From: Bacteroidales bacterium
GTDB taxonomy: Bacteria > Bacteroidota > Bacteroidia > Bacteroidales > GCA-2748055
NCBI GenBank assembly: GCA_023138875.1
Contig: JAGLOO010000031.1
Span: 1 to 64,000 of the forward strand
Reading direction: 5' to 3'
DNA length: 64,000 nt
Shown: positions 1 through 64,000 of the stretch, in pieces
Layout of the letters: each line of letters starts with the position of its first letter
Position numbering within the stretch: position 1 is the first letter of the stretch
Notes under the pieces: model-generated
What the model was told of the DNA's origin: nothing
Seen by the model: only the letters and a program-made list of their open reading frames with translations
Database searches by the model: none
Program-made: the position numbers and the translations under genes

Positions 1-2
1 AC

Positions 3-137
3 GACCTGTCGTATATCCGGCAAAAAGGCTATAAGGATGCATTCATCATATCTACAGACCGGTTTGAGAAAATATCCGGGCAGAGTGGACCTTCAGCTGT
101 AGTGGCGCGTAATCAGCATAATAATTCAGATGATTAA
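3..137 (+). CDS. C-terminal end of an upstream gene (partial), possibly SPOR-like
   Basis: An open frame enters from the left edge and stops with TAA directly before the ATG of the next gene, so the two abut without a gap. About 44 residues are visible. The fragment contains YIRQKGYKDAFIIS, which resembles the last strand of SPOR-type repeats in Bacteroidota envelope proteins (often a GYKDAFI-like string). That is a resemblance only. The hydrophilic tail after it looks like an ordinary protein end. The abutting stop and start suggest co-transcription with the hybrid kinase downstream. Confidence 0.5.
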   Translation, partial: DLSYIRQKGYKDAFIISTDRFEKISGQSGPSAVVARNQHNNSDD

Positions 138-3100
138 ATGGGAGCAATTGATAAGGAAAAAGAGAACAAGAAGCAGGATCTGGAAAAACTCCTTATTGAG
201 TTAACGGATACCAGGAATAAAATCTTCGAAGAGTATGAGATATTCAGATCACTCATTGAAAATATGAATATTGGTATTTTCAGGAGTTCTGGTGGTAGTG
301 AAAGTAAATTTACTGAAGTGAATCCCGCTATGGCAAGAATATTTGGCTATAGGGGCAAGCAGGAATTATTAGCTGCAAATCCAGTCGATCTTTATGTCAA
401 TCCGTATGACAGAACCCTTATGCTTAAGAAACTGGGTGAGGAAGGATCTTTCCAGAATGTAGAAATCAATTATAAAAAGAAAGATGGATCTACTATTACC
501 TGCTCGGTTTCAGCTGTATCACAATATAAAAAATCGGGTCAAATAGATTATTTTGATGGTAGTGTTGAGGATATCACCGAGCGGAAGAAAGCGGAGCGTG
601 TACAGGATATCATGTACAACATCTCCAATGCGGTCAACATTACCGTGAACCTTAACGACCTGATTATTACAATACAGAATGAACTGAGTAAACTATTTGA
701 CACCAGTAATTTCTTTATTGCCTTTTACAACAAGGAGGACGATACCTTATCGATGCCTTTCTTTGTTGACGAAAAAGATGCTTTTAATGGCTTTCCGGCC
801 AAACAGACCCTGACAGGTTATATGATCCGCAGCAACAGGCCCATTCTCATGAAAGAGCAGGACATTAATAAGCTTGTCAGCTCGGGAGAGATCGAAGATA
901 GGGGCACTCCGAGCAAAATCTGGCTGGGAGTACCACTGAATCTCAGGGATGAAATCATCGGGGCACTGGTGGTACAAAACTATGAGGATGAACAGGCTTA
1001 TACTGAGAAAGACCTGGAAATTCTCAAATTTGTCTCAGCACAGATAAGCCTGTCCATAGCAACCAAACGAGCCTCTGACCAGGTGCAGGTTGAAAAAGCC
1101 TATTTCGAGCAGCTGTTCGAGGGTTCACCGGAAACCGTGGTGCTGACTGCAAACGATGGAAAACTGCTCCGTGTAAACAGTGAATTTGAAAGGCTGTTTG
1201 GTTATACTCAGGAGGAGGCGATTGGGAAATATATCGATGAACTGATCGTTCCCGAAGAGCTTAGCTCTGAAGCCAGGAAGATCTTGCAGGAGATTGCCAA
1301 GGGAGAAAAGATTCAGACAGAGACCATCCGGAAACACAAGGACGGCAGGATCATTCATGTGTCAGTACAGGGCACTCCCATTGAGATTGAAGGGAAACAA
1401 ACAGGCTTGTATGGTATTTACCATGATATTACCGCACGGAAAAATGCAGAGATCACCCTTAGGGAAAGTGAAGAATTATTTAACAATATTACAACCTCCG
1501 CCCAGGACGCTATCGTTGTTATTGACAATGATGGCAATGTGATATTCTGGAACAGATCAGCCGAAAAGATTTTTGGATATAAGGCTGAAGAAATCACCGG
1601 TAAGAATTTCCATGACCTTCTTGTACCAGATGAATACCGCGAAGCCCAAAGGAGGGATTTCAGCAGATTTAAAAAAGCAGGTAAAGGTAATGAGGTTGGC
1701 GCTACCCTGGAACTTGAAGCATTGAACAGAAGAGGACAAAAGTTTCCGGTTGAGCTCTCATTATCGGCAATGAAAATTAAGGACCAATGGCATTCCGTAG
1801 CGATAATCCGCGACATCACACAACGTAAAATCATTGAGGGAAAACTTGAAGAGGCCAAAACAATTGCAGAAAACGCCAACCGGGCAAAAAGTGAGTTTCT
1901 TGCTAATATGAGCCATGAAATCAGAACCCCGATGAATGCCATCCTGGGATTTGCAGAGATCCTTGAAGAGCAGCTGCGGGACAATCCTCAAAATCATGAG
2001 TATATAAAAGGGATTAGTAACAGCGGACGGGGTTTGCTCGGTCTGATCAATGGTATACTTGATCTTTCCAAAATCGAAGCCGGGAAGCTTGATATTAACT
2101 ATGAACCGATAAATCCTTACACTATCATTGAGGAGATCCGGCAAGTTTTCATGGTGAAGACCAGAGAGAAAAAACTTGATTTTACTATCAATGTTGATCC
2201 AAAGCTTCCAAGCACCCTGATATTTGACGAAACCCGGTTGCGGCAGGTATTGTTCAACCTGATTGGCAATGCGATCAAATTTACCAGTGAGGGTGGAATA
2301 GCCATTAATGTGAAAAGTAAGGATTCCAATGCGGAACGAAGTCATGTTGATCTGTCAGTTGAGGTCATCGATACCGGGATTGGCATACATGAAAACGAAC
2401 AGCAGATTATATTCGAACCATTTCGTCAGAAAGAAGGGCAGAGTACGCGAAAGTATGGTGGAACAGGTCTTGGCCTGTCCATCACACAGCGACTGGTGAA
2501 TATTATGGGTGGTACGATAGGTGTTAAGAGTACACCCGGTCAGGGATCAACTTTTTCAGTTTTCCTTCCCGGCATACAGGTATCTGCACTTAGTAAGAGC
2601 AACTCCGGACAGGATGAAGAAGCATTGAATATTTCTTTTCAGAATCCCCTGATTCTCCTTGTTGAAGATATTGAATCCAACCGCAAAGTAATCCGGGGAT
2701 ATTTGAATGCCCAAAATATCACCATTGTTGAGGCAGAAAATGGTTCCATTGGCATTGAAAAGGCCAAAGAACAGATACCTGATCTGATCCTGATGGACAT
2801 GCAGATGCCGGTAATGGATGGTTATGAGGCTATCAGGGTGATTAAATCAGATAAAAAGTTAAAAAAAATACCCGTAGTGGCGTTAACTGCCTCAACAATG
2901 AAAAGGGATGCCACTGAGATTGCCAGGCTGTGCGATGGATATCTTCGGAAACCTGTTTCAAAATCTCAGTTGTTATCTGAATTGAAGAAATTTCTGCCGC
3001 ATACAGAAGAAAAACACATGATTGACGAAGACCCGGACCATGAAGGTGGATTCCTCCAGGAACTTATACAGAGATTATCCGGGGATAATGACATCCCCGA

Positions 3101-3353
3101 TGATTTTATCAGGGTACTTAATTTTGAGATCATCCCTGAATACAACATTCTATTGAAGAACAGGTCAAAAAAAAGGATCAGGAACTTCGCAGAATTGGTA
3201 ACACAGACCGGACTGAAATTACACATGGAAATGATCGAGGCTTATGGAAAAGAATTACATGCCCAGGTCAATGCATTCAATGTTCAAAGGATCAATTCGA
3301 TGCTTCAGGAATTTGAAACATTGACAAAAGCGATAAATGAAGTCAAACCGTAA
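138..3353 (+). CDS. Hybrid sensor histidine kinase, PAS-GAF-PAS-PAS-HisKA-HATPase-REC
   Basis: Cytoplasmic hybrid kinase of 1,071 residues with no signal peptide or membrane segment. Domains in order: PAS (about 35-150, ending in an ITERKKAE linker), GAF (about 155-310), PAS (318-437), PAS (440-565), HisKA (583-650) with MSHEIRTPMNA and phosphoacceptor His593, HATPase (about 695-811) with GTGLGLSI, and a receiver (836-952) with phospho-acceptor Asp887 in LILMDMQMPVMDG and the KP motif near its end. The last 115 residues are helical and resemble an Hpt-like tail, but I see no HxxKG phosphotransfer histidine. It begins a run of three kinases on the same strand. The signal sensed cannot be read from the sequence. 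Confidence 0.95.
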   Translation: MGAIDKEKENKKQDLEKLLIELTDTRNKIFEEYEIFRSLIENMNIGIFRSSGGSESKFTEVNPAMARIFGYRGKQELLAANPVDLYVNPYDRTLMLKKLGEEGSFQNVEINYKKKDGSTITCSVSAVSQYKKSGQIDYFDGSVEDITERKKAERVQDIMYNISNAVNITVNLNDLIITIQNELSKLFDTSNFFIAFYNKEDDTLSMPFFVDEKDAFNGFPAKQTLTGYMIRSNRPILMKEQDINKLVSSGEIEDRGTPSKIWLGVPLNLRDEIIGALVVQNYEDEQAYTEKDLEILKFVSAQISLSIATKRASDQVQVEKAYFEQLFEGSPETVVLTANDGKLLRVNSEFERLFGYTQEEAIGKYIDELIVPEELSSEARKILQEIAKGEKIQTETIRKHKDGRIIHVSVQGTPIEIEGKQTGLYGIYHDITARKNAEITLRESEELFNNITTSAQDAIVVIDNDGNVIFWNRSAEKIFGYKAEEITGKNFHDLLVPDEYREAQRRDFSRFKKAGKGNEVGATLELEALNRRGQKFPVELSLSAMKIKDQWHSVAIIRDITQRKIIEGKLEEAKTIAENANRAKSEFLANMSHEIRTPMNAILGFAEILEEQLRDNPQNHEYIKGISNSGRGLLGLINGILDLSKIEAGKLDINYEPINPYTIIEEIRQVFMVKTREKKLDFTINVDPKLPSTLIFDETRLRQVLFNLIGNAIKFTSEGGIAINVKSKDSNAERSHVDLSVEVIDTGIGIHENEQQIIFEPFRQKEGQSTRKYGGTGLGLSITQRLVNIMGGTIGVKSTPGQGSTFSVFLPGIQVSALSKSNSGQDEEALNISFQNPLILLVEDIESNRKVIRGYLNAQNITIVEAENGSIGIEKAKEQIPDLILMDMQMPVMDGYEAIRVIKSDKKLKKIPVVALTASTMKRDATEIARLCDGYLRKPVSKSQLLSELKKFLPHTEEKHMIDEDPDHEGGFLQELIQRLSGDNDIPDDFIRVLNFEIIPEYNILLKNRSKKRIRNFAELVTQTGLKLHMEMIEAYGKELHAQVNAFNVQRINSMLQEFETLTKAINEVKP

Positions 3354-3371
3354 ACCGAAAACAAACATATA

Positions 3372-4532
3372 ATGGAAGAGATCTTATCAACCCAAAGACA
3401 GGATATTCAGCCAACCGTGCTCATTGTAGATGATATCAATGAAAACCTGCAGGTGCTGGGTGCCATACTCGATGAACAGGATATTGAATTCAGTTATGCT
3501 ACCAATGGAAAAGAGGCGTTGGAAGCAGTTTCTTTCAATAAGCCTGATCTCATATTACTCGATGTTAATATGTCGGGGATGACGGGTTTTGAGGTGTGCG
3601 AAATACTTAAGAAAGATCCTGACAAAAAGGATATCCCTGTCATATTTCTTACAGCCAAGGCCGAACCTGATGATATCATAACTGGCTTAACAGTTGGAGG
3701 GATTGATTATATAACCAAGCCCTTCAATTCAAAGGAGCTGATTACCCGGGTGAAATCCCACCTTGAATTAAGTATCTCAAAGCAGATCATTTCCACCCAG
3801 AACGAGCAATTAAAAAAATTGAATTTTGAACTCAGAGAAGCAATTGCTGCCAAGGATAAGTTTTTTTCCATTATAGCACATGATCTGAAAGATCCTTTTC
3901 ACACGTTGATCGGATTCTCAAATTTACTGCTGAGCACTTTTGATGACCGGAAACCGGAGGATATTAAAAGATTATTGAAGTACATCAATCAATCATCCTT
4001 GCATGGATTTGATCTGCTGAATAATCTTCTGGAGTGGTCAAGAACGCAGACCGGCAGTATTAAATATAATCCGGTAAGAGTCAATCTGTCCTTTATGGTT
4101 GATGAATTGCTGTTATTACTCAGTCCTTCAGCCGAAAAGAAAGAAATTCATCTGACTTCGGGCATCCCGGTTGATTGTACAGCAATTGCTGACGAAAAGA
4201 TGATTCAAACTGTGATCAGGAACCTGGTCTCAAATGCCCTGAAATATACTGAACCCGGAGGTGATGTCCGAATTGAGAGCCGGGATATGGGGGATGAAAT
4301 TGAAATATCTGTATCTGACACAGGGTTGGGAATCCCAAAAGAAAACCTCGGTAAACTATTCAGTATTTCGAAAAATTACTCTACACCCGGGACCAGTAAT
4401 GAAAGGGGAACCGGGCTGGGGCTTCTGCTATGCAAGGAATTTGTCGAAAAAAACAGGGGCAGGATCCGGATAAAAAGTGAACCCGGAGAAGGCAGCACTT
4501 TTTCCTTTACGATCCCCCAAAAGACAGTATAG
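3372..4532 (+). CDS. Response regulator-histidine kinase fusion (REC-HisKA-HATPase)
   Basis: 386 residues. An N-terminal receiver (about 12-130) has phospho-acceptor Asp64 in LILLDVNMSGMTG and the KPF switch motif. A short helix leads to HisKA (about 155-225) with IIAHDLKDPFH, His170, and HATPase (265-385) with GTGLGL. This order, receiver first, is typical of kinases that take phosphate from an upstream hybrid kinase and act as a relay. The gene lies 18 bases after the preceding hybrid kinase and probably belongs to the same transcript. It has no DNA-binding output domain, so its output must be another receiver protein. Confidence 0.93.
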   Translation: MEEILSTQRQDIQPTVLIVDDINENLQVLGAILDEQDIEFSYATNGKEALEAVSFNKPDLILLDVNMSGMTGFEVCEILKKDPDKKDIPVIFLTAKAEPDDIITGLTVGGIDYITKPFNSKELITRVKSHLELSISKQIISTQNEQLKKLNFELREAIAAKDKFFSIIAHDLKDPFHTLIGFSNLLLSTFDDRKPEDIKRLLKYINQSSLHGFDLLNNLLEWSRTQTGSIKYNPVRVNLSFMVDELLLLLSPSAEKKEIHLTSGIPVDCTAIADEKMIQTVIRNLVSNALKYTEPGGDVRIESRDMGDEIEISVSDTGLGIPKENLGKLFSISKNYSTPGTSNERGTGLGLLLCKEFVEKNRGRIRIKSEPGEGSTFSFTIPQKTV

Positions 4533-4608
4533 ATATTGTATATTTACCATTATCATGACCGGTTTTTTTTATTTAGATGAGGTTGAAACCGCACAAAATT
4601 AAACCAGC

Positions 4609-6921
4609 ATGGAGAAATTGAAAATTATCTATATAGAAGATAATCCGGAAGATGCAGACCTGGCCAGATTTCTTCTAAGTGAGGAACTTGACAGGCCTTT
4701 TGAGATAAGAAGAGTTGAAACGAAAGAGGAGTTTTTCAACACCGCAAAAACATTCTATCCCGACATTATTTTATGCGATGTGACCCTCCCTGCCTATTCC
4801 GGTTTTGAAGCATTAGAAGATGCAAAGAGTGCTTTCTCCGATATCCCATTTATCATGGTCACCGGAACCCTGTCTGAAGAGATGGCGGCAGATTCCATCA
4901 AATCGGGTGCCTGGGACTACGTCATAAAAGAGCGATTGATAAGGCTTGCAGCGGCTGTTAAAGGTTCACTGGTATTAAAGGCTGAAAAAGATAAACAGGC
5001 AACTATTCTCGAAAAACTTAGAGAAAGTGAAGAGAGATTTGCGCTAGCCATGCAGGGTTCACAGGATGGAGTCTGGGATTGGGACACGAAAACGAATATG
5101 CAGTATCTTTCCGGAAGGTGGAATGAAATGCTGGGTTTCGGGCATTCGGAAGTAACCATGGATCACGATGATTGGTTAGATTATATTCACCCTGAAGACA
5201 GAGCCGATACTTTAAAGAAGTTTAAAAAGCATCTTTCGGGAAAGTCGGACCATTTTCTGGCAGAATTCAGGGTAAAAATGAAGGATAACAGTTATAAATG
5301 GATTATGTCACGAGGGAAAGCCATATTCGATAAAACTGGTAAACCCTACAGAATGGCTGGCTCTCACACCGATATTTCGGAGAGAAAGACAACTGAAATC
5401 AAACTCAGGACCCTCTCTATGGCAATTCACAATGCACCTGTTTCTGTAGTTATGACCAATAAGAGCGGAGACATTGAATATGTCAACCCAAAATTCTCCG
5501 CAATAACAGGATATCAGCCCGAAGAAGTTCTGGGGAAAAATCCCCGGGTCCTGAATTCAGGGTTGCAAGCGGATGAATTTTACAAGGAGCTCTGGGATAC
5601 CATTCTGGCCGGAAAGGAGTGGAAAGGTGTTTTTATCAATAAAAAGAAGAGTGGTGATCTATTTTGGGAGTCGGCTTCCATAGCCTCTATAACAGGAAGT
5701 GATAATGAGATTTCACACTTCATTGCCATCAAGGAGGATATTACCGGGCGGGTGAAATCTGAAGAAGAATTGATCAAAGCCATGAAGAAAGCTGAGGAAT
5801 CCGACAGATTGAAATCTTCCTTTCTTGCAAACATGAGTCATGAGATCCGTACACCCATGAACGGTATTATCGGTTTTGCAGAACTCATAACAAAACCGGA
5901 TCTTACTAATGATAAGAAAAAATATTATGCAGATATCATTAAATCCAGTACATCCAGATTGCTCAGACTTTTAACAGATATCATCGACTATTCAAAGATT
6001 GATGCCGGACAAATCGAAATCCATGAAATCCCTTTTAACCTGAATCTATTAATTGACCAGGTTATCTCTGAAGCAAAATTGAATATCCAGAATACTTCGG
6101 TTTCTGATGTGGAAGTTATTACCTGTAAGGCGTTGACCAAAGATTCTGCGGTATTCATCTCCGATGAGATCCGTTTGAAACAGATCTTAATGAACCTGAT
6201 CAATAATGCATTAAAATTTACCTCAGAAGGTTATATAGAAGTGGGTTATGAGGACCCCAGCAAAGATGGGCTTATATTATACGTCAAAGACACAGGCATT
6301 GGGATCTCCAAAGACAAGCAGTCCCTCATCTTCGAAAGGTTCAGGCAGGTGGATGAAACATCAAAACGAAGTTTTGAAGGTTCCGGGTTAGGTTTATCGA
6401 TTACAAAAGGGCTGGTTGAAGCACTGGGTGGAAAGTTATGGCTCGAATCAGAAATTGATAAAGGCACCACATTTTATGTGAACATCCCGATCAAATCCAG
6501 CGAACTTCCAGGTCGTGAAGGTTATATTACTTCTGAAGAAGGCGATTTTGATATCACTGACATGAAGATATTAATTGTTGAAGATGACCCGGCTAACCGG
6601 CAATTATTAGAAGAATTTCTCGGGGGCCTGGATACAGATGTTCGGTTTGCCATGGAAGGCCAGGAAGCCATAGGGATTTTTAAACAAACTCCTGATTTTG
6701 ATCTTGTATTGATGGACATGAAACTGCCGGATATGAGTGGCATTCAGGTAACGCAGATTCTTAAAAAAATAAATCCACAGGTTAAGGTCATCGCACAAAC
6801 GGCTTATGCCATGAGTAATGACAGGGAAAAATTCATTAAAGATGGATGTGATGGGTATATCGAGAAGCCTTACGACATAGTGAAACTTTTCCGGATAATC
6901 CAGTCCGTCTGCAGACCTTAA
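4609..6921 (+). CDS. Hybrid histidine kinase, REC-PAS-PAS-HisKA-HATPase-REC
   Basis: 770 residues, soluble. An N-terminal receiver (3-125) carries Asp57 in IILCDVTLPAYSG. Then come PAS (about 140-263, ISERK linker), PAS (265-388), HisKA (401-470) with MSHEIRTPMNG, His411, HATPase (510-640) with GSGLGLSI, and a C-terminal receiver (652-770) with Asp703 in LVLMDMKLPDMSG. A receiver at each end suggests phosphate both enters and leaves the protein. In the N-terminal receiver the usual KP motif reads IKERLI, as in some atypical receivers. It is the third consecutive kinase; a 76-base gap separates it from the fusion kinase, so it may have its own promoter, though I found no clear box. Confidence 0.93.
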   Translation: MEKLKIIYIEDNPEDADLARFLLSEELDRPFEIRRVETKEEFFNTAKTFYPDIILCDVTLPAYSGFEALEDAKSAFSDIPFIMVTGTLSEEMAADSIKSGAWDYVIKERLIRLAAAVKGSLVLKAEKDKQATILEKLRESEERFALAMQGSQDGVWDWDTKTNMQYLSGRWNEMLGFGHSEVTMDHDDWLDYIHPEDRADTLKKFKKHLSGKSDHFLAEFRVKMKDNSYKWIMSRGKAIFDKTGKPYRMAGSHTDISERKTTEIKLRTLSMAIHNAPVSVVMTNKSGDIEYVNPKFSAITGYQPEEVLGKNPRVLNSGLQADEFYKELWDTILAGKEWKGVFINKKKSGDLFWESASIASITGSDNEISHFIAIKEDITGRVKSEEELIKAMKKAEESDRLKSSFLANMSHEIRTPMNGIIGFAELITKPDLTNDKKKYYADIIKSSTSRLLRLLTDIIDYSKIDAGQIEIHEIPFNLNLLIDQVISEAKLNIQNTSVSDVEVITCKALTKDSAVFISDEIRLKQILMNLINNALKFTSEGYIEVGYEDPSKDGLILYVKDTGIGISKDKQSLIFERFRQVDETSKRSFEGSGLGLSITKGLVEALGGKLWLESEIDKGTTFYVNIPIKSSELPGREGYITSEEGDFDITDMKILIVEDDPANRQLLEEFLGGLDTDVRFAMEGQEAIGIFKQTPDFDLVLMDMKLPDMSGIQVTQILKKINPQVKVIAQTAYAMSNDREKFIKDGCDGYIEKPYDIVKLFRIIQSVCRP

Positions 6922-6974
6922 GCTTCTCAATTCATGTACTTACTGCTTTACTGGTAATAATATACTTTCAGGGA

Positions 6975-9900
6975 ATGGTGATCAAACGAATGATCATGGG
7001 TATTTTGACAATTGCTTTTTTTTCAATTCCTGCAATTTGTAATGCCGATAATGACATTCGGTTTTCTCACATAACTATTAAGGATGGCCTCCCAAATGCA
7101 ACTGTTTCATGCATTGTCCAGGATGATTATGGTTTTATGTGGTTCGGGACTGTGGATGGTTTATGTAAATATGATGGTTATAAATATACCACATACCGAA
7201 ATGATCCGGAGGATTCAACCTCATTAAGCAATAGTGAGATTAGGGTAATATTTGAGGATAGCAACCATACCCTCTGGATTGGTACCAGAGGTGGTGGACT
7301 TAACAAATATATAAGAGAAAAAGATTGTTTTTCTGCTTTCATGTATGACGAAAATGACACAAATAGCATTAGCAACAATATGGTGCGGTCAATATATGAA
7401 GATAAAGACGGAAAGCTATGGATTGGCACATTAGGAGGATTGAATGTATTTGAACGGGAAAATTATCAATTTACAAGGTACCTTCATAATGATAATGACA
7501 TAAATAGTTTGAGCCACGATATTGTCTTGAGTATTTGCGAAGATAGTAATGGAAACTTTTGGATAGCAACACAGGACGGGGGATTAAACTTTTTTGACAG
7601 AGAAACAGAACAATTCACCCATTACAAATATGACCCCGGGGATAAAAATAGTCTGAACAATAATATTGTCTGGTGCGTCTCGGAAGATAATGATGGAAAC
7701 CTTTGGGTGTCAACCGATAGTGGATTAGATCGCATTGATCTGGCTAAAGAACAGGTTGTTTTTGATCATTACAGGCATCATGACTTAATTCCCCAAAGTT
7801 TAAGCAAGGGCGCTGTCTATCTTACTTTTACCGATACCCAACACAGGCTATGGATTGGAACTGATAACGGCCTGGACTTATTTGATAAGGAGAATAACTC
7901 ATTTATTCATTTTCGGCACGACCCTTCAAATCTGCAGAGCTTAAGTGATAATCAGGTTTGGTCCATTTGTCAGGACAGGACCGGACTTTTGTGGTTCGGC
8001 ACACATTGGGGAGGTATCAATGTTTATAATCCTGCCAGCAATGCATTTATACATTATAAGTATGATGTTAATAATCCAAATGGGCTGTTAAATAAATCAA
8101 TTCTTGCGTTTTATGAAGATAAGGACGGGGATATCTGGATAGGTGTTGACCACGGTGGGGTAAATCTATTAAATAAAGAAAAGAAGACATTCAAACATTT
8201 TATGAATGACCCGGAGGATCCAAACAGTTTAAGCAGTGATCCGGTTTTAACATTCGGAGAAGATAGTTACGGCTATTTATGGGTTGGTACCTGGGGAGGA
8301 GGATTAAACCGTTTTGACAGGAAGCTTCAGCAGTTTAAAAGGTACCTGCCTGATTCAAATGATCAGGGTTCATTATGTAACCTGCATGTTTATGCTATTT
8401 TGGAAGATAGCAGGAGAAATTTTTGGATAGGCACTCACGATTGCGGGCTGCACCTTTTTAACCGGGCAGAGGATAGCTTTACTCATTTTTATCCTGATAA
8501 AAATGGTTCAACAGCGCTTAGCTCCGGAAGGATATGGGTAATTTTTGAAGACACTAAAGAAAACCTGTGGATTGGTACTTCAGATGGTTTAAACCTATTA
8601 GACAGGGACACAAAAAAGTTTAAAGTATTCAAAAATAGGAAAGACGACACAAACAGTCTGATTAATAATTCGATACGTACTATTTTTGAAGATAGTAGCG
8701 GACGATTATGGATTGGTACTTCTGGCGGTCTTAGCGTTTACGACTATGATAATCAATCATTTAAAACATATAATACCAAAGATGGATTACCCAATGATAT
8801 GATTGGGAATATTTTAGAAGATGACCAGGGAAACCTGTGGCTGGGGACATTTCAGGGTTTATCAAAATTTGATCCCGATACAGAAAGGTTTCAGAATTAT
8901 GAAATTACAGATGGGCTTATCAATGATCAGATTAATCTGAGGTCATGCCTTAAAAGTCGTACAGGAGATCTATATTTTGGCGGACCGGATGGCTTTATAT
9001 CATTCAACCCTGAAGATGTACTTCGCAATGAGAATATTCCCCCAATTGTTATTACCGGCTTTCAGATCTTTAATAAACCAGTAAAGATTGGAGCTGACTC
9101 TCCTTTAAGAGAGCATATTTCAGTAACCGATGAGGTAATTCTCACCCACAGTGATTATGTGTTTTCATTTGAGTTTTCAGCACTTGATTATACCGCACCG
9201 GGACAGAATGAGTATAAATATATCCTGGAAAATTTTGAGAAGGAATGGAATTATAAATCAGCAGAAGACCGCACGGCAACATATACAAATCTGTCTCCGG
9301 GAGAATATTTGTTCAAGGTGAAGGGGGCCAATAATGATGGTGTCTGGAATACAGACAGTGCAAGTATCAGGATCATTGTATTGCCACCCTGGTGGAAAAC
9401 CTGGTGGTTCAGAGTTTTAATAGTTGTCGTAACTGCTTCAGGCGCATTTTCATGGTATAAAATGAAAACATACAGTCTTAAGAAATGGAATGAACAATTG
9501 GCGGAAAAGAATATTGTGCTCAATGAGCAAATCGAAATAAGAAAAGGGGCAGAAAGTGCATTGCGGGAGAGTGAAGAAAAATTCCGGGCTTTTACAAATC
9601 AAGCCACAGAAGGGATTACGGTAGCTACCCCCGAAGGAGATTATGTCTTTGTAAACCCGGCTTTCTGCAAGATGTCGGGTTATTCGGAGAAAGAGCTTTT
9701 ACAGTTGACTGTTTTTGATATGAAAGCCGATAATCAAAGTCAGCAAACTTTCTACGAAAGTAAAGAGACCCTGAAAGGTGTTCCAATACAAGTAAACCTG
9801 CAGAGAAAGGATAATACCGAATATATCACCGAAATTATTGGAAAAAAAATTTCAATCCGCGATCAAAAACTAGTTCTTGGAACCATAAGAGATATCACCG

Positions 9901-10670
9901 AGCGTAAGAAGGCTGAGAAGGAATTAGAAGAATACCGCGAAAAGCTGGAAGAGTTGGTTAAAGAGCGCACTGCAGAACTGCAAAATGCCAATAAGGAGCT
10001 TGAAGCTTTTTCTTATTCCGTATCTCACGACCTTCGTGCCCCTCTGCGTGCCATCGGCGGATTTACCCGCATTCTGATGAAAGAATACGCGGATAAACTG
10101 GATACAGAAGGAAAACGTCTGGGAACAGTCATACAGAGTAATTCCCGGAAAATGAGTAATCTCATCGACAATCTTCTCTCTTTTTCCCGTCTGGGACGCA
10201 AATCCATGAACTTTACCAGCATTGAAATGACAAATATGGTCAATGCCATTTATTACGAGGCGACTGGTGCGGAAGAGCGCAAACGGATCACCTTTACAAT
10301 GGCTAAATTACCCAAAGCAAATGGGGACACTGATATGATGCGCCAGGTGTGGACAAATCTCATTTCCAATGCACTCAAATTCTCTGCTCAGCGAAAGCAA
10401 ACAGTTATCTCCATTACCTGCCGGGAAGAAGAGCATAAATTAACTTATTGCATCAAAGACAACGGCGTTGGATTCAATATGAAATATGTTGATAAAGTTT
10501 TTAATGTATTTCAGCGCCTGCACAGCGAACAAGAATTTGAAGGCACCGGCGTAGGACTGGCTCTGGTACAGCGTATCATTCACCGTCATGGCGGTAAAGT
10601 GTGGGCAGAAGGTGAAGTAGATAAGGGTGCAGCTTTCTATTTCTCTTTGCCCAAAAACATGAGGGCCTGA
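6975..10670 (+). CDS. Periplasmic-propeller sensor histidine kinase (reg_prop/Y_Y_Y-TM-PAS-HisKA-HATPase)
   Basis: 1,231 residues. A signal peptide (1-25, ending near ICNA) exports a large sensor made of repeated two-component-regulator propeller motifs (about 26-690; recurring LWIGT, NSLS and EDSxGxLW strings), followed by a Y_Y_Y domain (about 735-800). One membrane helix (812-832) follows a PPWWKTWWF motif. The inside has a coiled coil, PAS (866-980), HisKA (about 1008-1078) with [12 protein letters not shown], His1018, and HATPase ending at 1229. The sensor half is that of Bacteroidota polysaccharide-sensing hybrid two-component systems, but the receiver and AraC output domains of those proteins are absent. 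The Rcp1-type receiver starting 2 bases downstream is the likely partner. Confidence 0.93.
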   Translation: MVIKRMIMGILTIAFFSIPAICNADNDIRFSHITIKDGLPNATVSCIVQDDYGFMWFGTVDGLCKYDGYKYTTYRNDPEDSTSLSNSEIRVIFEDSNHTLWIGTRGGGLNKYIREKDCFSAFMYDENDTNSISNNMVRSIYEDKDGKLWIGTLGGLNVFERENYQFTRYLHNDNDINSLSHDIVLSICEDSNGNFWIATQDGGLNFFDRETEQFTHYKYDPGDKNSLNNNIVWCVSEDNDGNLWVSTDSGLDRIDLAKEQVVFDHYRHHDLIPQSLSKGAVYLTFTDTQHRLWIGTDNGLDLFDKENNSFIHFRHDPSNLQSLSDNQVWSICQDRTGLLWFGTHWGGINVYNPASNAFIHYKYDVNNPNGLLNKSILAFYEDKDGDIWIGVDHGGVNLLNKEKKTFKHFMNDPEDPNSLSSDPVLTFGEDSYGYLWVGTWGGGLNRFDRKLQQFKRYLPDSNDQGSLCNLHVYAILEDSRRNFWIGTHDCGLHLFNRAEDSFTHFYPDKNGSTALSSGRIWVIFEDTKENLWIGTSDGLNLLDRDTKKFKVFKNRKDDTNSLINNSIRTIFEDSSGRLWIGTSGGLSVYDYDNQSFKTYNTKDGLPNDMIGNILEDDQGNLWLGTFQGLSKFDPDTERFQNYEITDGLINDQINLRSCLKSRTGDLYFGGPDGFISFNPEDVLRNENIPPIVITGFQIFNKPVKIGADSPLREHISVTDEVILTHSDYVFSFEFSALDYTAPGQNEYKYILENFEKEWNYKSAEDRTATYTNLSPGEYLFKVKGANNDGVWNTDSASIRIIVLPPWWKTWWFRVLIVVVTASGAFSWYKMKTYSLKKWNEQLAEKNIVLNEQIEIRKGAESALRESEEKFRAFTNQATEGITVATPEGDYVFVNPAFCKMSGYSEKELLQLTVFDMKADNQSQQTFYESKETLKGVPIQVNLQRKDNTEYITEIIGKKISIRDQKLVLGTIRDITERKKAEKELEEYREKLEELVKERTAELQNANKELEAFSYSVSHDLRAPLRAIGGFTRILMKEYADKLDTEGKRLGTVIQSNSRKMSNLIDNLLSFSRLGRKSMNFTSIEMTNMVNAIYYEATGAEERKRITFTMAKLPKANGDTDMMRQVWTNLISNALKFSAQRKQTVISITCREEEHKLTYCIKDNGVGFNMKYVDKVFNVFQRLHSEQEFEGTGVGLALVQRIIHRHGGKVWAEGEVDKGAAFYFSLPKNMRA

Positions 10671-10672
10671 TC

Positions 10673-11107
10673 ATGACACATGAATATGAAATCGTGATGG
10701 TTGAAGACAATCCCAATGACGCCGAATTAATGATTCGCTCTTTAAACAAGCATCAGGTAGTTAACAGATTGATTGTACTCGAAGATGGTGAGCAGGCACT
10801 GAACTATTTTTTTTGCCGGGGTAAATATTCAGGTTGCGAATCAGCCAGATCGCCAAAGGTAGTATTTTTGGATTTCAAACTGCCGAAAGTAGACGGGCTG
10901 GAAGTATTAAGGCAACTGAAGTCGAATGAACAGACCAAGAAAATCCCAATCGTAATTGTGTCTTCTTCCAGCCAGGACACGGATATTGAGGCTGCATACA
11001 ATCTGGGAGCCAACAGCTACGTTGTAAAACCTGTTGAATTTGCTCAATTCAGGGAGAGGATTAATCAGTTAGGTTTTTATTGGTTAGTGATCAACGAATA
11101 TCGATGA
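10673..11107 (+). CDS. Rcp1-type single-domain response regulator
   Basis: 144 residues, a lone receiver domain of the type known from cyanobacterial phytochrome partner Rcp1. The acidic pair lies in MVEDNPNDAEL, the phospho-acceptor is Asp67 in VVFLDFKLPKVDG, and the conserved Ser and Lys-Pro lie in IVSSSS and VVKPVEF. The long insert after the third strand (CRGKYSGCESARSPK) is typical of the subfamily. Only two bases separate it from the propeller kinase, so the two are almost certainly co-translated partners. There is no output domain; it may pass the signal on by protein binding or phosphotransfer. Confidence 0.93.
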   Translation: MTHEYEIVMVEDNPNDAELMIRSLNKHQVVNRLIVLEDGEQALNYFFCRGKYSGCESARSPKVVFLDFKLPKVDGLEVLRQLKSNEQTKKIPIVIVSSSSQDTDIEAAYNLGANSYVVKPVEFAQFRERINQLGFYWLVINEYR

Positions 11108-11268
11108 TAAGCCATCGCCTGCGCCCTGGATAATTATTAAATGTATTAGCTATATAGTTGCATATCAGTACATATATGTTGTATATTAGGAATTGTTACC
11201 GATGAAATAGTTTTCGCAGCCTCTTTTTTGCAGAATAGTATTTTTTGCTTGTCAAATTTTCATTTGCT

Positions 11269-11385
11269 ATGAAGAATCAAGGCAAATTAATTGTATTCAG
11301 GATCGACAACCAGCAATTTGCATTGCACCTTCCCATTGTTGAAAGAATTGTCCGTTTGTACCGGACACTTAATGAGTTACCTTAA
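11269..11385 (+). pseudogene. CheW-like N-terminal remnant
   Basis: A short frame of 38 codons starts at ATG 11269 and ends at TAA 11383-11385. It contains KLIVFRIDNQQFALHLPIVE followed by RIVR. This matches the conserved start of CheW-domain adaptor proteins (form: FRLDGQ-YALPL-AVERVVR). A complete CheW is about 150 residues, so only about a quarter remains, and the reading frame runs directly into a fragment of a histidine kinase. I infer a deletion that fused a cheW-like gene to a kinase gene. It could be translated as a short peptide but would not fold as CheW. Confidence 0.7.
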
Positions 11386-11925
11386 AAATGTAAGAAATGG
11401 AAACGGAAAAGAAAATACTATTACTGATTTGCTTGATTTTTCCCGTATTGGACGCCAGGAAGTAAAAACGGTTGAAATAGATATGAGAAAACTTGCACAT
11501 GAGGTTTTTGATGAACTACGGCAAGTATATCCAAAACCTAATATTGAACTCAAACTTGGAGATATTCCACCAATTACCGGCGATAGAAACCTGATACGCT
11601 TCGTGTTTACAAACCTGATCTCAAATGCCATAAAATTTTCGGGGCACAAAAAGTTACGGAGATAGAGATAGGTTTCATGGAAAAGAACAAGAAACCTCAA
11701 TATTATGTAAAAGATAATGGCATAGGTCTCGATATGGACTACGTCGATAAAATTTTTGGGGTGTTTCAAAGGCTTCATTCTTCCGGAGAATTTGAAGGAA
11801 CAGGGGTGGGCCTGGCAATAGTTCAGAAAATAATTCATAAACATGGTAGGGAAGTAATGGCAGAGGGAGAAATGGATAAAGGTGCAGCTTTTTATTTTTC
11901 TTTACCAGCAACAGGAAAAAAATGA
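11386..11925 (+). pseudogene. Frameshifted C-terminal half of a histidine kinase (HisKA end-HATPase)
   Basis: Kinase sequence begins abruptly after the CheW remnant. The first part, in one frame, contains DLLDFSRIGRQEVKT and NLISNAIKF. After about position 11,640 the homology continues in another frame ([10 protein letters not shown], then [26 protein letters not shown] and the closing FYFSLP). One base is missing, most simply from the GGGG run near 11,640. The phosphoacceptor histidine and all sensor domains are absent. The tail matches the C-termini of the three kinases between 16,802 and 27,658, so this is a decayed copy of that family. A sequencing error could explain the frameshift but not the missing front half. 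Confidence 0.8.
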
Positions 11926-11944
11926 GTAAATGTTAACATTAAAT

Positions 11945-11948
11945 GGAG
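11945..11948 (+). promoter_or_regulatory. Shine-Dalgarno site deciding the mtaC-like start
   Basis: GGAG lies 5 bases before ATG 11954. This favours 11954 over an in-frame start 24 bases upstream, which would overlap the end of the kinase remnant region and add a non-conserved octapeptide. Confidence 0.55.
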
Positions 11949-11953
11949 AAATA

Positions 11954-12697
11954 ATGAAAACAAAAACTTCAAGCATTTTTACCCGATTCGACATCAATCT
12001 TGAGGTTGAAAAGCAGAAGGTAAGAAAGGTTTCCACGGATGAATTATTGCAAGAAGTAGCTGATTGCGTTGCTGAAGGAGATGATGACGAAATCGAAAAT
12101 ATTGTAAAAAATGTCCTGAAAACCAAAAGTCCAGTTAAAGTTATTGATGAAGGTTTGATCCCTGGCATGAATGAGGTTACCCGCCTGTGGGATGAAGGTG
12201 TATATTTTCTTCCACAGGTTATTCTCTCATCAGACACCATGATCGCGGGAATTGCCTTATGCGAAAAACGTATGGGAAAATTAATGGAAAAAAAAGGCAA
12301 GGTCGTTACCCACACTGCTGAAGGTGATATTCACGATATAGGACAGGTAATTGTTAATGCACTTTTGAATGCCGCCGGTTTTGAAGTAATCAATCTTGGA
12401 GCAGATGTACCGGTTGATGAAGTGGTTAAGGCTTGCAAGCTCCACAATCCCGTGATGCTGACAGGAACAGCATTGATGACAACTACGATGACTGCGTTTC
12501 CAAAGATTGCGGCAGAATTGAAAGAGTTAGGTCTGAATATACCGTTTGTTTGTGGCGGAGGCGCTGTAAGCGAGGAATATGTAATAAGTTTTGATTATGG
12601 TGTTTGGGGGAAAGAAGCCAGTCAGGCATCAGCTATGGCGGAAGATGCTCTTAAGGGTCTTAGTTGGCAAGAGATACGTAATAAATGGAATGGTTAG
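11954..12697 (+). CDS. mtaC: Methanol-type corrinoid protein (MtaC-like)
   Basis: 247 residues, cytoplasmic. The N-terminal helical cap (about 20-105; ELLQEVADCVAEGD and LIPGMNEVTRLWDEG) is the B12-binding_2 domain. The Rossmann domain (about 110-235) carries the cobalt-ligand motif GDIHDIG with His127, then the TGTALMTTT and FVCGGGAVS loops that hold the nucleotide tail. In this family the cobalt(I) corrinoid accepts a methyl group from the MtaB subunit. The length and the partner genes (mtaB-like 69 bases downstream, RamA-like activator after it) support a methanol-type protein rather than MetH or the methylamine MtmC/MttC group. Substrate is inferred from MtaB. Such systems are known from methanogens and acetogens and are rare in Bacteroidota. 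Confidence 0.9.
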   Translation: MKTKTSSIFTRFDINLEVEKQKVRKVSTDELLQEVADCVAEGDDDEIENIVKNVLKTKSPVKVIDEGLIPGMNEVTRLWDEGVYFLPQVILSSDTMIAGIALCEKRMGKLMEKKGKVVTHTAEGDIHDIGQVIVNALLNAAGFEVINLGADVPVDEVVKACKLHNPVMLTGTALMTTTMTAFPKIAAELKELGLNIPFVCGGGAVSEEYVISFDYGVWGKEASQASAMAEDALKGLSWQEIRNKWNG

Positions 12698-12752
12698 ATT
12701 AATGATTAAATGGTAAAATGGACATAAACACATTTACGCATTTAAATTAAAG

Positions 12753-12759
12753 AAAGGAG
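12753..12759 (+). promoter_or_regulatory. Shine-Dalgarno site of the mtaB-like gene
   Basis: AAAGGAG sits 7 bases before ATG 12767, a textbook ribosome binding site. Most genes elsewhere in this window lack one, as is usual in Bacteroidota. Confidence 0.6.
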
Positions 12760-12766
12760 TACAAAT

Positions 12767-14134
12767 ATGAAACTTACAAGTTCAATGGCATATAAAAACC
12801 CGCAAGAAATTATGTTTGGAAAAGCCATAAAACCTGTTATTACCAAACGTGGGCTTAAAATTGGAGGTGGTAATGTAATTCCTGAAATTGTTCCTCATCC
12901 CAGGCCGGGCAGAGAGAAAGATAAAGGAACCTTAATCCGGGAATTTGAACGTGCTAACGACGATGCTTTAGAGCGATGTGTTAACGTGGGGCATCCTTAT
13001 CTCGTGATAGAAAATGAACATATTTACCAGATGACAAATAATCCCTCCTGGGGAGGAGAAATTGCAGCCCAAACAGCCCACCAGATGGACGAATACAAAG
13101 ATAAGTACGGGCTTATTGCAGCATACCGTTCCACAATCGCAGACATTCGCAAGCCTGATATTGTAAATATGAGAGACTCCGATCAAACCCGAAAAGTATT
13201 TGAATCATTCAACGAATGCGCCAGACATTCAGATATTGTTTCAATTGAATCCATGGGTGGCAAAGAAATCTTTGACTATTCCATTATCCGAAACGATATT
13301 ACAGGAATGCTTTTCGCTCAGGCAATACTTGGAGGACGTGATGTAGAATGGATATGGAAACAGATTGTTAAAATAGCCAAAAAACACAACTGCATACCAG
13401 GCGGAGATACAGATTGTGCTCAGGCAAATACAGCAATGTTTATGGCAGGAGGTTTTCTCTCCAAAAATATCCCGCATACTCTCGCTGCTCTTTGCAGGGC
13501 TATAAGTGCCGGCCGGACCCTCGTTGCATATGAATGCGGTGCAACAGGCCCGGGCAAAGACTGCGCCTATGAAAATCCCATTATCAAAGCCATTACAGGA
13601 ATTCCTATCGCCACGGAGGGTAAAACCAGTGCATGTGCTCACTCTGCTCTTTGTGGTAATGTTATTGCTGCCGTGTGCGATCTCTGGTCTAACGAAGCAG
13701 TTGAATTCCACGATATGTTCGGTGGTTCCAGCGCTGCAGTGTTTACAGAGATTCTCGGATATGACGCAGCACTTATGAATGCATCTGTAGAGTTGGGATA
13801 CCAGAAGCAATTCCAGGCTTGCCTGATTGCATCCGACCGTTACCGCGATCCCCAGGCTTTTATTTTATGTCCTGACAATGCCTGGACTATCGGTAAAGCT
13901 ATCACAGATAACAGCGAAAGCTGTTTTACACGTGCCCGGGCTGCAGCTCTCAAATGTGGCGAATTAATACTTGGCGATCCAAAAATGATGCTAACTGCCT
14001 TTGAAAATAAATCACTATTGGACTATTTGAAGGAACTGGATTCTCTTCCGGATAATGAGGGCGACTTCATTGATATATGTTTAAAAAAATATAGTAAAGT
14101 AAAAGGATTTAATCCGGCTTCGTATGGATTTTAA
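12767..14134 (+). CDS. mtaB: Methanol:corrinoid methyltransferase (MtaB-like)
   Basis: 455 residues, the usual MtaB length. MtaB binds methanol at a zinc site and transfers its methyl group to the MtaC corrinoid. The ligands of Methanosarcina barkeri MtaB are Glu164, Cys220 and Cys269. Here Glu161 (VSIESMGGKE), Cys217 (GGDTDCAQANTAM) and Cys266 (GPGKDCAYENP) have exactly the same spacings (56 and 49 residues). The segments AYECGATGPGKDC and TEGKTSACAH also look family-specific. There is no in-frame TAG, unlike the pyrrolysine methylamine methyltransferases. The gene lies 69 bases after mtaC and 14 bases before the RamA-like gene. The substrate could still be another methylated alcohol or a methoxylated compound. 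Confidence 0.9.
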   Translation: MKLTSSMAYKNPQEIMFGKAIKPVITKRGLKIGGGNVIPEIVPHPRPGREKDKGTLIREFERANDDALERCVNVGHPYLVIENEHIYQMTNNPSWGGEIAAQTAHQMDEYKDKYGLIAAYRSTIADIRKPDIVNMRDSDQTRKVFESFNECARHSDIVSIESMGGKEIFDYSIIRNDITGMLFAQAILGGRDVEWIWKQIVKIAKKHNCIPGGDTDCAQANTAMFMAGGFLSKNIPHTLAALCRAISAGRTLVAYECGATGPGKDCAYENPIIKAITGIPIATEGKTSACAHSALCGNVIAAVCDLWSNEAVEFHDMFGGSSAAVFTEILGYDAALMNASVELGYQKQFQACLIASDRYRDPQAFILCPDNAWTIGKAITDNSESCFTRARAAALKCGELILGDPKMMLTAFENKSLLDYLKELDSLPDNEGDFIDICLKKYSKVKGFNPASYGF

Positions 14135-14148
14135 CCAAACCAGCTATT

Positions 14149-15795
14149 ATGACCCGATTAGGAATAGCAATAGATATAGGAACCAGCGGTATTCGCGCGC
14201 AAGCTATTAATTTGGCTTCGGGAGAAATTATTTCAACCGCTATTACCACATACCATCCTATACCTGGCGGGAATATCATAGATCATCTCCATTTTGCTTT
14301 GGAAATGGGAGTTGAAACAGCACAAAGTATGCTGGTCAATGCTGTCAATAAAGTTATAAATGAACTGCATGTGCAGACAAAAGATGTTGAGCGAATCGGG
14401 TTATGTGGTAATACTGTCCAGCTTTCTCTATTTCAAGGTATGGAAATCCGTGATTTGGCTTATACCGGAAAACGGAAGCTTGAGTCACTCGGTGTAGTTC
14501 CGCCAAAAAGAGATGCTGCAATTATAATAGCACGGGATATTGCAGAATTGGATTTGCCCGGGAGGTGTGAAGTAATCATTCCCCCCGCCATTAAACATGA
14601 AATCGGAGCAGATGCCCTCGCTATGATAATTCAAAGTGGAATACTTGAAAAAAACGAGACTTCTTTGGTAACTGATTATGGAACAAATGCTGAAATGGCA
14701 CTTTTTCACGAGGGACGTATTATCACCGGTTCCACAGCAGCAGGCCCCGCTCTCGAAGGACAGCAAATATCTTGTGGAATGCTTGCTGTTCCCGGTTCTA
14801 TTTCAGATATAGAATCTATTATTTCCGGTCATAGGGTTAAAGTATTGAATTCCCAAATGATACCTGTTGAGGGCTATACTGTTAATATTAATAATGGCAA
14901 TATTATCGACAAAATTAATAATTCACATCCGTTAGGGATTACAGGAACAGGAACAATTGCTATTATTGATCAGGCAATAGAAGCAAATATTATTACTATT
15001 CCACGTATTAATACTGATGATGCTAAGCTGCATTTTGGTGAAAATATTTATTTTACAGAACATGATCTTTTTGAAGCAGGAAAAGCTATTGGAGCGATAC
15101 GAACTGGTCACATAAGCCTTTGTCAGGAAGCCGGCATTGCTTTAAAAGATATCAGAAGCGTTTACATGTCAGGTGCTACAGGAACTTATGTGGATGCGAT
15201 AAAAGCACAAAAACTCGGGATGATCCCTTCACATGTAAAAACCGTTTATCAGATTGGGAACACTTCTCTTGCAATGGCAGTAGATTTAGTCAGGGATCCG
15301 AAAAATCTGGATATAATGGCCAATATCGCGAACAAACTCAGGAAAACCTATTACATGTTTGCTTCTTCCGAAACCTTTAAAAAAGTCTATATGTTGGAAA
15401 TCGCATTTTGGACAGAAGGTATGCCCATGTCACTTTACCGAAAATTCCTAAAAAGGTACGGCCTTAGCGATTTACTACCGGTAGAAAAAAAACCGAAAGT
15501 TATTCGCACTGTAAACCGTGATATCAAAGACCTTGGGCGGATGGGATTAACTATCATCCCGAAGATTGGTAGAACTACACAAGCAAAATTTAAAGGCTGT
15601 AGCTTATTAATGAAATGTATTGAAGAGTGTCCGGAAAATGCTATTTCAATCATCGGGGATACAAAACCTGCAACATTTGCCTTAGATCAATCCTTATGCA
15701 TTGGCATGGCCTGCAAACGTTGCGAACGGGTATGCCCGGAAAAGGTATTTAAGCTGAAAGATTTTTTTGTAAGACAAAATAAAAATGAAATGTAA
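14149..15795 (+). CDS. ramA: RamA-like corrinoid protein reductive activase
   Basis: 548 residues. The body is an ASKHA-fold ATPase of the DUF4445/RamA kind: AIDIGTSGIRAQAINL (11-20 region of the phosphate-1 loop), LVTDYGTNAEMAL (phosphate-2) and MSGATGTYVDA (adenosine). A C-terminal ferredoxin-like domain (about 480-535) holds Cys484, 490 and 494, then Cys517, 522, 525 and 529. RamA uses ATP and its iron-sulfur clusters to reduce accidentally oxidised cobalt(II) back to cobalt(I). Size and domain order fit methanogen RamA. The first cluster motif has Leu where the second of four cysteines normally sits, so that cluster may be [3Fe-4S], have another ligand, or be lost. The stop overlaps the next start (TAATG), which indicates translational coupling. 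Confidence 0.88.
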   Translation: MTRLGIAIDIGTSGIRAQAINLASGEIISTAITTYHPIPGGNIIDHLHFALEMGVETAQSMLVNAVNKVINELHVQTKDVERIGLCGNTVQLSLFQGMEIRDLAYTGKRKLESLGVVPPKRDAAIIIARDIAELDLPGRCEVIIPPAIKHEIGADALAMIIQSGILEKNETSLVTDYGTNAEMALFHEGRIITGSTAAGPALEGQQISCGMLAVPGSISDIESIISGHRVKVLNSQMIPVEGYTVNINNGNIIDKINNSHPLGITGTGTIAIIDQAIEANIITIPRINTDDAKLHFGENIYFTEHDLFEAGKAIGAIRTGHISLCQEAGIALKDIRSVYMSGATGTYVDAIKAQKLGMIPSHVKTVYQIGNTSLAMAVDLVRDPKNLDIMANIANKLRKTYYMFASSETFKKVYMLEIAFWTEGMPMSLYRKFLKRYGLSDLLPVEKKPKVIRTVNRDIKDLGRMGLTIIPKIGRTTQAKFKGCSLLMKCIEECPENAISIIGDTKPATFALDQSLCIGMACKRCERVCPEKVFKLKDFFVRQNKNEM

Positions 15796-16559
15796 TGGCA
15801 GTACTTGGTATCATTACTTGTGAAATTCTGGAGAATGAATTTGCTTATCTGCTTGGGAAAGACCAGGAAGTGGCCAAAATTACGATTTTGGAAGATTCCA
15901 AATCTGCCCGTCTGATCAAATTGCTTGAGTTAAAAGGAGTTAAAAATTTGCACCAAATCCCGCATATATCAAGTTTTTCGCCCAAACCTTCAGAGCATTT
16001 AGAGGTATTGGTACGTGTACTGGAAGTGGCACTTCACAGAAAGAAACATATATTGCAAAAAGGGATTGTTAGTGCTGCCCGGGAAATGAACCGCTATGTT
16101 GATGCATTCCTTCTGGGATATGGATTGTGTGGCAATGCCCTCAGAAATCCTATAGAACTGCTTGATGTTGATGTTCCTGTTTTTTACCCTGTTGACGATG
16201 ATCATCCGGTTGATGATTGTGTTAGTATGATTATGGGAGGAAGAGATTGTTACTATGCCGAACAATGCAGGATTCCGGGAACGTATTTTATGACACCCGG
16301 CTGGACTTATCATTGGAAAAGTATGTTTGGCCATAATCCCTGCAATATAGATTCTGATATACTAAAACGTGTTTTTAAAAAATATAAACGTTCCCTTTTG
16401 GTTTTGACACCTGTAATGCCTGAAGATGAAATGAAACAGAATACAGAGGAATTTGATAAGCTCTTAAAGCTTCAGGTTGAGGAACATAAAGGAACAATTG
16501 AAATTTTGAATACAGCCTGGAAAAAGGCAAAATCATTTATAAAGACTAAGATAGAATGA
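15795..16559 (+). CDS. DUF1638 protein linked to corrinoid methyltransferases
   Basis: 254 residues, soluble. The LLGYGLCGNAL, DDCVSMIMGGRDCYY and YFMTPGWT segments match my memory of the DUF1638 family, whose genes often neighbour corrinoid methyltransferases in methanogens and anaerobic bacteria. Biochemical function is unknown to me. The conserved Cys and His residues (GLCGN, DDHPVDDC, AEQCRIPGT) could bind a metal or cofactor. Its start overlaps the RamA-like stop, so it is the last gene of a mtaC-mtaB-ramA-DUF1638 operon. A role in corrinoid handling or methyltransferase maturation is an inference from position only. Confidence 0.85.
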   Translation: MAVLGIITCEILENEFAYLLGKDQEVAKITILEDSKSARLIKLLELKGVKNLHQIPHISSFSPKPSEHLEVLVRVLEVALHRKKHILQKGIVSAAREMNRYVDAFLLGYGLCGNALRNPIELLDVDVPVFYPVDDDHPVDDCVSMIMGGRDCYYAEQCRIPGTYFMTPGWTYHWKSMFGHNPCNIDSDILKRVFKKYKRSLLVLTPVMPEDEMKQNTEEFDKLLKLQVEEHKGTIEILNTAWKKAKSFIKTKIE

Positions 16560-16629
16560 TTTATATATTGGTTCTGCCACGAATTTATTGGGAAAGGACA
16601 GACGGAAGAAGAAAGAAAAAAGACGGGAG

Positions 16630-16727
16630 TCGGAAGTCCGAAGATAGAAGTTGTTTTAAAAGGAATTATTAATATGAGAAACAGCTATGAAATTAAATAT
16701 TAACTGAGGATAGGGCCGGACTTCCGA
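16630..16727. repeat. 11-bp inverted repeat in the intergenic region before the giant kinase
   Basis: The arm at 16630-16640 (TCGGAAGTCCG) is the exact reverse complement of 16717-16727 (CGGACTTCCGA), 76 bases apart. The left arm follows a purine-rich stretch (GACGGAAGAAGAAAG type). The 242-base gap between the DUF1638 gene and the giant kinase holds no other recognised element except the ribosome binding site at 16788. The distance between arms is long for an intrinsic terminator, and no U-tract follows. It could be a regulator-binding pair, an mRNA fold, or a remnant repeat. Confidence 0.55.
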
Positions 16728-16787
16728 GTTCAACAGTCTTATCCACTAAAAAAGGTCGTTTCTTTATATTAATGTGATTCTATTATT

Positions 16788-16794
16788 AAGGAGG
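16788..16794 (+). promoter_or_regulatory. Strong Shine-Dalgarno site of the giant kinase gene
   Basis: AAGGAGG ends 7 bases before ATG 16802. It is complementary to the canonical 16S anti-SD core and fixes the start of the 2,150-residue protein. Confidence 0.65.
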
Positions 16795-16801
16795 AAAAAT
16801 A

Positions 16802-19800
16802 ATGAAAATCACTAAAAAAGAACTGGAATCCCTGCCCTGTATCCACGAAGGAATTAATTCTTTGATTTATCGGCAGGATACGACTGAATATGGGAAATCA
16901 GTTGTTATTAAGATTTTAAAGCAGGAAAATCCGGTGCCTGAGGAAATTTCCAGGTTCGTTAATGAGTTTGAAATAATTAAGGATATTGATATTCCGGGAA
17001 TCCGGGCGGCATACGAAGTGGGAAAAATTGATGGAAAGCCGTTTATTATTCTTGAATATATTGAAGGATTAACCGTAAAGGAAGCATTTGTTAAACAAAC
17101 CAAAGGCCTTGAAGATATATTAACAGTAATGATATCTGCTACACAGTCATTAGTGGAAATACATCATCTTAAAATAATTCATAAAAACATCAACAGTAAT
17201 AATATACTCGTAAACCCCGGAGAACAAAAAGCAACTATCATTGATTTCAGTATTGCAACGAAAGCCGATTTCAAAAAAACCGGTCTTGTTAAACCAAAAG
17301 AGCCGGAAGGGATACTTCATTATAGTTCCCCGGAACAAACCGGCAGGATGGACCGCATTGTTGATTGGCGAACCGACTTTTACTCCATCGGTGTAGTATT
17401 TTATGAGATACTTACAGGGAAATTACCTTTTGAGACAACAGATGCATCTGAACTTGTCCATTTCCATATTGCCAAACATCCTGAGCCGGTAAGCAAGGTT
17501 AATCCTGATATTCCCGGGATTATTTCTGATATCGTCATGAAACTGATGGCAAAGAATGCCGAAGGCCGTTATCAATCAGCTTATGGCTTAAAATCAGATT
17601 TGGTAAACGGCCTGAATCAATTACAACAAACAGGTATGATTGAAGGGTTTGATTTAGCAGGGAAGGATTTTTCAGGCAGATTTCAGGTACCTCAGAAATT
17701 GTATGGCAGGGAACAGGAAATTCAAACCATAATCGAGGCATTTAACCGGATAAATAAAGGAACGAATGAAACCATTATGGTATCCGGCCTGCCCGGTGTG
17801 GGGAAATCTTCGCTTATCAGCGAAGCTAAAAAATATATAATTAAGAAGCGAGGCTGGTTCATATCAGGAAGTCACGACCAGTATCAAAGCAATATTCCTT
17901 ATTCAGCCCTGACTATGGCGTTTACCGGACTGGTTAACCGGATACTGGCCGATAGTGCACAGCAGCTATCTCAATGGAAAGAAAATATTATAAAAGCGGT
18001 AGGCACTAACGGACAACTGCTGATCGAAATGATTCCGGCTATGAAACTTATTATTGGTCCGCAGCCGCCTGTTCGGGAGATGAATCCCACGGAGGCACAA
18101 CACCGTTTTCATAATGTATTTCAGGATTTTATCAAAGCCATTGCTCAAAAAGAACATCCCCTGGTGTTGTTTATTGATAATTTGCAATGGGTAGATATTG
18201 CATCGGTAAATTTTATTAAATTTCTGATGACCGCCGCAGACAATCAATATTTATTATTCATAGGTGCATACCGCGATGATGAAACAGGGCCTGCTCATCC
18301 CCTGACAATGGCGGTTGAAAAAATGGGAAAAGCCAGGGCTGTTATCGACTCAATTCATCTGGAAAACATTAGCTCAGACACATTGAACCTTTTAATATCG
18401 AACTCCCTGCAATGTCAGCCGGATTATTCACAATGCTTATCGCGAATGATATATAAAAAAACCGGCGGGAATCCCTTTTTTGCTATCCGTTTTTTAATAT
18501 CACTGCATGAGGAAGGAGCACTCAGCTTTCATTTTGATAAGGGAAAATGGACGTGGGATGTTAGCCAAATCCGCAGAAAGAATATTACAGATGATATGGC
18601 TGCGTTTTTTGCACAAAAGATTGAGGAATTACCCGGAGACACGAAAAAAATACTAATAATTTCCGCTTGTATTGGAAATGCTTTTTCACTTAAAATGCTG
18701 GCAGATGTTGCAGGACAATCAGTAAGAGAAATATCTGATAGTCTTGGAAAAGCAGTTGAAGCTGGACTAATACAACCACTTGATGACAATTACAAGATGG
18801 TACTGATGATGAAAGAAGAACAGCATTCAGAAACAGAAATTAACTTCGAGTTTTCACATAAAAGAATTCGGGATGCTGCTGGTTCCATGATCTCGAAAAA
18901 ACAGAGGAGGTTGATTAATCTTACTATTGGAAGATTAAAATTAGAAAATACGAAAGAGAAAGAATTAGAGAAAAACATTTATGAAATTGCGGATCATTTT
19001 AATGAGGGTTTCCGGTACATTAAAGATGAAGAAGAGCAGCTCAGCCTGGCGAAATTAAACCTCATTGCCGGGCGAAAAGCGAAAAATGCAGCAGCATTTC
19101 AATCAGCAATCTGGTACCTGAGTATGGGTATTGGACTGCTGAAACCGGATAAATGGGTTCGTTACTATGAATTAGCATTAAAACTTTACCTGGAAGCTGT
19201 TGAAGCGGAATACCTTTGTTCAAATTTTGAGAGGGCAGAACTGTTATCCGGAGAAATCCTGCAGCATGCTAAGGAGCTTCCGGAAAAGATCAAAGTCTAT
19301 GAACTTAGTATTCTGTTTTACACAGCACAAAACCTGAATTCCGCGGCAATCGGTTCCGGACTTGAAGCCCTTGAAATTTTAGGAGTCTCTCTCCCAACAG
19401 AACCGGGGGAGATCAAGAGTTATATTGAGAAGTCTTACAACGAGCTGTCCGAAAAAGTCGAACCAATTGAAGATTTAGCCAGCTTACCAAAGATGCGCAA
19501 CACTCATCAATTGGCGGCAATGCGGATATTGATGAATATGGTAGCTCCGGTTCACAAGGCCAGGCTTGGGCTGTTGCCGGTGATTGTCCTCAAAATGGTT
19601 AGCATGTCTGTTAAACACGGAAACTCTCCCACAACAGCTTTTGTTTATGGAAGTTATGCGGCAATTTTAATCGATGTTTTCGAAGACATTGAGAAGGGTT
19701 ATCAGTTCGGCAAGTTGTCCATGAAAATGCTGGAGAAATTCGATACTACAGAACTCAGGGCGAAAGTTATTTTTATGTTCAACACTTTTGTAAAGCACTG

Positions 19801-22800
19801 GAAAAAACATGCTACCGAAACAATAAAACCTTTGCTGGAAGCCTATCAATATGGAATTGAAACAGGAGATTTGGAATATGCCTATTACGGAGCTTTAAAC
19901 CATTGCAGTTATATGTTTTGTACAGGTGTGCCTTTGGAAGATATTCGGGACAAACAGGCGAAATATCTTGAGGAAACAGAAAGATTCCGGTTAAAGTTTC
20001 ACAGTGATTTCGGGAATGTTTGGGCTCAAATGGTATTAAATTTAATGGGCAGCTCATTGGATCCATGCCAATTGAAAGGTGAATTATTTGATGAATCAGA
20101 AATGTTGCCGGTTTGGAAAGAACAGAATAATGGTATTCTGATTTTTTGCACTTACTGCTGCCGGACTATTCTGCAGTATATATTCGGAAAATATGCTGAT
20201 GCAATAGAATCAGCCCGTATGGCGGAAGAATATAAAGAGGGTGCAACAGCATTTATCTATTATCCCGAACACGATTTCTACTATGCACTGGCGCTTTTAG
20301 CGGAATATCTGCGGGTCGATGTCGATACGAAAACAGAGTACCTGGGAAAAGTGGATAAGATTCAGGAAAAATTCCGGCAATGGGCTAAACTTGCCCCAAT
20401 GAATTTTCAGCATAAATACGACCTGATTGAGGCAGAAAGATCTCGGGTATCAGGAGAAACACTTAAAGCAATGGCGCTTTATGACCGTGCAGCAAAGGGC
20501 GCCAGGGAACAGAACTATATCCAGGAGGAAGCCCTGACTTATGAACGGCAAGCCGGGTTCTATATGGAATCAGGCATAGAGGAATTTTCCCAAACCTGCA
20601 TGTTCAGGGCTTATGATTGTTATCGTAACTGGGGTGCGGTGCGCAAATCTGCTGATCTGGAAGAAAGGTGCAGTTATCTTTCAACAAAGGAAGCTGCAGT
20701 TTCATTAGATACGAAAACCATCATAAAGGCCTCTCACATGCTCTCCCGGGAAATACGCCTGGACCGGCTTCTTGATAAAATGATGCACATTGTTATTGAA
20801 AATGCAGGCGCGCAAAAAGGCATATTAATCCTGAACAAGGACAACAGGCTTATCATTCAGGCAAAAGGCGAAATTGAGCAGAAACAAGTTGAAACAATGC
20901 AGGCAATACCCATTGAAGAGAGTAAAGAAATTCCACTCTCGATAGTGAATTACGCGGCACGGACGAAAACGCCCGTTGTATTAAATGATGCCTCTCGAGA
21001 CAGCACTTATGCTGCCGATAAATACATCATAAAACATCAGCCAAAATCACTGATGTGCCTGCCGATTGTCCATCAGAATAAACTTTCAGGATTGTTATAC
21101 TTAGAAAACAACCTGACAACAAATGCCTTTACACCGGACCGGCTGGAATTATTAAAGGCGCTCTCTGCACAGGCTGCTATCTCAATAGAGAATGCCGGCC
21201 TTTATACCAATCTGGAAGAAAGGATCAAAGAGCGTGAACTGGCGGAGGAGGCATTGAGGGAGAGTGAAGAACGCTTCCGTAACCTTGTGGAGAGCACTTC
21301 TGACTGGGTATGGGAGGTGGATCAGAACGGCGTTTACACCTATGTTAATCCCAATGTGTGCGAATTGTTAGGATACGATGTTGACGAATTACTGGGTAAG
21401 ACGCCGTTTGATTTCATGCCGCCCGGGGAAGCTAAACGGATCGCCACCTCTTTTGGAAGCATTGTGGCATTACAAAAGCCCATTACGAACCTGGAAAACA
21501 TCAATGTCCATAAAGACGGGCATCTTGTGTACCTGGAAACCAGTGGGGTTCCTTTTTTCTCGCCAAACGGTGAGCTGCTAGGATACAGAGGTATAGACCG
21601 CGATATTACTGAACGCAAACTATTTGAACAGACCCTGCGCGAGAAGGAGGAGAGATTCAGAGGTCTGGTCACCAATATCCCGGGCGCCATCTATCGCTGC
21701 GCCGTCGATGCTGACTGGACGATGCACTTTATAAGTGATACCATAGAGGAAATATCAGGATACCCCGCATCTGACTTTGTGCAAAATAAGGTTCGAACAT
21801 TCGCGAGCATCATACATCCTGATGACTTGAAAATGGTCGAAAGAACCGTGCATGAGGGCCTGAAGCGGAAAGAGGCCTATATCATCGAATATCGCATAAT
21901 CAACGCTGATGGCAACGTACATTGGGTTTATGAAAGAGGGCAGGGTTTTTTTGGAGATAGCAGGGAGGCTCTCTGGCTTGACGGGGCTGTCTTTGACATC
22001 ACCGAGCGTAAGCAGGCAGAAGAAGTACTTCAATTAAATGAATACAGGATTAAAACCCGGTTAAAACTACATCAAATGGCTTGGGCAAAAGAGAAAGAAA
22101 TTATGGATTTTTCTCTCGAAGGGATGCTCAATATTACTGAAAGCAAAATCGGGTACATTGCTTTTATGAATGATGATGAAACCGTATTAACCATGTATTC
22201 ATGGACAGCGGGAGTAATGAAAGAATGCAAGGTTGCAGGCAATCCAATTATTTACCCTGTTGAGAATACCGGTTTGTGGGGAGAGGCTGTGCGCCGGCGA
22301 AAAGCTGTTATCACGAACGATTACGTTGCCCCTAATCCTCTTAAGAAAGGGATTCCGGATGGTCATATAAAGATTGTCAGGCATATGAATGTGCCTGTTT
22401 TTGACGGTGACAGGATCGTTATGGTTGCCGGGGTTGGAAACAAAGAGGAGTCTTACAACGATTCGGATGCCAATCAGTTAACCATGATGATGTCTGACAC
22501 ATGGCAGCTTGTTCAAAAAAGGCGTGTCGAAGAAGAACTAAAAAAACACCGCGACCATTTAGAAGAATTAGTAAAAGAACGGACCAAAGAACTGGAAGCA
22601 TTTTCCTATTCCGTATCCCACGACCTGCGGGCACCCTTGCGTGCAATTGATGGATTTTCAGAAATCCTTTCAGGTGACTATAAAGATAAACTGGATGATG
22701 AAGCCAAACGACTGATAAAGATTATAAGAAAGAATACACATAATATGAGCCAGCTTATTACCGATCTGCTTGATTTTTCACGTTTAGGTCGCCAGCAGAT

Positions 22801-23254
22801 AAAAACTGTTAAAATAAATATGAAAGCCCTTGTCCGTGAAGTTTTTGATGAACTAAAGGAAATATATCCAAAGCGTAATATCAAATTTAAGCTCAGGGAA
22901 ATTCCACCGGCAACCGGCGACATAAACCTGATACGCCTCGTATTTTCGAACCTGATTTCAAATGCCATAAAATTCACGGAGCCCAGAAAAATTGCTGGGA
23001 TAGAGATCGGCTCCCTGCAAAAGAACAATCAACTTTTTTATTACGTGAAAGATAATGGTGTGGGTTTCGAAATGAAATACGCAGATAAGATTTTCAGGGT
23101 CTTTCAAAGGCTTCATTCTTCCGAAGAATTTGAAGGAACCGGGGTGGGCCTGGCAATAGTTCAGAAAATAATTCATAAACATGGTGGGGAAGTGATAGCA
23201 GAAGGGGAAGTTGACAAGGGTGCAACGTTTTATTTTTCTTTACCAGAAGAATAA
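16802..23254 (+). CDS. Giant multidomain kinase: Ser/Thr-kinase-like, AAA ATPase, TPR-like, GAF, PAS, PAS, GAF, HisKA, HATPase
   Basis: 2,150 residues. A protein-kinase fold (about 10-265) has the ATP lysine Lys37 (VVIKIL) and Asp148 of DFS in place of DFG. The catalytic HRD motif reads HKN, with Asn129 where the catalytic Asp belongs, so it may be a pseudokinase. An AAA_16-type ATPase (300-520) has Walker A GLPGVGKS with Lys335 and a Walker B ending at Asp459. A long helical TPR-like region (about 650-1290) leads to GAF (1304-1465), PAS (1485-1610), PAS (1615-1740), a second GAF (1755-1905) with Cys1809, HisKA with [12 protein letters not shown], His1940, and HATPase to the end. This layout is known as a multi-sensor multi-kinase, common in cyanobacteria. 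It directly follows the methyltransferase operon. Soluble; no membrane segment. Confidence 0.92.
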   Translation: MKITKKELESLPCIHEGINSLIYRQDTTEYGKSVVIKILKQENPVPEEISRFVNEFEIIKDIDIPGIRAAYEVGKIDGKPFIILEYIEGLTVKEAFVKQTKGLEDILTVMISATQSLVEIHHLKIIHKNINSNNILVNPGEQKATIIDFSIATKADFKKTGLVKPKEPEGILHYSSPEQTGRMDRIVDWRTDFYSIGVVFYEILTGKLPFETTDASELVHFHIAKHPEPVSKVNPDIPGIISDIVMKLMAKNAEGRYQSAYGLKSDLVNGLNQLQQTGMIEGFDLAGKDFSGRFQVPQKLYGREQEIQTIIEAFNRINKGTNETIMVSGLPGVGKSSLISEAKKYIIKKRGWFISGSHDQYQSNIPYSALTMAFTGLVNRILADSAQQLSQWKENIIKAVGTNGQLLIEMIPAMKLIIGPQPPVREMNPTEAQHRFHNVFQDFIKAIAQKEHPLVLFIDNLQWVDIASVNFIKFLMTAADNQYLLFIGAYRDDETGPAHPLTMAVEKMGKARAVIDSIHLENISSDTLNLLISNSLQCQPDYSQCLSRMIYKKTGGNPFFAIRFLISLHEEGALSFHFDKGKWTWDVSQIRRKNITDDMAAFFAQKIEELPGDTKKILIISACIGNAFSLKMLADVAGQSVREISDSLGKAVEAGLIQPLDDNYKMVLMMKEEQHSETEINFEFSHKRIRDAAGSMISKKQRRLINLTIGRLKLENTKEKELEKNIYEIADHFNEGFRYIKDEEEQLSLAKLNLIAGRKAKNAAAFQSAIWYLSMGIGLLKPDKWVRYYELALKLYLEAVEAEYLCSNFERAELLSGEILQHAKELPEKIKVYELSILFYTAQNLNSAAIGSGLEALEILGVSLPTEPGEIKSYIEKSYNELSEKVEPIEDLASLPKMRNTHQLAAMRILMNMVAPVHKARLGLLPVIVLKMVSMSVKHGNSPTTAFVYGSYAAILIDVFEDIEKGYQFGKLSMKMLEKFDTTELRAKVIFMFNTFVKHWKKHATETIKPLLEAYQYGIETGDLEYAYYGALNHCSYMFCTGVPLEDIRDKQAKYLEETERFRLKFHSDFGNVWAQMVLNLMGSSLDPCQLKGELFDESEMLPVWKEQNNGILIFCTYCCRTILQYIFGKYADAIESARMAEEYKEGATAFIYYPEHDFYYALALLAEYLRVDVDTKTEYLGKVDKIQEKFRQWAKLAPMNFQHKYDLIEAERSRVSGETLKAMALYDRAAKGAREQNYIQEEALTYERQAGFYMESGIEEFSQTCMFRAYDCYRNWGAVRKSADLEERCSYLSTKEAAVSLDTKTIIKASHMLSREIRLDRLLDKMMHIVIENAGAQKGILILNKDNRLIIQAKGEIEQKQVETMQAIPIEESKEIPLSIVNYAARTKTPVVLNDASRDSTYAADKYIIKHQPKSLMCLPIVHQNKLSGLLYLENNLTTNAFTPDRLELLKALSAQAAISIENAGLYTNLEERIKERELAEEALRESEERFRNLVESTSDWVWEVDQNGVYTYVNPNVCELLGYDVDELLGKTPFDFMPPGEAKRIATSFGSIVALQKPITNLENINVHKDGHLVYLETSGVPFFSPNGELLGYRGIDRDITERKLFEQTLREKEERFRGLVTNIPGAIYRCAVDADWTMHFISDTIEEISGYPASDFVQNKVRTFASIIHPDDLKMVERTVHEGLKRKEAYIIEYRIINADGNVHWVYERGQGFFGDSREALWLDGAVFDITERKQAEEVLQLNEYRIKTRLKLHQMAWAKEKEIMDFSLEGMLNITESKIGYIAFMNDDETVLTMYSWTAGVMKECKVAGNPIIYPVENTGLWGEAVRRRKAVITNDYVAPNPLKKGIPDGHIKIVRHMNVPVFDGDRIVMVAGVGNKEESYNDSDANQLTMMMSDTWQLVQKRRVEEELKKHRDHLEELVKERTKELEAFSYSVSHDLRAPLRAIDGFSEILSGDYKDKLDDEAKRLIKIIRKNTHNMSQLITDLLDFSRLGRQQIKTVKINMKALVREVFDELKEIYPKRNIKFKLREIPPATGDINLIRLVFSNLISNAIKFTEPRKIAGIEIGSLQKNNQLFYYVKDNGVGFEMKYADKIFRVFQRLHSSEEFEGTGVGLAIVQKIIHKHGGEVIAEGEVDKGATFYFSLPEE

Positions 23255-23288
23255 GATTTGGTTTAATTTTATAACGAAAGGTTTAAAA

Positions 23289-25547
23289 ATGAATGATAAA
23301 CAGAAACTTGGTTTTACAGGTAACCGAAAATGGGTGATTTTAACTGTGTTTTTCTTCTTTGTGTTAGTGCATTCCACTGCCTTTACTCAAGAAAATCAGG
23401 TTAAAATAGGGGTTCTGGCAAAGAGGGGGCACGATATTACTTTAAAACTATGGGAGCCAACAGCTGAGTATCTGTCAGCTAAAATACCGGGTAAAACATT
23501 TGTGATTGTACCGATTCCCTTTGAACAGATTTACTCATTTGTTGAAAATGGAAAAGTAGATTTTATTCTTGCCAATTCTTCCTTCTATGTGGAACTGGAA
23601 CATTGGTATGGCGCCAATCGGCTCGTGACATTGAAAAACCTGCGTACAGATGGTGTTTATACCGAATTTGCAGGAGTGATTTTTTGTAAGGCAAACCGGG
23701 GCGACATTCGGGAATTGACAGATATTAAAGGTAAAACATTTATGGCCGTCAAAGAGACCTCATTGGGAGGCTGGAGGATGGCCTGGCGTGAGTTTAAAGA
23801 GTTAGGGATTGATCCGTATCATGACTTTAAAGCACTGAGTTTTGGCGGAACACACGACGCCGTCGTCTATGCGGTAAGAGATGGAGAAGTTGACGCCGGG
23901 ACAATCAGAACCGATGTATTTGAACGGATGCAAGCCGAGGGGAAAATCGATATTAAAGACTATTACGTGGTTCCATACAAAGGCGGGAAAACCGTGAAAT
24001 TTCCTTTTCTTCATTCAACCCGCGGATATCCGGAATGGCCAATGGCAAAAGTCAGACATACGTCCGATACCCTGGCGGAAAAGGTGGCAGTCGCACTGCT
24101 TGAAATGCCACCAAATTCTGACGCCGCCAAAGCCGGGCAATGCGCTGGATGGACAATCCCTATGAATTACCAGTCGGTGCATGAATGTTTAAGAGAGCTG
24201 AAAGTCGGTCCTTACAAGGACCTGGGAAAAATCACTCTAGCCAGCCTTATCCAACAATACTGGCCTTGGATACTGCTTGGGTTCATTGGTATTATTATCC
24301 TTGTTGCTGTTACAATTTATGTAATCCGGTTGAACCGCAAACTAAAGATAAGTACAATTGAACTAAGAGAATCCCGTAACATATTGGAGCAAAAAGTTGA
24401 AGAAAGAACTTCCGAACTCAGGCAGAGCAATCAATCACTCCAAAAAGAAAATATGGATCGCAGACAGGCAGAGAAAGCACTTCAAATGGAGCGGGATAAT
24501 TTTAAGAACATATTAGGATCGATGGAGGATGGAGTTTACATAGTTAATAAGGAATACGAAATTGAATATCTTAATCCGATGATAATAAAAGAGTTTGGCC
24601 CTGTAAATACACATAATTGCTATGAGTATTTACATGGGCGAACAGAAGTTTGTCCATGGTGTAAGATACTTGATGTTCTGGCGGGAAAAACCGTTCGTTG
24701 GGAATGGTATTCATCTAAAAATCAGAGGACGTATGACCTGATTGATACCCCGTTTAGAAATCCTGATGGCAGTATCTCGAAGCTCGAAATATTCCGCGAT
24801 ATTACCAAGCGTATGCACGTCGAAGAAGAACTAAAAAAACACCGCGAGCACTTAGAAGAAATGGTAAAAGAACGAACCCAAGAACTGGAAGGCTTTTCTT
24901 ATTCTATATCGCACGACCTGCGGGCACCCTTGCGTGCAATTAATGGATTTTCAGAAATCCTTTCAGATGATTATAAAGATAAATTAGATGAAGAAGCCAA
25001 ACGCCTGTTAAACATAATAAGAAAGAATTCACTGAATATGAACCAGCTTATTACTGATCTGCTTGATTTTTCACGTTTAGGGCGCCAGCAGTTAAAAACT
25101 GTTAAAATAGATATGAAAGCCCTTGTAAGGAAAATATTTGATGAACTAAAGGAAATATATCCAAAGCGTAATATCGAATTTAAACTTGGAGAAATTCCAC
25201 CGGCAACCGGCGACAGGAACCTGGTACGCCTCGTGTTTGTAAACCTGATTTCAAATGCCATAAAATTCACGGAACCCGGGAAAATTGCCAGGATAGAGAT
25301 CGGCTCCTTGCAAAAGAATAAGCAACTTTTTTATTACGTGAATGATAATGGTATAGGTTTCGAAATGAAATACGCCGGTAAGATTTTCGGAGTCTTTCAA
25401 AGGCTTCATTCTTCCGGAGAATTTGAAGGAACAGGGGTGGGCCTGGCAATAGTTCAGAAAATAATTCATAAACACGGTGGGGAAGTGATAGCAGAGGGCG
25501 AAGTGAATAAGGGTGCAACATTTTATTTTTCATTACCAAAAGAGTAA
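23289..25547 (+). CDS. PhnD-like periplasmic-binding sensor histidine kinase (TtrS-like architecture)
   Basis: 752 residues when started at ATG 23289. The longer frame reading back into the upstream kinase lacks conservation. A signal sequence (hydrophobic 14-33) is followed by a periplasmic substrate-binding domain of the PhnD type (about 38-305; VKIGVLAKRG, DFILANSSFY, GWTIPMNYQSVHECLREL). Then come a membrane helix (about 326-348), a coiled coil, PAS (400-510) with a cysteine cluster (CYEYLHGRTEVCPWC), HisKA with [12 protein letters not shown], His542, and HATPase ending in FYFSLPKE. Sensor kinases with this periplasmic fold include tetrathionate sensor TtrS; the ligand here is unknown. 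Its last 700 bases are near-identical to those of the next kinase. AAAGG lies 10 bases before the start. Confidence 0.9.
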   Translation: MNDKQKLGFTGNRKWVILTVFFFFVLVHSTAFTQENQVKIGVLAKRGHDITLKLWEPTAEYLSAKIPGKTFVIVPIPFEQIYSFVENGKVDFILANSSFYVELEHWYGANRLVTLKNLRTDGVYTEFAGVIFCKANRGDIRELTDIKGKTFMAVKETSLGGWRMAWREFKELGIDPYHDFKALSFGGTHDAVVYAVRDGEVDAGTIRTDVFERMQAEGKIDIKDYYVVPYKGGKTVKFPFLHSTRGYPEWPMAKVRHTSDTLAEKVAVALLEMPPNSDAAKAGQCAGWTIPMNYQSVHECLRELKVGPYKDLGKITLASLIQQYWPWILLGFIGIIILVAVTIYVIRLNRKLKISTIELRESRNILEQKVEERTSELRQSNQSLQKENMDRRQAEKALQMERDNFKNILGSMEDGVYIVNKEYEIEYLNPMIIKEFGPVNTHNCYEYLHGRTEVCPWCKILDVLAGKTVRWEWYSSKNQRTYDLIDTPFRNPDGSISKLEIFRDITKRMHVEEELKKHREHLEEMVKERTQELEGFSYSISHDLRAPLRAINGFSEILSDDYKDKLDEEAKRLLNIIRKNSLNMNQLITDLLDFSRLGRQQLKTVKIDMKALVRKIFDELKEIYPKRNIEFKLGEIPPATGDRNLVRLVFVNLISNAIKFTEPGKIARIEIGSLQKNKQLFYYVNDNGIGFEMKYAGKIFGVFQRLHSSGEFEGTGVGLAIVQKIIHKHGGEVIAEGEVNKGATFYFSLPKE
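25065..25318 (+). repeat. 254-bp direct repeat, copy 1 (kinase C-terminus)
   Basis: These bases, within the HisKA-HATPase part of the PhnD-type kinase, are identical base for base to 27176-27429 in the GAF-PAS kinase 2,111 bases downstream. Both third codon positions and amino acids agree. The flanks diverge, so the tract looks like recent duplication or gene conversion rather than selection on protein. Confidence 0.9.
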
Positions 25548-25582
25548 GATTTGGTGCAATTTTAAAGAGAAAGGGTCTGACA

Positions 25583-25806
25583 ATGAATGATAAACAGAAA
25601 ATTAATTGTATTGATTACCGGAAACGGGTAATTTTGACAATCTTTTTCTTTTCCCTTTTCGTCCATTTTACTACTTATGCTCAAGACAAATAGGCCAGTA
25701 TAGGTGTGCTGGCGCTTAGAGGAGCAGATGAAGCACTAGATAGATGGACACCAACGGCGGAATACCTGAGTAACCAACAACTTTTTATTTTTCATTACCA
25801 AAAACA
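25583..25806 (+). pseudogene. Remnant of a duplicated PhnD-type sensor kinase (start plus last bases only)
   Basis: ATG 25583 opens MNDKQK and a signal peptide (VILTIFFFSLFVHF) parallel to the intact kinase at 23289. At 25691-25693 a TAG stands where the intact copy has CAG (Gln). After the stop the homology continues (SIGVLALRG, TPTAEYLS). It then jumps, at about 25775, to a 21-base stretch (25783-25803) identical to the end of the kinase gene at 25521-25541, still encoding a FHYQK-like frame-shifted version of the FYFSLPK tail. So one whole kinase copy has lost about 2 kb between its first 60 codons and its last few codons. The following GAF kinase then begins 14 bases on. Confidence 0.85.
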
Positions 25807-25819
25807 GAAGAATATAAAA

Positions 25820-27658
25820 ATGGAAATTGACTACCAAAAGCATGAAGTGCCGGAAGAGTATCTGGAGAAGTGGCAAAAGACGGTAGACCTCATGGCCAGG
25901 CTATTTGAAGTTTCGGCTGGATTGATTATGCGCGTTGGTCCAGAACAGATAGAGGTTTTGGTGTCAAGTCAGTCAGAAGGTAATCCTTACAAACGTAGTG
26001 AAAAAGCCGATTTAGGAACAGGATTATACTGTGAAACCGTAATGGAGAGTCGATCGCAATTACAAGTGCCCAATGCACTGCAGGATGAGGATTGGAAGGA
26101 TAAACCTGACGTAAAGATAGATATGATTTCCTACCTTGGCATACCGTTGATTTGGCCTGACGATAAAATCTTTGGAACCATTTGTGTGCTTGAAAGAAAA
26201 ACAAGGAATTTTTCCAAGCTTTACCAGTCTTTACTATGGGAGTTTAAGGGAATCATCGAAGGCGATTTTAGAATCATCCAACAGAACCAAGAAATTAAAC
26301 AGGAAAATACCTACTGCAAGCAGGCAGAGACAGCCCTGCAACACTCCCACGATGAGTTAGAGTTGCGAGTGCAAGAGCGTACCGCCCAACTGTCCGATTC
26401 CAATATTCAATTGCAGCAGGAAATATATGAGCGCAAGCGGGCAGATGAAATGATCCGGCAGCAGTTGGATGAACTGGATAAATCGCGCCATGCACTGCTG
26501 AGCATCCTGGAAGACGCTAAGCGTAGTGAAGAGGCGTTGAAAGAGAGTGAAAGAAGACTGAAAGAGTCACAGCAAGTCGCGCGCATCGGTCAATGGGACT
26601 TGGATATAGTGACTAAACAGCTCTATTGGTCCGATGGAATGTATGATCTTTTTGAAGTTGATCCTGATAAATTTACCCCTTCTTTAGAGGCTTTTGATAA
26701 TGTGATTCTTCCGGAGGAAAGAGATTTTTTGCATAAAGCTTACTTCGAATCTGTAAAAAACAAGACCCCTTATGATATTATTCATCGTTTGCTCCTCAAA
26801 GATGGAACGATTAAATATGTAAATGAAATATGTCGCACAGAATACGATAAAGATGGAAATGCGATTCGATCAATAGGAACAATACAGGATATAACAGAAC
26901 TCAAACGAGCCGAAGAAGAACTAAAAAAGCACCGGGATCACCTTGAAGAATTGGTAAAAGAACGAACCAAAGAACTGCAAGCCGCCAATCAAGAACTGGA
27001 AGCGTTTTCATATTCTGTATCGCACGACCTGCGCGCACCGTTGCGGGCTATTAATGGATTTTCAGAAATCCTTTCGAGTGATTACAGAGATCAATTAGAT
27101 GAAGAAGCCAAGCGCCTGATAAACGTAATAAGAAAGAATACACAGGATATGAGCCAGCTTATTACTGATCTGCTCGATTTTTCACGTTTAGGGCGCCAGC
27201 AGTTAAAAACTGTTAAAATAGATATGAAAGCCCTTGTAAGGAAAATATTTGATGAACTAAAGGAAATATATCCAAAGCGTAATATCGAATTTAAACTTGG
27301 AGAAATTCCACCGGCAACCGGCGACAGGAACCTGGTACGCCTCGTGTTTGTAAACCTGATTTCAAATGCCATAAAATTCACGGAACCCGGGAAAATTGCC
27401 AGGATAGAGATCGGCTCCTTGCAAAAGAACAAGCAACTTTTTTATTACGTGAAAGATAATGGTGTAGGTTTCAAAATGGATTACATCGGTAAGATTTTCA
27501 AGGTCTTTCAAAGGCTTCATTCTTCCGAAGAATTTGAAGGAACAGGGGTGGGCCTGGCAATAGTTCAGAAAATAATTCATAAACACGGTGGGGAAGTGAT
27601 AGCAGAGGGCGAAGTGAATAAGGGTGCAACATTTTATTTTTCATTGCAAAAGGAATAA
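25820..27658 (+). CDS. GAF-PAS sensor histidine kinase
   Basis: 612 residues starting at ATG 25820. The 38 extra upstream codons of the open frame belong to the decayed kinase remnant and are not part of this protein. Domains: GAF (about 10-170; [13 protein letters not shown] and [11 protein letters not shown]), a long coiled coil (180-250), PAS (255-370, ending ITELKRAEE), HisKA with [12 protein letters not shown], His402, and HATPase (about 500-610) with GTGVGLAI. No membrane segment. Its C-terminal third is nearly the same as that of the preceding PhnD-type kinase. The Rcp1-type receiver 26 bases downstream is the probable phosphate acceptor. Confidence 0.92.
27176..27429 (+). repeat. 254-bp direct repeat, copy 2 (kinase C-terminus)
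   Basis: Identical to 25065-25318. Downstream of the perfect tract the two genes differ by scattered substitutions and match closely again over the last 140 bases. Confidence 0.9.
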
Positions 27659-27674
27659 TTACTAAAATAAAAAT

Positions 27675-27679
27675 GGAGG
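27675..27679 (+). promoter_or_regulatory. Shine-Dalgarno site deciding the Rcp1-type regulator start
   Basis: GGAGG lies 5 bases before ATG 27685. It favours that start over the in-frame ATG at 27673, which would overlap the site. Confidence 0.6.
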
Positions 27680-27684
27680 CAATT

Positions 27685-28137
27685 ATGGGAACAAAAGTAA
27701 TTGAGATTCTCCTTGTTGAGGACAACCCAAACGATGTGGAGCTTACTTTAAGAGCTCTCAAAAAAAACAACCTGGCTAACAAAGTTCATGTTGTAACAGA
27801 TGGTGCTGAAGCCCTGGATTATGTTTTTGCCAAAAATAAGTATTCAGTGCGAAATATTGAAGATATACCCAAAGTGATATTACTAGATCTAAAACTTCCC
27901 AAAATTGATGGATTGGAAGTACTTAAAAAGATTAAGTCCGATGAAAAAACAAAAACCATTCCTGTTGTTGTACTCACATCTTCAAAAGAGGAAAGTGATA
28001 TCATCGAGAGTTACAAATTAGGAGTTAACAGCTATATTGTAAAACCGGTTAATTTTGATCAGTTCGTTAAATCGGTTTCTGAATTGGGATTATACTGGCT
28101 TCTGCTTAACGAAGGACCAAAACCTGATATAGTTTGA
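27685..28137 (+). CDS. Rcp1-type single-domain response regulator
   Basis: 150 residues. A lone receiver with the acidic pair in [11 protein letters not shown], phospho-acceptor Asp68 in [13 protein letters not shown], Thr-Ser in VVLTSSKEE and Lys-Pro in IVKPVNF. It shares the Rcp1-type insert and the closing GLYWLLLNE with the regulator at 10673, so the two are paralogues. Each follows a kinase of the HDLRAPLRA class, which in many bacteria pairs with such regulators. No output domain. It ends the plus-strand signalling island. Confidence 0.94.
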
Positions 28138-28161
28138 ATTTTAAAATGGTATAAGTATATG

Positions 28162-29166
28162 TCATTGTATTTCAAGTTCAACTTTCAGTATAAACGGATC
28201 GAAGACCTGGCAGATGTAGAGGTGGTTTTCGAAGATCAGGGCGGTGGAGCCGGCACTGATGGTGGAACCGTCGGAATAGTAAAGGGTGGTTGACTCACCT
28301 GTCTGTGGATCCACCTTGAAAACCTCCACGGGAGAGAGTTTTTCCGGGTCTTTAGCATGTTTAATGAACCGGAAAGGCTTAATATGTCCGGGAACAATGA
28401 TCTAGCCATTGTGGATTCTGATGTTGTCATTGCCCCTCAGGCCTTTCAATTCACCAGCGGGTGATAGTCCCGTGCTTGAAATGTTGAATATGTGTATCCT
28501 GTGCAGGATGGCGTCACCTACATAAAGTTTATTCCCAACACGGTTGATCCCTGCCGGGTAACCCAGGTCCACAGCCATGATTGCTGACTCCCACCTCCCG
28601 TCCGGATTCTTCATCAGGCGCACTACGTTGGCACGTTTGAGCCTGAATGCCTTTTCTGCAAGGCTTCCCCTTTTGCCGGAATCGTTTACAAAGTAGATCT
28701 CACCTTCAGGACCGGTGACAAGTGCATTGGGTGAATTCTGCTGTGGGGTGTTGATCAATTCTTTGAATTCCAGGCTGTCGCCATGCAACCGGTAAACCAG
28801 GATGGGATGGTAGTCTGGTTCCAGTTCATGACTGATCACAAAGAGAATGTCCTTATCCAGGTAGATCCCGTGAGGTCTGAACACAACATCCCCGGGTTCA
28901 TTATAGCGGAGAAGCTTCACTTGGCTTCCCGTATGAAGGTCCAGCGAAACAATTTCTCCGTAAGGTTCATGGGACTCCCTGCGGGCCGAACAGGAGATGA
29001 TCAGCCTGGGATTCCCCTGGAGCGTATCAAGTACCATATCTTCCGGTCCGGGTCCGACCTGGATCTTTTCGGCAGGGACCTCAGAAACGGCCGGGGTGTT
29101 ATAACAGCAATGGATGCCCAGTGTGGCAAATATGAACAGGATGCTACAGGATAGGATTTTCATCAT
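28162..29166 (-). pseudogene. Paraoxonase/SMP-30-like exported beta-propeller protein interrupted by an amber codon
   Basis: Read on the minus strand from ATG 29166 (a TTG precedes it), the frame encodes a signal or lipoprotein peptide (ILSCSILFIFATLGIHCC) and about 240 residues of a six-bladed propeller of paraoxonase/gluconolactonase type (GPEDMVLD, FRPHGIYLD, VYRLHGDSLEF, SPNALVTGPEG, YVGDAILHRIHIF). A TAG at 28402-28404 interrupts it. The same frame then continues for 79 codons of convincing homologous sequence (IIVPGHIKPFRF, VEVFKVDPQTGES, YYSDGSTISAGSTA) to TGA at 28162-28164. One base change explains the break, either a real nonsense mutation or a sequencing error. The family hydrolyses lactones or esters; the substrate is unknown. 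Confidence 0.8.
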
Positions 29167-29263
29167 CAAGCAAATGTAAGGAAATAATATATTAAGTATA
29201 AGTATAGAGGTGTATTAAAAGCAACCAATTGCCTTCTCCTTTCATCCTGTATTTGAATGAATC

Positions 29264-29695
29264 ATGAACCGGATTATGAAAGGAGTTTTGTTTCTGATTA
29301 CCGTACTCGTTCTGACTTCATGTGAGAAAAGTATGAATGAGGTAGAAATGCTTGGGGCGAATGCTGATATTGTGGGCACCTGGATAGAGAATGGGTATGA
29401 AGACGATGTCACTTTGTTTGAACGTGCAGAAATCCTCGACCATTTAAAATATGGTTTTACCATCAATGGGGATGGAACATTCGTTGAAAGGAAGAATATC
29501 GGATGGTGCGGAACACCACCCATCACTTACGATAATTTTAAGGGCGATTGGGTAGCATTGTCAGATAGCCTGCTGGAGATCACAGTGGGTTACTGGGGTG
29601 GTACCATGACTTACCAGATGAGGATTGTATTCCTCGACCAGGATAGCCTTGGGATCAGGTACCTCTATGCTGAGGACCGGGCTGATTCAAAATAA
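29264..29695 (+). CDS. Small lipoprotein, lipocalin-like
   Basis: 143 residues. The signal peptide ends in a lipobox LTSC near residue 20, so the mature protein should be anchored in the envelope. The body (DIVGTWIENGYEDDVT, FTINGDGTFVERKN, YDNFKGDWVALSDSLLEI) has the pattern of the small lipocalin-like lipoproteins common in Bacteroidota. The function is not known. A second ATG 12 bases in is also possible. It is divergent from the propeller gene and convergent with purL, whose stop lies 3 bases away, so it is probably transcribed alone. Confidence 0.8.
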   Translation: MNRIMKGVLFLITVLVLTSCEKSMNEVEMLGANADIVGTWIENGYEDDVTLFERAEILDHLKYGFTINGDGTFVERKNIGWCGTPPITYDNFKGDWVALSDSLLEITVGYWGGTMTYQMRIVFLDQDSLGIRYLYAEDRADSK

Positions 29696-29698
29696 ACT

Positions 29699-32600
29699 TC
29701 AGAGGGCGTTTGTGTTTTCAATCCAATTCCGTGCATTGACGAAAGCTTCCAGCCAGGGAGTTGCTTCGTCCTGTTTCCGGTCTGCCGGGTAGTACCCGCA
29801 TTGCCAGGGCAGGTATGCCCTTTCCAGGTGGGGCATCATGGCCAGGTGGCGGCCATCGGGTGAACAGAGGGCTGCCACATCAAAATCGGATCCGTTGGGA
29901 TTGGCCGGATAGGTAGGATGGCTGTACCTGGCAGCAATGTGGTAATCCCCTTCCTTCTTCGGCAGCTTGAATTGTCCCTCTCCATGGGCTACCCAGATCC
30001 CCAATGTCATTTCCTTAAGTGATCCCAGCATGACCGAATTGTTCTCAGGGATATCCACGCTCAGGAAAGCAGATTCAAACTTGCCAGAGGCATTGTGAAG
30101 CATTCCGGGCGATTGATCATGTTCCGGGACCACAAGGTCCAGTTCAATCATTAGCTGGCAGCCGTTGCAGATACCCAGACTAAGGGTATCCTCTCTTGCA
30201 TAAAACTTTTCAAGGGTTAAGCGTGCTTTTTCATTGTACTTGAAGGCTCCTGCCCATCCTTTGGCCGAACCCAGTACGTCTGAATTGGAAAATCCGCCCA
30301 CAAACACGATCATCCGGATCTCTTCCAGCGTTTCACTGCCGGCAATCAGGTCGGTCATGTGCACATCCTTCACATCGAATCCTGCCAGGTAGAGGCCATA
30401 TGCCATCTCACGGTCGCCATTCACCCCCTTCTCCCGGATGATGGCCACCCTGGTTCCACTCTTAGTTCGCCTTCCCGGATCAATCCCCAGGCTTTTAAAA
30501 GTGCCCTCGAATTTGCTGAAAGAGAGGTCTAGCGGATGGTTCTTGTAATTTAGGAAACGTTCACCGGCCAGTTTCTTGCCCGATTGTTTCCGGTCCAACA
30601 GGTAGGAAGTTTTAAACCAGAGATCGCGGTAATGGTCGATGGATAGTTTAAGCACTGTATCGTGGGTTCTAAGCTGGATCTCACGTTCCTCGATAGGTCT
30701 GCCGATCACATGGTGCAGGATACCTTCCTTTTCCAGTAACCCGGTCAGCTCAAAGGCATGCTGAACCTGTATGATCACCCCCGGTTTTTCACTGAACAGC
30801 ACTGGAATTGTTTCTCCCTGGATCCCTGTAATATCCACTTCCAGTCCACCAGATGTATTGGAATAGCACATCTCCATCAATGCGGTGATCAATCCACCGG
30901 CCGACACATCATGGCCTGCCACAATCTGACCATCCTCGATAAGCGTTTGCAGCAGGTTGAATACCTTCACAAAATACACCGGGTCTTTTATAGTAGGAGC
31001 TTCGCTGCCCAGCTTATTCATAAACTGACCAAAAGAACTTCCTCCCAGCTTAAAATCGTCTTTCGACAGGTCCACATAGATGATCCTGCTTTCAGGATCA
31101 GGGACCACCACCGGTTCAACGATTTTTCGTACATCGGTTACTTCCCCGGCCGCTGAAATGATCACCGTACCGGGTGCATATACTACCTGGTCGTCATACT
31201 TCTGCGTCATGGAGAGGGAGTCCTTTCCTGTCGGAATATTGATGCCCAGGGCCACTGCAAAATCACTGACTGCCTTAGTCGCTTTATAAAGCCTGGCATC
31301 TTCCCCCTCGTTTCTGCAGGGCCACATCCAGTTGGCGGACAGAGAAATACTTTTTATCTGATCGGGCATGGGAGCCCAGACAATGTTGGTGAGTGCTTCT
31401 GCAATGGCAAGCACACTGCCTGCCTCAGCATCCACCATCCCTGCCACAGGAGCATGCCCGATGGAAGTAGCATAACCCTTTTTTCCGCGATAGTCGAGGG
31501 ATACGGCACCCAGGTTATTCAGAGGCAACTGCAAGGGGCCGGCGCATTGCTGGCGGGCGATCTTTCCGGTCACTGAACGATCCACCTTGTTGGTGAGCCA
31601 GTCTTTGCATGCCACAGCTTCCAGTTGCATTACGCCTTCCAGGTACACGGACAAAGATGCCTCATCATAAGGGATCTCCTCAAATTCATTGAACAGTGTG
31701 TTATCCTGCATCACTGTACGCGGCGGTGAACCAAACATATCGGCCAGTTCCAGGTCCATGGGTTTGTCCCCGGTTTTTTCATTTTTGAATACAAATCGGT
31801 GATCGCCGGTGATCTCTCCGATGATATAGACAGGAGCACGTTCGCGCCTGGCAATTCGAACCAGCTCATCTACATCGCCCGGTTTTATCACCAGTCCCAT
31901 GCGTTCCTGGGATTCATTGCCTATGATCTCTTTGGACGAAAGGGTGAGGTCTCCAACGGGAAGCCTGTCCAGGTAGATGATCCCTCCGGTGTCCTCCACC
32001 AGTTCGGAAAGACAGTTCAGGTGGCCTCCGGCACCGTGGTCATGGATGCTTACAATGCTGTTTTGATTGGATTCGGCCAGGGCTCTGATGGCGTTGTAAA
32101 CGCGTTTCTGCATCTCCGGGTTGGCACGTTGCACCGCATTCAGCTCGATGGCGTTTTCGAATTCACCAGTATCTACCGAGGAGACTGCACCGCCACCCAT
32201 TCCGATCCGGTAGTTATCACCTCCCAGCAACACCACCACATCACCTTTTTCGGGGACATCCTTTTCAGCATCCGCTTTATTTCCGAACCCGATCCCTCCC
32301 GCCAGCATGATGACCTTGTCGTAACCAAACCTTTTTTCATGCTCGCCATGCTCAAAGGTAAGCAGGCTCCCGCAGATGAGGGGCTGTCCGAATTTATTCC
32401 CGAAATCGCTGGCCCCGTTGGAGGCCTTGATCAGGATCTCTTCCGGGGTCTGGTAGAGCCAGGGGCGTTCGGGCAAAGCATGTTCCCATTTCCTGTTTTC
32501 CCCCAGCCTGGGATAGGAGGTCATATATACGGCCGTTCCGGCCATGGGGATGGCTGCTTTTCCTCCTCCGATCCTGTCCCGGATCTCCCCTCCGGTTCCG

Positions 32601-33388
32601 GTAGCAGCCCCGTTGAAAGGTTCCACAGTGGTAGGGAAATTATGTGTTTCGGCCTTAAGTGATAGTACGGTTTCGATATCTGTTACCCGGAAATAGTCAG
32701 ATTTGTCCTGTGATGCCGGTGCAAACTGCTCGATCACGGGTCCCTTTGCAAAGGAGCAGTTATCCTTATAGGCGGACACAATGTGGTTGGGATTGATCCG
32801 GGTGGTTCTTTTGATCAATTGAAAAAGGGAGGACTCCTTCTCCTCTCCGTCGATGATGAAGGTACCGTTAAAAATCTTATGACGGCAGTGTTCTGAGTTG
32901 ACCTGGGAAAATCCGAAAACTTCACTGTCAGTCAGCTTTCTTCCAATGCGGTCGCTGATACCATTGAGGTATTCAATTTCTTCAGGATTCAGAGCCAGCC
33001 CTTCCTTCTTGTTGTAGGCTGCAATGTCATCCACTTCTATGATCGGATCGGGTTTTTTGTCAATGGTGAAGAGTTGCTGGTCCAGGCCCTTGTACATGGC
33101 TTGCAGCATGGGGTCATACGATGCATCTTTTCCCGAAACGGCGAAGAAATCTTCAATCCTCCTGATTCCGGAGATACCCATGTTTTCGGCTATTTCCACC
33201 GCATTGGTGCTCCAGGGGGTGATCATCTCTTTCCTGGGTCCCACAAAAGTTCCATTCACGCTGCTATCGGACAGGTATACAGCCCCGTCAAACAACCATT
33301 CAAGTTTTTTCCTGGTGTTCAGGTCAAATTTAGTGAAGCCCTCCAGCGCGATGATCCTGCTGTCTTGAAATTGAAAAAAATATATCAT
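29699..33388 (-). CDS. purL: Phosphoribosylformylglycinamidine synthase (large, one-chain PurL)
   Basis: 1,229 residues, the length of the single-chain enzyme that makes FGAM from FGAR, glutamine and ATP in purine synthesis. The N-terminal region has FGFSQVNSEHCRH. The ATP-binding catalytic halves carry LKAETHNFPTTVEPFNGAATGTGG and a second synthase module (HDVSAGGL). The C-terminal glutaminase domain has the nucleophile Cys1074 in LGICNGCQ, WVAHGEGQF, and the His-Glu pair near PHLERAYLPW. The ATG at 33388 (MIYFFQFQDS) was chosen: the frame extends 13 codons to a TTG, but a TAnnTTTG promoter box overlaps that extension. Confidence 0.96.
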   Translation of the reverse strand: MIYFFQFQDSRIIALEGFTKFDLNTRKKLEWLFDGAVYLSDSSVNGTFVGPRKEMITPWSTNAVEIAENMGISGIRRIEDFFAVSGKDASYDPMLQAMYKGLDQQLFTIDKKPDPIIEVDDIAAYNKKEGLALNPEEIEYLNGISDRIGRKLTDSEVFGFSQVNSEHCRHKIFNGTFIIDGEEKESSLFQLIKRTTRINPNHIVSAYKDNCSFAKGPVIEQFAPASQDKSDYFRVTDIETVLSLKAETHNFPTTVEPFNGAATGTGGEIRDRIGGGKAAIPMAGTAVYMTSYPRLGENRKWEHALPERPWLYQTPEEILIKASNGASDFGNKFGQPLICGSLLTFEHGEHEKRFGYDKVIMLAGGIGFGNKADAEKDVPEKGDVVVLLGGDNYRIGMGGGAVSSVDTGEFENAIELNAVQRANPEMQKRVYNAIRALAESNQNSIVSIHDHGAGGHLNCLSELVEDTGGIIYLDRLPVGDLTLSSKEIIGNESQERMGLVIKPGDVDELVRIARRERAPVYIIGEITGDHRFVFKNEKTGDKPMDLELADMFGSPPRTVMQDNTLFNEFEEIPYDEASLSVYLEGVMQLEAVACKDWLTNKVDRSVTGKIARQQCAGPLQLPLNNLGAVSLDYRGKKGYATSIGHAPVAGMVDAEAGSVLAIAEALTNIVWAPMPDQIKSISLSANWMWPCRNEGEDARLYKATKAVSDFAVALGINIPTGKDSLSMTQKYDDQVVYAPGTVIISAAGEVTDVRKIVEPVVVPDPESRIIYVDLSKDDFKLGGSSFGQFMNKLGSEAPTIKDPVYFVKVFNLLQTLIEDGQIVAGHDVSAGGLITALMEMCYSNTSGGLEVDITGIQGETIPVLFSEKPGVIIQVQHAFELTGLLEKEGILHHVIGRPIEEREIQLRTHDTVLKLSIDHYRDLWFKTSYLLDRKQSGKKLAGERFLNYKNHPLDLSFSKFEGTFKSLGIDPGRRTKSGTRVAIIREKGVNGDREMAYGLYLAGFDVKDVHMTDLIAGSETLEEIRMIVFVGGFSNSDVLGSAKGWAGAFKYNEKARLTLEKFYAREDTLSLGICNGCQLMIELDLVVPEHDQSPGMLHNASGKFESAFLSVDIPENNSVMLGSLKEMTLGIWVAHGEGQFKLPKKEGDYHIAARYSHPTYPANPNGSDFDVAALCSPDGRHLAMMPHLERAYLPWQCGYYPADRKQDEATPWLEAFVNARNWIENTNAL

Positions 33389-33424
33389 TCGATTCTTTTT
33401 AAATATGCCCTTCTGAAGATGCTG

Positions 33425-33432
33425 CAAAGATA
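33425..33432 (-). promoter_or_regulatory. Bacteroidota-type -7 promoter box of purL
   Basis: On the minus strand the bases read TATCTTTG, an exact TAnnTTTG box. TTTA lies 21 bases further upstream as a partial match to the TTTG -33 element. The predicted transcript start would leave a 5' leader of roughly 30 bases before ATG 33388. Confidence 0.5.
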
Positions 33433-33585
33433 GCCCTATTGTTTGATTACAGGTAAACCAGCAGCTGTCAGCATATCAATCCTTGTTAAAGATACATATT
33501 CACGACAAAGAGTTTGAGAAAACTCCCAAGCGAAGCATCAAACGTTTTCTGTATAAGCTGGAGGAGCAGGGGGCGCGACCGGAGG

Positions 33586-34146
33586 TCAGTAGGTTGATGT
33601 GCCTTTGTAAACCCTGGACACGGCAGGAGGGACCAGGAAACCCTCATATCTAAGTTGTCCGGGCCAGTTGGAACTTACGGTGGCATCTGCCCTTCCATCA
33701 GAAAAAACGGTCATCCTTATGTCATAGGTGCCTGTGGTTGTTCTTACGTTATAACTGATGTTGAAGACGCCGTTTTTCTCATTCCGGGTATACTTATAAT
33801 TTGAAATGGGACCGTCCACGGTGATCCCGCCCACTCCGTTCAGGCCTACATGACTCTGACTGCCTATCTGAATGACACCGTTGATCGAGTCGCTTGCGAT
33901 AAAGTTGATGGAGGCAGATACATTCACGGTGTTGCCACGTTTGTCCCTGAGCCGGTTTGCCTCAAGCACAAATCGCTGGTGTTCCACCATCAGGTTCACG
34001 ATGGCGGCTTTTTTAGCTGCATCCTCCGCCTGCTGCTCTTTTTTCAAATGTTTCTGAAGTTCTCGCTGTTCCTTTTTACTGAGTTCCTGTGAAAAGGCAG
34101 GGGCGGTTAGCAGGATTGCGATCAGGTAGATGATGATCTTTTTCAT
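33586..34146 (-). CDS. Exported DUF4251 protein
   Basis: 186 residues from ATG 34146 (MKKIIIYLIAILLTAPAFS, a clean signal peptide with cleavage near AFSQ). The frame extends further upstream without a better start. A charged helix (KKEQRELQKHLKKEQQAED) precedes the body, where FVLEANRLRDKRG, GLNGVGGITVDG and SRVYKG match the DUF4251 family of Bacteroidota periplasmic proteins. The function is not established. It stands alone between purL and the macrodomain gene; the 197 bases on the purL side hold only the purL promoter and a short unexplained open stretch. Confidence 0.85.
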   Translation of the reverse strand: MKKIIIYLIAILLTAPAFSQELSKKEQRELQKHLKKEQQAEDAAKKAAIVNLMVEHQRFVLEANRLRDKRGNTVNVSASINFIASDSINGVIQIGSQSHVGLNGVGGITVDGPISNYKYTRNEKNGVFNISYNVRTTTGTYDIRMTVFSDGRADATVSSNWPGQLRYEGFLVPPAVSRVYKGTSTY

Positions 34147-34217
34147 GGCTATAAAATTTATCAATAAAATTATTTGGTTAAACAACATCCCAGGCCATTA
34201 AAGATACAACATATCGG

Positions 34218-34724
34218 TTAACCGAGGAGTTTATGATAAAGGGATTCATTCTCCTCATCAAATACAACAAATATTACTTCATCCAGTGATCCCGGGTGTT
34301 CCAGGAATGATTGTACCGCATTAATGGCAATCTCTGCAGCCTTCGCTTTGGGGAAGCCGTACACACCGGTTGAAATGTTGGGGAAGGCAATTTGCTTCAG
34401 TTTGTGTCCGGAGGCCAGTTGGAGGCTGCGCAGGTAACATTGTCTTAACAGGTCCGGTTCGTTCCTGCCACCTCCGGCCCAGAATGGCCCTACTGTATGG
34501 ATCACATACTTACAGGGTAACCGGAATCCACCGGTTATCTTTGCATCACCCGCATCACAACCGTTCAGCTTCCGGCATGCTTTAAGCAATGCCGGTCCGG
34601 CTGCCCGGTGAATGGCACCATCCACTCCACCTCCGCCCAGCAGGGTGCTGTTGGCTGCATTGACAATGGCATCCACTTTAAGTTGGGTGATGTCCCCCTT
34701 CAGAAGACTGATTTTTGCAGACAT
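34218..34724 (-). CDS. Macrodomain protein, O-acetyl-ADP-ribose deacetylase-like
   Basis: 168 residues, one macrodomain. [40 protein letters not shown]-type IHTVGPFW and [14 protein letters not shown] are the ADP-ribose-binding signatures of the YmdB/MacroD group, which hydrolyses O-acetyl-ADP-ribose or mono-ADP-ribosylated proteins. The conserved Asn-Ala-Ala-Asn and the Gly-Gly-Val-Asp motif are intact. Its start lies 2 bases after the pheT stop, so it is probably co-transcribed with pheT, with no obvious functional tie. Confidence 0.93.
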
Positions 34725-34725
34725 G

Positions 34726-37191
34726 TTATTCCATCCCTCGAACTATCGCTCCGAGTTCCTTCTCAAAGGCCCGGGCGATTTTTTCCATTACTTTATCAAT
34801 CTTATCAATTTGCTCATCAGTAAGGGTCTTCTCTTCGTTCAGCAGTGTAAAGGACAACGCATAGGATTTCTTGCCTTTTTCGATCTTATCTCCTTCATAG
34901 ACATCAAAGAGGGTTACTTTTTTCAGTAGTTTTTTCTCGGTCTTAAAAGCAAGTTTTCTGAGTGACTCAAATGTTACTTCCTGGTCAAGCATCAGGGAGA
35001 AGTCACGTATCACTGCCTGGAACCTTGGGAGCTGTTTGAACAGTATCCTCTGATTGGCCAGGATTTTCAAAACACTGTCCCAGTTGAATTCAGCGGCAAA
35101 AACCTCCTGTTTGATGTCAAACTCTTTCAGTACAGCAGGTGCCACGCTCCCGAATTCAACAATCTGGTCTCCCCGGCAGGTGTATACTTCCCTGTCGGAA
35201 AAATCCGGATTCTCCTGTCCGCCAGATTCCAGTACATACGGATTGATTCCCAGCTTCACCAGCACTGTTTCCACATAACTCTTTAATACATAATAGGAAG
35301 ATACATCCGTTTCCTGGACCCAGTTGCCTGGCCTGGATTTCCCCGAAAGAAAGATCCCCATGTGAAGCTCCTCATCAAATTTATCCAGGAGTTGCTCACC
35401 TGCGGCTTCGGGATCCAGGTAATAGCAATTCCCGAATTCATACAATTTAAGGTCGGGAAGTTTTCGGTTGATGTTGTAAGCTACAGCTTCCAGTCCACCG
35501 TACAACAAGTTTTTCCGCATAAGTGCCAGGTCCTGACTCAATGGATTGAAAAGGCGGACAGCTTCAGGATCCCGTTGTTCCTCCCGGTCATAATAGGAGG
35601 TACTGGTCAGGGAATTGGATTTCATTTCATAAAATCCATTGTCCGTGAGCAGGTCCGAAACCAGGTTGATCACTTTCTCCTTATCCGGTTTGGATGAGTA
35701 GGAGAGGGTAGATTGCAGACCGGCTCCGGTTTCAACCCTGTTGAATCCGTAAATACGGAGGATCTCCTCCACGATGTCAGCTTCCCGTTGAACATCCACC
35801 CGGTAGGGAGGAACACGAAGTACCATCCCCCGGTTGTTACGTTGCTCCACAGAGATATCCAGTGATTCAAGGATCGATTGGATGATATCGGGTTCAATAT
35901 CATTACCAATGAGCCTGTTTACGTTGGCAAAACTGATTTCCACACGGAAATCTTCAACAGGCTCAGGATAGACGTCCACCACATCCGACGAGATGGAACC
36001 TCCTGCGATCTCCCTGATCAGCATGGCTGCCCGTTTCAGGGCCCATACCGTAATGTTTGGATCTGCGCCACGTTCAAACCTGAATGAGGCATCGGTATTG
36101 AGTACATGGTGTTTGGAGGTTTTCCTGATGTACACCGGATCAAAACAGGCCGATTCCAGGAAAATGTCCTTTGTTTCTTCGGTGACCCCGGCTTTGACAC
36201 CTCCTAAAACGCCTGCAATGCACATGCCTTCTTCTGTGTTGCAGATCATCAGATCGGTTGCAAGCAGTTTACGATCCTGCTCATCAAGGGTGGTGAAGAG
36301 GGTTCCTTCAGGCATGGTCTTTACAATGACCTTTTGTCCGGTGATATGTGCAGCATCGAAAGCATGGAGGGGCTGACCCGATTCGTGCAGGACAAAATTG
36401 GTGATATCGACCACGTTATTAATAGGAGAAAGGCCAATGGACCGCAACCGGGTCTGTAACCAGGCGGGGCTCTCTTTTACGGAAATTCCTGAAATGGTAA
36501 GACCTGAATAGCGCCTGCAACCCGCCTTTTCCTCAATGTCAATGGAGATCGGCAGTTCATTGTTGTCGGTTTTAAATCCGTCCACAGAAGGTTTGTTCAG
36601 GGTTACTGCACCATCCTGTTTCAGGTAAGCTGCCAGGTCGCGGGCAACACCAAGGTGGGATGCCCCATCAATCCTGTTGGGTGTCAGGCCGATCTCAAAT
36701 ACCGTGTCGCTTTCAATTTTGAAGTATTCAGACGCAGGGATTCCAATGGGAGTATCCTGATCAAGCACCATGATCCCGTCATGAGATGAGCCCAGTCCCA
36801 GTTCATTTTCGGCACAGATCATACCCTGTGAAAGCTCGCCCCTGATCTTAGCCTTTTTTATGGTAAATCCTTCTTCGGTTGGATAGAGGGTGGTCCCTGC
36901 TATGGCAACTGGTACTTTTTGTCCGGCTGCCACGTTGGGCGCACCACAAATGATTTGTACAGGTTCTTCTTTCCCCACGTCAACAGTGGTTACGGAAAGC
37001 TTGTCAGCATTGGGATGTTTGCTGCAGGTAAGCACTTCGCCGATCACTACACCATCCAATCCCCCTTTCACCGATTGAAAGGATTCCACTGCTTCCACTT
37101 CCAGTCCGGTGTTGGTCAGGATGTCACCGACCTGTTCGGGGGGCAGGTCGGTGGAGATATATTGTTTCAGCCAATTATATGAGATCTTCAT
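34726..37191 (-). CDS. pheT: Phenylalanyl-tRNA synthetase beta subunit
   Basis: 821 residues from ATG 37191 ([12 protein letters not shown], the family's conserved start); the frame runs 9 codons further to a TTG. An EMAP/tRNA-binding domain (about 40-150; [18 protein letters not shown] and [18 protein letters not shown]), the B3/4 editing domain, B5 and the pseudo-catalytic core ([13 protein letters not shown]) follow, with the FDX-ACB anticodon domain at the end ([13 protein letters not shown]). It pairs with PheS to charge tRNA-Phe and to hydrolyse Tyr-tRNA-Phe; pheS is not in the window. Confidence 0.97.
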
Positions 37192-37215
37192 ATTCAGGAT
37201 ATTGCATTTGAGTTG

Positions 37216-37223
37216 CAAAAATA
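37216..37223 (-). promoter_or_regulatory. Bacteroidota-type -7 promoter box of pheT
   Basis: The minus strand reads TATTTTTG, an exact TAnnTTTG box, 25 bases before ATG 37191. The -33 element is not clear. Confidence 0.45.
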
Positions 37224-37234
37224 GTGCATTTCGA

Positions 37235-37663
37235 TCAGAGTTGAAAATGCTGTTTTACCCGGGCGAAAAGGAGGGTTTGGACTTCCGGGTAGGTGAGCTC
37301 AGAGGGGAGTTCATCAGAGAAGTACAGCTCCACAATTTCATGTTCCAGGATGGGGTCAAGTTCGTTAACAATTGCTCCATAGAGCCGTCCATATTCGATC
37401 TTCTGATGGATGCTTACCATATAGTCACAAATATGCACCAGTGAAGAATTTACAACTCCTGCTTCTTCAAACAATTCTCTTACGGCCGCCTGACCGGCCG
37501 ACTCATCGTTTTCAATGTGCCCGGCCGGCATCTCCCAGGTAACCCTGTCCTGGTGCCTTACAAAAATCCAGTCACCTCTGTATTGAGCTCCGATCACCAC
37601 ATAGGTTAACTTCGACCCAACGATGGTGCCTGGAAGAAATATCCGTGTGTTGACGGAATCCAT
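37235..37663 (-). CDS. Nudix hydrolase
   Basis: 142 residues. The Nudix box is complete: GHIENDESAGQAAVRELFEE followed by AG (G-x5-E-x7-REUxEExG). Family members hydrolyse nucleoside diphosphates linked to another group; the substrate cannot be read from the motif. The PAGHIE and WEMPAGH context is common among 8-oxo-dGTP or housecleaning types. It lies 9 bases after the HtrA-like gene stop and may be co-transcribed with it. Confidence 0.93.
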   Translation of the reverse strand: MDSVNTRIFLPGTIVGSKLTYVVIGAQYRGDWIFVRHQDRVTWEMPAGHIENDESAGQAAVRELFEEAGVVNSSLVHICDYMVSIHQKIEYGRLYGAIVNELDPILEHEIVELYFSDELPSELTYPEVQTLLFARVKQHFQL

Positions 37664-37672
37664 TGTCCCTGA

Positions 37673-38704
37673 TTAATTGAAATCGCTTGAAATCCAGTAT
37701 AGGTCTATGGTTTCTCCGGCCCTCAGCACGGTGATTTTATGTTTCACAGTTGCCTCCATCGTATCCAGGTAATCAAAGAGTTCTGAAACGCTTTCCTCGC
37801 CTCTGATAACGATATGGTCGAAAGCCAGGATCACATCTCCTCCCAGGAGAAATTCCTCTTCATCAATTACTGCTTTTCTGAAACCACCTTTCAGCCCGGC
37901 CACACCGGCTGGACTGTCCTTTACCACATGCTGAATTAACAAACCGGACTCCTGGGGTACATTGAGGAACCTGGCATATTCGTAAGGCAGAACCATTGCA
38001 TCGATTCCGAAGAATTTACTGCTTCTTGATAAGAGCAACGACCTGGCGATCTCCGAGGTGGCGGCAAATCCTATTCCTTCAAAACCTCCTGACCTGGTGA
38101 GGATCGAACTGACCACACCGATCACTTCACCACGGTAATTGAACATCGGTCCGCCCGAGTTTCCTGTGTTGATCGCTGCATCGGTCTGGAAGAATTCCAG
38201 CATCTTGTCTTCGCTGGTAAGCTTATCCTCCGAATGACGCCCGCTGATGACTCCCCTGGAAAGGGAGTAGGGCAGGCCCATGGGTGCACCCACCACAAAT
38301 ATCTCTTCACCTGTTCTTACCTCATCCGAGTTCCCTATGACAGCCACCTGGGGATCAGTGGGGACTCTGTCCAGCTGAATCAGTGCCACGTCGGCGATTC
38401 TTGAGATACGTAAAGTTTTAGCCGGGATGGCTTCACCATCGAAAAACTGGACCATGATCTCCTCTGCATTTCCCACAACATGGGCAGCTGTAAGTACCAT
38501 GTCTTCCCGTACAAGAACACCGGAACCCAAACCCATGCTGGAAGCGAAAGTCCGGGGATCTCCTATTCCGGTACTCACACTTTCCGCTACGTATATGGTC
38601 ACAACTGAATGTTTGTTGTTTTCAAAGAGATCGGCCAGGTTCTGGGCCATCAGAAGTTGTGTCAGCATGATCATAGCTGCCACAATAAAGGTTCTTTTCA
38701 TCAT
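37673..38704 (-). CDS. HtrA/DegP-like periplasmic serine protease with one PDZ domain
   Basis: 343 residues. A signal peptide (1-20, LLMAQ) is followed by a trypsin-like domain with the triad His75 (LTAAHVVG), Asp in RIADVALIQL and Ser183 (INTGNSGGPMF). A single PDZ-like domain (about 255-340) ends the protein; DegP has two. It is an envelope quality-control protease by family. A duplicated initial ATG makes the start ambiguous by one codon. It lies 31 bases after the SpoIIE-phosphatase gene, at the tail of the surface cluster, which suggests service to secreted proteins, but this is inference. Confidence 0.92.
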   Translation of the reverse strand: MMKRTFIVAAMIMLTQLLMAQNLADLFENNKHSVVTIYVAESVSTGIGDPRTFASSMGLGSGVLVREDMVLTAAHVVGNAEEIMVQFFDGEAIPAKTLRISRIADVALIQLDRVPTDPQVAVIGNSDEVRTGEEIFVVGAPMGLPYSLSRGVISGRHSEDKLTSEDKMLEFFQTDAAINTGNSGGPMFNYRGEVIGVVSSILTRSGGFEGIGFAATSEIARSLLLSRSSKFFGIDAMVLPYEYARFLNVPQESGLLIQHVVKDSPAGVAGLKGGFRKAVIDEEEFLLGGDVILAFDHIVIRGEESVSELFDYLDTMEATVKHKITVLRAGETIDLYWISSDFN

Positions 38705-38735
38705 GGTTTACAAGTACTAATTATTTACTACATCA

Positions 38736-41700
38736 TTAAAATTTTATACCCATTACAGTAATATCGTCGACTTGTTCATGCCCGTCCATCCAGGCATCAA
38801 GGGCCTTTTCCAGTGCTGCTTTTTGTTCTGGTACAGGCATGGAATGTATCTCAAGCAGCAAATTCCGGAACCGCTTTCGGGAAAACTTTTTGTCTTTCTC
38901 GCCTCCAAACTGGTCCTCATATCCATCCGAATAAAGATAGACCAGATCACCCTTTTGGAGGTTAATATCGTGTTTTGTGAAAACCCTGCCGGTGATAGCA
39001 CCGATACCTATGGGCATAGGATCAGCTTTATACATGATTAACTCACCGTCGCGAATAATTATCAGGGGATTAAAACCTCCTGAATACTGCAGGGTCCGTT
39101 TCCCGGGATCTACCACACACAACGCCATATCCATCCCGTCTGAAGTAGATTCACTATCACCTTTCTGCCTGAGCGATTGTATAATTTGTTTTTTCAGGCT
39201 ATTCAGTATCTCATTGGATTCAGTAATACTTTGATGATTTACCAGCTCATTGAGAAGGGTAATGCCCAGCATACTCATAAATGCACCCGGTACTCCATGT
39301 CCCGTGCAATCAGCTACTGCAACCACCAGTTTATCCTTTTTTTTGCCGATCCAGAAAAAGTCACCACTAACAATATACTGCGGCCGGCTGAGTATGAAAC
39401 TTTCAGGGAAATACGTAGTTAGCAGCTCTGCCGGTGGAAAAATAGCCTGCTGAATGCGGCTTGCATAGGTGATGCTGTCTGTGATGTTCTGATTTATCAG
39501 CCTGATCTCATCACGCTGTATTTCAATCTCTTCCTTCTGTTTGACTACCTCTTCCGTTCTTTCCCTTACCCGTTCCTCAAGAATCCGCTTCTCAGCAAGC
39601 AGGTTATGTTCCCTGCGTTTGATATAAGCAACCACCGTGGCAGAGACCAGGATCAGGAGCAGTGCATAGAACCACCACCTTTTCCAGAGAGGTTTGGAGA
39701 TGACAATGTGAAGCTTCACCGGATTGTCATCTGAGATTCCTTCACTGTTGAAAGCCCTCAGATTAAAGGTGTATTTACCGTCAGGAAGCTTATTGAAAAT
39801 GACATAGTCTTCAGTGAAATCTTCCGACCAGGCATTACCCAGGCCCTCCATTTTGTACTGGTAGGTTACCGCTTCGGGTTTTTTCAGGTTTACACCCATA
39901 AACTGGATCCTGAGATCGTGTCTTCCCGGAGCAAGGTTCAACTGGTTGCTCACCTTTGCTTCTTTTTTATTGACAAGAATGGAAGTTAAAGCCAGAGCAG
40001 GCGGTGGTGGTTGTCTCTTTTCCAACTGAGGATCGTATGAAAGCACACCTGATGTGGATCCAAACCACAGGATACCGCTCTTGTCCTTAAAGACAGCATT
40101 GACATTAAATTCCATACTTTTGTCAATCCCAACTTCATCTTCAACAGTACTTACATAGCCATCGCTGAGCCGGATCCTGCTCAGACCACCCCGATGACTC
40201 ACCCAGATATACCGGACATCGTCACTTACCAATGAGTAGCAGTAATCTGAAAGGAGTCCGTCACGGGTTGTGATGTTTGTTGCAGAGTCTCCCTCTATTT
40301 TAAAAACACCATTCCCATAGGTGCCCACCCAGATTTGATCATTTTTATCCATTGTTATGGACCGGATATTGATTGCTCCGACCACTGCCGGTATAACCCA
40401 CCGGGTAACCGTGTCATCTTCTAAATAGGAGATGGTATTGCTCAGAGTGGACAACCAGACTTTTCCATCCTCATCCACCTGCAGGTAGTTTATAGTATTG
40501 TGAGGCAGGCCGGCATTGCTGATGGTAAACCAGGATCGCACATCAGTTTCCGTATCGATCTTGCATATCCCTTTTTCAGTAGCTACCCAGAGCAACGAAC
40601 CTGATGCTGAAAGTGCATTAATGGAGTTTTCCAGGATCCCGGAACTGATATAGTAACTTTCAAACCGGGGTGCTCCCTTGCTCTTCCGAAAAATACCGTT
40701 CTCCTTTGTTCCGACCCACAGATCTCCATCAGGAGACACACTGATGGCTGTAATAATATCATCAGGGAGGCCATGCATGGAGCCGGCGACTAACTGAATT
40801 TCCCCACCTGTTTCATCGCAACTGATCAAGCCCTCTTCCGTTCCGAACCATCTGGATTCTTCAGAGATATAGATGGAGTGAACACTGTTATTAAGGATTG
40901 GATCTTCGAAATTATAATAGGTATAAGCTTCGTCCACCAGCCGGGCCAGGCCGGTACCATACATACCCAGCCAGATATTTTCTTCCCGATCCTGAAATAC
41001 CATCTTAACATTATTGCCAGGTAGCCCGTTCTCCTCCATGTAGTTTACAGATCTTAAGAAATTACCGGAAGTATCGAGGGTCAATTTGTAAAGCCCGGAT
41101 CCGAATGTGGGTATCCATAAGTTCAGATCTTTGTCTTCATAAATCTGTTGAGGGCCCTCTATTCCTATTTCCATATCAAAACCCAGAGGTTCAGTTTGCA
41201 GGCTGTATTGTTTTACGTTGTAAGTAAAGATTCCTTCATCCTGGGTTAAAATAAACAGCTCTTTTTCATTTTTCGACCGTAGAAGATCCTGTACTTTTGT
41301 TTCAGGGAGCCCCTCCAGGGGACCGATAAGTCTGAGTGTATTTGATTCGGATTCAATGGCATACACATATACTCCCTCCATAGAACCTACCAAGCATTCT
41401 GTAGAGGAGAGCATTTCCAACGAAAATATAGTTACTGATTCTGAAGGATCTGAATAGAGCGTGGTTTCCAGTGTAGGTTGAATTTTCCAGATACCGCTGG
41501 ATTGTGTGCTGGCCCAGATATTCGAACCTGTTACCTTCAGATCTGTAATTGCACTTGTACCCTGACCTCCGGGTACCACTTTGATGAACGCTGTGCCATT
41601 GAACAGGGAAATCCCGCCATTCATATGCCCGAACCAGGCACCGCGGTCAGTTATAAGGGATGTGGTGATAAAATTGTCGCAAAGTGAATCAGAAGTAGTA

Positions 41701-41939
41701 AAAACCTGAAATGTTTTTCCATTGTACCTGGCCAGTCCGTCACCGGTGCCGATCCAAAGATGCCCTGTTGCATCCTGGTTCATGCTGTATACGTAAGGTT
41801 GTGGTAATCCGTTGTTTACACCGTGCTCTTTGACTTTATATACCTGTGAAAATGCAGTTGGGACGCATGAGAATAGTAAGACAATAAGGACCGGTATGAA
41901 CCTGCGTATGAAGAGATCGTATTGTTGAGGTAGTGTCAT
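38736..41939 (-). CDS. Propeller-sensor SpoIIE/PP2C phosphatase
   Basis: 1,067 residues. A signal peptide is followed by a two-component-regulator propeller (about 35-690; repeated LWIGTGDG, LWVGTKENG and IWVGTYGNG blades) and a Y_Y_Y domain (to about 745). One membrane helix (755-775) follows KPLWKRWWF. A coiled coil (780-820) leads to a SpoIIE phosphatase domain (820-1066) with metal-binding aspartates in GDFFW, VADCTGHGVPGAFMS, YSDGYEDQ and DDITVMG. Such proteins dephosphorylate anti-sigma-antagonist-like partners. Here an outside signal read by the propeller would control a cytoplasmic phosphatase. It sits 5 bases after the unknown exported-protein gene in the surface cluster. No partner STAS protein is in view. 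Confidence 0.93.
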   Translation of the reverse strand: MTLPQQYDLFIRRFIPVLIVLLFSCVPTAFSQVYKVKEHGVNNGLPQPYVYSMNQDATGHLWIGTGDGLARYNGKTFQVFTTSDSLCDNFITTSLITDRGAWFGHMNGGISLFNGTAFIKVVPGGQGTSAITDLKVTGSNIWASTQSSGIWKIQPTLETTLYSDPSESVTIFSLEMLSSTECLVGSMEGVYVYAIESESNTLRLIGPLEGLPETKVQDLLRSKNEKELFILTQDEGIFTYNVKQYSLQTEPLGFDMEIGIEGPQQIYEDKDLNLWIPTFGSGLYKLTLDTSGNFLRSVNYMEENGLPGNNVKMVFQDREENIWLGMYGTGLARLVDEAYTYYNFEDPILNNSVHSIYISEESRWFGTEEGLISCDETGGEIQLVAGSMHGLPDDIITAISVSPDGDLWVGTKENGIFRKSKGAPRFESYYISSGILENSINALSASGSLLWVATEKGICKIDTETDVRSWFTISNAGLPHNTINYLQVDEDGKVWLSTLSNTISYLEDDTVTRWVIPAVVGAINIRSITMDKNDQIWVGTYGNGVFKIEGDSATNITTRDGLLSDYCYSLVSDDVRYIWVSHRGGLSRIRLSDGYVSTVEDEVGIDKSMEFNVNAVFKDKSGILWFGSTSGVLSYDPQLEKRQPPPPALALTSILVNKKEAKVSNQLNLAPGRHDLRIQFMGVNLKKPEAVTYQYKMEGLGNAWSEDFTEDYVIFNKLPDGKYTFNLRAFNSEGISDDNPVKLHIVISKPLWKRWWFYALLLILVSATVVAYIKRREHNLLAEKRILEERVRERTEEVVKQKEEIEIQRDEIRLINQNITDSITYASRIQQAIFPPAELLTTYFPESFILSRPQYIVSGDFFWIGKKKDKLVVAVADCTGHGVPGAFMSMLGITLLNELVNHQSITESNEILNSLKKQIIQSLRQKGDSESTSDGMDMALCVVDPGKRTLQYSGGFNPLIIIRDGELIMYKADPMPIGIGAITGRVFTKHDINLQKGDLVYLYSDGYEDQFGGEKDKKFSRKRFRNLLLEIHSMPVPEQKAALEKALDAWMDGHEQVDDITVMGIKF

Positions 41940-41944
41940 AGGTA

Positions 41945-42940
41945 TTATTTTTCGAGGACCCGCATTCTGATCTTTGGATTGTAAACGGGTATTCCTCCAA
42001 TGGGTATCACAAAAAACGGCATCATCTCCCCGTACTGGTTCTGCACGGTCAACACCACATTGTTATTATTAATTGGACGTGACCGGTTTTTGATAAACTG
42101 GATCTCCATAGATGAGTTCTTCTCTTCTTCAATGATCTTAAATTCTCTGTGTACCCAGTTATTTTCGCCTGAAACCTGGCAAAGCTCTCCATTTTTAGCC
42201 ACCGATACAATCCGGATGAAACCATCATCATCCCAGTCAAAATTAGAGATCTTTATGGAAATGGTCCTGTCATCAATATAGGGATAAATTTGTGATACAT
42301 TGTTCTGGTTATTAGATAACCTGAAAGTGTACTCATAGGTGAAAAAGTTGCCCCCTTCTACCTCTCTGTTCTCTTTTTGATGGGTACTGAGGAAATATTT
42401 GTAAAGATTTCCGTCATCACCTGACTCCCCCTGCGCTATGATCTTAAATAAACGACCGTCAAATTTTTCGACATATTCTCCTTCAAGCGGATTGAAGGGT
42501 CCAAAAGTATACCAATTGTTGTCATACCTGTTGCTTACCCCAAAACTCTTTGATGCAAGCAGATTGCCACTCTTGTAGTTACCGATGGGATCAACTGCAA
42601 GTGCATCATCATCAGAATAGCATCCGCTTCCACCATAAACTGAGAACCTGACTTTTGTATTAAATTCACCTTTCCCTTCATCCAGTTCACCTCCCGTGTC
42701 GGGATCAAACACCCTGATGTAAAGAGGTTCGGTACGGGTTGCCGGGATGTGAATGAAAAAGATCTGGCAAAAATCATCATCCCCCCATGATTGTTCTGCC
42801 TGACCCCCGAAAGTGACCAGGTACGGGATATTCTCTTCAGCTGCAGGTGCCGACTGTGCCCGGCCGGGAGGCAAGAAAACCACCAGGAGGCACACGGCCA
42901 TTGTGCTTTTTATTAGTCCATGTTTTATCCTTCTCATCAT
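41945..42940 (-). CDS. Exported protein of unknown function in the T9SS cluster
   Basis: 331 residues. The signal peptide (MAVCLLVVFLPPGRAQS) is clear. The mature part is beta-rich with several acidic loops (GDDDFCQIFF, YSDDDALAVD, FDWDDDGFIRI) that might bind calcium. I recognise no family. It lies 32 bases after the second PorP/SprF gene and 5 bases before the SpoIIE-phosphatase gene, so it is part of this operon-like cluster. A role in surface assembly or as an extracellular partner of the phosphatase's sensor is a guess from position. Confidence 0.75.
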   Translation of the reverse strand: MMRRIKHGLIKSTMAVCLLVVFLPPGRAQSAPAAEENIPYLVTFGGQAEQSWGDDDFCQIFFIHIPATRTEPLYIRVFDPDTGGELDEGKGEFNTKVRFSVYGGSGCYSDDDALAVDPIGNYKSGNLLASKSFGVSNRYDNNWYTFGPFNPLEGEYVEKFDGRLFKIIAQGESGDDGNLYKYFLSTHQKENREVEGGNFFTYEYTFRLSNNQNNVSQIYPYIDDRTISIKISNFDWDDDGFIRIVSVAKNGELCQVSGENNWVHREFKIIEEEKNSSMEIQFIKNRSRPINNNNVVLTVQNQYGEMMPFFVIPIGGIPVYNPKIRMRVLEK

Positions 42941-42971
42941 AACCTTTAGTTTGAACGATGCATTTTAACTG

Positions 42972-43925
42972 TTAAAACCGTCTGGGCGACAGCGTTTTTG
43001 TCTTGTTAAACGGAAAATTGTATCCCAGGTAAAGCTCATGTGTTCCTGCATTGAACTGTGTATAACCCATGGATACATCATATGAATAACCGAACACGAA
43101 TGTATCCTGATGATCATACCTGATCATTCCCCCCAATGTATTGTTAAAGCGATATAGCGCACCCAATCCAAATTTCTCTTTTAATTGCAACAACCCTGCT
43201 ATTTCAATAAAGGGAGAGTGGCCGCTGGCCAGTCCGATCAGCAGAGAGGGAAGCACCTTCAGGTCACCACTGATCTCATAACTGGTGTTTGCCCCCATAT
43301 AAAGGATTCGCCGGGTCTTACTCCAATAGGATGTTTCACCTTGAAAGGGTGAAAGGTTGGCATTCAGGATTCTTGGGATTGAGATGTTCACATTGTAATT
43401 CCGGAAGATGTAGTTAAATCCGATCCCCACATTAGGTTGGAGCTTTAAACCCGGATCCTCCTCAAATAGTTGGTCGCCCTGGTCAATCAGCTGGAGTTGC
43501 ATCAGGTGTATTTGTAGAATTCTGAATTCTGCCTGCAATCCCATCATGAGTCTACTCTCCTCGCTAATTTGAAGGGAATATGCGTAAGCTCCCGACACTC
43601 CCGTTTGCTGAACTGGCCCCATCCTGTCGTGGGCGAGTGTGAAACCCAGACCAAAATCCTTATTCTTCATCCGGGTATGTGCCAGGATCATATTGGAAGA
43701 GGGAGATCCTTCCCAGCTGATCCATTGCTGCCTTGAATAGATTGAGAATCCCGGAATGTCCCTGTTCCCGGCAAAGGCAGGATTATATAACATAGGGTTG
43801 TACTGGTGCTGACTGAAGAAGACCTGCTCCTGCCCGTGGACCTTCTTTATTCCGGCACACAGGAGGATAACACCCATGATCCATACAGGCAGATATTTAA
43901 GCTTATCAGTTACCACTTTCTTCAT
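42972..43925 (-). CDS. PorP/SprF-family type IX secretion membrane protein
   Basis: 317 residues. After a signal peptide (ending near VHGQ) comes the PorP/SprF signature FFSQHQYNPMLYNPAFAG, then RQQWISWEGSP and an outer-membrane beta-barrel pattern. Family members anchor T9SS type-B cargo at the surface and interact with PorE/SprB-type proteins. It starts 5 bases after the DUF2341 cargo gene, the usual cargo-then-SprF pairing. Confidence 0.95.
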   Translation of the reverse strand: MKKVVTDKLKYLPVWIMGVILLCAGIKKVHGQEQVFFSQHQYNPMLYNPAFAGNRDIPGFSIYSRQQWISWEGSPSSNMILAHTRMKNKDFGLGFTLAHDRMGPVQQTGVSGAYAYSLQISEESRLMMGLQAEFRILQIHLMQLQLIDQGDQLFEEDPGLKLQPNVGIGFNYIFRNYNVNISIPRILNANLSPFQGETSYWSKTRRILYMGANTSYEISGDLKVLPSLLIGLASGHSPFIEIAGLLQLKEKFGLGALYRFNNTLGGMIRYDHQDTFVFGYSYDVSMGYTQFNAGTHELYLGYNFPFNKTKTLSPRRF

Positions 43926-43929
43926 ACTA

Positions 43930-46080
43930 TTATTCCCTGTTCAGGTAAAAATATCCTTTTCTGAGCCCCGTCTCTCCAAATTTGAATATATAGTAATAGG
44001 TACCTTCGGGGAGCACACCTCCAAGAACGGCTCCCTGTTCAGGTCGTCCTCCCCAGTCATTTTCATAATTGACACGGTGGAGCACCTCCACACCCTGCCG
44101 GTTAAAGACCATCAATTCATTATCTGGATAGTTTTCCAGTCCGAGGATCACAAAGCGGTCATTGTAACCGTCTCCGTTGGGTGAAAAACCTTCCGGGATA
44201 AAGACCTCTGCCATATGTTCATCCACAGATACCATGATCATGGTAAGAGAGTCCATGCACAGATGGTCATCGGTTACAAGGACTGCATAGTACCCCACCG
44301 TCATTTCAGTGGCCTCCTGGTTATCCGAAACATAATCATCTGTGCCGGTCCAGGATACAGTGTATGGCGTTGTGCCACCGGTTATCTCAATTTCGATCGC
44401 CCCGTCATTCGCTTCATATGCAGTGAGATGGGTGACGCGATCCAGTGAAGCAACAAGCAATTCCGGCTCTGTGACGTTTACACCGGTACTTTCAGTGCTG
44501 CAATGGTTGCTGTCCGTTACTGTGAGCTCATAGATGCCAGGGGGTAAATCCGTAAGATCTTTCTGGACAGAAGTGTATTCGTCCGGACCTGACCATTCAA
44601 ACTGGTAGGGTTCAGTTCCGCTGGTAACAGTGGTGGATATGGATCCGTCATCGTCTTCAAAACAGGTGATCGAGACTGTGTTAAAATATAGCTGCGGCAC
44701 TGGCAGTATCTCCACTTCAACACTGTCGTTCATGAGAACGATGCAGCCGCTTCCGGGATCTTTAGCTATTATCCGGTAGATGCCTTCCTGTTGAACCGGG
44801 GACCAGGTGAGCGGGTCACCATTCCCCTGGATCGTGTCAAGCAGGATGGTATCGTTTAGCTGCAGGGTGTAGTGAATAACCGGATCCGAACCTGAAAGGG
44901 TAATCGAAACACCGGAGTCGCCCTGACAGTAGGAACCTCCCCCTGTAACATTAAATGAGGCAGGGCAGGGATCATTATATACCACCGCTGGATCTACCAG
45001 ATAAAATGATCCAGGTTCGTTCTGGTTATGATAGGAAGCCATAATCCATCCGGGATCCCTTGTAACACTGGAAACCCTCAGTTCATCAATGGTACCATTG
45101 GCCGATTCCGAGGAAGGCATCCACGTCATTATGAATATTTCACGAACGGTATCCAGCCCTGCATAACTTACCGGCCCAATATCCAGCGTGCCATCCAGGA
45201 AACCCTTTACTTCAGTTCCATCCCATGTGATGGCAAGGTGATGCCAGGACGCTGTGTCCAGGATACTACCCCTGGCAAGGTCATATGTGTCACCCATCCC
45301 TGTACCCCATTCTCCGGTATCCCAGACCCGTAAGTATGCCCTGTCTGATATTGGATTCTTCTGGCGGTGTGCGAAAAAATAGTCAGAGTCGGTCAGCGGG
45401 ATGGAATCAAGGTTGATCCACATTTCTACCGTTCCTGAGTCGGGATTGAATCCGTTTACAGGCATGGTAACATAATCATCCAGTCCATCAAAATCGATCC
45501 CGCCGGAAATTTTTCCCTCCATGAGGTCATTTTCAGTCATGTTTCCACCTGTTGTCCCGTGATTTATAAAAGAAGTGGCATCAATGATCTGAGGTGCGGT
45601 AACAGATGGGTCATTGTTCAAATGCCAGACAGCTGTATACTGGTTGCTCCATACACCTGCAGTGTCCCACTCAGTTGTCCCATCAGGATTGCCGTAATAG
45701 AAGAATAATTCCGTGCTGGCGATGGCGGAAACAGACGGGATGCGAATCCATGCAACAATGGTTCCGGTCGCCGGATTATAATACTCAAACTCATAATCAA
45801 GAATAGAGAGGCTGTCCTGACCGGTGAAACAGATGTCCCTGCCATCCTGAAAACTGACATATCCTCCGTTGGCTTTCGATTTCAGTAATGTATCGGTGTA
45901 TGAAAAGAGCATGGGAAAATCGGTTAACGTGTCATTTCCGGGAATCATGGTTTCATCGATGGTGATCTTTGCCCTGTAATTGTAACCTTCAAGCCACTGT
46001 CCATGTAACCTGACCATTCCCGGTAAGGACAACAAGATGAACAGCATCATCAACCTTATATTTGCGACCGTTCTTTTCAA
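43930..46080 (-). CDS. T9SS type-B cargo: DUF2341, LamG and SprB-like repeats
   Basis: 716 residues from a TTG start, chosen because it keeps the positive n-region (KRTVANIR) of the signal peptide; the first in-frame ATG is 30 bases later. Domains: DUF2341 (about 25-150; YRAKITIDE, FYYGNPDG), a concanavalin/LamG domain (150-360), Ig-like and two SprB-like repeats (about 460-620; ITCFEDDDGSI, LTVTDSNHCST), and the gliding-motility C-terminal domain (about 625-716; PEGFSPNGDGYNDRFVI, VFNRQGVEV, GTYYYIFKF) that directs type IX export. Surface adhesin or carbohydrate binding is likely. PorP/SprF follows by 5 bases. Confidence 0.9.
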   Translation of the reverse strand: MKRTVANIRLMMLFILLSLPGMVRLHGQWLEGYNYRAKITIDETMIPGNDTLTDFPMLFSYTDTLLKSKANGGYVSFQDGRDICFTGQDSLSILDYEFEYYNPATGTIVAWIRIPSVSAIASTELFFYYGNPDGTTEWDTAGVWSNQYTAVWHLNNDPSVTAPQIIDATSFINHGTTGGNMTENDLMEGKISGGIDFDGLDDYVTMPVNGFNPDSGTVEMWINLDSIPLTDSDYFFAHRQKNPISDRAYLRVWDTGEWGTGMGDTYDLARGSILDTASWHHLAITWDGTEVKGFLDGTLDIGPVSYAGLDTVREIFIMTWMPSSESANGTIDELRVSSVTRDPGWIMASYHNQNEPGSFYLVDPAVVYNDPCPASFNVTGGGSYCQGDSGVSITLSGSDPVIHYTLQLNDTILLDTIQGNGDPLTWSPVQQEGIYRIIAKDPGSGCIVLMNDSVEVEILPVPQLYFNTVSITCFEDDDGSISTTVTSGTEPYQFEWSGPDEYTSVQKDLTDLPPGIYELTVTDSNHCSTESTGVNVTEPELLVASLDRVTHLTAYEANDGAIEIEITGGTTPYTVSWTGTDDYVSDNQEATEMTVGYYAVLVTDDHLCMDSLTMIMVSVDEHMAEVFIPEGFSPNGDGYNDRFVILGLENYPDNELMVFNRQGVEVLHRVNYENDWGGRPEQGAVLGGVLPEGTYYYIFKFGETGLRKGYFYLNRE

Positions 46081-46094
46081 AATCTTCAGCTCAT

Positions 46095-48260
46095 TTATTC
46101 GCTTTCATTCAGGATAATAAATTCCACCCGCCTGTTTATACTCCTTCCTTCTTCTGTGATATTTGCCGCGATGGGCCTTGACTCTCCGTATCCTCTGCCT
46201 ATCAGCCTGTAACTATCAATGCCCTGGCTCACCAGGTAATCGACCATGGATTGGGCTCTTTTCTGTGAAAGTTTCATGTTGTATTCGAAGGAACCCATGT
46301 TATCGGTGTGGGCCGCAATTTCCAGTGCTATGCCGGGGTACTTTTGCATGATCTCAGCAACCCTGTTGAGGATGGGGTAGGAGGCTTCCCCTATCATGTA
46401 ATCGTTAAACTCGAAATAGGCATCCGCAAACTCACCCAGCGAGCTGGTCAACTCAAGGAGTTCTTCCTCTGCAAGGTCGGCAAGCACATAGCTCTTCACA
46501 CTGGCATTTTCATATCCTCTCGATATGACGTCGTTATAGATGGGATATGTTTCAAGCACACTGGTGGCTTCGCCGACGGTATAGCTGTAGAGGCTGTCCT
46601 CCCGCAGGTAAACCTCAGTAATATCATAGGCCCCTCGCAGCGGATCAAAGAGGGCAGTATCGATATCCAACCTCGATTCAGAGGTCAAAACCTCTACACG
46701 AAATACTGCATCCTTTTCAATAGCCTCCTGCATGGAGTACAGGGGATTGGACATGGATTCCTCCGGATCCACAATATCGGGCATTTCTGCCAGTTCCCCC
46801 TTTTGCCGTGCCAGGTACATAGCCATATCCTGGTTGTCCTCCAGGATCTCGATCTGCTTGTAGACACACGCTTTGGGCAAATACCCGGTACTGTCCTTCT
46901 TTCCGGTCACTCCCAGCTGTACATTATAGCTTCCCTTCCTTTCATAGGTGTGCATGATCTCTGCCCCTTTTATTTTTGTTCCATCCCCAAAGTCCCAGAA
47001 ATACTGAGTAATCTCCATATCCGGCAAATTTGAATTCAATCCGCTGAATTCGATCTGCTGATCCATGAGCTCCATATCCGGTGAGGTGATGAAGGGCTGA
47101 ACAGCATCTGTGATTTCCACGTCGTATGAAGTCTGGGTGAAAAATGTATTCCCTGTATTGTTATCAATAATATTCAACTCCACTGTGTAGTTTCCGGGTC
47201 CCGGAAAACAGTGTTCTGCTTCAATCCCTCTAATCCGGGTTCCATCCCCAAAACTCCATTCATAACTCAGCGGCAGGGTATCGACATCCATGAATCCCTC
47301 GTCGTAAAACAGATAGCAATAATAGTTCTTCTGAAGGCTGTCGCAGTTGAAGAAAGAGTGGATATCTGTTTTGAATATATAGATATCGTCGTTTCGCTTC
47401 CGGTTGGATGAAAAATATCCCTCTTCCGCATTCTTATCTGTGATCAGAGCAAAGTCATCAGCCTTCGAATTTATGGGTGCGTCCAGGTGGACCGGTAACA
47501 ACCATTCCCCATCAATCTGTTTGGTGTAATATATGTCTTTTTGTCCAAGTCCTATCCATCCATCGGATGCAAAATAGAGTATCCCCGATTCACTTTCAAA
47601 AGGATAGGATTCATTACCGGTGGAGTTGATATTGGAGCCAAGATTGACCGGAGGCAGCCAGGCTCTACCATCCCTGTCACAATAATAGAGGTCAGCACCT
47701 CCAAAACCACCAGGCATGTCGGACGCAAAATAAATCCTGTTGCCGTCATACGAAAGTGCCGGTGTGGTCAGTGAATGTTCCGGATTGTTATAGGTAAAAG
47801 CGGTAATACTATCCCATTTTCCTTCTATCCATTGTGCACTGAACAGGCCCAGTTGATTCTCAGAGTCAAACACATCCCTGAGTTTTGAGTCCACTTCATT
47901 ATTCCTTGAATAATAAATTACAGAATCTTCTCTGTTAAAGGTGGCCGGCCCGTCATGAAAATTGGTAAGCATCTCCTTTGAAAAGATCCTCGCATCTTCC
48001 TGAACCGTTGTGTCGCTTACAGGGATAAACCACATATTCACATTTTCGAACTGATTGCTTGATGAATATACCACCATCACATCATGCTTACGGTTGGAAC
48101 AAAACACGATTCCATCCCTGAATTGTACCGGAGAATAATCATCATATCTTTCAGAGTTGAAACTGGCTCTTCCCACAGTATAACTCTGTGCACTGGTATC
48201 CAGTGCGCCAGCTGCAAGTGCAAGGAGGATCATCAATCGTACTGTAGTATTCAATTTCAT
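46095..48260 (-). CDS. OmpA-family protein with PD40 and PKD domains (PorE/SprE-like)
   Basis: 721 residues. A signal peptide (ending ALDTSAQS) is followed by a WD40-like PD40 propeller (about 30-310; RIYFASDMPGGFGGADLYY), two PKD-type domains (320-480; WSFGDGTRIRG, YFWDFGDGTKIKG), a linker, and a C-terminal OmpA peptidoglycan-binding domain (605-718; EIAAHTDNMGS, LSQKRAQSMVDYLVSQG, RGYGESRP). It would link outer-membrane complexes to the cell wall. Its place between two cargo/SprF pairs suggests it anchors those surface complexes. Unlike PorE it shows no TPR at the N-terminus. Confidence 0.92.
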   Translation of the reverse strand: MKLNTTVRLMILLALAAGALDTSAQSYTVGRASFNSERYDDYSPVQFRDGIVFCSNRKHDVMVVYSSSNQFENVNMWFIPVSDTTVQEDARIFSKEMLTNFHDGPATFNREDSVIYYSRNNEVDSKLRDVFDSENQLGLFSAQWIEGKWDSITAFTYNNPEHSLTTPALSYDGNRIYFASDMPGGFGGADLYYCDRDGRAWLPPVNLGSNINSTGNESYPFESESGILYFASDGWIGLGQKDIYYTKQIDGEWLLPVHLDAPINSKADDFALITDKNAEEGYFSSNRKRNDDIYIFKTDIHSFFNCDSLQKNYYCYLFYDEGFMDVDTLPLSYEWSFGDGTRIRGIEAEHCFPGPGNYTVELNIIDNNTGNTFFTQTSYDVEITDAVQPFITSPDMELMDQQIEFSGLNSNLPDMEITQYFWDFGDGTKIKGAEIMHTYERKGSYNVQLGVTGKKDSTGYLPKACVYKQIEILEDNQDMAMYLARQKGELAEMPDIVDPEESMSNPLYSMQEAIEKDAVFRVEVLTSESRLDIDTALFDPLRGAYDITEVYLREDSLYSYTVGEATSVLETYPIYNDVISRGYENASVKSYVLADLAEEELLELTSSLGEFADAYFEFNDYMIGEASYPILNRVAEIMQKYPGIALEIAAHTDNMGSFEYNMKLSQKRAQSMVDYLVSQGIDSYRLIGRGYGESRPIAANITEEGRSINRRVEFIILNESE

Positions 48261-48270
48261 AGCGATCTGG

Positions 48271-49188
48271 TTAAAAATATCTTGGACTGATCACATTAAT
48301 AATATACCGGAAATCATACCTGATCATGATCTCATGTGAGCCTCCCATGTATCCTGCAATAATACCGAATCCCATGTCATATGTGTAGGCAACAGACAGC
48401 TGGTTATTAACCTGGTACATAAATAGCCCCACTATAGATTTATTGCTCCTGTAAGAAAATCCGGCCCAGATCTTATCCCTGTAGATCACATAGGTGTTCA
48501 GATCCATCTGAACAGCAGAACCAGGATTGAACCGGATCAATATTGATGGCAATACCTTCCAATTGTCTGAAATCTTAAACAAGTATCCGGCATTAACAAG
48601 ATAATTGTATTCACTATAGTCATTTACAAGGTCAAATTTCTGGGTTGACGGATTAAAATTGTGCGAAAGAAACATGGGGATCGACAATCCGATGAAGAGT
48701 CGATCCGTATAATAATATGTACCTGCACTGAAGTTGGGCAGCAGGTAACCCGGGGTATTCCCAAGTAATAATGCATCATCTAAATCTATGGCTACCAGTT
48801 CACTCCAGGTATTGCTGGCAATGGTAAGCCCCCCACTTAGTCCAAAAGAGAGGATCCCTTGTTGCATCCTGATCTTGTAAGCAAAATTTCCGGAAATGCA
48901 TGTGGAACGGGAAATTCCGAACCTGTCATTAACAGCAAGCAGGCCCAGTCCGATTTTTTCATTACGCATTGGGGAATGGACTGCAAGAGTTACTGTTTTT
49001 GGAGATCCCTCGAAACCGGTCCATTGGTTGCGGTGCAGCATGGTGACGCTCAAAGCTTCCCGGCTTCCCGCACAGGCCGGGTTGATGGCCAGATTATTCA
49101 GCAGGTACTGGTTGGAAAGGGGTTCCAGCTGGGCCTCCGCAAAGGTCCCTGAAACAATGAATGATATGATAAGAAGCCACTTTCGCAT
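48271..49188 (-). CDS. PorP/SprF-family type IX secretion membrane protein
   Basis: 305 residues. Signal peptide (ending TFAEAQ), then the signature SNQYLLNNLAINPACAGS and HRNQWTGFEGSP, with alternating beta-barrel strands to the end (ISPRYF). Second member of the family in the cluster, paired with the 1,056-residue cargo whose stop lies 2 bases upstream. It probably anchors that cargo. Confidence 0.95.
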   Translation of the reverse strand: MRKWLLIISFIVSGTFAEAQLEPLSNQYLLNNLAINPACAGSREALSVTMLHRNQWTGFEGSPKTVTLAVHSPMRNEKIGLGLLAVNDRFGISRSTCISGNFAYKIRMQQGILSFGLSGGLTIASNTWSELVAIDLDDALLLGNTPGYLLPNFSAGTYYYTDRLFIGLSIPMFLSHNFNPSTQKFDLVNDYSEYNYLVNAGYLFKISDNWKVLPSILIRFNPGSAVQMDLNTYVIYRDKIWAGFSYRSNKSIVGLFMYQVNNQLSVAYTYDMGFGIIAGYMGGSHEIMIRYDFRYIINVISPRYF

Positions 49189-49189
49189 A

Positions 49190-52100
49190 TTACCTGATGA
49201 TCATGACATATCCCTTCCTGACATCATCGTTTTTTATTTTCAAAATAGTATAATATGTGTCTTCGGGCAGCATCCTGCCGTTACTGTTTACGCCTTCCCA
49301 ATCATTCTGGTACGGAGCGGTACGGTACACCTCTTCCCCCCACCGGTTCAGTATTATCAGTTCCGAGGCATCGAACTGTTCGATGCCTTCCACATGGAAG
49401 TAATCATTTTTCCCATCCCCGTTAGGTGTGATCACGGTGGGGATGACGAAATCCTTTACACGGATCATTACCCGGTCTGTTGCCTCCGGACATACTTCGT
49501 TTGTAACACTCCATGCAAAAATATTATCTCCGATCACCAGGTCGGATACCCATGTAACAGGTGAATGGGGATCTTCGAATATCCCATTACCGGAGACCAC
49601 AGACCACGCACCTTTTTCGTCTGTACCGAGTTTCGCCTCAAGGGTCGTTTCAAAGCGTGCGGTGTACTCCTGGTCGGGCCCGGCATCCACAAAGGGCCGG
49701 GGCAGTACAACTATGGTTACCGTGTCCGTGTCGGTGACACCGTCTGCTCTGGTTACGGAAACAACATAGGTAGTGGTGATCCGCGGTTTTGCCCACGGAT
49801 CGGGTATGTCCGGCTGATCCAGACCGTCAGGTGGGTCCCATTTATAAGCATCTCCCCCCGATGCCTTTAGGTTGATACTGTCGCCCGGACAAAGCTTCAC
49901 ATCTTCACCTGCATCGGCAAAATCAGGAGGCCGTACCGAGATTACGACGCTATCCCTTCCCGAGCAACCGTTAGGATTGAAAACGGTCAGATGGTAAGTG
50001 GTGGTCACATGAGGATCTGCAAAGGGATCGGGGATTGAAGAGTCACTCAACCTGTAATCCGGGGTCCAGATCACAGAATCACCACCGGTACCAGTCAGTT
50101 GAACCACTTCTCCCGCGTCGATAGTCATATCCATACCGGCATCCACATCGGGCACTTTCAGAAATTCCACATCTGTTACAGCTGTGCCGGAGCAAATCCC
50201 GCTCGTGGCCGTCCATTGAAAAGTATATATACCATATGCATCCACCTGTACCGTGGCATCCGGGGTTTGTTCATCGGGTAGAAATGTAGCACTCCCCGGT
50301 CCGTTTGAAATGGACCAGGATCCAGCCGCATCTGTACTTGAAGTTACATTCAGTCCGTATTGCAATCCACATGTTTTGGCCCCTGGTATCAAAGCGATAA
50401 CGGGTTGTTGAAAAAACCGTACCACAACGGAAGAGTTTCCGGTACAGAGCCCGTTGGTTTCGGTCCGTTTGAATTCATAACTTCCATAATCGGTGACGGT
50501 AACAGTTACATTTGCACTATCAGGAGAAGGTGTAAAGAATGCCGCGCCCGGTCCGGAAACCCGGGACCATATCCCGCTATTGAAGCCAGGAGTTGCCTGT
50601 AGTGCATCAACCAGCCCACAAACATCCCCCCCTCCGGAAATGTTGACTACAGGGAGGGGATTTACCTGCACATTGATAATATTGGAAGAATCGGGGATAC
50701 AGATTCCCGATCTCAGATAGGCCCTGAAGTCAGCAGAGACCACAGGAATAAATACAATGGAATCTGACAGGTCGGCGGTTAGTGTACTCCAGGAATTCAG
50801 GCCCGGGGGCGAGGTTTGCCACTCTATATCACCATAATAGTCCTTTAGCATCAGGCGAATCGTATCAGCTTCACAGACGACCGGATCTGTTGTGCTGAGC
50901 ACACCTCCGACCGCCTCCAGGCAAGGGAGTTGCAACCTGGCCAGGTACATATTCTTATTGACATTACCGGGAATGAAAATCGAATCGAATGAGGCCAGCT
51001 CAGTATAATTACCAGAGATATAAACACATCCGGAAGCAGTCGCTGATACACCATTCCCAAAATCGGGCTGTGAACTTCCGGCAGTTTTTATCCACCTGAA
51101 TTTTCCGTCATTTGTATAGGAAACCAGGAAGATATCTTCCCATCCCTGGTTGTCGAAAATTTCATACATATTATCGATAGACAGTGTATAATATCCGGTA
51201 ACGTAAAGGTTTCCGAAAATATCCATTGAGATATCCCTGGCCACCTGGTCCCCGGACCATTCTCCTCTCAGGGTATGGACCCAGCCGGTAGCCCCGTTTG
51301 ATTTGGACATGGAGCAGATAAATGCATCTTGTTGGTTATTGTGGGACACGGGGTTACCGCTAAAGGAAGGAAAGAAGGCCGGGGCACCGATTGAGCCGGC
51401 CAGGTATATGCTATCGCTATCCATGGTTATCCCCAGGGAAAAATTTTCCTCATCACTGGTGATGGCCCTTGTCCACTGGTGGAGTCCGTCAATGGTGTAT
51501 GAAGCAATAAATAGATCATTTAACCCGGCGTTTGCGTTGAATAAAGTGGAGATGATATTGCCTGCAGCATTACTGAGACTCAGTATACTGCCTTCAAACT
51601 CACCGGTCACATAGATATGGGTTTCATCGCATGCAATGTCTTCACCGTAATCAATCATGTTACTGCTGCCCCAAATGTGCCATTGTTCATCACCGTCGGG
51701 GGTATATTTTACAACGAACAGGTCCGAATTCCCATCTGCAGTGTGAGGAGGCAGCGGACCGAAAGAAACGATACCCACGTGCGCTCCTGTGACATATACA
51801 CCCGAACTGTTTGAAGTGATCCCCCGCCCTTCTGTCCACGAGACCCCATCACTATGTCTCATCCATAATAATTTCCCCTGGAGATCATATTTCGCAAGAA
51901 AAAAATCATCACCATCCGTGTTGCTATAGAATGAATCGGGAGTCACGGAACCGGTTCCGGTAAAATGAATAGTACCTACTGAAGCAGATCCTGTGATGTA
52001 AATACTTCCATCCATATCCAGATGGATGGCATTGATGTTGTCATGATCACCTCCACCTATTTTGAATGCCCAGAGGAGATTGCCAGCTGGACTGTATTTG

Positions 52101-52360
52101 GCAACCAGGCCATCGTTTCCGCCATAGGTGTCCGAGAAATTGGTGGAAGGTGTTCCCCCCCCGGGAATGAAACCGTCCAGCGAACCCTGCCAGCGACCAA
52201 CCAGATAAACATTCCCTGTTGCGGGATCTGCAATCACATCGGCAGCAATCTCCTCCTGACTTGTGTAAAGGGGTTTCACCCAGTCCCATGGGGGTGCCTG
52301 TCCTGTTAATCCGGTGCTCACAATTAAGAAAAGGATATACGAGATCCGCTTCTTTCTCAT
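49190..52360 (-). CDS. T9SS type-B cargo: SBBP beta-propeller and Ig/PKD-like repeats
   Basis: 1,056 residues from ATG 52360 (MRKKRISYILFLIVSTG signal peptide); the open frame extends further upstream without a better start. An SBBP-type propeller (about 30-500; repeated GNVYLVG, GSIYITGSA, DLFVVKYTPDG, DNIYVTG-like blades) is followed by Ig-like modules (510-960; ATPGFNSGIWS, LCPGDSINLKASGG) and the gliding-motility C-terminal domain (965-1056; TVITPNGDGKNDYF, ILNRWGEEVY, DTYYTILKI). Such proteins are exported by type IX secretion and held at the surface by SprF. First gene of the minus-strand cluster. A weak TATATTTA box lies upstream. Confidence 0.92.
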   Translation of the reverse strand: MRKKRISYILFLIVSTGLTGQAPPWDWVKPLYTSQEEIAADVIADPATGNVYLVGRWQGSLDGFIPGGGTPSTNFSDTYGGNDGLVAKYSPAGNLLWAFKIGGGDHDNINAIHLDMDGSIYITGSASVGTIHFTGTGSVTPDSFYSNTDGDDFFLAKYDLQGKLLWMRHSDGVSWTEGRGITSNSSGVYVTGAHVGIVSFGPLPPHTADGNSDLFVVKYTPDGDEQWHIWGSSNMIDYGEDIACDETHIYVTGEFEGSILSLSNAAGNIISTLFNANAGLNDLFIASYTIDGLHQWTRAITSDEENFSLGITMDSDSIYLAGSIGAPAFFPSFSGNPVSHNNQQDAFICSMSKSNGATGWVHTLRGEWSGDQVARDISMDIFGNLYVTGYYTLSIDNMYEIFDNQGWEDIFLVSYTNDGKFRWIKTAGSSQPDFGNGVSATASGCVYISGNYTELASFDSIFIPGNVNKNMYLARLQLPCLEAVGGVLSTTDPVVCEADTIRLMLKDYYGDIEWQTSPPGLNSWSTLTADLSDSIVFIPVVSADFRAYLRSGICIPDSSNIINVQVNPLPVVNISGGGDVCGLVDALQATPGFNSGIWSRVSGPGAAFFTPSPDSANVTVTVTDYGSYEFKRTETNGLCTGNSSVVVRFFQQPVIALIPGAKTCGLQYGLNVTSSTDAAGSWSISNGPGSATFLPDEQTPDATVQVDAYGIYTFQWTATSGICSGTAVTDVEFLKVPDVDAGMDMTIDAGEVVQLTGTGGDSVIWTPDYRLSDSSIPDPFADPHVTTTYHLTVFNPNGCSGRDSVVISVRPPDFADAGEDVKLCPGDSINLKASGGDAYKWDPPDGLDQPDIPDPWAKPRITTTYVVSVTRADGVTDTDTVTIVVLPRPFVDAGPDQEYTARFETTLEAKLGTDEKGAWSVVSGNGIFEDPHSPVTWVSDLVIGDNIFAWSVTNEVCPEATDRVMIRVKDFVIPTVITPNGDGKNDYFHVEGIEQFDASELIILNRWGEEVYRTAPYQNDWEGVNSNGRMLPEDTYYTILKIKNDDVRKGYVMIIR

Positions 52361-52444
52361 AAACTGTGCATTATACCTATAAATATATATAGAATTATAG
52401 AATGAGGTCACAATTTTATTAAAATAGACATATGAAATTTTTGA

Positions 52445-52452
52445 TATTTTTG
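52445..52452 (+). promoter_or_regulatory. Bacteroidota-type -7 promoter box of surE
   Basis: TATTTTTG, an exact TAnnTTTG box, lies 22 bases before ATG 52475 in the divergent surE/cargo intergenic region. The -33 element is not evident. Confidence 0.4.
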
Positions 52453-52474
52453 TAGCTTGTTTAAATCAAGGACG

Positions 52475-53281
52475 ATGGGAAATACGAACAACAGACCGCT
52501 GATACTGGTAACCAATGACGATGGCATTGATGCGAAGGGACTGAAGGAACTGGTAAGCGTTGCCAGGGAGTTTGGGGATGTGGTGGTGATCTCAGCACGG
52601 GAGGCCATGTCGGGCATGTCCCATGCCATTACCATCAAGGTACCGCTTCGGGTTTTTTTGATTGAGGAAGAGGAGGGATTCAAAAAATATTTAACCAGCG
52701 GAACACCGGTGGATGGTGTGAAGCTTGCTTTTCACAGCCTGCTGGAGCGACGGCCGGACCTGGTGCTTTCCGGTATCAATCACGGTTCGAATTCGTCGTC
52801 AAGCATTCTCTATTCGGGAACCATGGGAGCTGCGATGGAAGGAGCTGTCAACCACATTCCGTCCATTGGATTCTCCTTGCTTGATTACAATCCCGATGCA
52901 GATTTCGGAACTTCCGTACAGGTTGCAAGGGAGGTGATCCGCATGGTCATGGAAAAGGGGCTGCCCGATGGAGTTTGCCTGAATGTGAATATCCCTGCTG
53001 TTCCACTGAATGAGTTAAAGGGGATCAGGATGTGCAGTCAGGCCAATGGTTACTGGAAAGAGGAATTTGAGAAGCGTACAGATCCTTCCGGACATGAATA
53101 CTACTGGCTAACAGGGTTTTTTCATAACAGAGAGCCGGAAGGAGGAGGGATGGGAACCGATGAACGGGCACTGGAGGAGCATTTTGCTTCCGTTGTTCCC
53201 ATTGATACTGATCTGACCGCCTATTCGGCCCTTGATAAAATAAAAACATGGGAAATGAAAGCTATGCGAAATGAAGGCTGA
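52475..53281 (+). CDS. surE: 5'/3'-nucleotidase SurE
   Basis: 268 residues from ATG 52475; the frame continues 6 codons back to a TTG. The metal site is intact: LVTNDDGIDAKGL (Asp-Asp), ISAREAMSGMSHAIT (Ser) and LSGINHGSN (Asn). SurE removes phosphate from nucleoside monophosphates. Its end overlaps the next gene by 11 bases, in the Bacteroidota order surE, small membrane protein, lpxB. Confidence 0.96.
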   Translation: MGNTNNRPLILVTNDDGIDAKGLKELVSVAREFGDVVVISAREAMSGMSHAITIKVPLRVFLIEEEEGFKKYLTSGTPVDGVKLAFHSLLERRPDLVLSGINHGSNSSSSILYSGTMGAAMEGAVNHIPSIGFSLLDYNPDADFGTSVQVAREVIRMVMEKGLPDGVCLNVNIPAVPLNELKGIRMCSQANGYWKEEFEKRTDPSGHEYYWLTGFFHNREPEGGGMGTDERALEEHFASVVPIDTDLTAYSALDKIKTWEMKAMRNEG

Positions 53282-53564
53282 AAAATCTTTTAATTCGATA
53301 GGTCATGGGCTGATACCGGGAATCCTTCTCCCTGCAGGTTCATTGATTGTTTTCTGGACTGTGAGGTTCGATGGGGGATTTTTTGAGTTCCTGAGGCAGT
53401 TTCAGCAGCTTGGCATGCTTTCAAAGGTGGTAAGTCTTTCTACCATTCCCAACCTGCTCCTGTTTTTTCTCTTTCTCTGGTTCAATAGATCATTTTCAGC
53501 CAGAGGAGTTATATTTGCAACACTGGTCATGGCATTTGTCATGCTGGTGCTCAAATTTGCCTGA
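53271..53564 (+). CDS. Small membrane protein between surE and lpxB
   Basis: 97 residues with three hydrophobic segments (about 13-30, 54-70, 79-96). Start ATG 53271 overlaps the end of surE by 11 bases, and lpxB follows 7 bases after the stop, so all three should be translated together. I do not know its function; a similar small protein is often annotated at this place in Bacteroidota. Confidence 0.8.
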   Translation: MKAEKSFNSIGHGLIPGILLPAGSLIVFWTVRFDGGFFEFLRQFQQLGMLSKVVSLSTIPNLLLFFLFLWFNRSFSARGVIFATLVMAFVMLVLKFA

Positions 53565-53571
53565 AATAACC

Positions 53572-54696
53572 ATGAAGTATTTTCTAATAGCCGGTGAGGC
53601 CTCTGGCGATCTACATGCTTCGAACCTGATGAAGGGATTGCTGCAATTGGATAGCCAGGCTGAGTTCCGTTTCATGGGAGGAGACCTGATGAAGTCGGTT
53701 TCCGATGGAATGGTGATGCATTACAGGGAGACCAATTACATGATGCTCGATGTGGTGCTGCACCTGCGAAAGATCTTCAGGAACATGCGGCGGTTAAAGT
53801 CTGAGATTCAAAAATGGCAGCCCGATGTGGTGATACCCGTTGATTACCCTGGATTCAATATGAGGATGGCCAGGTTTTCCACCTCACTTGGATTGAAAGT
53901 TTTTTATTTTATTTCCCCAAAAGTCTGGGCCTGGAAGCAGCGACGCATAGAACACCTCAGAAAGTACACCAGCCGCCTGTTTGTGATCCTGCCCTTTGAG
54001 GTTGAATTCTTCCATCGTTTCGGTATGAAAGTTGAATATTTCGGGAATCCGCTGATTGATGGAGTCACTGATTTCAGGAATGAATTTGAGGGAGCGGCTG
54101 TGTGGAAAACAAAACACGGACTGGATGGCAGACCCATTGTTGCGTTACTGGCTGGCTCGCGGAGAAAGGAGATTGAAACAATCCTTCCAACCATGGTTGA
54201 AGTGGCCCGGGAACATCCCGGGTACCAGTTCGTGGTTGCCGGAGCTCCTGCTCTGGATTCCTCGCTTTATGACAGATATCTGAACGGATCGGATATCAGG
54301 ATCGTATACCAGGAAACCTATGCGTTGCTGGAATCGGCACATGCAGGTATGGTCACTTCCGGAACAGCCACCCTGGAGGCGGCTTTGTTTGATACTCCCC
54401 AGGTGGTGCTCTACAGGACCAGGACACTGGCTTATGCCATTGCGAAACGATTAATAAAGATTAATTTTATCAGCCTTGTTAACCTTATTTACGGGAAAGA
54501 GCTGGTTGTGGAGGTTATCCAGAAAGATCTGCACAGACGGGCCGGCAAGGAGCTGTCAAGGATTCTCGGCGACTCAGAATACCAGACGGGAATGAGGGAA
54601 GGTTACAGGAAGTTGAGGTCAAAGCTGGGGGAGAATGGAGTTTCTGAGCGAATCAGCCGTCGAATGGTGGAACTATTAAAAGGGGATATGGAGTGA
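53572..54696 (+). CDS. lpxB: Lipid-A-disaccharide synthase
   Basis: 374 residues from ATG 53572 (MKYFLIAGEASGDLHASNLM). The GEASGD motif, PVDYPGFNMRMA, FYFISPKVWAWKQRR, GNPLIDG and GTATLEAALFDTPQVV are LpxB (GT19) signatures. It joins UDP-2,3-diacylglucosamine and lipid X into the lipid A disaccharide at the inner membrane. The longer open frame begins at a TTG inside the preceding gene. Its TGA overlaps the next ATG (TGATG). Confidence 0.97.
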   Translation: MKYFLIAGEASGDLHASNLMKGLLQLDSQAEFRFMGGDLMKSVSDGMVMHYRETNYMMLDVVLHLRKIFRNMRRLKSEIQKWQPDVVIPVDYPGFNMRMARFSTSLGLKVFYFISPKVWAWKQRRIEHLRKYTSRLFVILPFEVEFFHRFGMKVEYFGNPLIDGVTDFRNEFEGAAVWKTKHGLDGRPIVALLAGSRRKEIETILPTMVEVAREHPGYQFVVAGAPALDSSLYDRYLNGSDIRIVYQETYALLESAHAGMVTSGTATLEAALFDTPQVVLYRTRTLAYAIAKRLIKINFISLVNLIYGKELVVEVIQKDLHRRAGKELSRILGDSEYQTGMREGYRKLRSKLGENGVSERISRRMVELLKGDME

Positions 54697-55859
54697 TGCG
54701 GATATTGATTGTATTATTCATTGCTTTTCAATTGTTTGAAGCGGGAGCCCAGCCTGTTCAGGTGGGTTTATACCAGGACCAACTGGTCAATTCGGCAGTG
54801 GTTTATAGTTCATCCGGTAGTTTTTTACTGGTGGCCGAAGGAGTTGTTGTTTCAAGGTTGGGTGAAGGAGACATTCTCTATTTAACCCATGAGGAGGGAA
54901 GGGTGAAGGTACTGGATTCGGAGCGGGATTTTGGGTATTTTCAAACCATTGAGCTTAGGGGCATTTCATCGGAATGTGTTTTCCGTGTTCGGCCTATCCA
55001 GCCTGAACAGGAATCCAGGATGTACGATGATAACCTGATAGTAAAGGCGGAAGACCGATTCATGACCCTCATAAACGAGGTGGATTTTGATAAATACCTT
55101 GCTGGTGTGGTGGAATCTGAAGCGGGGCCCAATGCAGACAAGGAATTTTACAAAGCACAGTCGATCCTCTGCCGGACCTTTGCCATAAAGAACCTGGATC
55201 GTCACAAATCCGAAGGATTCTCTCTTTGCGACGGAACCCACTGCCAGGCCTACAAGGGAAAGAGTGTATATAACCCGGAGATCCTTGAAGCCATTCTTGA
55301 AACCTCCGGTATGGTCCTCGCAGATTACAATTATAAGTTAATCACTGCAGTCTATCATTCCAACAGCGGAGGACAGACCCAGAGGGCATCCGATGTCTGG
55401 CTTACCGATACCGAATACCTGCAATCGGTTATAGATCCCTATTCTCTGCACCAGTCCAATGCCAAATGGAGAGATACAATTTCATTTGGAGATTGGAAGT
55501 CATATCTGCTGAAGAACGGAATGAAATCGGTGATAAAGATACCCGACGAGATCATCTATGTGGAGCAGATGAGGCGAAAGAAATATTTTATTCTGGACAA
55601 GGATTCAATCAGGATGACCAAGATAAGAGAGGACTGGGGATTCAGGTCTTCTTTCTTTGATATGTTCCCTGATGGAGATTCCATCCTGATCTGGGGCAAG
55701 GGATACGGTCATGGAATAGGCATGAGCCAGGAAGGAGCCATGAAGATGGCCAGGGACGATTTTGCTTACCAGGATATCCTGCAGTTCTATTTTCATGAAG
55801 TGCGGTTGATGGATTACAGGGACCTTCCTGCTTCCAGTCTTCCGCTGGTAAAATTTTGA
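54696..55859 (+). CDS. SpoIID/LytB-domain exported protein
   Basis: 387 residues from ATG 54696, overlapping the lpxB stop. Signal peptide (LIVLFIAFQLFEAGAQ). The SpoIID domain (about 110-350) has YLAGVVESEAG with the catalytic-type Glu, KAQSILCRTFAIKN, HCQAYKG, YHSNSGGQT and GKGYGHGIGMSQEGA. Relatives are lytic transglycosylases that trim peptidoglycan, or LytB amidase enhancers. In Bacteroidota such proteins likely act on the wall rather than in sporulation. Confidence 0.9.
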   Translation: MRILIVLFIAFQLFEAGAQPVQVGLYQDQLVNSAVVYSSSGSFLLVAEGVVVSRLGEGDILYLTHEEGRVKVLDSERDFGYFQTIELRGISSECVFRVRPIQPEQESRMYDDNLIVKAEDRFMTLINEVDFDKYLAGVVESEAGPNADKEFYKAQSILCRTFAIKNLDRHKSEGFSLCDGTHCQAYKGKSVYNPEILEAILETSGMVLADYNYKLITAVYHSNSGGQTQRASDVWLTDTEYLQSVIDPYSLHQSNAKWRDTISFGDWKSYLLKNGMKSVIKIPDEIIYVEQMRRKKYFILDKDSIRMTKIREDWGFRSSFFDMFPDGDSILIWGKGYGHGIGMSQEGAMKMARDDFAYQDILQFYFHEVRLMDYRDLPASSLPLVKF

Positions 55860-55884
55860 ACCGGTACAATCTGGATGACCAGGC

Positions 55885-56616
55885 ATGTGGACACTCTTTA
55901 AAAAGGAAATAAGCGGTTTTTTCAGCAGCCTGACAGGGTATGTGGTTATCGTTGTTTTTTTGTTGCTCAACAGCCTTTTCATGTGGGTCATTCCCGGCCA
56001 GTTCAATGTGATAGAGAACGGATATGCCACGCTGGACTCCCTGTTTGCCATAGCCCCGTGGGTATTCCTGTTTCTGGTCCCGGCCATTACCATGCGGATG
56101 ATATCAGAGGAGAAACGGACAGGAACGCTGGATCTGTTGTATACCAGGCCGGTTACAGAGTTGCAGATTATTCTTGCCAAGTTTTTTGCATCCTGGACAC
56201 TGATCCTTCTCTCATTAATCCCAACACTTATCTATTTCTGGTCGGTTTCAAAGTTGGGAAGCCCCCCTGGCAATATTGATACGGGAGGAACCTGGGGTTC
56301 TTACATCGGACTCTTCTTCCTGGGGGGCATCTATGCGGCCATCGGTGTGTTTGCATCGTCTCTGACCGGGAATCAGATCGTTTCATTTATCACGGCGGTT
56401 TTTGTATCATTCATCATGTACCTTGGTTTTGATTTTTTAAGCAACCTGGCAGGATCGGGCAGCACAGCTTTTTTGATCTCCCGCCTGGGTATTGAGTATC
56501 ATTATAATTCCATGAGCAGGGGTGTGGTGGATTCGCGCGATATTCTCTATTTTATCCTGGTGATGGGATTGTTTATCCTGGGAACACGCACCGTTCTTCA
56601 AAGCACCAAATGGTAA
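55885..56616 (+). CDS. gldF: GldF, ABC-2 permease for gliding motility
   Basis: 243 residues with about six membrane helices. MWTLFKKEISGFFSSLTGY, MRMISEEKRTGTLDLL and LLYTRPVTELQIILAKF are typical of ABC-2 type permeases of the GldF kind. With GldG it forms the transporter first described in gliding Flavobacterium; the ATPase GldA is not in this window. gldG starts 9 bases after the stop. Confidence 0.93.
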   Translation: MWTLFKKEISGFFSSLTGYVVIVVFLLLNSLFMWVIPGQFNVIENGYATLDSLFAIAPWVFLFLVPAITMRMISEEKRTGTLDLLYTRPVTELQIILAKFFASWTLILLSLIPTLIYFWSVSKLGSPPGNIDTGGTWGSYIGLFFLGGIYAAIGVFASSLTGNQIVSFITAVFVSFIMYLGFDFLSNLAGSGSTAFLISRLGIEYHYNSMSRGVVDSRDILYFILVMGLFILGTRTVLQSTKW

Positions 56617-56625
56617 GCTAAATAT

Positions 56626-58335
56626 ATGGATAGAAAGGACCTGAAAAGACGAAATTTGTTGCAGCTGACCATCGCACTGGCTGTGGTGATCATGCTTTCA
56701 GTCCTTTCAGACATGAAATTTTTCCGGATCGATCTTACATCCGAAAAGAGACATACCTTATCGAGGTCGTCCCGCCATCTGATGCAAGACCTGGATGATG
56801 TGGTGTTTGTGAGGATCTATCTGGATGGAGATCTGCCCCCGGAGTTTGTTAGCTTTCGCAAATCGATCCGTGAACTGATGGATGAATGCAGGGCTTATGC
56901 AGGAGGTAAATTGCAGTATGAGTTTATCAATCTGTATGATGAATCCGATGAAGTATTGCGACACAAGATGATCGGTGAACTGTACGACTCGGGATTGAAG
57001 GTAACCAATATACAGGTCCGCGATCGCGAGGGAGGAACTTCTGCCAAGATCATATTTCCCGGTGCAATGATCACATACAGGGGCTATGAAATGCCTGTGA
57101 ACCTGTTGAAGAACAATCCATCCCTTTCCCATGAGCTGAATCTTAACAATTCAATCCAGACCCTGGAGTACGAATTTGCAAGGGCCATTCACAGCCTGAC
57201 ACTTGATGAGGTTCCCAGAATTGCTTTTATTGAGGGACATGGTGAACTGGATTCCCTTCAGACATATAGCCTGATGGATGAGTTGAAGAATTTCTTCCAG
57301 GTGGACCGGGGTTTTATAAACGGGAACACAGATGCACTTTTGAATTATGAAGCCATCATCATTGCACGGCCGGTGAGGATGTTCAGTGAAGCAGATAAAT
57401 TTGCCATTGACCAGTACATTATGCGTGGTGGAAAAGCACTTTTTTTTCTTGACCCGGTACATCCCTTTGCCGACAGCCTTTCCGGCGGCACAACTGTTGC
57501 ACTTGCCAACCAGGTGGGATTGGAGGATATGCTTTTTAAATACGGCATAAGGATCAACTACAACCTGGTGGCCGATATGCAATGCAACCTGATCCCTGTA
57601 AATACCGCCCCAGCCGGTGAGCAGGCCCGGTTCACCATGATGCCGTGGGTGTATCATCCATTGCTGTCAGGTCCACCGGCACACCCTGTAACGCGGGGCC
57701 TTAATTATGTGAAAAGTGAGTTTGCATCCTCCCTGGATACCATCGGCGGAAGTTCTCGGGATGTTGCGAAAACTGTGTTGCTGACCACTTCTGCAAGCAG
57801 CAGGAAGCGGGATGTGCCTCTTTACATCAGCATGCAGGAGGTAACCGTTCAGCCCGACCCGGCACTCTATACAGCATCAAACCTTCCTGTGGCCATTTTA
57901 CTGGAAGGGAGTTTTGATTCATTTTATAAGAATTACCCGGTGCCCAAAGGCGTGGTTCCCAGCGATTATGAAGTGATCAGCAAAAGTTCTCCTACCAGTG
58001 TGTTTGTACTGGCTGACGGGGACATACCGGCCAACGAGGTTCAGTTTGAAGGGGGAGCTTACAGGGCGCAGCCCCTGGGTTTCGACAAGTATACCAGGCA
58101 AACATTTGGTAATCGTGAATTTATCATGAATGTGGTCAATTTTATGACCGATGAAACCGGCATCATGGAACTCAGGTCCCGGGAGTTCAAGCTGCGTTTG
58201 CTCAACAGGGAAGTGATCAACCAGAAGGCGATGGTTCTAAAATGGAAGCTGGTTAACACCTTGATCCCCCTGTTCCTGGTCCTGCTTTCAGGAGTGGCGA
58301 TTCAGTTCATAAGGAAGAGAAAATATACCGGATAG
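56626..58335 (+). CDS. gldG: GldG, gliding-associated ABC transporter extracytoplasmic component
   Basis: 569 residues. One membrane helix near the N-terminus (about 13-32) and one at the C-terminus (about 545-563) enclose a large periplasmic part. RIDLTSEKRHTLSRSS, LNNSIQTLEYEFARAIHSL, IAFIEGHGELDS and GGKALFFLDPVHPF are GldG-type sequences. It follows gldF and is 1 base from the DUF4340-like gene. Confidence 0.94.
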   Translation: MDRKDLKRRNLLQLTIALAVVIMLSVLSDMKFFRIDLTSEKRHTLSRSSRHLMQDLDDVVFVRIYLDGDLPPEFVSFRKSIRELMDECRAYAGGKLQYEFINLYDESDEVLRHKMIGELYDSGLKVTNIQVRDREGGTSAKIIFPGAMITYRGYEMPVNLLKNNPSLSHELNLNNSIQTLEYEFARAIHSLTLDEVPRIAFIEGHGELDSLQTYSLMDELKNFFQVDRGFINGNTDALLNYEAIIIARPVRMFSEADKFAIDQYIMRGGKALFFLDPVHPFADSLSGGTTVALANQVGLEDMLFKYGIRINYNLVADMQCNLIPVNTAPAGEQARFTMMPWVYHPLLSGPPAHPVTRGLNYVKSEFASSLDTIGGSSRDVAKTVLLTTSASSRKRDVPLYISMQEVTVQPDPALYTASNLPVAILLEGSFDSFYKNYPVPKGVVPSDYEVISKSSPTSVFVLADGDIPANEVQFEGGAYRAQPLGFDKYTRQTFGNREFIMNVVNFMTDETGIMELRSREFKLRLLNREVINQKAMVLKWKLVNTLIPLFLVLLSGVAIQFIRKRKYTG

Positions 58336-58336
58336 G

Positions 58337-59299
58337 ATGCAATCGCGCAGGTACATCGGCATGATCATCTCCGCATTGCTTATCATAGCACTGCTCGTGA
58401 TATTTACCGATCCATGGAGTACGCTTCGCAGAGATAGCGATAGGATAAACCTTCGTGATCCTTCGGGTGTTGACAGGATCTTTCTGTCAGATCAATATGA
58501 CTCCACGCTGCTGATCCGGCAGAATAAAACATGGTTGCTGTTCGGGCAGGAGGCCGCAAATCCGATTGCGGTGGAAAACCTTCTTTTTGCAGCAGAAAGG
58601 CTTCAGATTAATTCAATCCTGGCGGAGGATCCGGATTGGACAGGCAGGCCTGTGAGGAAAATCCAGTTCTTTAAAGGAGAGAAACCTCTTCTGGAATATG
58701 AGTTCCAGTCCCAGGGAAATCAATACATGGTCAGACCATTCCGGTCAGACCGGTCCTATTTTGTATCCATCTCCGGGTATACCGGTCTCAACCTGGACAG
58801 GGTGTTTTCAAGTACCGTGAATCATTACAGGGAACACATCCTGATCGACCTGCTCCCTTCAGAAATATCCCTGATTGAGATAGAGAGGGCGAACGGTGAG
58901 TCATTTCGCTTTTCACAGGATCTGAACGGTGAAATAACATGCTTGCCTGCGAATAGAGAAACCATCTTTCCGCTGGGAGTCCTGGATGATGTTTCCATCA
59001 GGTTGCTGTTCAGTTATTTCACTTCCATCATGTACGAGCAAAAAGCCGGAGTCCCGGCAAACCGGCTGACAGGTGCCGAAGGGGAAATCGAAATGATTGC
59101 CAGGCTTCATGTAGAATCCCACCAGGGTGAGAAACATACACTTACTGTATTCCCATTCCATCAGGATCCGGGGGCGGAGGCCCATATGTTCCGTGCGCTT
59201 GTGACCTATAATAATGATCCCGAAGCCCTTGTCGTAAACTATATTTACCTGGATGTTCTGATGCGGGATATGTCCCATTATTTTGCAGGTGGGGAGTAG
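58337..59299 (+). CDS. DUF4340-like membrane-anchored protein
   Basis: 320 residues with an N-terminal membrane helix (about 8-28) and a periplasmic body of repeated beta segments (DRIFLSDQYDSTLLIRQ, WLLFGQEAANPIAVENLL, RPVRKIQFFKGEK). This repeat layout is that of DUF4340 proteins, which often accompany GldG-like ABC components. One base after gldG, so very likely co-translated. Function unknown; a chaperone or cargo-handling part of the GldFG transporter is inferred from position. Confidence 0.8.
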   Translation: MQSRRYIGMIISALLIIALLVIFTDPWSTLRRDSDRINLRDPSGVDRIFLSDQYDSTLLIRQNKTWLLFGQEAANPIAVENLLFAAERLQINSILAEDPDWTGRPVRKIQFFKGEKPLLEYEFQSQGNQYMVRPFRSDRSYFVSISGYTGLNLDRVFSSTVNHYREHILIDLLPSEISLIEIERANGESFRFSQDLNGEITCLPANRETIFPLGVLDDVSIRLLFSYFTSIMYEQKAGVPANRLTGAEGEIEMIARLHVESHQGEKHTLTVFPFHQDPGAEAHMFRALVTYNNDPEALVVNYIYLDVLMRDMSHYFAGGE

Positions 59300-59370
59300 C
59301 GGCTTTCACGTTTTTTTTTTGTATAATTGATGGATCATTCAGCTCATATCTCTAAAAAACGAAAACACTC

Positions 59371-60501
59371 ATGAAATTTGTTGTATCCAGTATGGAACTG
59401 TTAGGTCACCTTCAGGCCATCAGTCGTGTGATCAGTACAAAAAACACACTTCCAATTCTAGATAATTTCCTCTTCTCAATGGAAGACGGCTTACTGGAGA
59501 TCACTGCGTCGGATCTTGAATCCACGCTGATCACCCAGATCCAGCTGGAAAATGCAGATGGTTCTGGCATTATTGCAGTTCCTGCCCGCATACTAACCGA
59601 TACACTGAAAGAATTCCCCGATATTCCACTGACTTTTGAGATTAATTCCGATAGTCTGATGATTGTCATCCAGAGTGAGAACGGTAAGTTCTCCATCATG
59701 GGTCAGAATGGTGCTGAGTTTCCACAGATGCCTGTGATCAAGGATGACCAGAGACAGCTTGTGGAGATTGAGCAGGAGGTACTTTTAACCGGAATCAACA
59801 AGTCCTTTTTTGCCACGGCCGATGATGAGCTGCGTCCTGTGATGAATGGCGTTTTCATGGAGCTGTCGCCCGATGATATTACATTTGTTGCATCTGATGC
59901 ACATAAGCTGGTCAGGTACAAGAGAACGGATGCTTCTGCAGAAAGGGCTTCAAGTTTTATTCTTCCCAAGAAACCGGCTTCTCTACTGAAAAATATACTT
60001 CCCAGGGAAGAGAACAAGGTGGTGCTCGAGTTTGATGACAGGAACGCTTCATTTACTCTTACCAATTATAAACTGGTCTGCAGGCTGGTGGAGGGTAACT
60101 ATCCCAGTTACGATTCTGTAATCCCCACCGACAATCCTTATAAGATGACCATTGACCGCCTGGCGTTCTACAATACCCTCAAAAGGGTATCTGTTTTCTC
60201 GAACCAGGCCAGCAACCTGGTGAAGCTTTCCCTGACAGGTAACCAGTTAAATATATCTGCTCAGGACATTGATTTCTCCATATCTGCCAATGAAAGACTC
60301 AGCTGCCAGTATGAAGGTGAAGAAATGGAGATCGGTTTCAAATCCACCTTCCTTATTGAGATCCTGGCAAACCTGTCTTCTCCCGATGTGGTGCTGGAAA
60401 TGAGTGATCCGACCCGTGCGGGGATCCTGCTCCCGTCCGAAACAGAGAACAAAAACGAGGATACCCTTATGCTTCTGATGCCCATGATGATTAACACATA
60501 G
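59371..60501 (+). CDS. dnaN: DNA polymerase III beta subunit (sliding clamp)
   Basis: 376 residues, full clamp length. Three clamp domains: LLGHLQAISRVISTKNTLPIL at the start (broken here only by description), then HKLVRYKR and FILPKKPASLLKNIL, ending with the LMPMMINT C-terminus, the family's short LMPM-like end. It loads on DNA and tethers polymerase. No dnaA or recF is adjacent, so this is not an origin region by its neighbours. An exonuclease gene follows 3 bases after. Confidence 0.96.
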   Translation: MKFVVSSMELLGHLQAISRVISTKNTLPILDNFLFSMEDGLLEITASDLESTLITQIQLENADGSGIIAVPARILTDTLKEFPDIPLTFEINSDSLMIVIQSENGKFSIMGQNGAEFPQMPVIKDDQRQLVEIEQEVLLTGINKSFFATADDELRPVMNGVFMELSPDDITFVASDAHKLVRYKRTDASAERASSFILPKKPASLLKNILPREENKVVLEFDDRNASFTLTNYKLVCRLVEGNYPSYDSVIPTDNPYKMTIDRLAFYNTLKRVSVFSNQASNLVKLSLTGNQLNISAQDIDFSISANERLSCQYEGEEMEIGFKSTFLIEILANLSSPDVVLEMSDPTRAGILLPSETENKNEDTLMLLMPMMINT

Positions 60502-60504
60502 TGC

Positions 60505-61272
60505 ATGAGGCTGAACCTGAAGAATCCCATTATTTTCTTTGATCTGGAAACCACTGGTATCAATATTGCCTCGGACCGGATTGTGGAAATTGCTTTTCTC
60601 AAAGTTGATTTGAACGGGAACGAGAGCACGAAGACCATGCGGGTAAATCCGGAGATGCCCATCTCTGAAAAAGCAACGGAAATACATGGGATCAAAAATG
60701 AGGATGTGAAAGATGCCCCCACATTCAACGAAATTGCCAGAAGTCTGGTGAAGGATTTTGAAGGATGTGACCTGGGTGGATATAATTCGGTCAGGTTCGA
60801 TATACCATTGCTGGCCGAGGAGTTCTTGAGGGCAGGTGTGGATATAGATCTGAAGAGAAGAAAGTTTGTGGATGTGCAGGTGATTTTTATGAAAATGGAA
60901 CCCAGGACACTCTCCGCCGCATACAAGCTCTTCGTGGGCAAAGAATTGAAGGATGCCCATTCGGCATCTGCCGATACACTGGCTACCTACGAGGTACTGC
61001 AGGCCCAGCTGGATCGTTATCCAAACCTGGAGAATGATATTGGGAAACTTGCAGAGTTTTCTGCTCATACCCGCAATGTTGATTTTGCGGGAAGGATCGT
61101 TTACAATGAGCAGGATGAAGAGGTTTTTAATTTTGGCAAATACAAAGGTAAATCCGTGCGAGAAATCCTTGAGCGCGATCCTGGTTACTATGGTTGGATG
61201 ATGAATGGAGATTTTCCCCTTTTCACGAAGAAGGTCCTTACCAACATCAAACTGAATTCCATTAAGAAATAG
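60505..61272 (+). CDS. DnaQ-like 3'-5' exonuclease with C-terminal DUF3820-like domain
   Basis: 255 residues. The DEDDh exonuclease fold (about 8-175) has FFDLETTGINIASDRIVEIA (Asp-Glu), GYNSVRFDIPLLAEE (Asp) and HSASADTLAT (His-x4-Asp). A C-terminal segment (about 200-250) with FGKYKGKSVREIL and YYGWMMNGDFP resembles the small DUF3820 domain. Its position 3 bases after dnaN suggests a role with the clamp, as a proofreading or repair nuclease, but not certainly the DnaQ subunit of the replicase. Confidence 0.93.
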   Translation: MRLNLKNPIIFFDLETTGINIASDRIVEIAFLKVDLNGNESTKTMRVNPEMPISEKATEIHGIKNEDVKDAPTFNEIARSLVKDFEGCDLGGYNSVRFDIPLLAEEFLRAGVDIDLKRRKFVDVQVIFMKMEPRTLSAAYKLFVGKELKDAHSASADTLATYEVLQAQLDRYPNLENDIGKLAEFSAHTRNVDFAGRIVYNEQDEEVFNFGKYKGKSVREILERDPGYYGWMMNGDFPLFTKKVLTNIKLNSIKK

Positions 61273-61276
61273 AACC

Positions 61277-61888
61277 ATGAAGATCATCTGCATCGGCAGG
61301 AACTACGTTGCTCATGCAAAAGAACTGAACAACGATGTTCCTTCAAAACCGATTTTTTTCATGAAGCCCGATTCGGCACTGGTTACAGGGAATCGTCCTT
61401 TTTTCTATCCGGATTTCTCCGACATGGTGCATCATGAACTGGAGGTGGTGATTCGTATCGACAGGCTCGGAAAAAGCATTGAAGAGAAGTATGCTCACCG
61501 CTACTTCAGCGAGGTCGGATTGGGTGTGGATTTTACTGCCCGGGATCTGCAGAACGAAATGAAGAAGAAGGGACTGCCCTGGGAAATTGCCAAAGGTTTT
61601 GACTATTCTGCACCCGTCAGCGAGCTCTTCCCTGTTGCAACATGCAAAGATATCCACAACCTTGGTTTCAGGCTGGACGTGAATGGTAAAACGGTCCAGG
61701 AGGGAACTACCGCACTGATGATATTCGGTTTCGAGAAGATTATTTCCTATGTTTCCCGCTTTATGACCCTGAAAACCGGTGATCTGATTTTCACCGGGAC
61801 ACCGGCTGGTGTTGGGCCTGTTGCAATCAACGATCGGCTGGAAGCATACATGGAAGGGAAAAAACTGATGGATTTCCCGGTGAAATAA
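61277..61888 (+). CDS. Fumarylacetoacetate hydrolase-family protein
   Basis: 203 residues, a short single-domain FAH enzyme. IGRNYVAHAKEL, FFMKPDSALV, VHHELEVVIRI with the metal Glu pair, GLGVDFTARD and IFTGTPAGVGP are family signatures. Members hydrolyse or isomerise diketo acids (acylpyruvates, oxepin-type ring products) with a divalent metal; the substrate here is unknown. The stop overlaps the next start (TAATG). Confidence 0.93.
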   Translation: MKIICIGRNYVAHAKELNNDVPSKPIFFMKPDSALVTGNRPFFYPDFSDMVHHELEVVIRIDRLGKSIEEKYAHRYFSEVGLGVDFTARDLQNEMKKKGLPWEIAKGFDYSAPVSELFPVATCKDIHNLGFRLDVNGKTVQEGTTALMIFGFEKIISYVSRFMTLKTGDLIFTGTPAGVGPVAINDRLEAYMEGKKLMDFPVK

Positions 61889-62589
61889 TGGAGGAGACGA
61901 GATACACCATCCACAGGATCTCCCTTGTAAAAGTAGCATCATACCTGGTTTACAGACATGGAGAAGCTTTTCTGGTGGACAGCGGGAACAGCGGGTCTGA
62001 AGCAAAGATCCTGGAAACACTCTCCAAACTGGGACTTCAACCAGGCATGCTTAAACTCCTGATCCTGACACATACACACTTCGATCATGCAGGATCTGCA
62101 GGTAAACTGAAGGAACTCACAGGTTGCCGCATCATGGTTCACCGCTCTGAAGAGAGCCGGTTAAGAGAAGGACTCACCACAATACCCGGAGGAACACGCT
62201 GGAAGGCTAAACTCCTGGTGGGCCTGGGCAGGATCATTATCAGGCGTCTGATGAAATATCCTGGTGTTGAACCGGATCTGCTGGCTGGGGATTCATTTGA
62301 TCTTCAGGAAGTGGGCTTCCCCGGAAAAGTAATCCATACCCCGGGCCATACCTATGGTTCCATGGTGGTGCTGATGGATGGAGGGGAATTGATTGCAGGG
62401 GATACCCTGTTTGGACTTCAAGGGAAAGAACACTTCCCTCCATTTGCAGAAGACATTCAGGCCCTGATTGAAAGCTGGAAACATATACGATCCCTCCCGG
62501 TAAAAATCATGTATCCTGGGCATGGCAGGCCAATTACTTCAGAGAGTTTCCTCGCCGAATTCGATCACGCCATGAAAAAATATCGATAA
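61888..62589 (+). CDS. Metallo-beta-lactamase-fold hydrolase
   Basis: 233 residues. The zinc motif [13 protein letters not shown] (HxHxDH), then [16 protein letters not shown] and YPGHGRPI complete the MBL metal site. Closest in form to glyoxalase II-like or general MBL-fold hydrolases. It is coupled to the FAH gene by a TAATG overlap, which hints at a shared catabolic step, not proven. Confidence 0.94.
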
Positions 62590-62590
62590 A

Positions 62591-62989
62591 ATGAACCTTT
62601 TCGGAATGAGCCCTGATCAGCCAGATTCAGAACACGATCACAAGTACCTATTTAACGGTAAGGAATTACAAGACGAGCAACTGGGAAACATTATCCTGGA
62701 CCACTACGACTATGGTGCAAGGTTTTACGACCCTGCGCTGGGGAGGTGGCACGTGATGGATCCCGCCGCTGAATATATGAGCAGTTGGTCTCCGTACAAC
62801 TATACTTTCAATAACCCTATTCGGTATATTGATCCAGACGGTACTGTTCCTGATAATTTCTATTTTGATGAAAATTACAACCTAATTGACTATGAAGAGA
62901 ATGATGATCCCGATCGGGTTTTCGTTGCTACCGGCGAAACTGTAATTGGTGGAAATTCAGATTCTCCAATGCCTGAGCCAGTTTTATGA
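62591..62989 (+). CDS. Orphan RHS-repeat core tip
   Basis: 132 residues. [51 protein letters not shown] is the RHS-associated core, which in full RHS proteins ends more than a thousand residues of repeats and precedes a variable toxin. Here the repeats are absent: the gene starts 1 base after an unrelated hydrolase. It is therefore a truncated or displaced tip cassette, whose variable part ([17 protein letters not shown]) differs from known toxins to me. The next frame overlaps in a different register, so a frameshift may separate tip and toxin. Confidence 0.85.
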
Positions 62990-62999
62990 GCAAGTTGAA

Positions 63000-63407
63000 A
63001 TGTCAGCTGGAGAGATTGAGGAGAAAATGGACGCCAACGGTTATAAAAAGGTTACAAGCAAGGTTAGGGTAGAGAATGATGAAGTTTCGACAACAGTCAA
63101 AGGGGGACCGAATTCTTTCGATATTACGTATGGCAAAGAACACACTACTGGGATCGATGAGAAATATGTAAAGGAGGATATGGCTCCTGTTGGCCGTACC
63201 GATACCCAACATGAAGAATATGATCCGAAATTTAATGTGATTACCGGGAATCATTCACTTCATGAGGTTTATAATGAGCGCATTACCTATGGCTCTTCCA
63301 AGCAGGCAAAGAGGTATAAATTTGGACAGAAGGTCTTACAATTCCTTGGAGCCTCAAGAGGAGTTCATGATTACAGAAACAAGACAGAATCAAATATCTA
63401 TGAATAG
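63000..63407 (+). CDS. Unknown protein after the RHS tip, possible toxin portion
   Basis: 135 residues from ATG 63000; the same frame stays open back to 62946, inside the end of the RHS tip. No signal peptide. Segments such as SFDITYGKEHTTGID, HEEYDPKFNVITGNHSLHEVYNE and FGQKVLQFLGASRGVHDY show no family I know. Its place, 10 bases after the RHS tip, is where the variable C-terminal toxin of an RHS protein is found, and its open frame overlaps the tip end, so a frameshifted fusion is possible. The His-containing GNHSLHEV could be catalytic; this is a guess. Confidence 0.6.
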   Translation: MSAGEIEEKMDANGYKKVTSKVRVENDEVSTTVKGGPNSFDITYGKEHTTGIDEKYVKEDMAPVGRTDTQHEEYDPKFNVITGNHSLHEVYNERITYGSSKQAKRYKFGQKVLQFLGASRGVHDYRNKTESNIYE

Positions 63408-64000
63408 AATAGTCCTAATTTTTGTGTCCATTTTGTTAATGTCTTGGGGTTGTGATATCAAAAACCCCGGATACTATAATTCGGACTGGGCAAGAATAAG
63501 CAAAGATTTCAATGATTCATTGCTAGCTCATTTTCCGCAGAATGTTAAAGGGAGTTATTACTTCACAACAACATTCCCCATAAAGTGTAAAGAGAGCAAT
63601 AGATGCGGGGTAATCTTAGCTATTCCAACGAATAGCAAATCATACAGGTCGCATATCCCCTCCTTTATAACTAGCACAATAGAATACAAAGACTCAGACC
63701 CGAGTGTTGTTATCATCAATGGTCAGAAGTCTATCGAAATAGAGCAAGGGTGTGGGGACTCTTTGAAGATTATTCCAAACATAAAAAGGCTTATTACTGA
63801 ATGCAAAACTTGCAGTGAAATAGGAAACGAACAATTATCAGAGTTTAGCTACTATCTAATAGATACTCAGTCTGGAAGGTTTATTAAAGAAGAGTATCTA
63901 TCTGAAAGAGAAGACTTACCTCAATTATGGAAGAATGGTTTTTCTAAAGGGATTGCTATTAACCAGTCAAAGACATTAGTAATATACTGGCTTGAGATTT
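63400..64000 (+). CDS. Lipoprotein of unknown function, cut by the window edge
   Basis: About 200 residues are visible from ATG 63400, overlapping the preceding gene by 8 bases; the frame is open at the window end. The N-terminus (IVLIFVSILLMSWGCDIKN) is a lipoprotein signal with a lipobox ending at Cys. The codons are visibly more AT-rich than in the housekeeping genes upstream. No domain is recognised; cysteine pairs occur (ESNRCG, ECKTCSEIG). By place, directly after an RHS tip and a possible toxin, it could be an immunity protein. Confidence 0.7.
   Translation, partial: MNRIVLIFVSILLMSWGCDIKNPGYYNSDWARISKDFNDSLLAHFPQNVKGSYYFTTTFPIKCKESNRCGVILAIPTNSKSYRSHIPSFITSTIEYKDSDPSVVIINGQKSIEIEQGCGDSLKIIPNIKRLITECKTCSEIGNEQLSEFSYYLIDTQSGRFIKEEYLSEREDLPQLWKNGFSKGIAINQSKTLVIYWLEI

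Follow-up and report, generated by a model that had tools for sequence, protein, structure and literature searches.

A methanol-type corrinoid methyltransferase cassette joined to a giant hybrid kinase in a Bacteroidales genome, and its possible role as a sensor of methyl compounds

The window, the whole 64,000-nucleotide stretch of Bacteroidales DNA analysed here, harbors four intact and closely spaced open reading frames on one strand, in the order mtaC, mtaB, ramA and DUF1638 announced by the original prediction, with intergenic spacings of 69, 14 and −1 nt. The first (11954..12697, +) encodes an MtaC-like corrinoid protein (PF02607 and PF02310) in which the profile search recovered two B12-binding domains. 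Its reading frame opens at 11930, and the second ATG at 11954, chosen as the start in the earlier work, agrees with the relatives. The DIHDIG motif is present in all 9 rows having mtaC within the MtaB clade described below, and the best NCBIfam MtaC score, 267.8 bits, lies below the equivalog cut-off of 420. The second gene, mtaB (12767..14134, +), agrees over the full length with the methanol:corrinoid methyltransferase family PF12176 (677 bits, profile positions 2–460 of 460) and matches M. barkeri MtaB (2i2x_A, 482.6 bits, residues 4–455); it reaches 668.6 bits against the NCBIfam equivalog NF040651, short of its strict cut-off of 720. The zinc ligands Glu 161, Cys 217 and Cys 266 were found by alignment just where they had been claimed; Glu 161 is conserved in the 10 of 10 clade rows that reach this position (L016 is cut before it), and both cysteines in 11 of 11. 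By profile and tree the window MtaB is of the methanol:corrinoid type.

The third gene, ramA (14149..15795, +), codes for an ATP-dependent corrinoid reductive activase with RACo domains (TIGR04270, 754.7 bits, above the cut-off of 500), whose first 4Fe-4S motif retains three of the four cysteines, one being replaced by leucine, such that two complete motifs are not present. It is followed by a DUF1638 gene (15795..16559, +; PF07796, 113.5 bits), the AF2 model of which is a compact α/β fold (pLDDT 91.7). The top fold match is a putative aspartate racemase (Z 9.7, 158 residues, 3.9 Å), and the PrpR sensor domain is matched at Z 7.8; these scores are middling, too weak to base a function for DUF1638 on. 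The operon had been taken to end here, at 16.6 kb. This boundary proved wrong, as it is continued by a giant kinase gene.

The latter (16802..23254, +) starts 242 nt behind DUF1638, a gap that speaks against the sensor reading developed below, and encodes a hybrid kinase of 2150 residues with, according to Pfam, a Ser/Thr pseudokinase, AAA_16, a TPR superhelix, GAF, two PAS, a further GAF and HisKA-HATPase. A single chain thus carries the Pkinase-AAA-GAF-HisK layout of the HstK type of hybrid Ser/Thr-histidine kinase, which occurs in cyanobacteria and elsewhere; four copies on plasmids of Nostoc and Oscillatoria show 38–41% identity over 99% of the query. In the window protein the aspartate of the HRD motif, the catalytic residue of Ser/Thr kinases, is replaced by asparagine. 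The middle part matches domain III of the STAND regulator MalT (Z 22.6, 341 residues, 4.3 Å), i.e. a TPR superhelix of the MalT/Rap type; the output of MalT is a DNA-binding domain, whereas here it is a histidine kinase. MalT itself is controlled by docked enzymes.

The transmitter module of the giant kinase (22460..23251, +) shares 85–86% identity with those of the next two kinases, a fusion of a phosphonate-binding-like domain (PF12974, 128 bits) to HisKA/HATPase at 23286..25547 (+) and a GAF-PAS histidine kinase at 25814..27658 (+). Two single-domain response regulators, at 10673..11107 (+; PF00072) and 27688..28137 (+), are 52% identical to each other. Between the former and mtaC lies a broken transmitter remnant (11396..11908, +), a copy of the giant kinase's own transmitter with interrupted frames and 78–83% DNA identity to the copies at 22756–23246, 25049–25539 and 27160–27650. 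No Rfam family was matched in positions 1–30000 of the window, and the promoter and terminator scan did not stand out from chance (19, with 15.8 as the mean, and 3 against 4.3).

Phylogenetic analysis, as the original prediction had recommended, placed the window MtaB in a tight clade of 11 rows (support 100/100) that adjoins the MtaB of the Methanosarcinaceae (100/99 and 100/98, midpoint root) and sits on a long stem of 0.7 changes per column. Its hosts belong to six different bacterial phyla and also include one methanogen MAG; the scan that found them required exact peptide matches, and the number of members is therefore a lower bound. The Methanosarcina system (MtaABC with RamA) is the nearest in the MtaB tree and shares MtaB, zinc ligands, MtaC motif and RamA with the present one; on the other hand, no MtaA was found here beside mtaB, and the operon is completed by DUF1638 and the giant sensor kinase. 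An MtaB in Bacteroidota is not unheard of, as 14 of the 393 genomes of the order have matches (E ≤ 1e-20); the 13 others are 39–43% identical, and the phylum is the weaker half of what was presumed unusual. In G415, a genome of the same order, MtaB lies on a contig of 3736 bases and is that of "Bacteroidota bacterium isolate bin37". Among 392 Spirochaetota genomes the cassette MtaB occurred in G061 only, and a search for MtaB relatives in plasmids and viral contigs gave no match. At L006 ramA is broken, and at L008 only receiver domains were seen, at the contig end; both count against the sensory function considered below.

It had been noted early on that a composition break at 11.9 or 16.6 kb would point to a chimeric contig. 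No lasting break was detected at either position; GC rises instead from ≈ 0.40 to ≈ 0.47 at ≈ 28.2 kb, and GC3 steps there as well. The low-GC side comprises the contig end, with the plus-strand signalling genes and the mta cassette, and its tetranucleotides are unlike most other stretches of the genome (r 0.72–0.90 for seven of them, and 0.90 for a stretch of a different genome, G066), which is what a cassette that is real yet foreign to this Bacteroidota genome would look like. Within the genome itself, however, one A+T-rich stretch agrees at r 0.95, and in a second Bacteroidota MAG (L011) the cassette lies on a contig of 175 kb, so that we regard a chimera as very improbable. The operon itself is independent of this question, since it is present in the one-contig genome G700.

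The linkage between cassette and kinase extends well beyond the window. Of the 11 clade genomes, 8 have the giant kinase directly behind ramA-DUF1638 (the window genome, G061, G062, G064, G065, G068, G069 and G700), as compared with none of 69 control mtaB loci within 8 kb, a control set in which one contig is counted twice (L068, L159) and which leaves out L003, L004 and L005. In five of these genomes the kinase start and the DUF1638 stop overlap, by 4 nt in four of them (G061, G062, G064 and G068) and by 1 nt in the fifth (G065). When a histidine-kinase, receiver or giant-kinase profile within the same distance is counted, 9 of 11 clade loci stand against 4 of 69 controls. With the kinase as bait, a scan of 395 genomes, which scored two candidates per genome and yields lower bounds, returned as best match G700, a genome of 4.16 Mb with a full cassette previously unlisted. 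In the kinase tree the eight cassette-linked proteins form one group (100/100) apart from 30 unlinked ones, where unlinked denotes the lack of mtaB in the stretch examined, only a few kb for L121, L170, L174–L176 and L182. The linked kinases are altered at their input end: the HRD aspartate is retained in 1 of 8, as opposed to 19 of 25 unlinked proteins, and a Cys-Ile-His motif has its cysteine in 7 of 8 and its histidine in 8 of 8, against 0 and 1 of 25. They thus differ from the HstK-type kinases as a separate group located in mta operons. Taken together, mtaC-mtaB-ramA-DUF1638-kinase is one conserved operon, inherited jointly across phyla; because the clade members share ancestry, the linkage represents one event retained and not repeated gains, and Fisher p-values computed from these counts overstate it. 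In bacteria that are not related to one another, genes that enable methanol use elsewhere are thus found connected with a giant signalling kinase.

Other loci of the clade vary this theme. The regulator at 10673–11107 is 68–69% identical (BLASTP) to those right behind the kinase in G062 and G064, and in a Methylococcales MAG mtaC is preceded by genes for a MoxY-type kinase and a receiver-domain protein, both findings being in favor of a sensory function. L011 and L012, which carry other sensors in place of the giant kinase, count against it; no kinase domain was found in two GAF/PAS proteins (1546 and 1082 residues) upstream of mtaC in L011/G066.

That no MtaA-type (URO-D) unloading methyltransferase resides at the locus was confirmed for the clade as a whole, as a URO-D or pterin methyltransferase occurs within 8 kb of mtaB in 0 of 11 loci, compared with 25 of 69 controls. 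In G066, a URO-D protein and a corrinoid protein lie in the same gene run 9.7 kb upstream of mtaC, outside this count, and the former could serve the cassette as acceptor. A tetrahydrofolate-type enzyme, which had been proposed as a target for searching the source genome, does exist on contig C18, away from the cassette: a methyl-THF:corrinoid methyltransferase (NF005719, 270.6 bits, cut-off 259) grouped with another corrinoid protein, on a contig that also encodes a RACo activase, formate-THF ligase (851 bits), MTHFR and, judged by eye, a formate-transporter-like gene. Standalone pterin-binding candidates are present in G061, G063 and G069; these genomes and that of the window may contain an acceptor enzyme. 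In G062 and G064 the genome search gave no URO-D and no MtrH match, and their pterin matches, classed by length and score, are one FolP-like and one MetH-like protein (the latter of ≈ 790 residues) in each, with the reservation that MAGs are incomplete. G068, by the same classification, has two FolP-like matches and one MetH-like match along with two complementary URO-D pieces, possibly one protein. Of the two outcomes originally foreseen, an acceptor elsewhere or another use, the C18 enzyme suits the former and the sensor kinase and response regulator neighbors suit the latter; both are live.

Along these lines, MtaBC might demethylate methanol catabolically, the methyl group passing to tetrahydrofolate via a methyltransferase encoded elsewhere and being oxidized or excreted as formate, with the linked kinase as a mere regulator. 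The gene set of contig C18 keeps such a role in consideration, and the URO-D protein within the mta run of G066 would fit it as well. A precedent is the mec cassette of dichloromethane degraders, which joins MTI and MTII corrinoid methyltransferase genes to a two-component system and has proteomic support for a catabolic role (PMC9768040). That catabolic cassettes can have such regulators counts against the sensor; the present loci differ from mec in that their kinase is of the STAND type and that MTII is missing within 8 kb. The scarcity of unloading enzymes beside the clade loci and in G062, G064 and G068, together with the retention of the kinase in 8 of 11 genomes, with DUF1638 overlap in five, leads us to consider the catabolic explanation unlikely, but still a serious one. 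A biosynthetic function, in which the cassette would be a source of methyl groups for methionine or THF and the kinase a monitor of redox or B12 state, appears quite improbable. In Phaeobacter inhibens a pair of DUF1638 and RamA-type proteins like that found here is required for methionine synthesis and serves B12 reactivation of methionine synthase (PMC5764234); here both accompany a methyltransferase and a kinase. Several of the genomes have MetH-like proteins, yet no methionine-synthase part was found among the subset of cassette neighbors annotated with Pfam.

On balance we lean, by a small measure, towards the mta cassette as the sensory input of a phosphorelay, and the gene arrangement suggests that the enzyme serves to detect a methyl compound, for example methanol, and not to feed on it. 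MtaB would transfer the methyl group of methanol, or of a close methyl donor, to the Co(I) corrinoid of MtaC. Methyl-MtaC is proposed to accumulate because no dedicated unloading enzyme adjoins the cassette, and its level would track the donor supply. RamA would reduce oxidized corrinoid back to Co(I), and the sensor would therefore reset and operate under reducing conditions. MtaC, perhaps via DUF1638, may dock on the giant kinase at its pseudokinase/STAND-TPR part and tune the histidine-kinase end, which would phosphorylate the response regulator at 10673–11107; the two adjoining kinases with their almost identical transmitter could feed extra signals to the same regulators.

A non-homologous module in G065 and G066, consisting of a corrinoid protein, a URO-D methyltransferase, DUF1638 and a sensor, mirrors this layout. 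An Azoarcus plasmid likewise has a URO-D-type module amid methylotrophy genes, in which DUF1638 is probably fused to a kinase; this fusion scores 22.5 bits, below the Pfam cut-off of 27, and was missed by a custom profile and BLASTP. The viral contigs searched with the URO-D protein contained no relative. One may tentatively go further, to a proposal that we hold to be somewhat short of probable, namely a general class of enzyme-based chemosensors in which catalytic corrinoid methyltransferases, of the MtaB type and independently of the URO-D/MtaA-CmuA type, act with corrinoid protein, activase and DUF1638 as interchangeable inputs of histidine kinases and c-di-GMP enzymes in aerobes and anaerobes, the methylation state of the B12 protein being the signal that would report methanol or other methyl donors. 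A full-text literature search, with most subscription papers and preprints outside its scope, found no proposal of a corrinoid methyltransferase as sensor.

To our knowledge, bacterial methanol sensing is poorly understood, and mtaB is readily used as a marker of methylotrophy. If the MtaB clade is indeed a sensor, methylotrophy annotations based on mtaB would be misleading, a signalling role would be added to DUF1638, and the covalent B12-methyl state as a signal would represent a new principle, testable with a compact and portable operon.

ORF calling and profile searches placed four ORFs at 11930-16559 of the window, encoding MtaC-, MtaB-, RamA- and DUF1638-type proteins, which bears out the gene set originally predicted at about 12-16.6 kb. 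The MtaB aligns full-length to M. barkeri MtaB (2i2x_A) and keeps all three zinc ligands, as had been claimed. The RamA scores above the curated cut-off, with leucine replacing one cysteine of its first 4Fe-4S motif, and the whole genome (4.79 Mb in 87 contigs, completeness 99.6%) holds a single MtaB match. One pass over 84,980 species genomes yielded 66 MtaB loci, nine at 69-78% identity and the remainder at 50% or below. Maximum-likelihood trees, the phylogeny that the original prediction had called for, unite the window MtaB, these nine and a tenth found later (genome G700) in one clade (100/100), which sits on a long stem and, with a midpoint root, adjoins Methanosarcinaceae MtaB at 100/99 and 100/98; the other Bacteroidota MtaB included in the trees fall far from it. 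The hosts that carry a name comprise six bacterial phyla (Bacteroidota, Spirochaetota, Fermentibacterota, Desulfobacterota, Pseudomonadota and Planctomycetota) and one Methanospirillaceae MAG, yet end branches within the clade measure only 0.02-0.31, so that, provided the MAGs are clean, the distribution reflects horizontal spread.

The cassette is followed by a giant hybrid kinase, in the window a 2150-residue protein (16802-23254, plus strand) beginning 242 nt downstream of DUF1638. The order mtaC-mtaB-ramA-DUF1638-kinase recurs at six loci (window, L007, L009, L010, L013, L016), with L009 and L016 cut by a contig end before mtaC. The stop of DUF1638 and the start of the kinase gene share 4 nt in L007, L009, L013 and L162, and 1 nt in L010. 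All five genes are present in G700, while genome G061 has an intact ramA-DUF1638-kinase on one contig and mtaC-mtaB on another, beside a truncated ramA; by eye, a CobW/GTPase-like gene also follows mtaC-mtaB there (L006, G061:C85). Receiver domains lie upstream of mtaC at the contig end of L008, the cassette of L012 is flanked by a PAS histidine kinase and a regulator upstream and by a PAS/GAF/PocR protein downstream, and the Methylococcales MAG locus L010 (3867-5859) carries a MoxY-type histidine kinase (LapD_MoxY_N) and a receiver-domain gene immediately upstream of mtaC. Neighbours within 8 kb were counted with our own profiles at the 11 clade loci and at 69 control mtaB loci (mean flanks 12.0 and 11.6 kb). 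The giant kinase was found at 7/11 versus 0/69 (an eighth, of G061, lies on another contig), any histidine-kinase, receiver or giant-kinase match at 9/11 versus 4/69, DUF1638 at 9/11 versus 2/69, and a RamA-type protein at 11/11 versus 18/69. Because the clade loci share ancestry, these counts measure retention, not independent gains. The joint inheritance of MtaB, MtaC, RamA, DUF1638 and the kinase strongly supports the view that they act together.

The giant kinase combines a Ser/Thr kinase-like domain, AAA_16, a helical middle, GAF, two PAS, GAF, HisKA and HATPase. With two candidates per genome scored, comparable kinases occur in 14 others among 393 genomes of the order (E ≤ 1e-60) and in 22 of 395 genomes from the phylum to which G063 belongs (E ≤ 1e-100). 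Twenty stretches of 3-18 kb around such kinases were fetched; the cassette was present only in that of G700 (one contig of 4,155,851 bases), the best match of the G063-phylum search at 42% identity, and absent from the other 19. The eight linked kinases, those of cassette-bearing genomes, form one side of a 100/100 branch versus 30 unlinked ones, four cyanobacterial plasmid copies included (26 unlinked in an earlier tree). The HRD aspartate is lost in 7/8 linked kinases and kept in 19/25 unlinked. A Cys-Ile-His motif common to the linked kinases stands at the expected start of the glycine loop, with Cys in 7/8 and His in 8/8 versus 0/25 and 1/25 of the unlinked. Residues 490-1310 are predicted to form a TPR superhelix (pLDDT 78.5), the model giving Z scores of 22.6 to MalT domain III and 23.5 to a phage Rap protein and, as best Foldseek match, a STAND ATPase with TPRs. 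Enzymes that dock on MalT control it, and a coupling of this kind is proposed for cassette and kinase. As to output, the window regulator at 10673-11107 is 68-69% identical to regulators that immediately follow the kinase of G062 and of G064. A receiver-HD protein lies downstream of the kinase in G068, and receivers, a hybrid kinase and an HD protein in G061; given these HD proteins, some hosts may use c-di-GMP turnover as output.

All kept ORFs of 138-28137 are on the plus strand except one small antisense ORF, and the annotated ones, cassette aside, are sensor kinases and response regulators; GC is about 0.40 here and about 0.47 from 28.4 kb. The transmitter of the giant kinase (22460-23251) has 85-86% identity with its counterparts in the following two kinases (24753-25544, 26843-27655), and a broken fourth copy (11396-11908) separates mtaC from the response regulator at 10673. 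Carried by three different sensors and also present as the broken copy, this one module has spread recently among proteins of the signalling cluster. Within 11108-11929, next to the broken copy, a short frame looks by eye like a CheW-like start.

The main rival reading is that the kinase merely regulates a catabolic cassette. URO-D or pterin methyltransferase genes lie within 8 kb of 0/11 clade loci versus 25/69 controls. The original prediction had proposed searching the genome for an unloading methyltransferase, and a THF-type candidate was indeed found, a pterin methyltransferase on contig C18 meeting NF005719; MtrH was matched in only one of ten genomes searched, the methanogen MAG G067. 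The C18 enzyme, a methyl-THF:corrinoid methyltransferase, shares its gene group (L105:6051-14333) with a RACo activase, a corrinoid protein, a formate-THF ligase, an MTHFR and, by eye, an AraC-like regulator and a formate-transporter-like gene, likely a corrinoid demethylation-to-formate route in this Bacteroidota genome. The same genome has eight URO-D matches; on its contig C35 (L107:1745-5706, L108:3292-4518) divergent URO-D methyltransferases flank, by eye, an alpha-L-fucosidase-like gene and perhaps remove O-methyl groups from sugars. Within the limits set by MAG gaps, URO-D was not matched in G062, G063, G064 and G067 among the ten genomes (G700 not included), and standalone pterin matches, neither FolP- nor MetH-like by length and score, occur in G000 (the window's genome), G061, G063 and G069. 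Separately, mtaB, mtaC-like and pterin methyltransferase genes adjoin in Deltaproteobacteria MAGs (L042, L050, L051, L056, L057, L059, L069), the arrangement one would expect of a methanol system coupled to THF.

The design recurs with another methyltransferase. On contig C48 of G065, RACo activase, corrinoid protein, URO-D methyltransferase, DUF1638, a histidine kinase and a receiver-PAS-GGDEF-EAL protein form a run. In G066 (C86:17443-36560; L166, L167), a single minus-strand run joins a URO-D corrinoid module end to end with the mta cassette: a histidine kinase comes first, then corrinoid protein, URO-D and DUF1638, next a 1546-residue GAF/PAS protein, an Fe-alcohol dehydrogenase and a 1082-residue PAS protein, and finally mtaC-mtaB-ramA-DUF1638; domain annotation found no kinase domain in the 1546- and 1082-residue proteins. 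The two URO-D proteins share 49% identity and fall far under the MtaA cut-offs (60 versus 400 for G065). Plasmid pAZKH of Azoarcus sp. KH32C (271288-276437; L225) encodes a corrinoid protein and a URO-D protein (29.6% identity), then a 590-residue histidine kinase, in a methylotrophy gene island with flanking formylmethanofuran and quinoprotein-dehydrogenase genes. The N-terminus of this kinase matches DUF1638 weakly (22.5 bits versus a cut-off of 27), and neither our own profile nor BLASTP gave a match; the protein is likely a DUF1638-histidine kinase fusion. Thiodictyon plasmid pTs417 (38703-43694; L230) has corrinoid protein, URO-D, RACo and a GAF-diguanylate cyclase (GAF-GGDEF) in a single run.

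Methanol as the ligand is suggested by homology, and the long stem of the MtaB clade would also allow a different methyl donor. Since the unloading enzyme is missing, the input end of the kinase is altered, the design is repeated with another methyltransferase, and MoxY-type and methylotrophy neighbours occur in L010 and Azoarcus, we infer that MtaB, MtaC, RamA, DUF1638 and the kinase may together constitute a methanol sensor, the cassette serving as sensory input of a phosphorelay.
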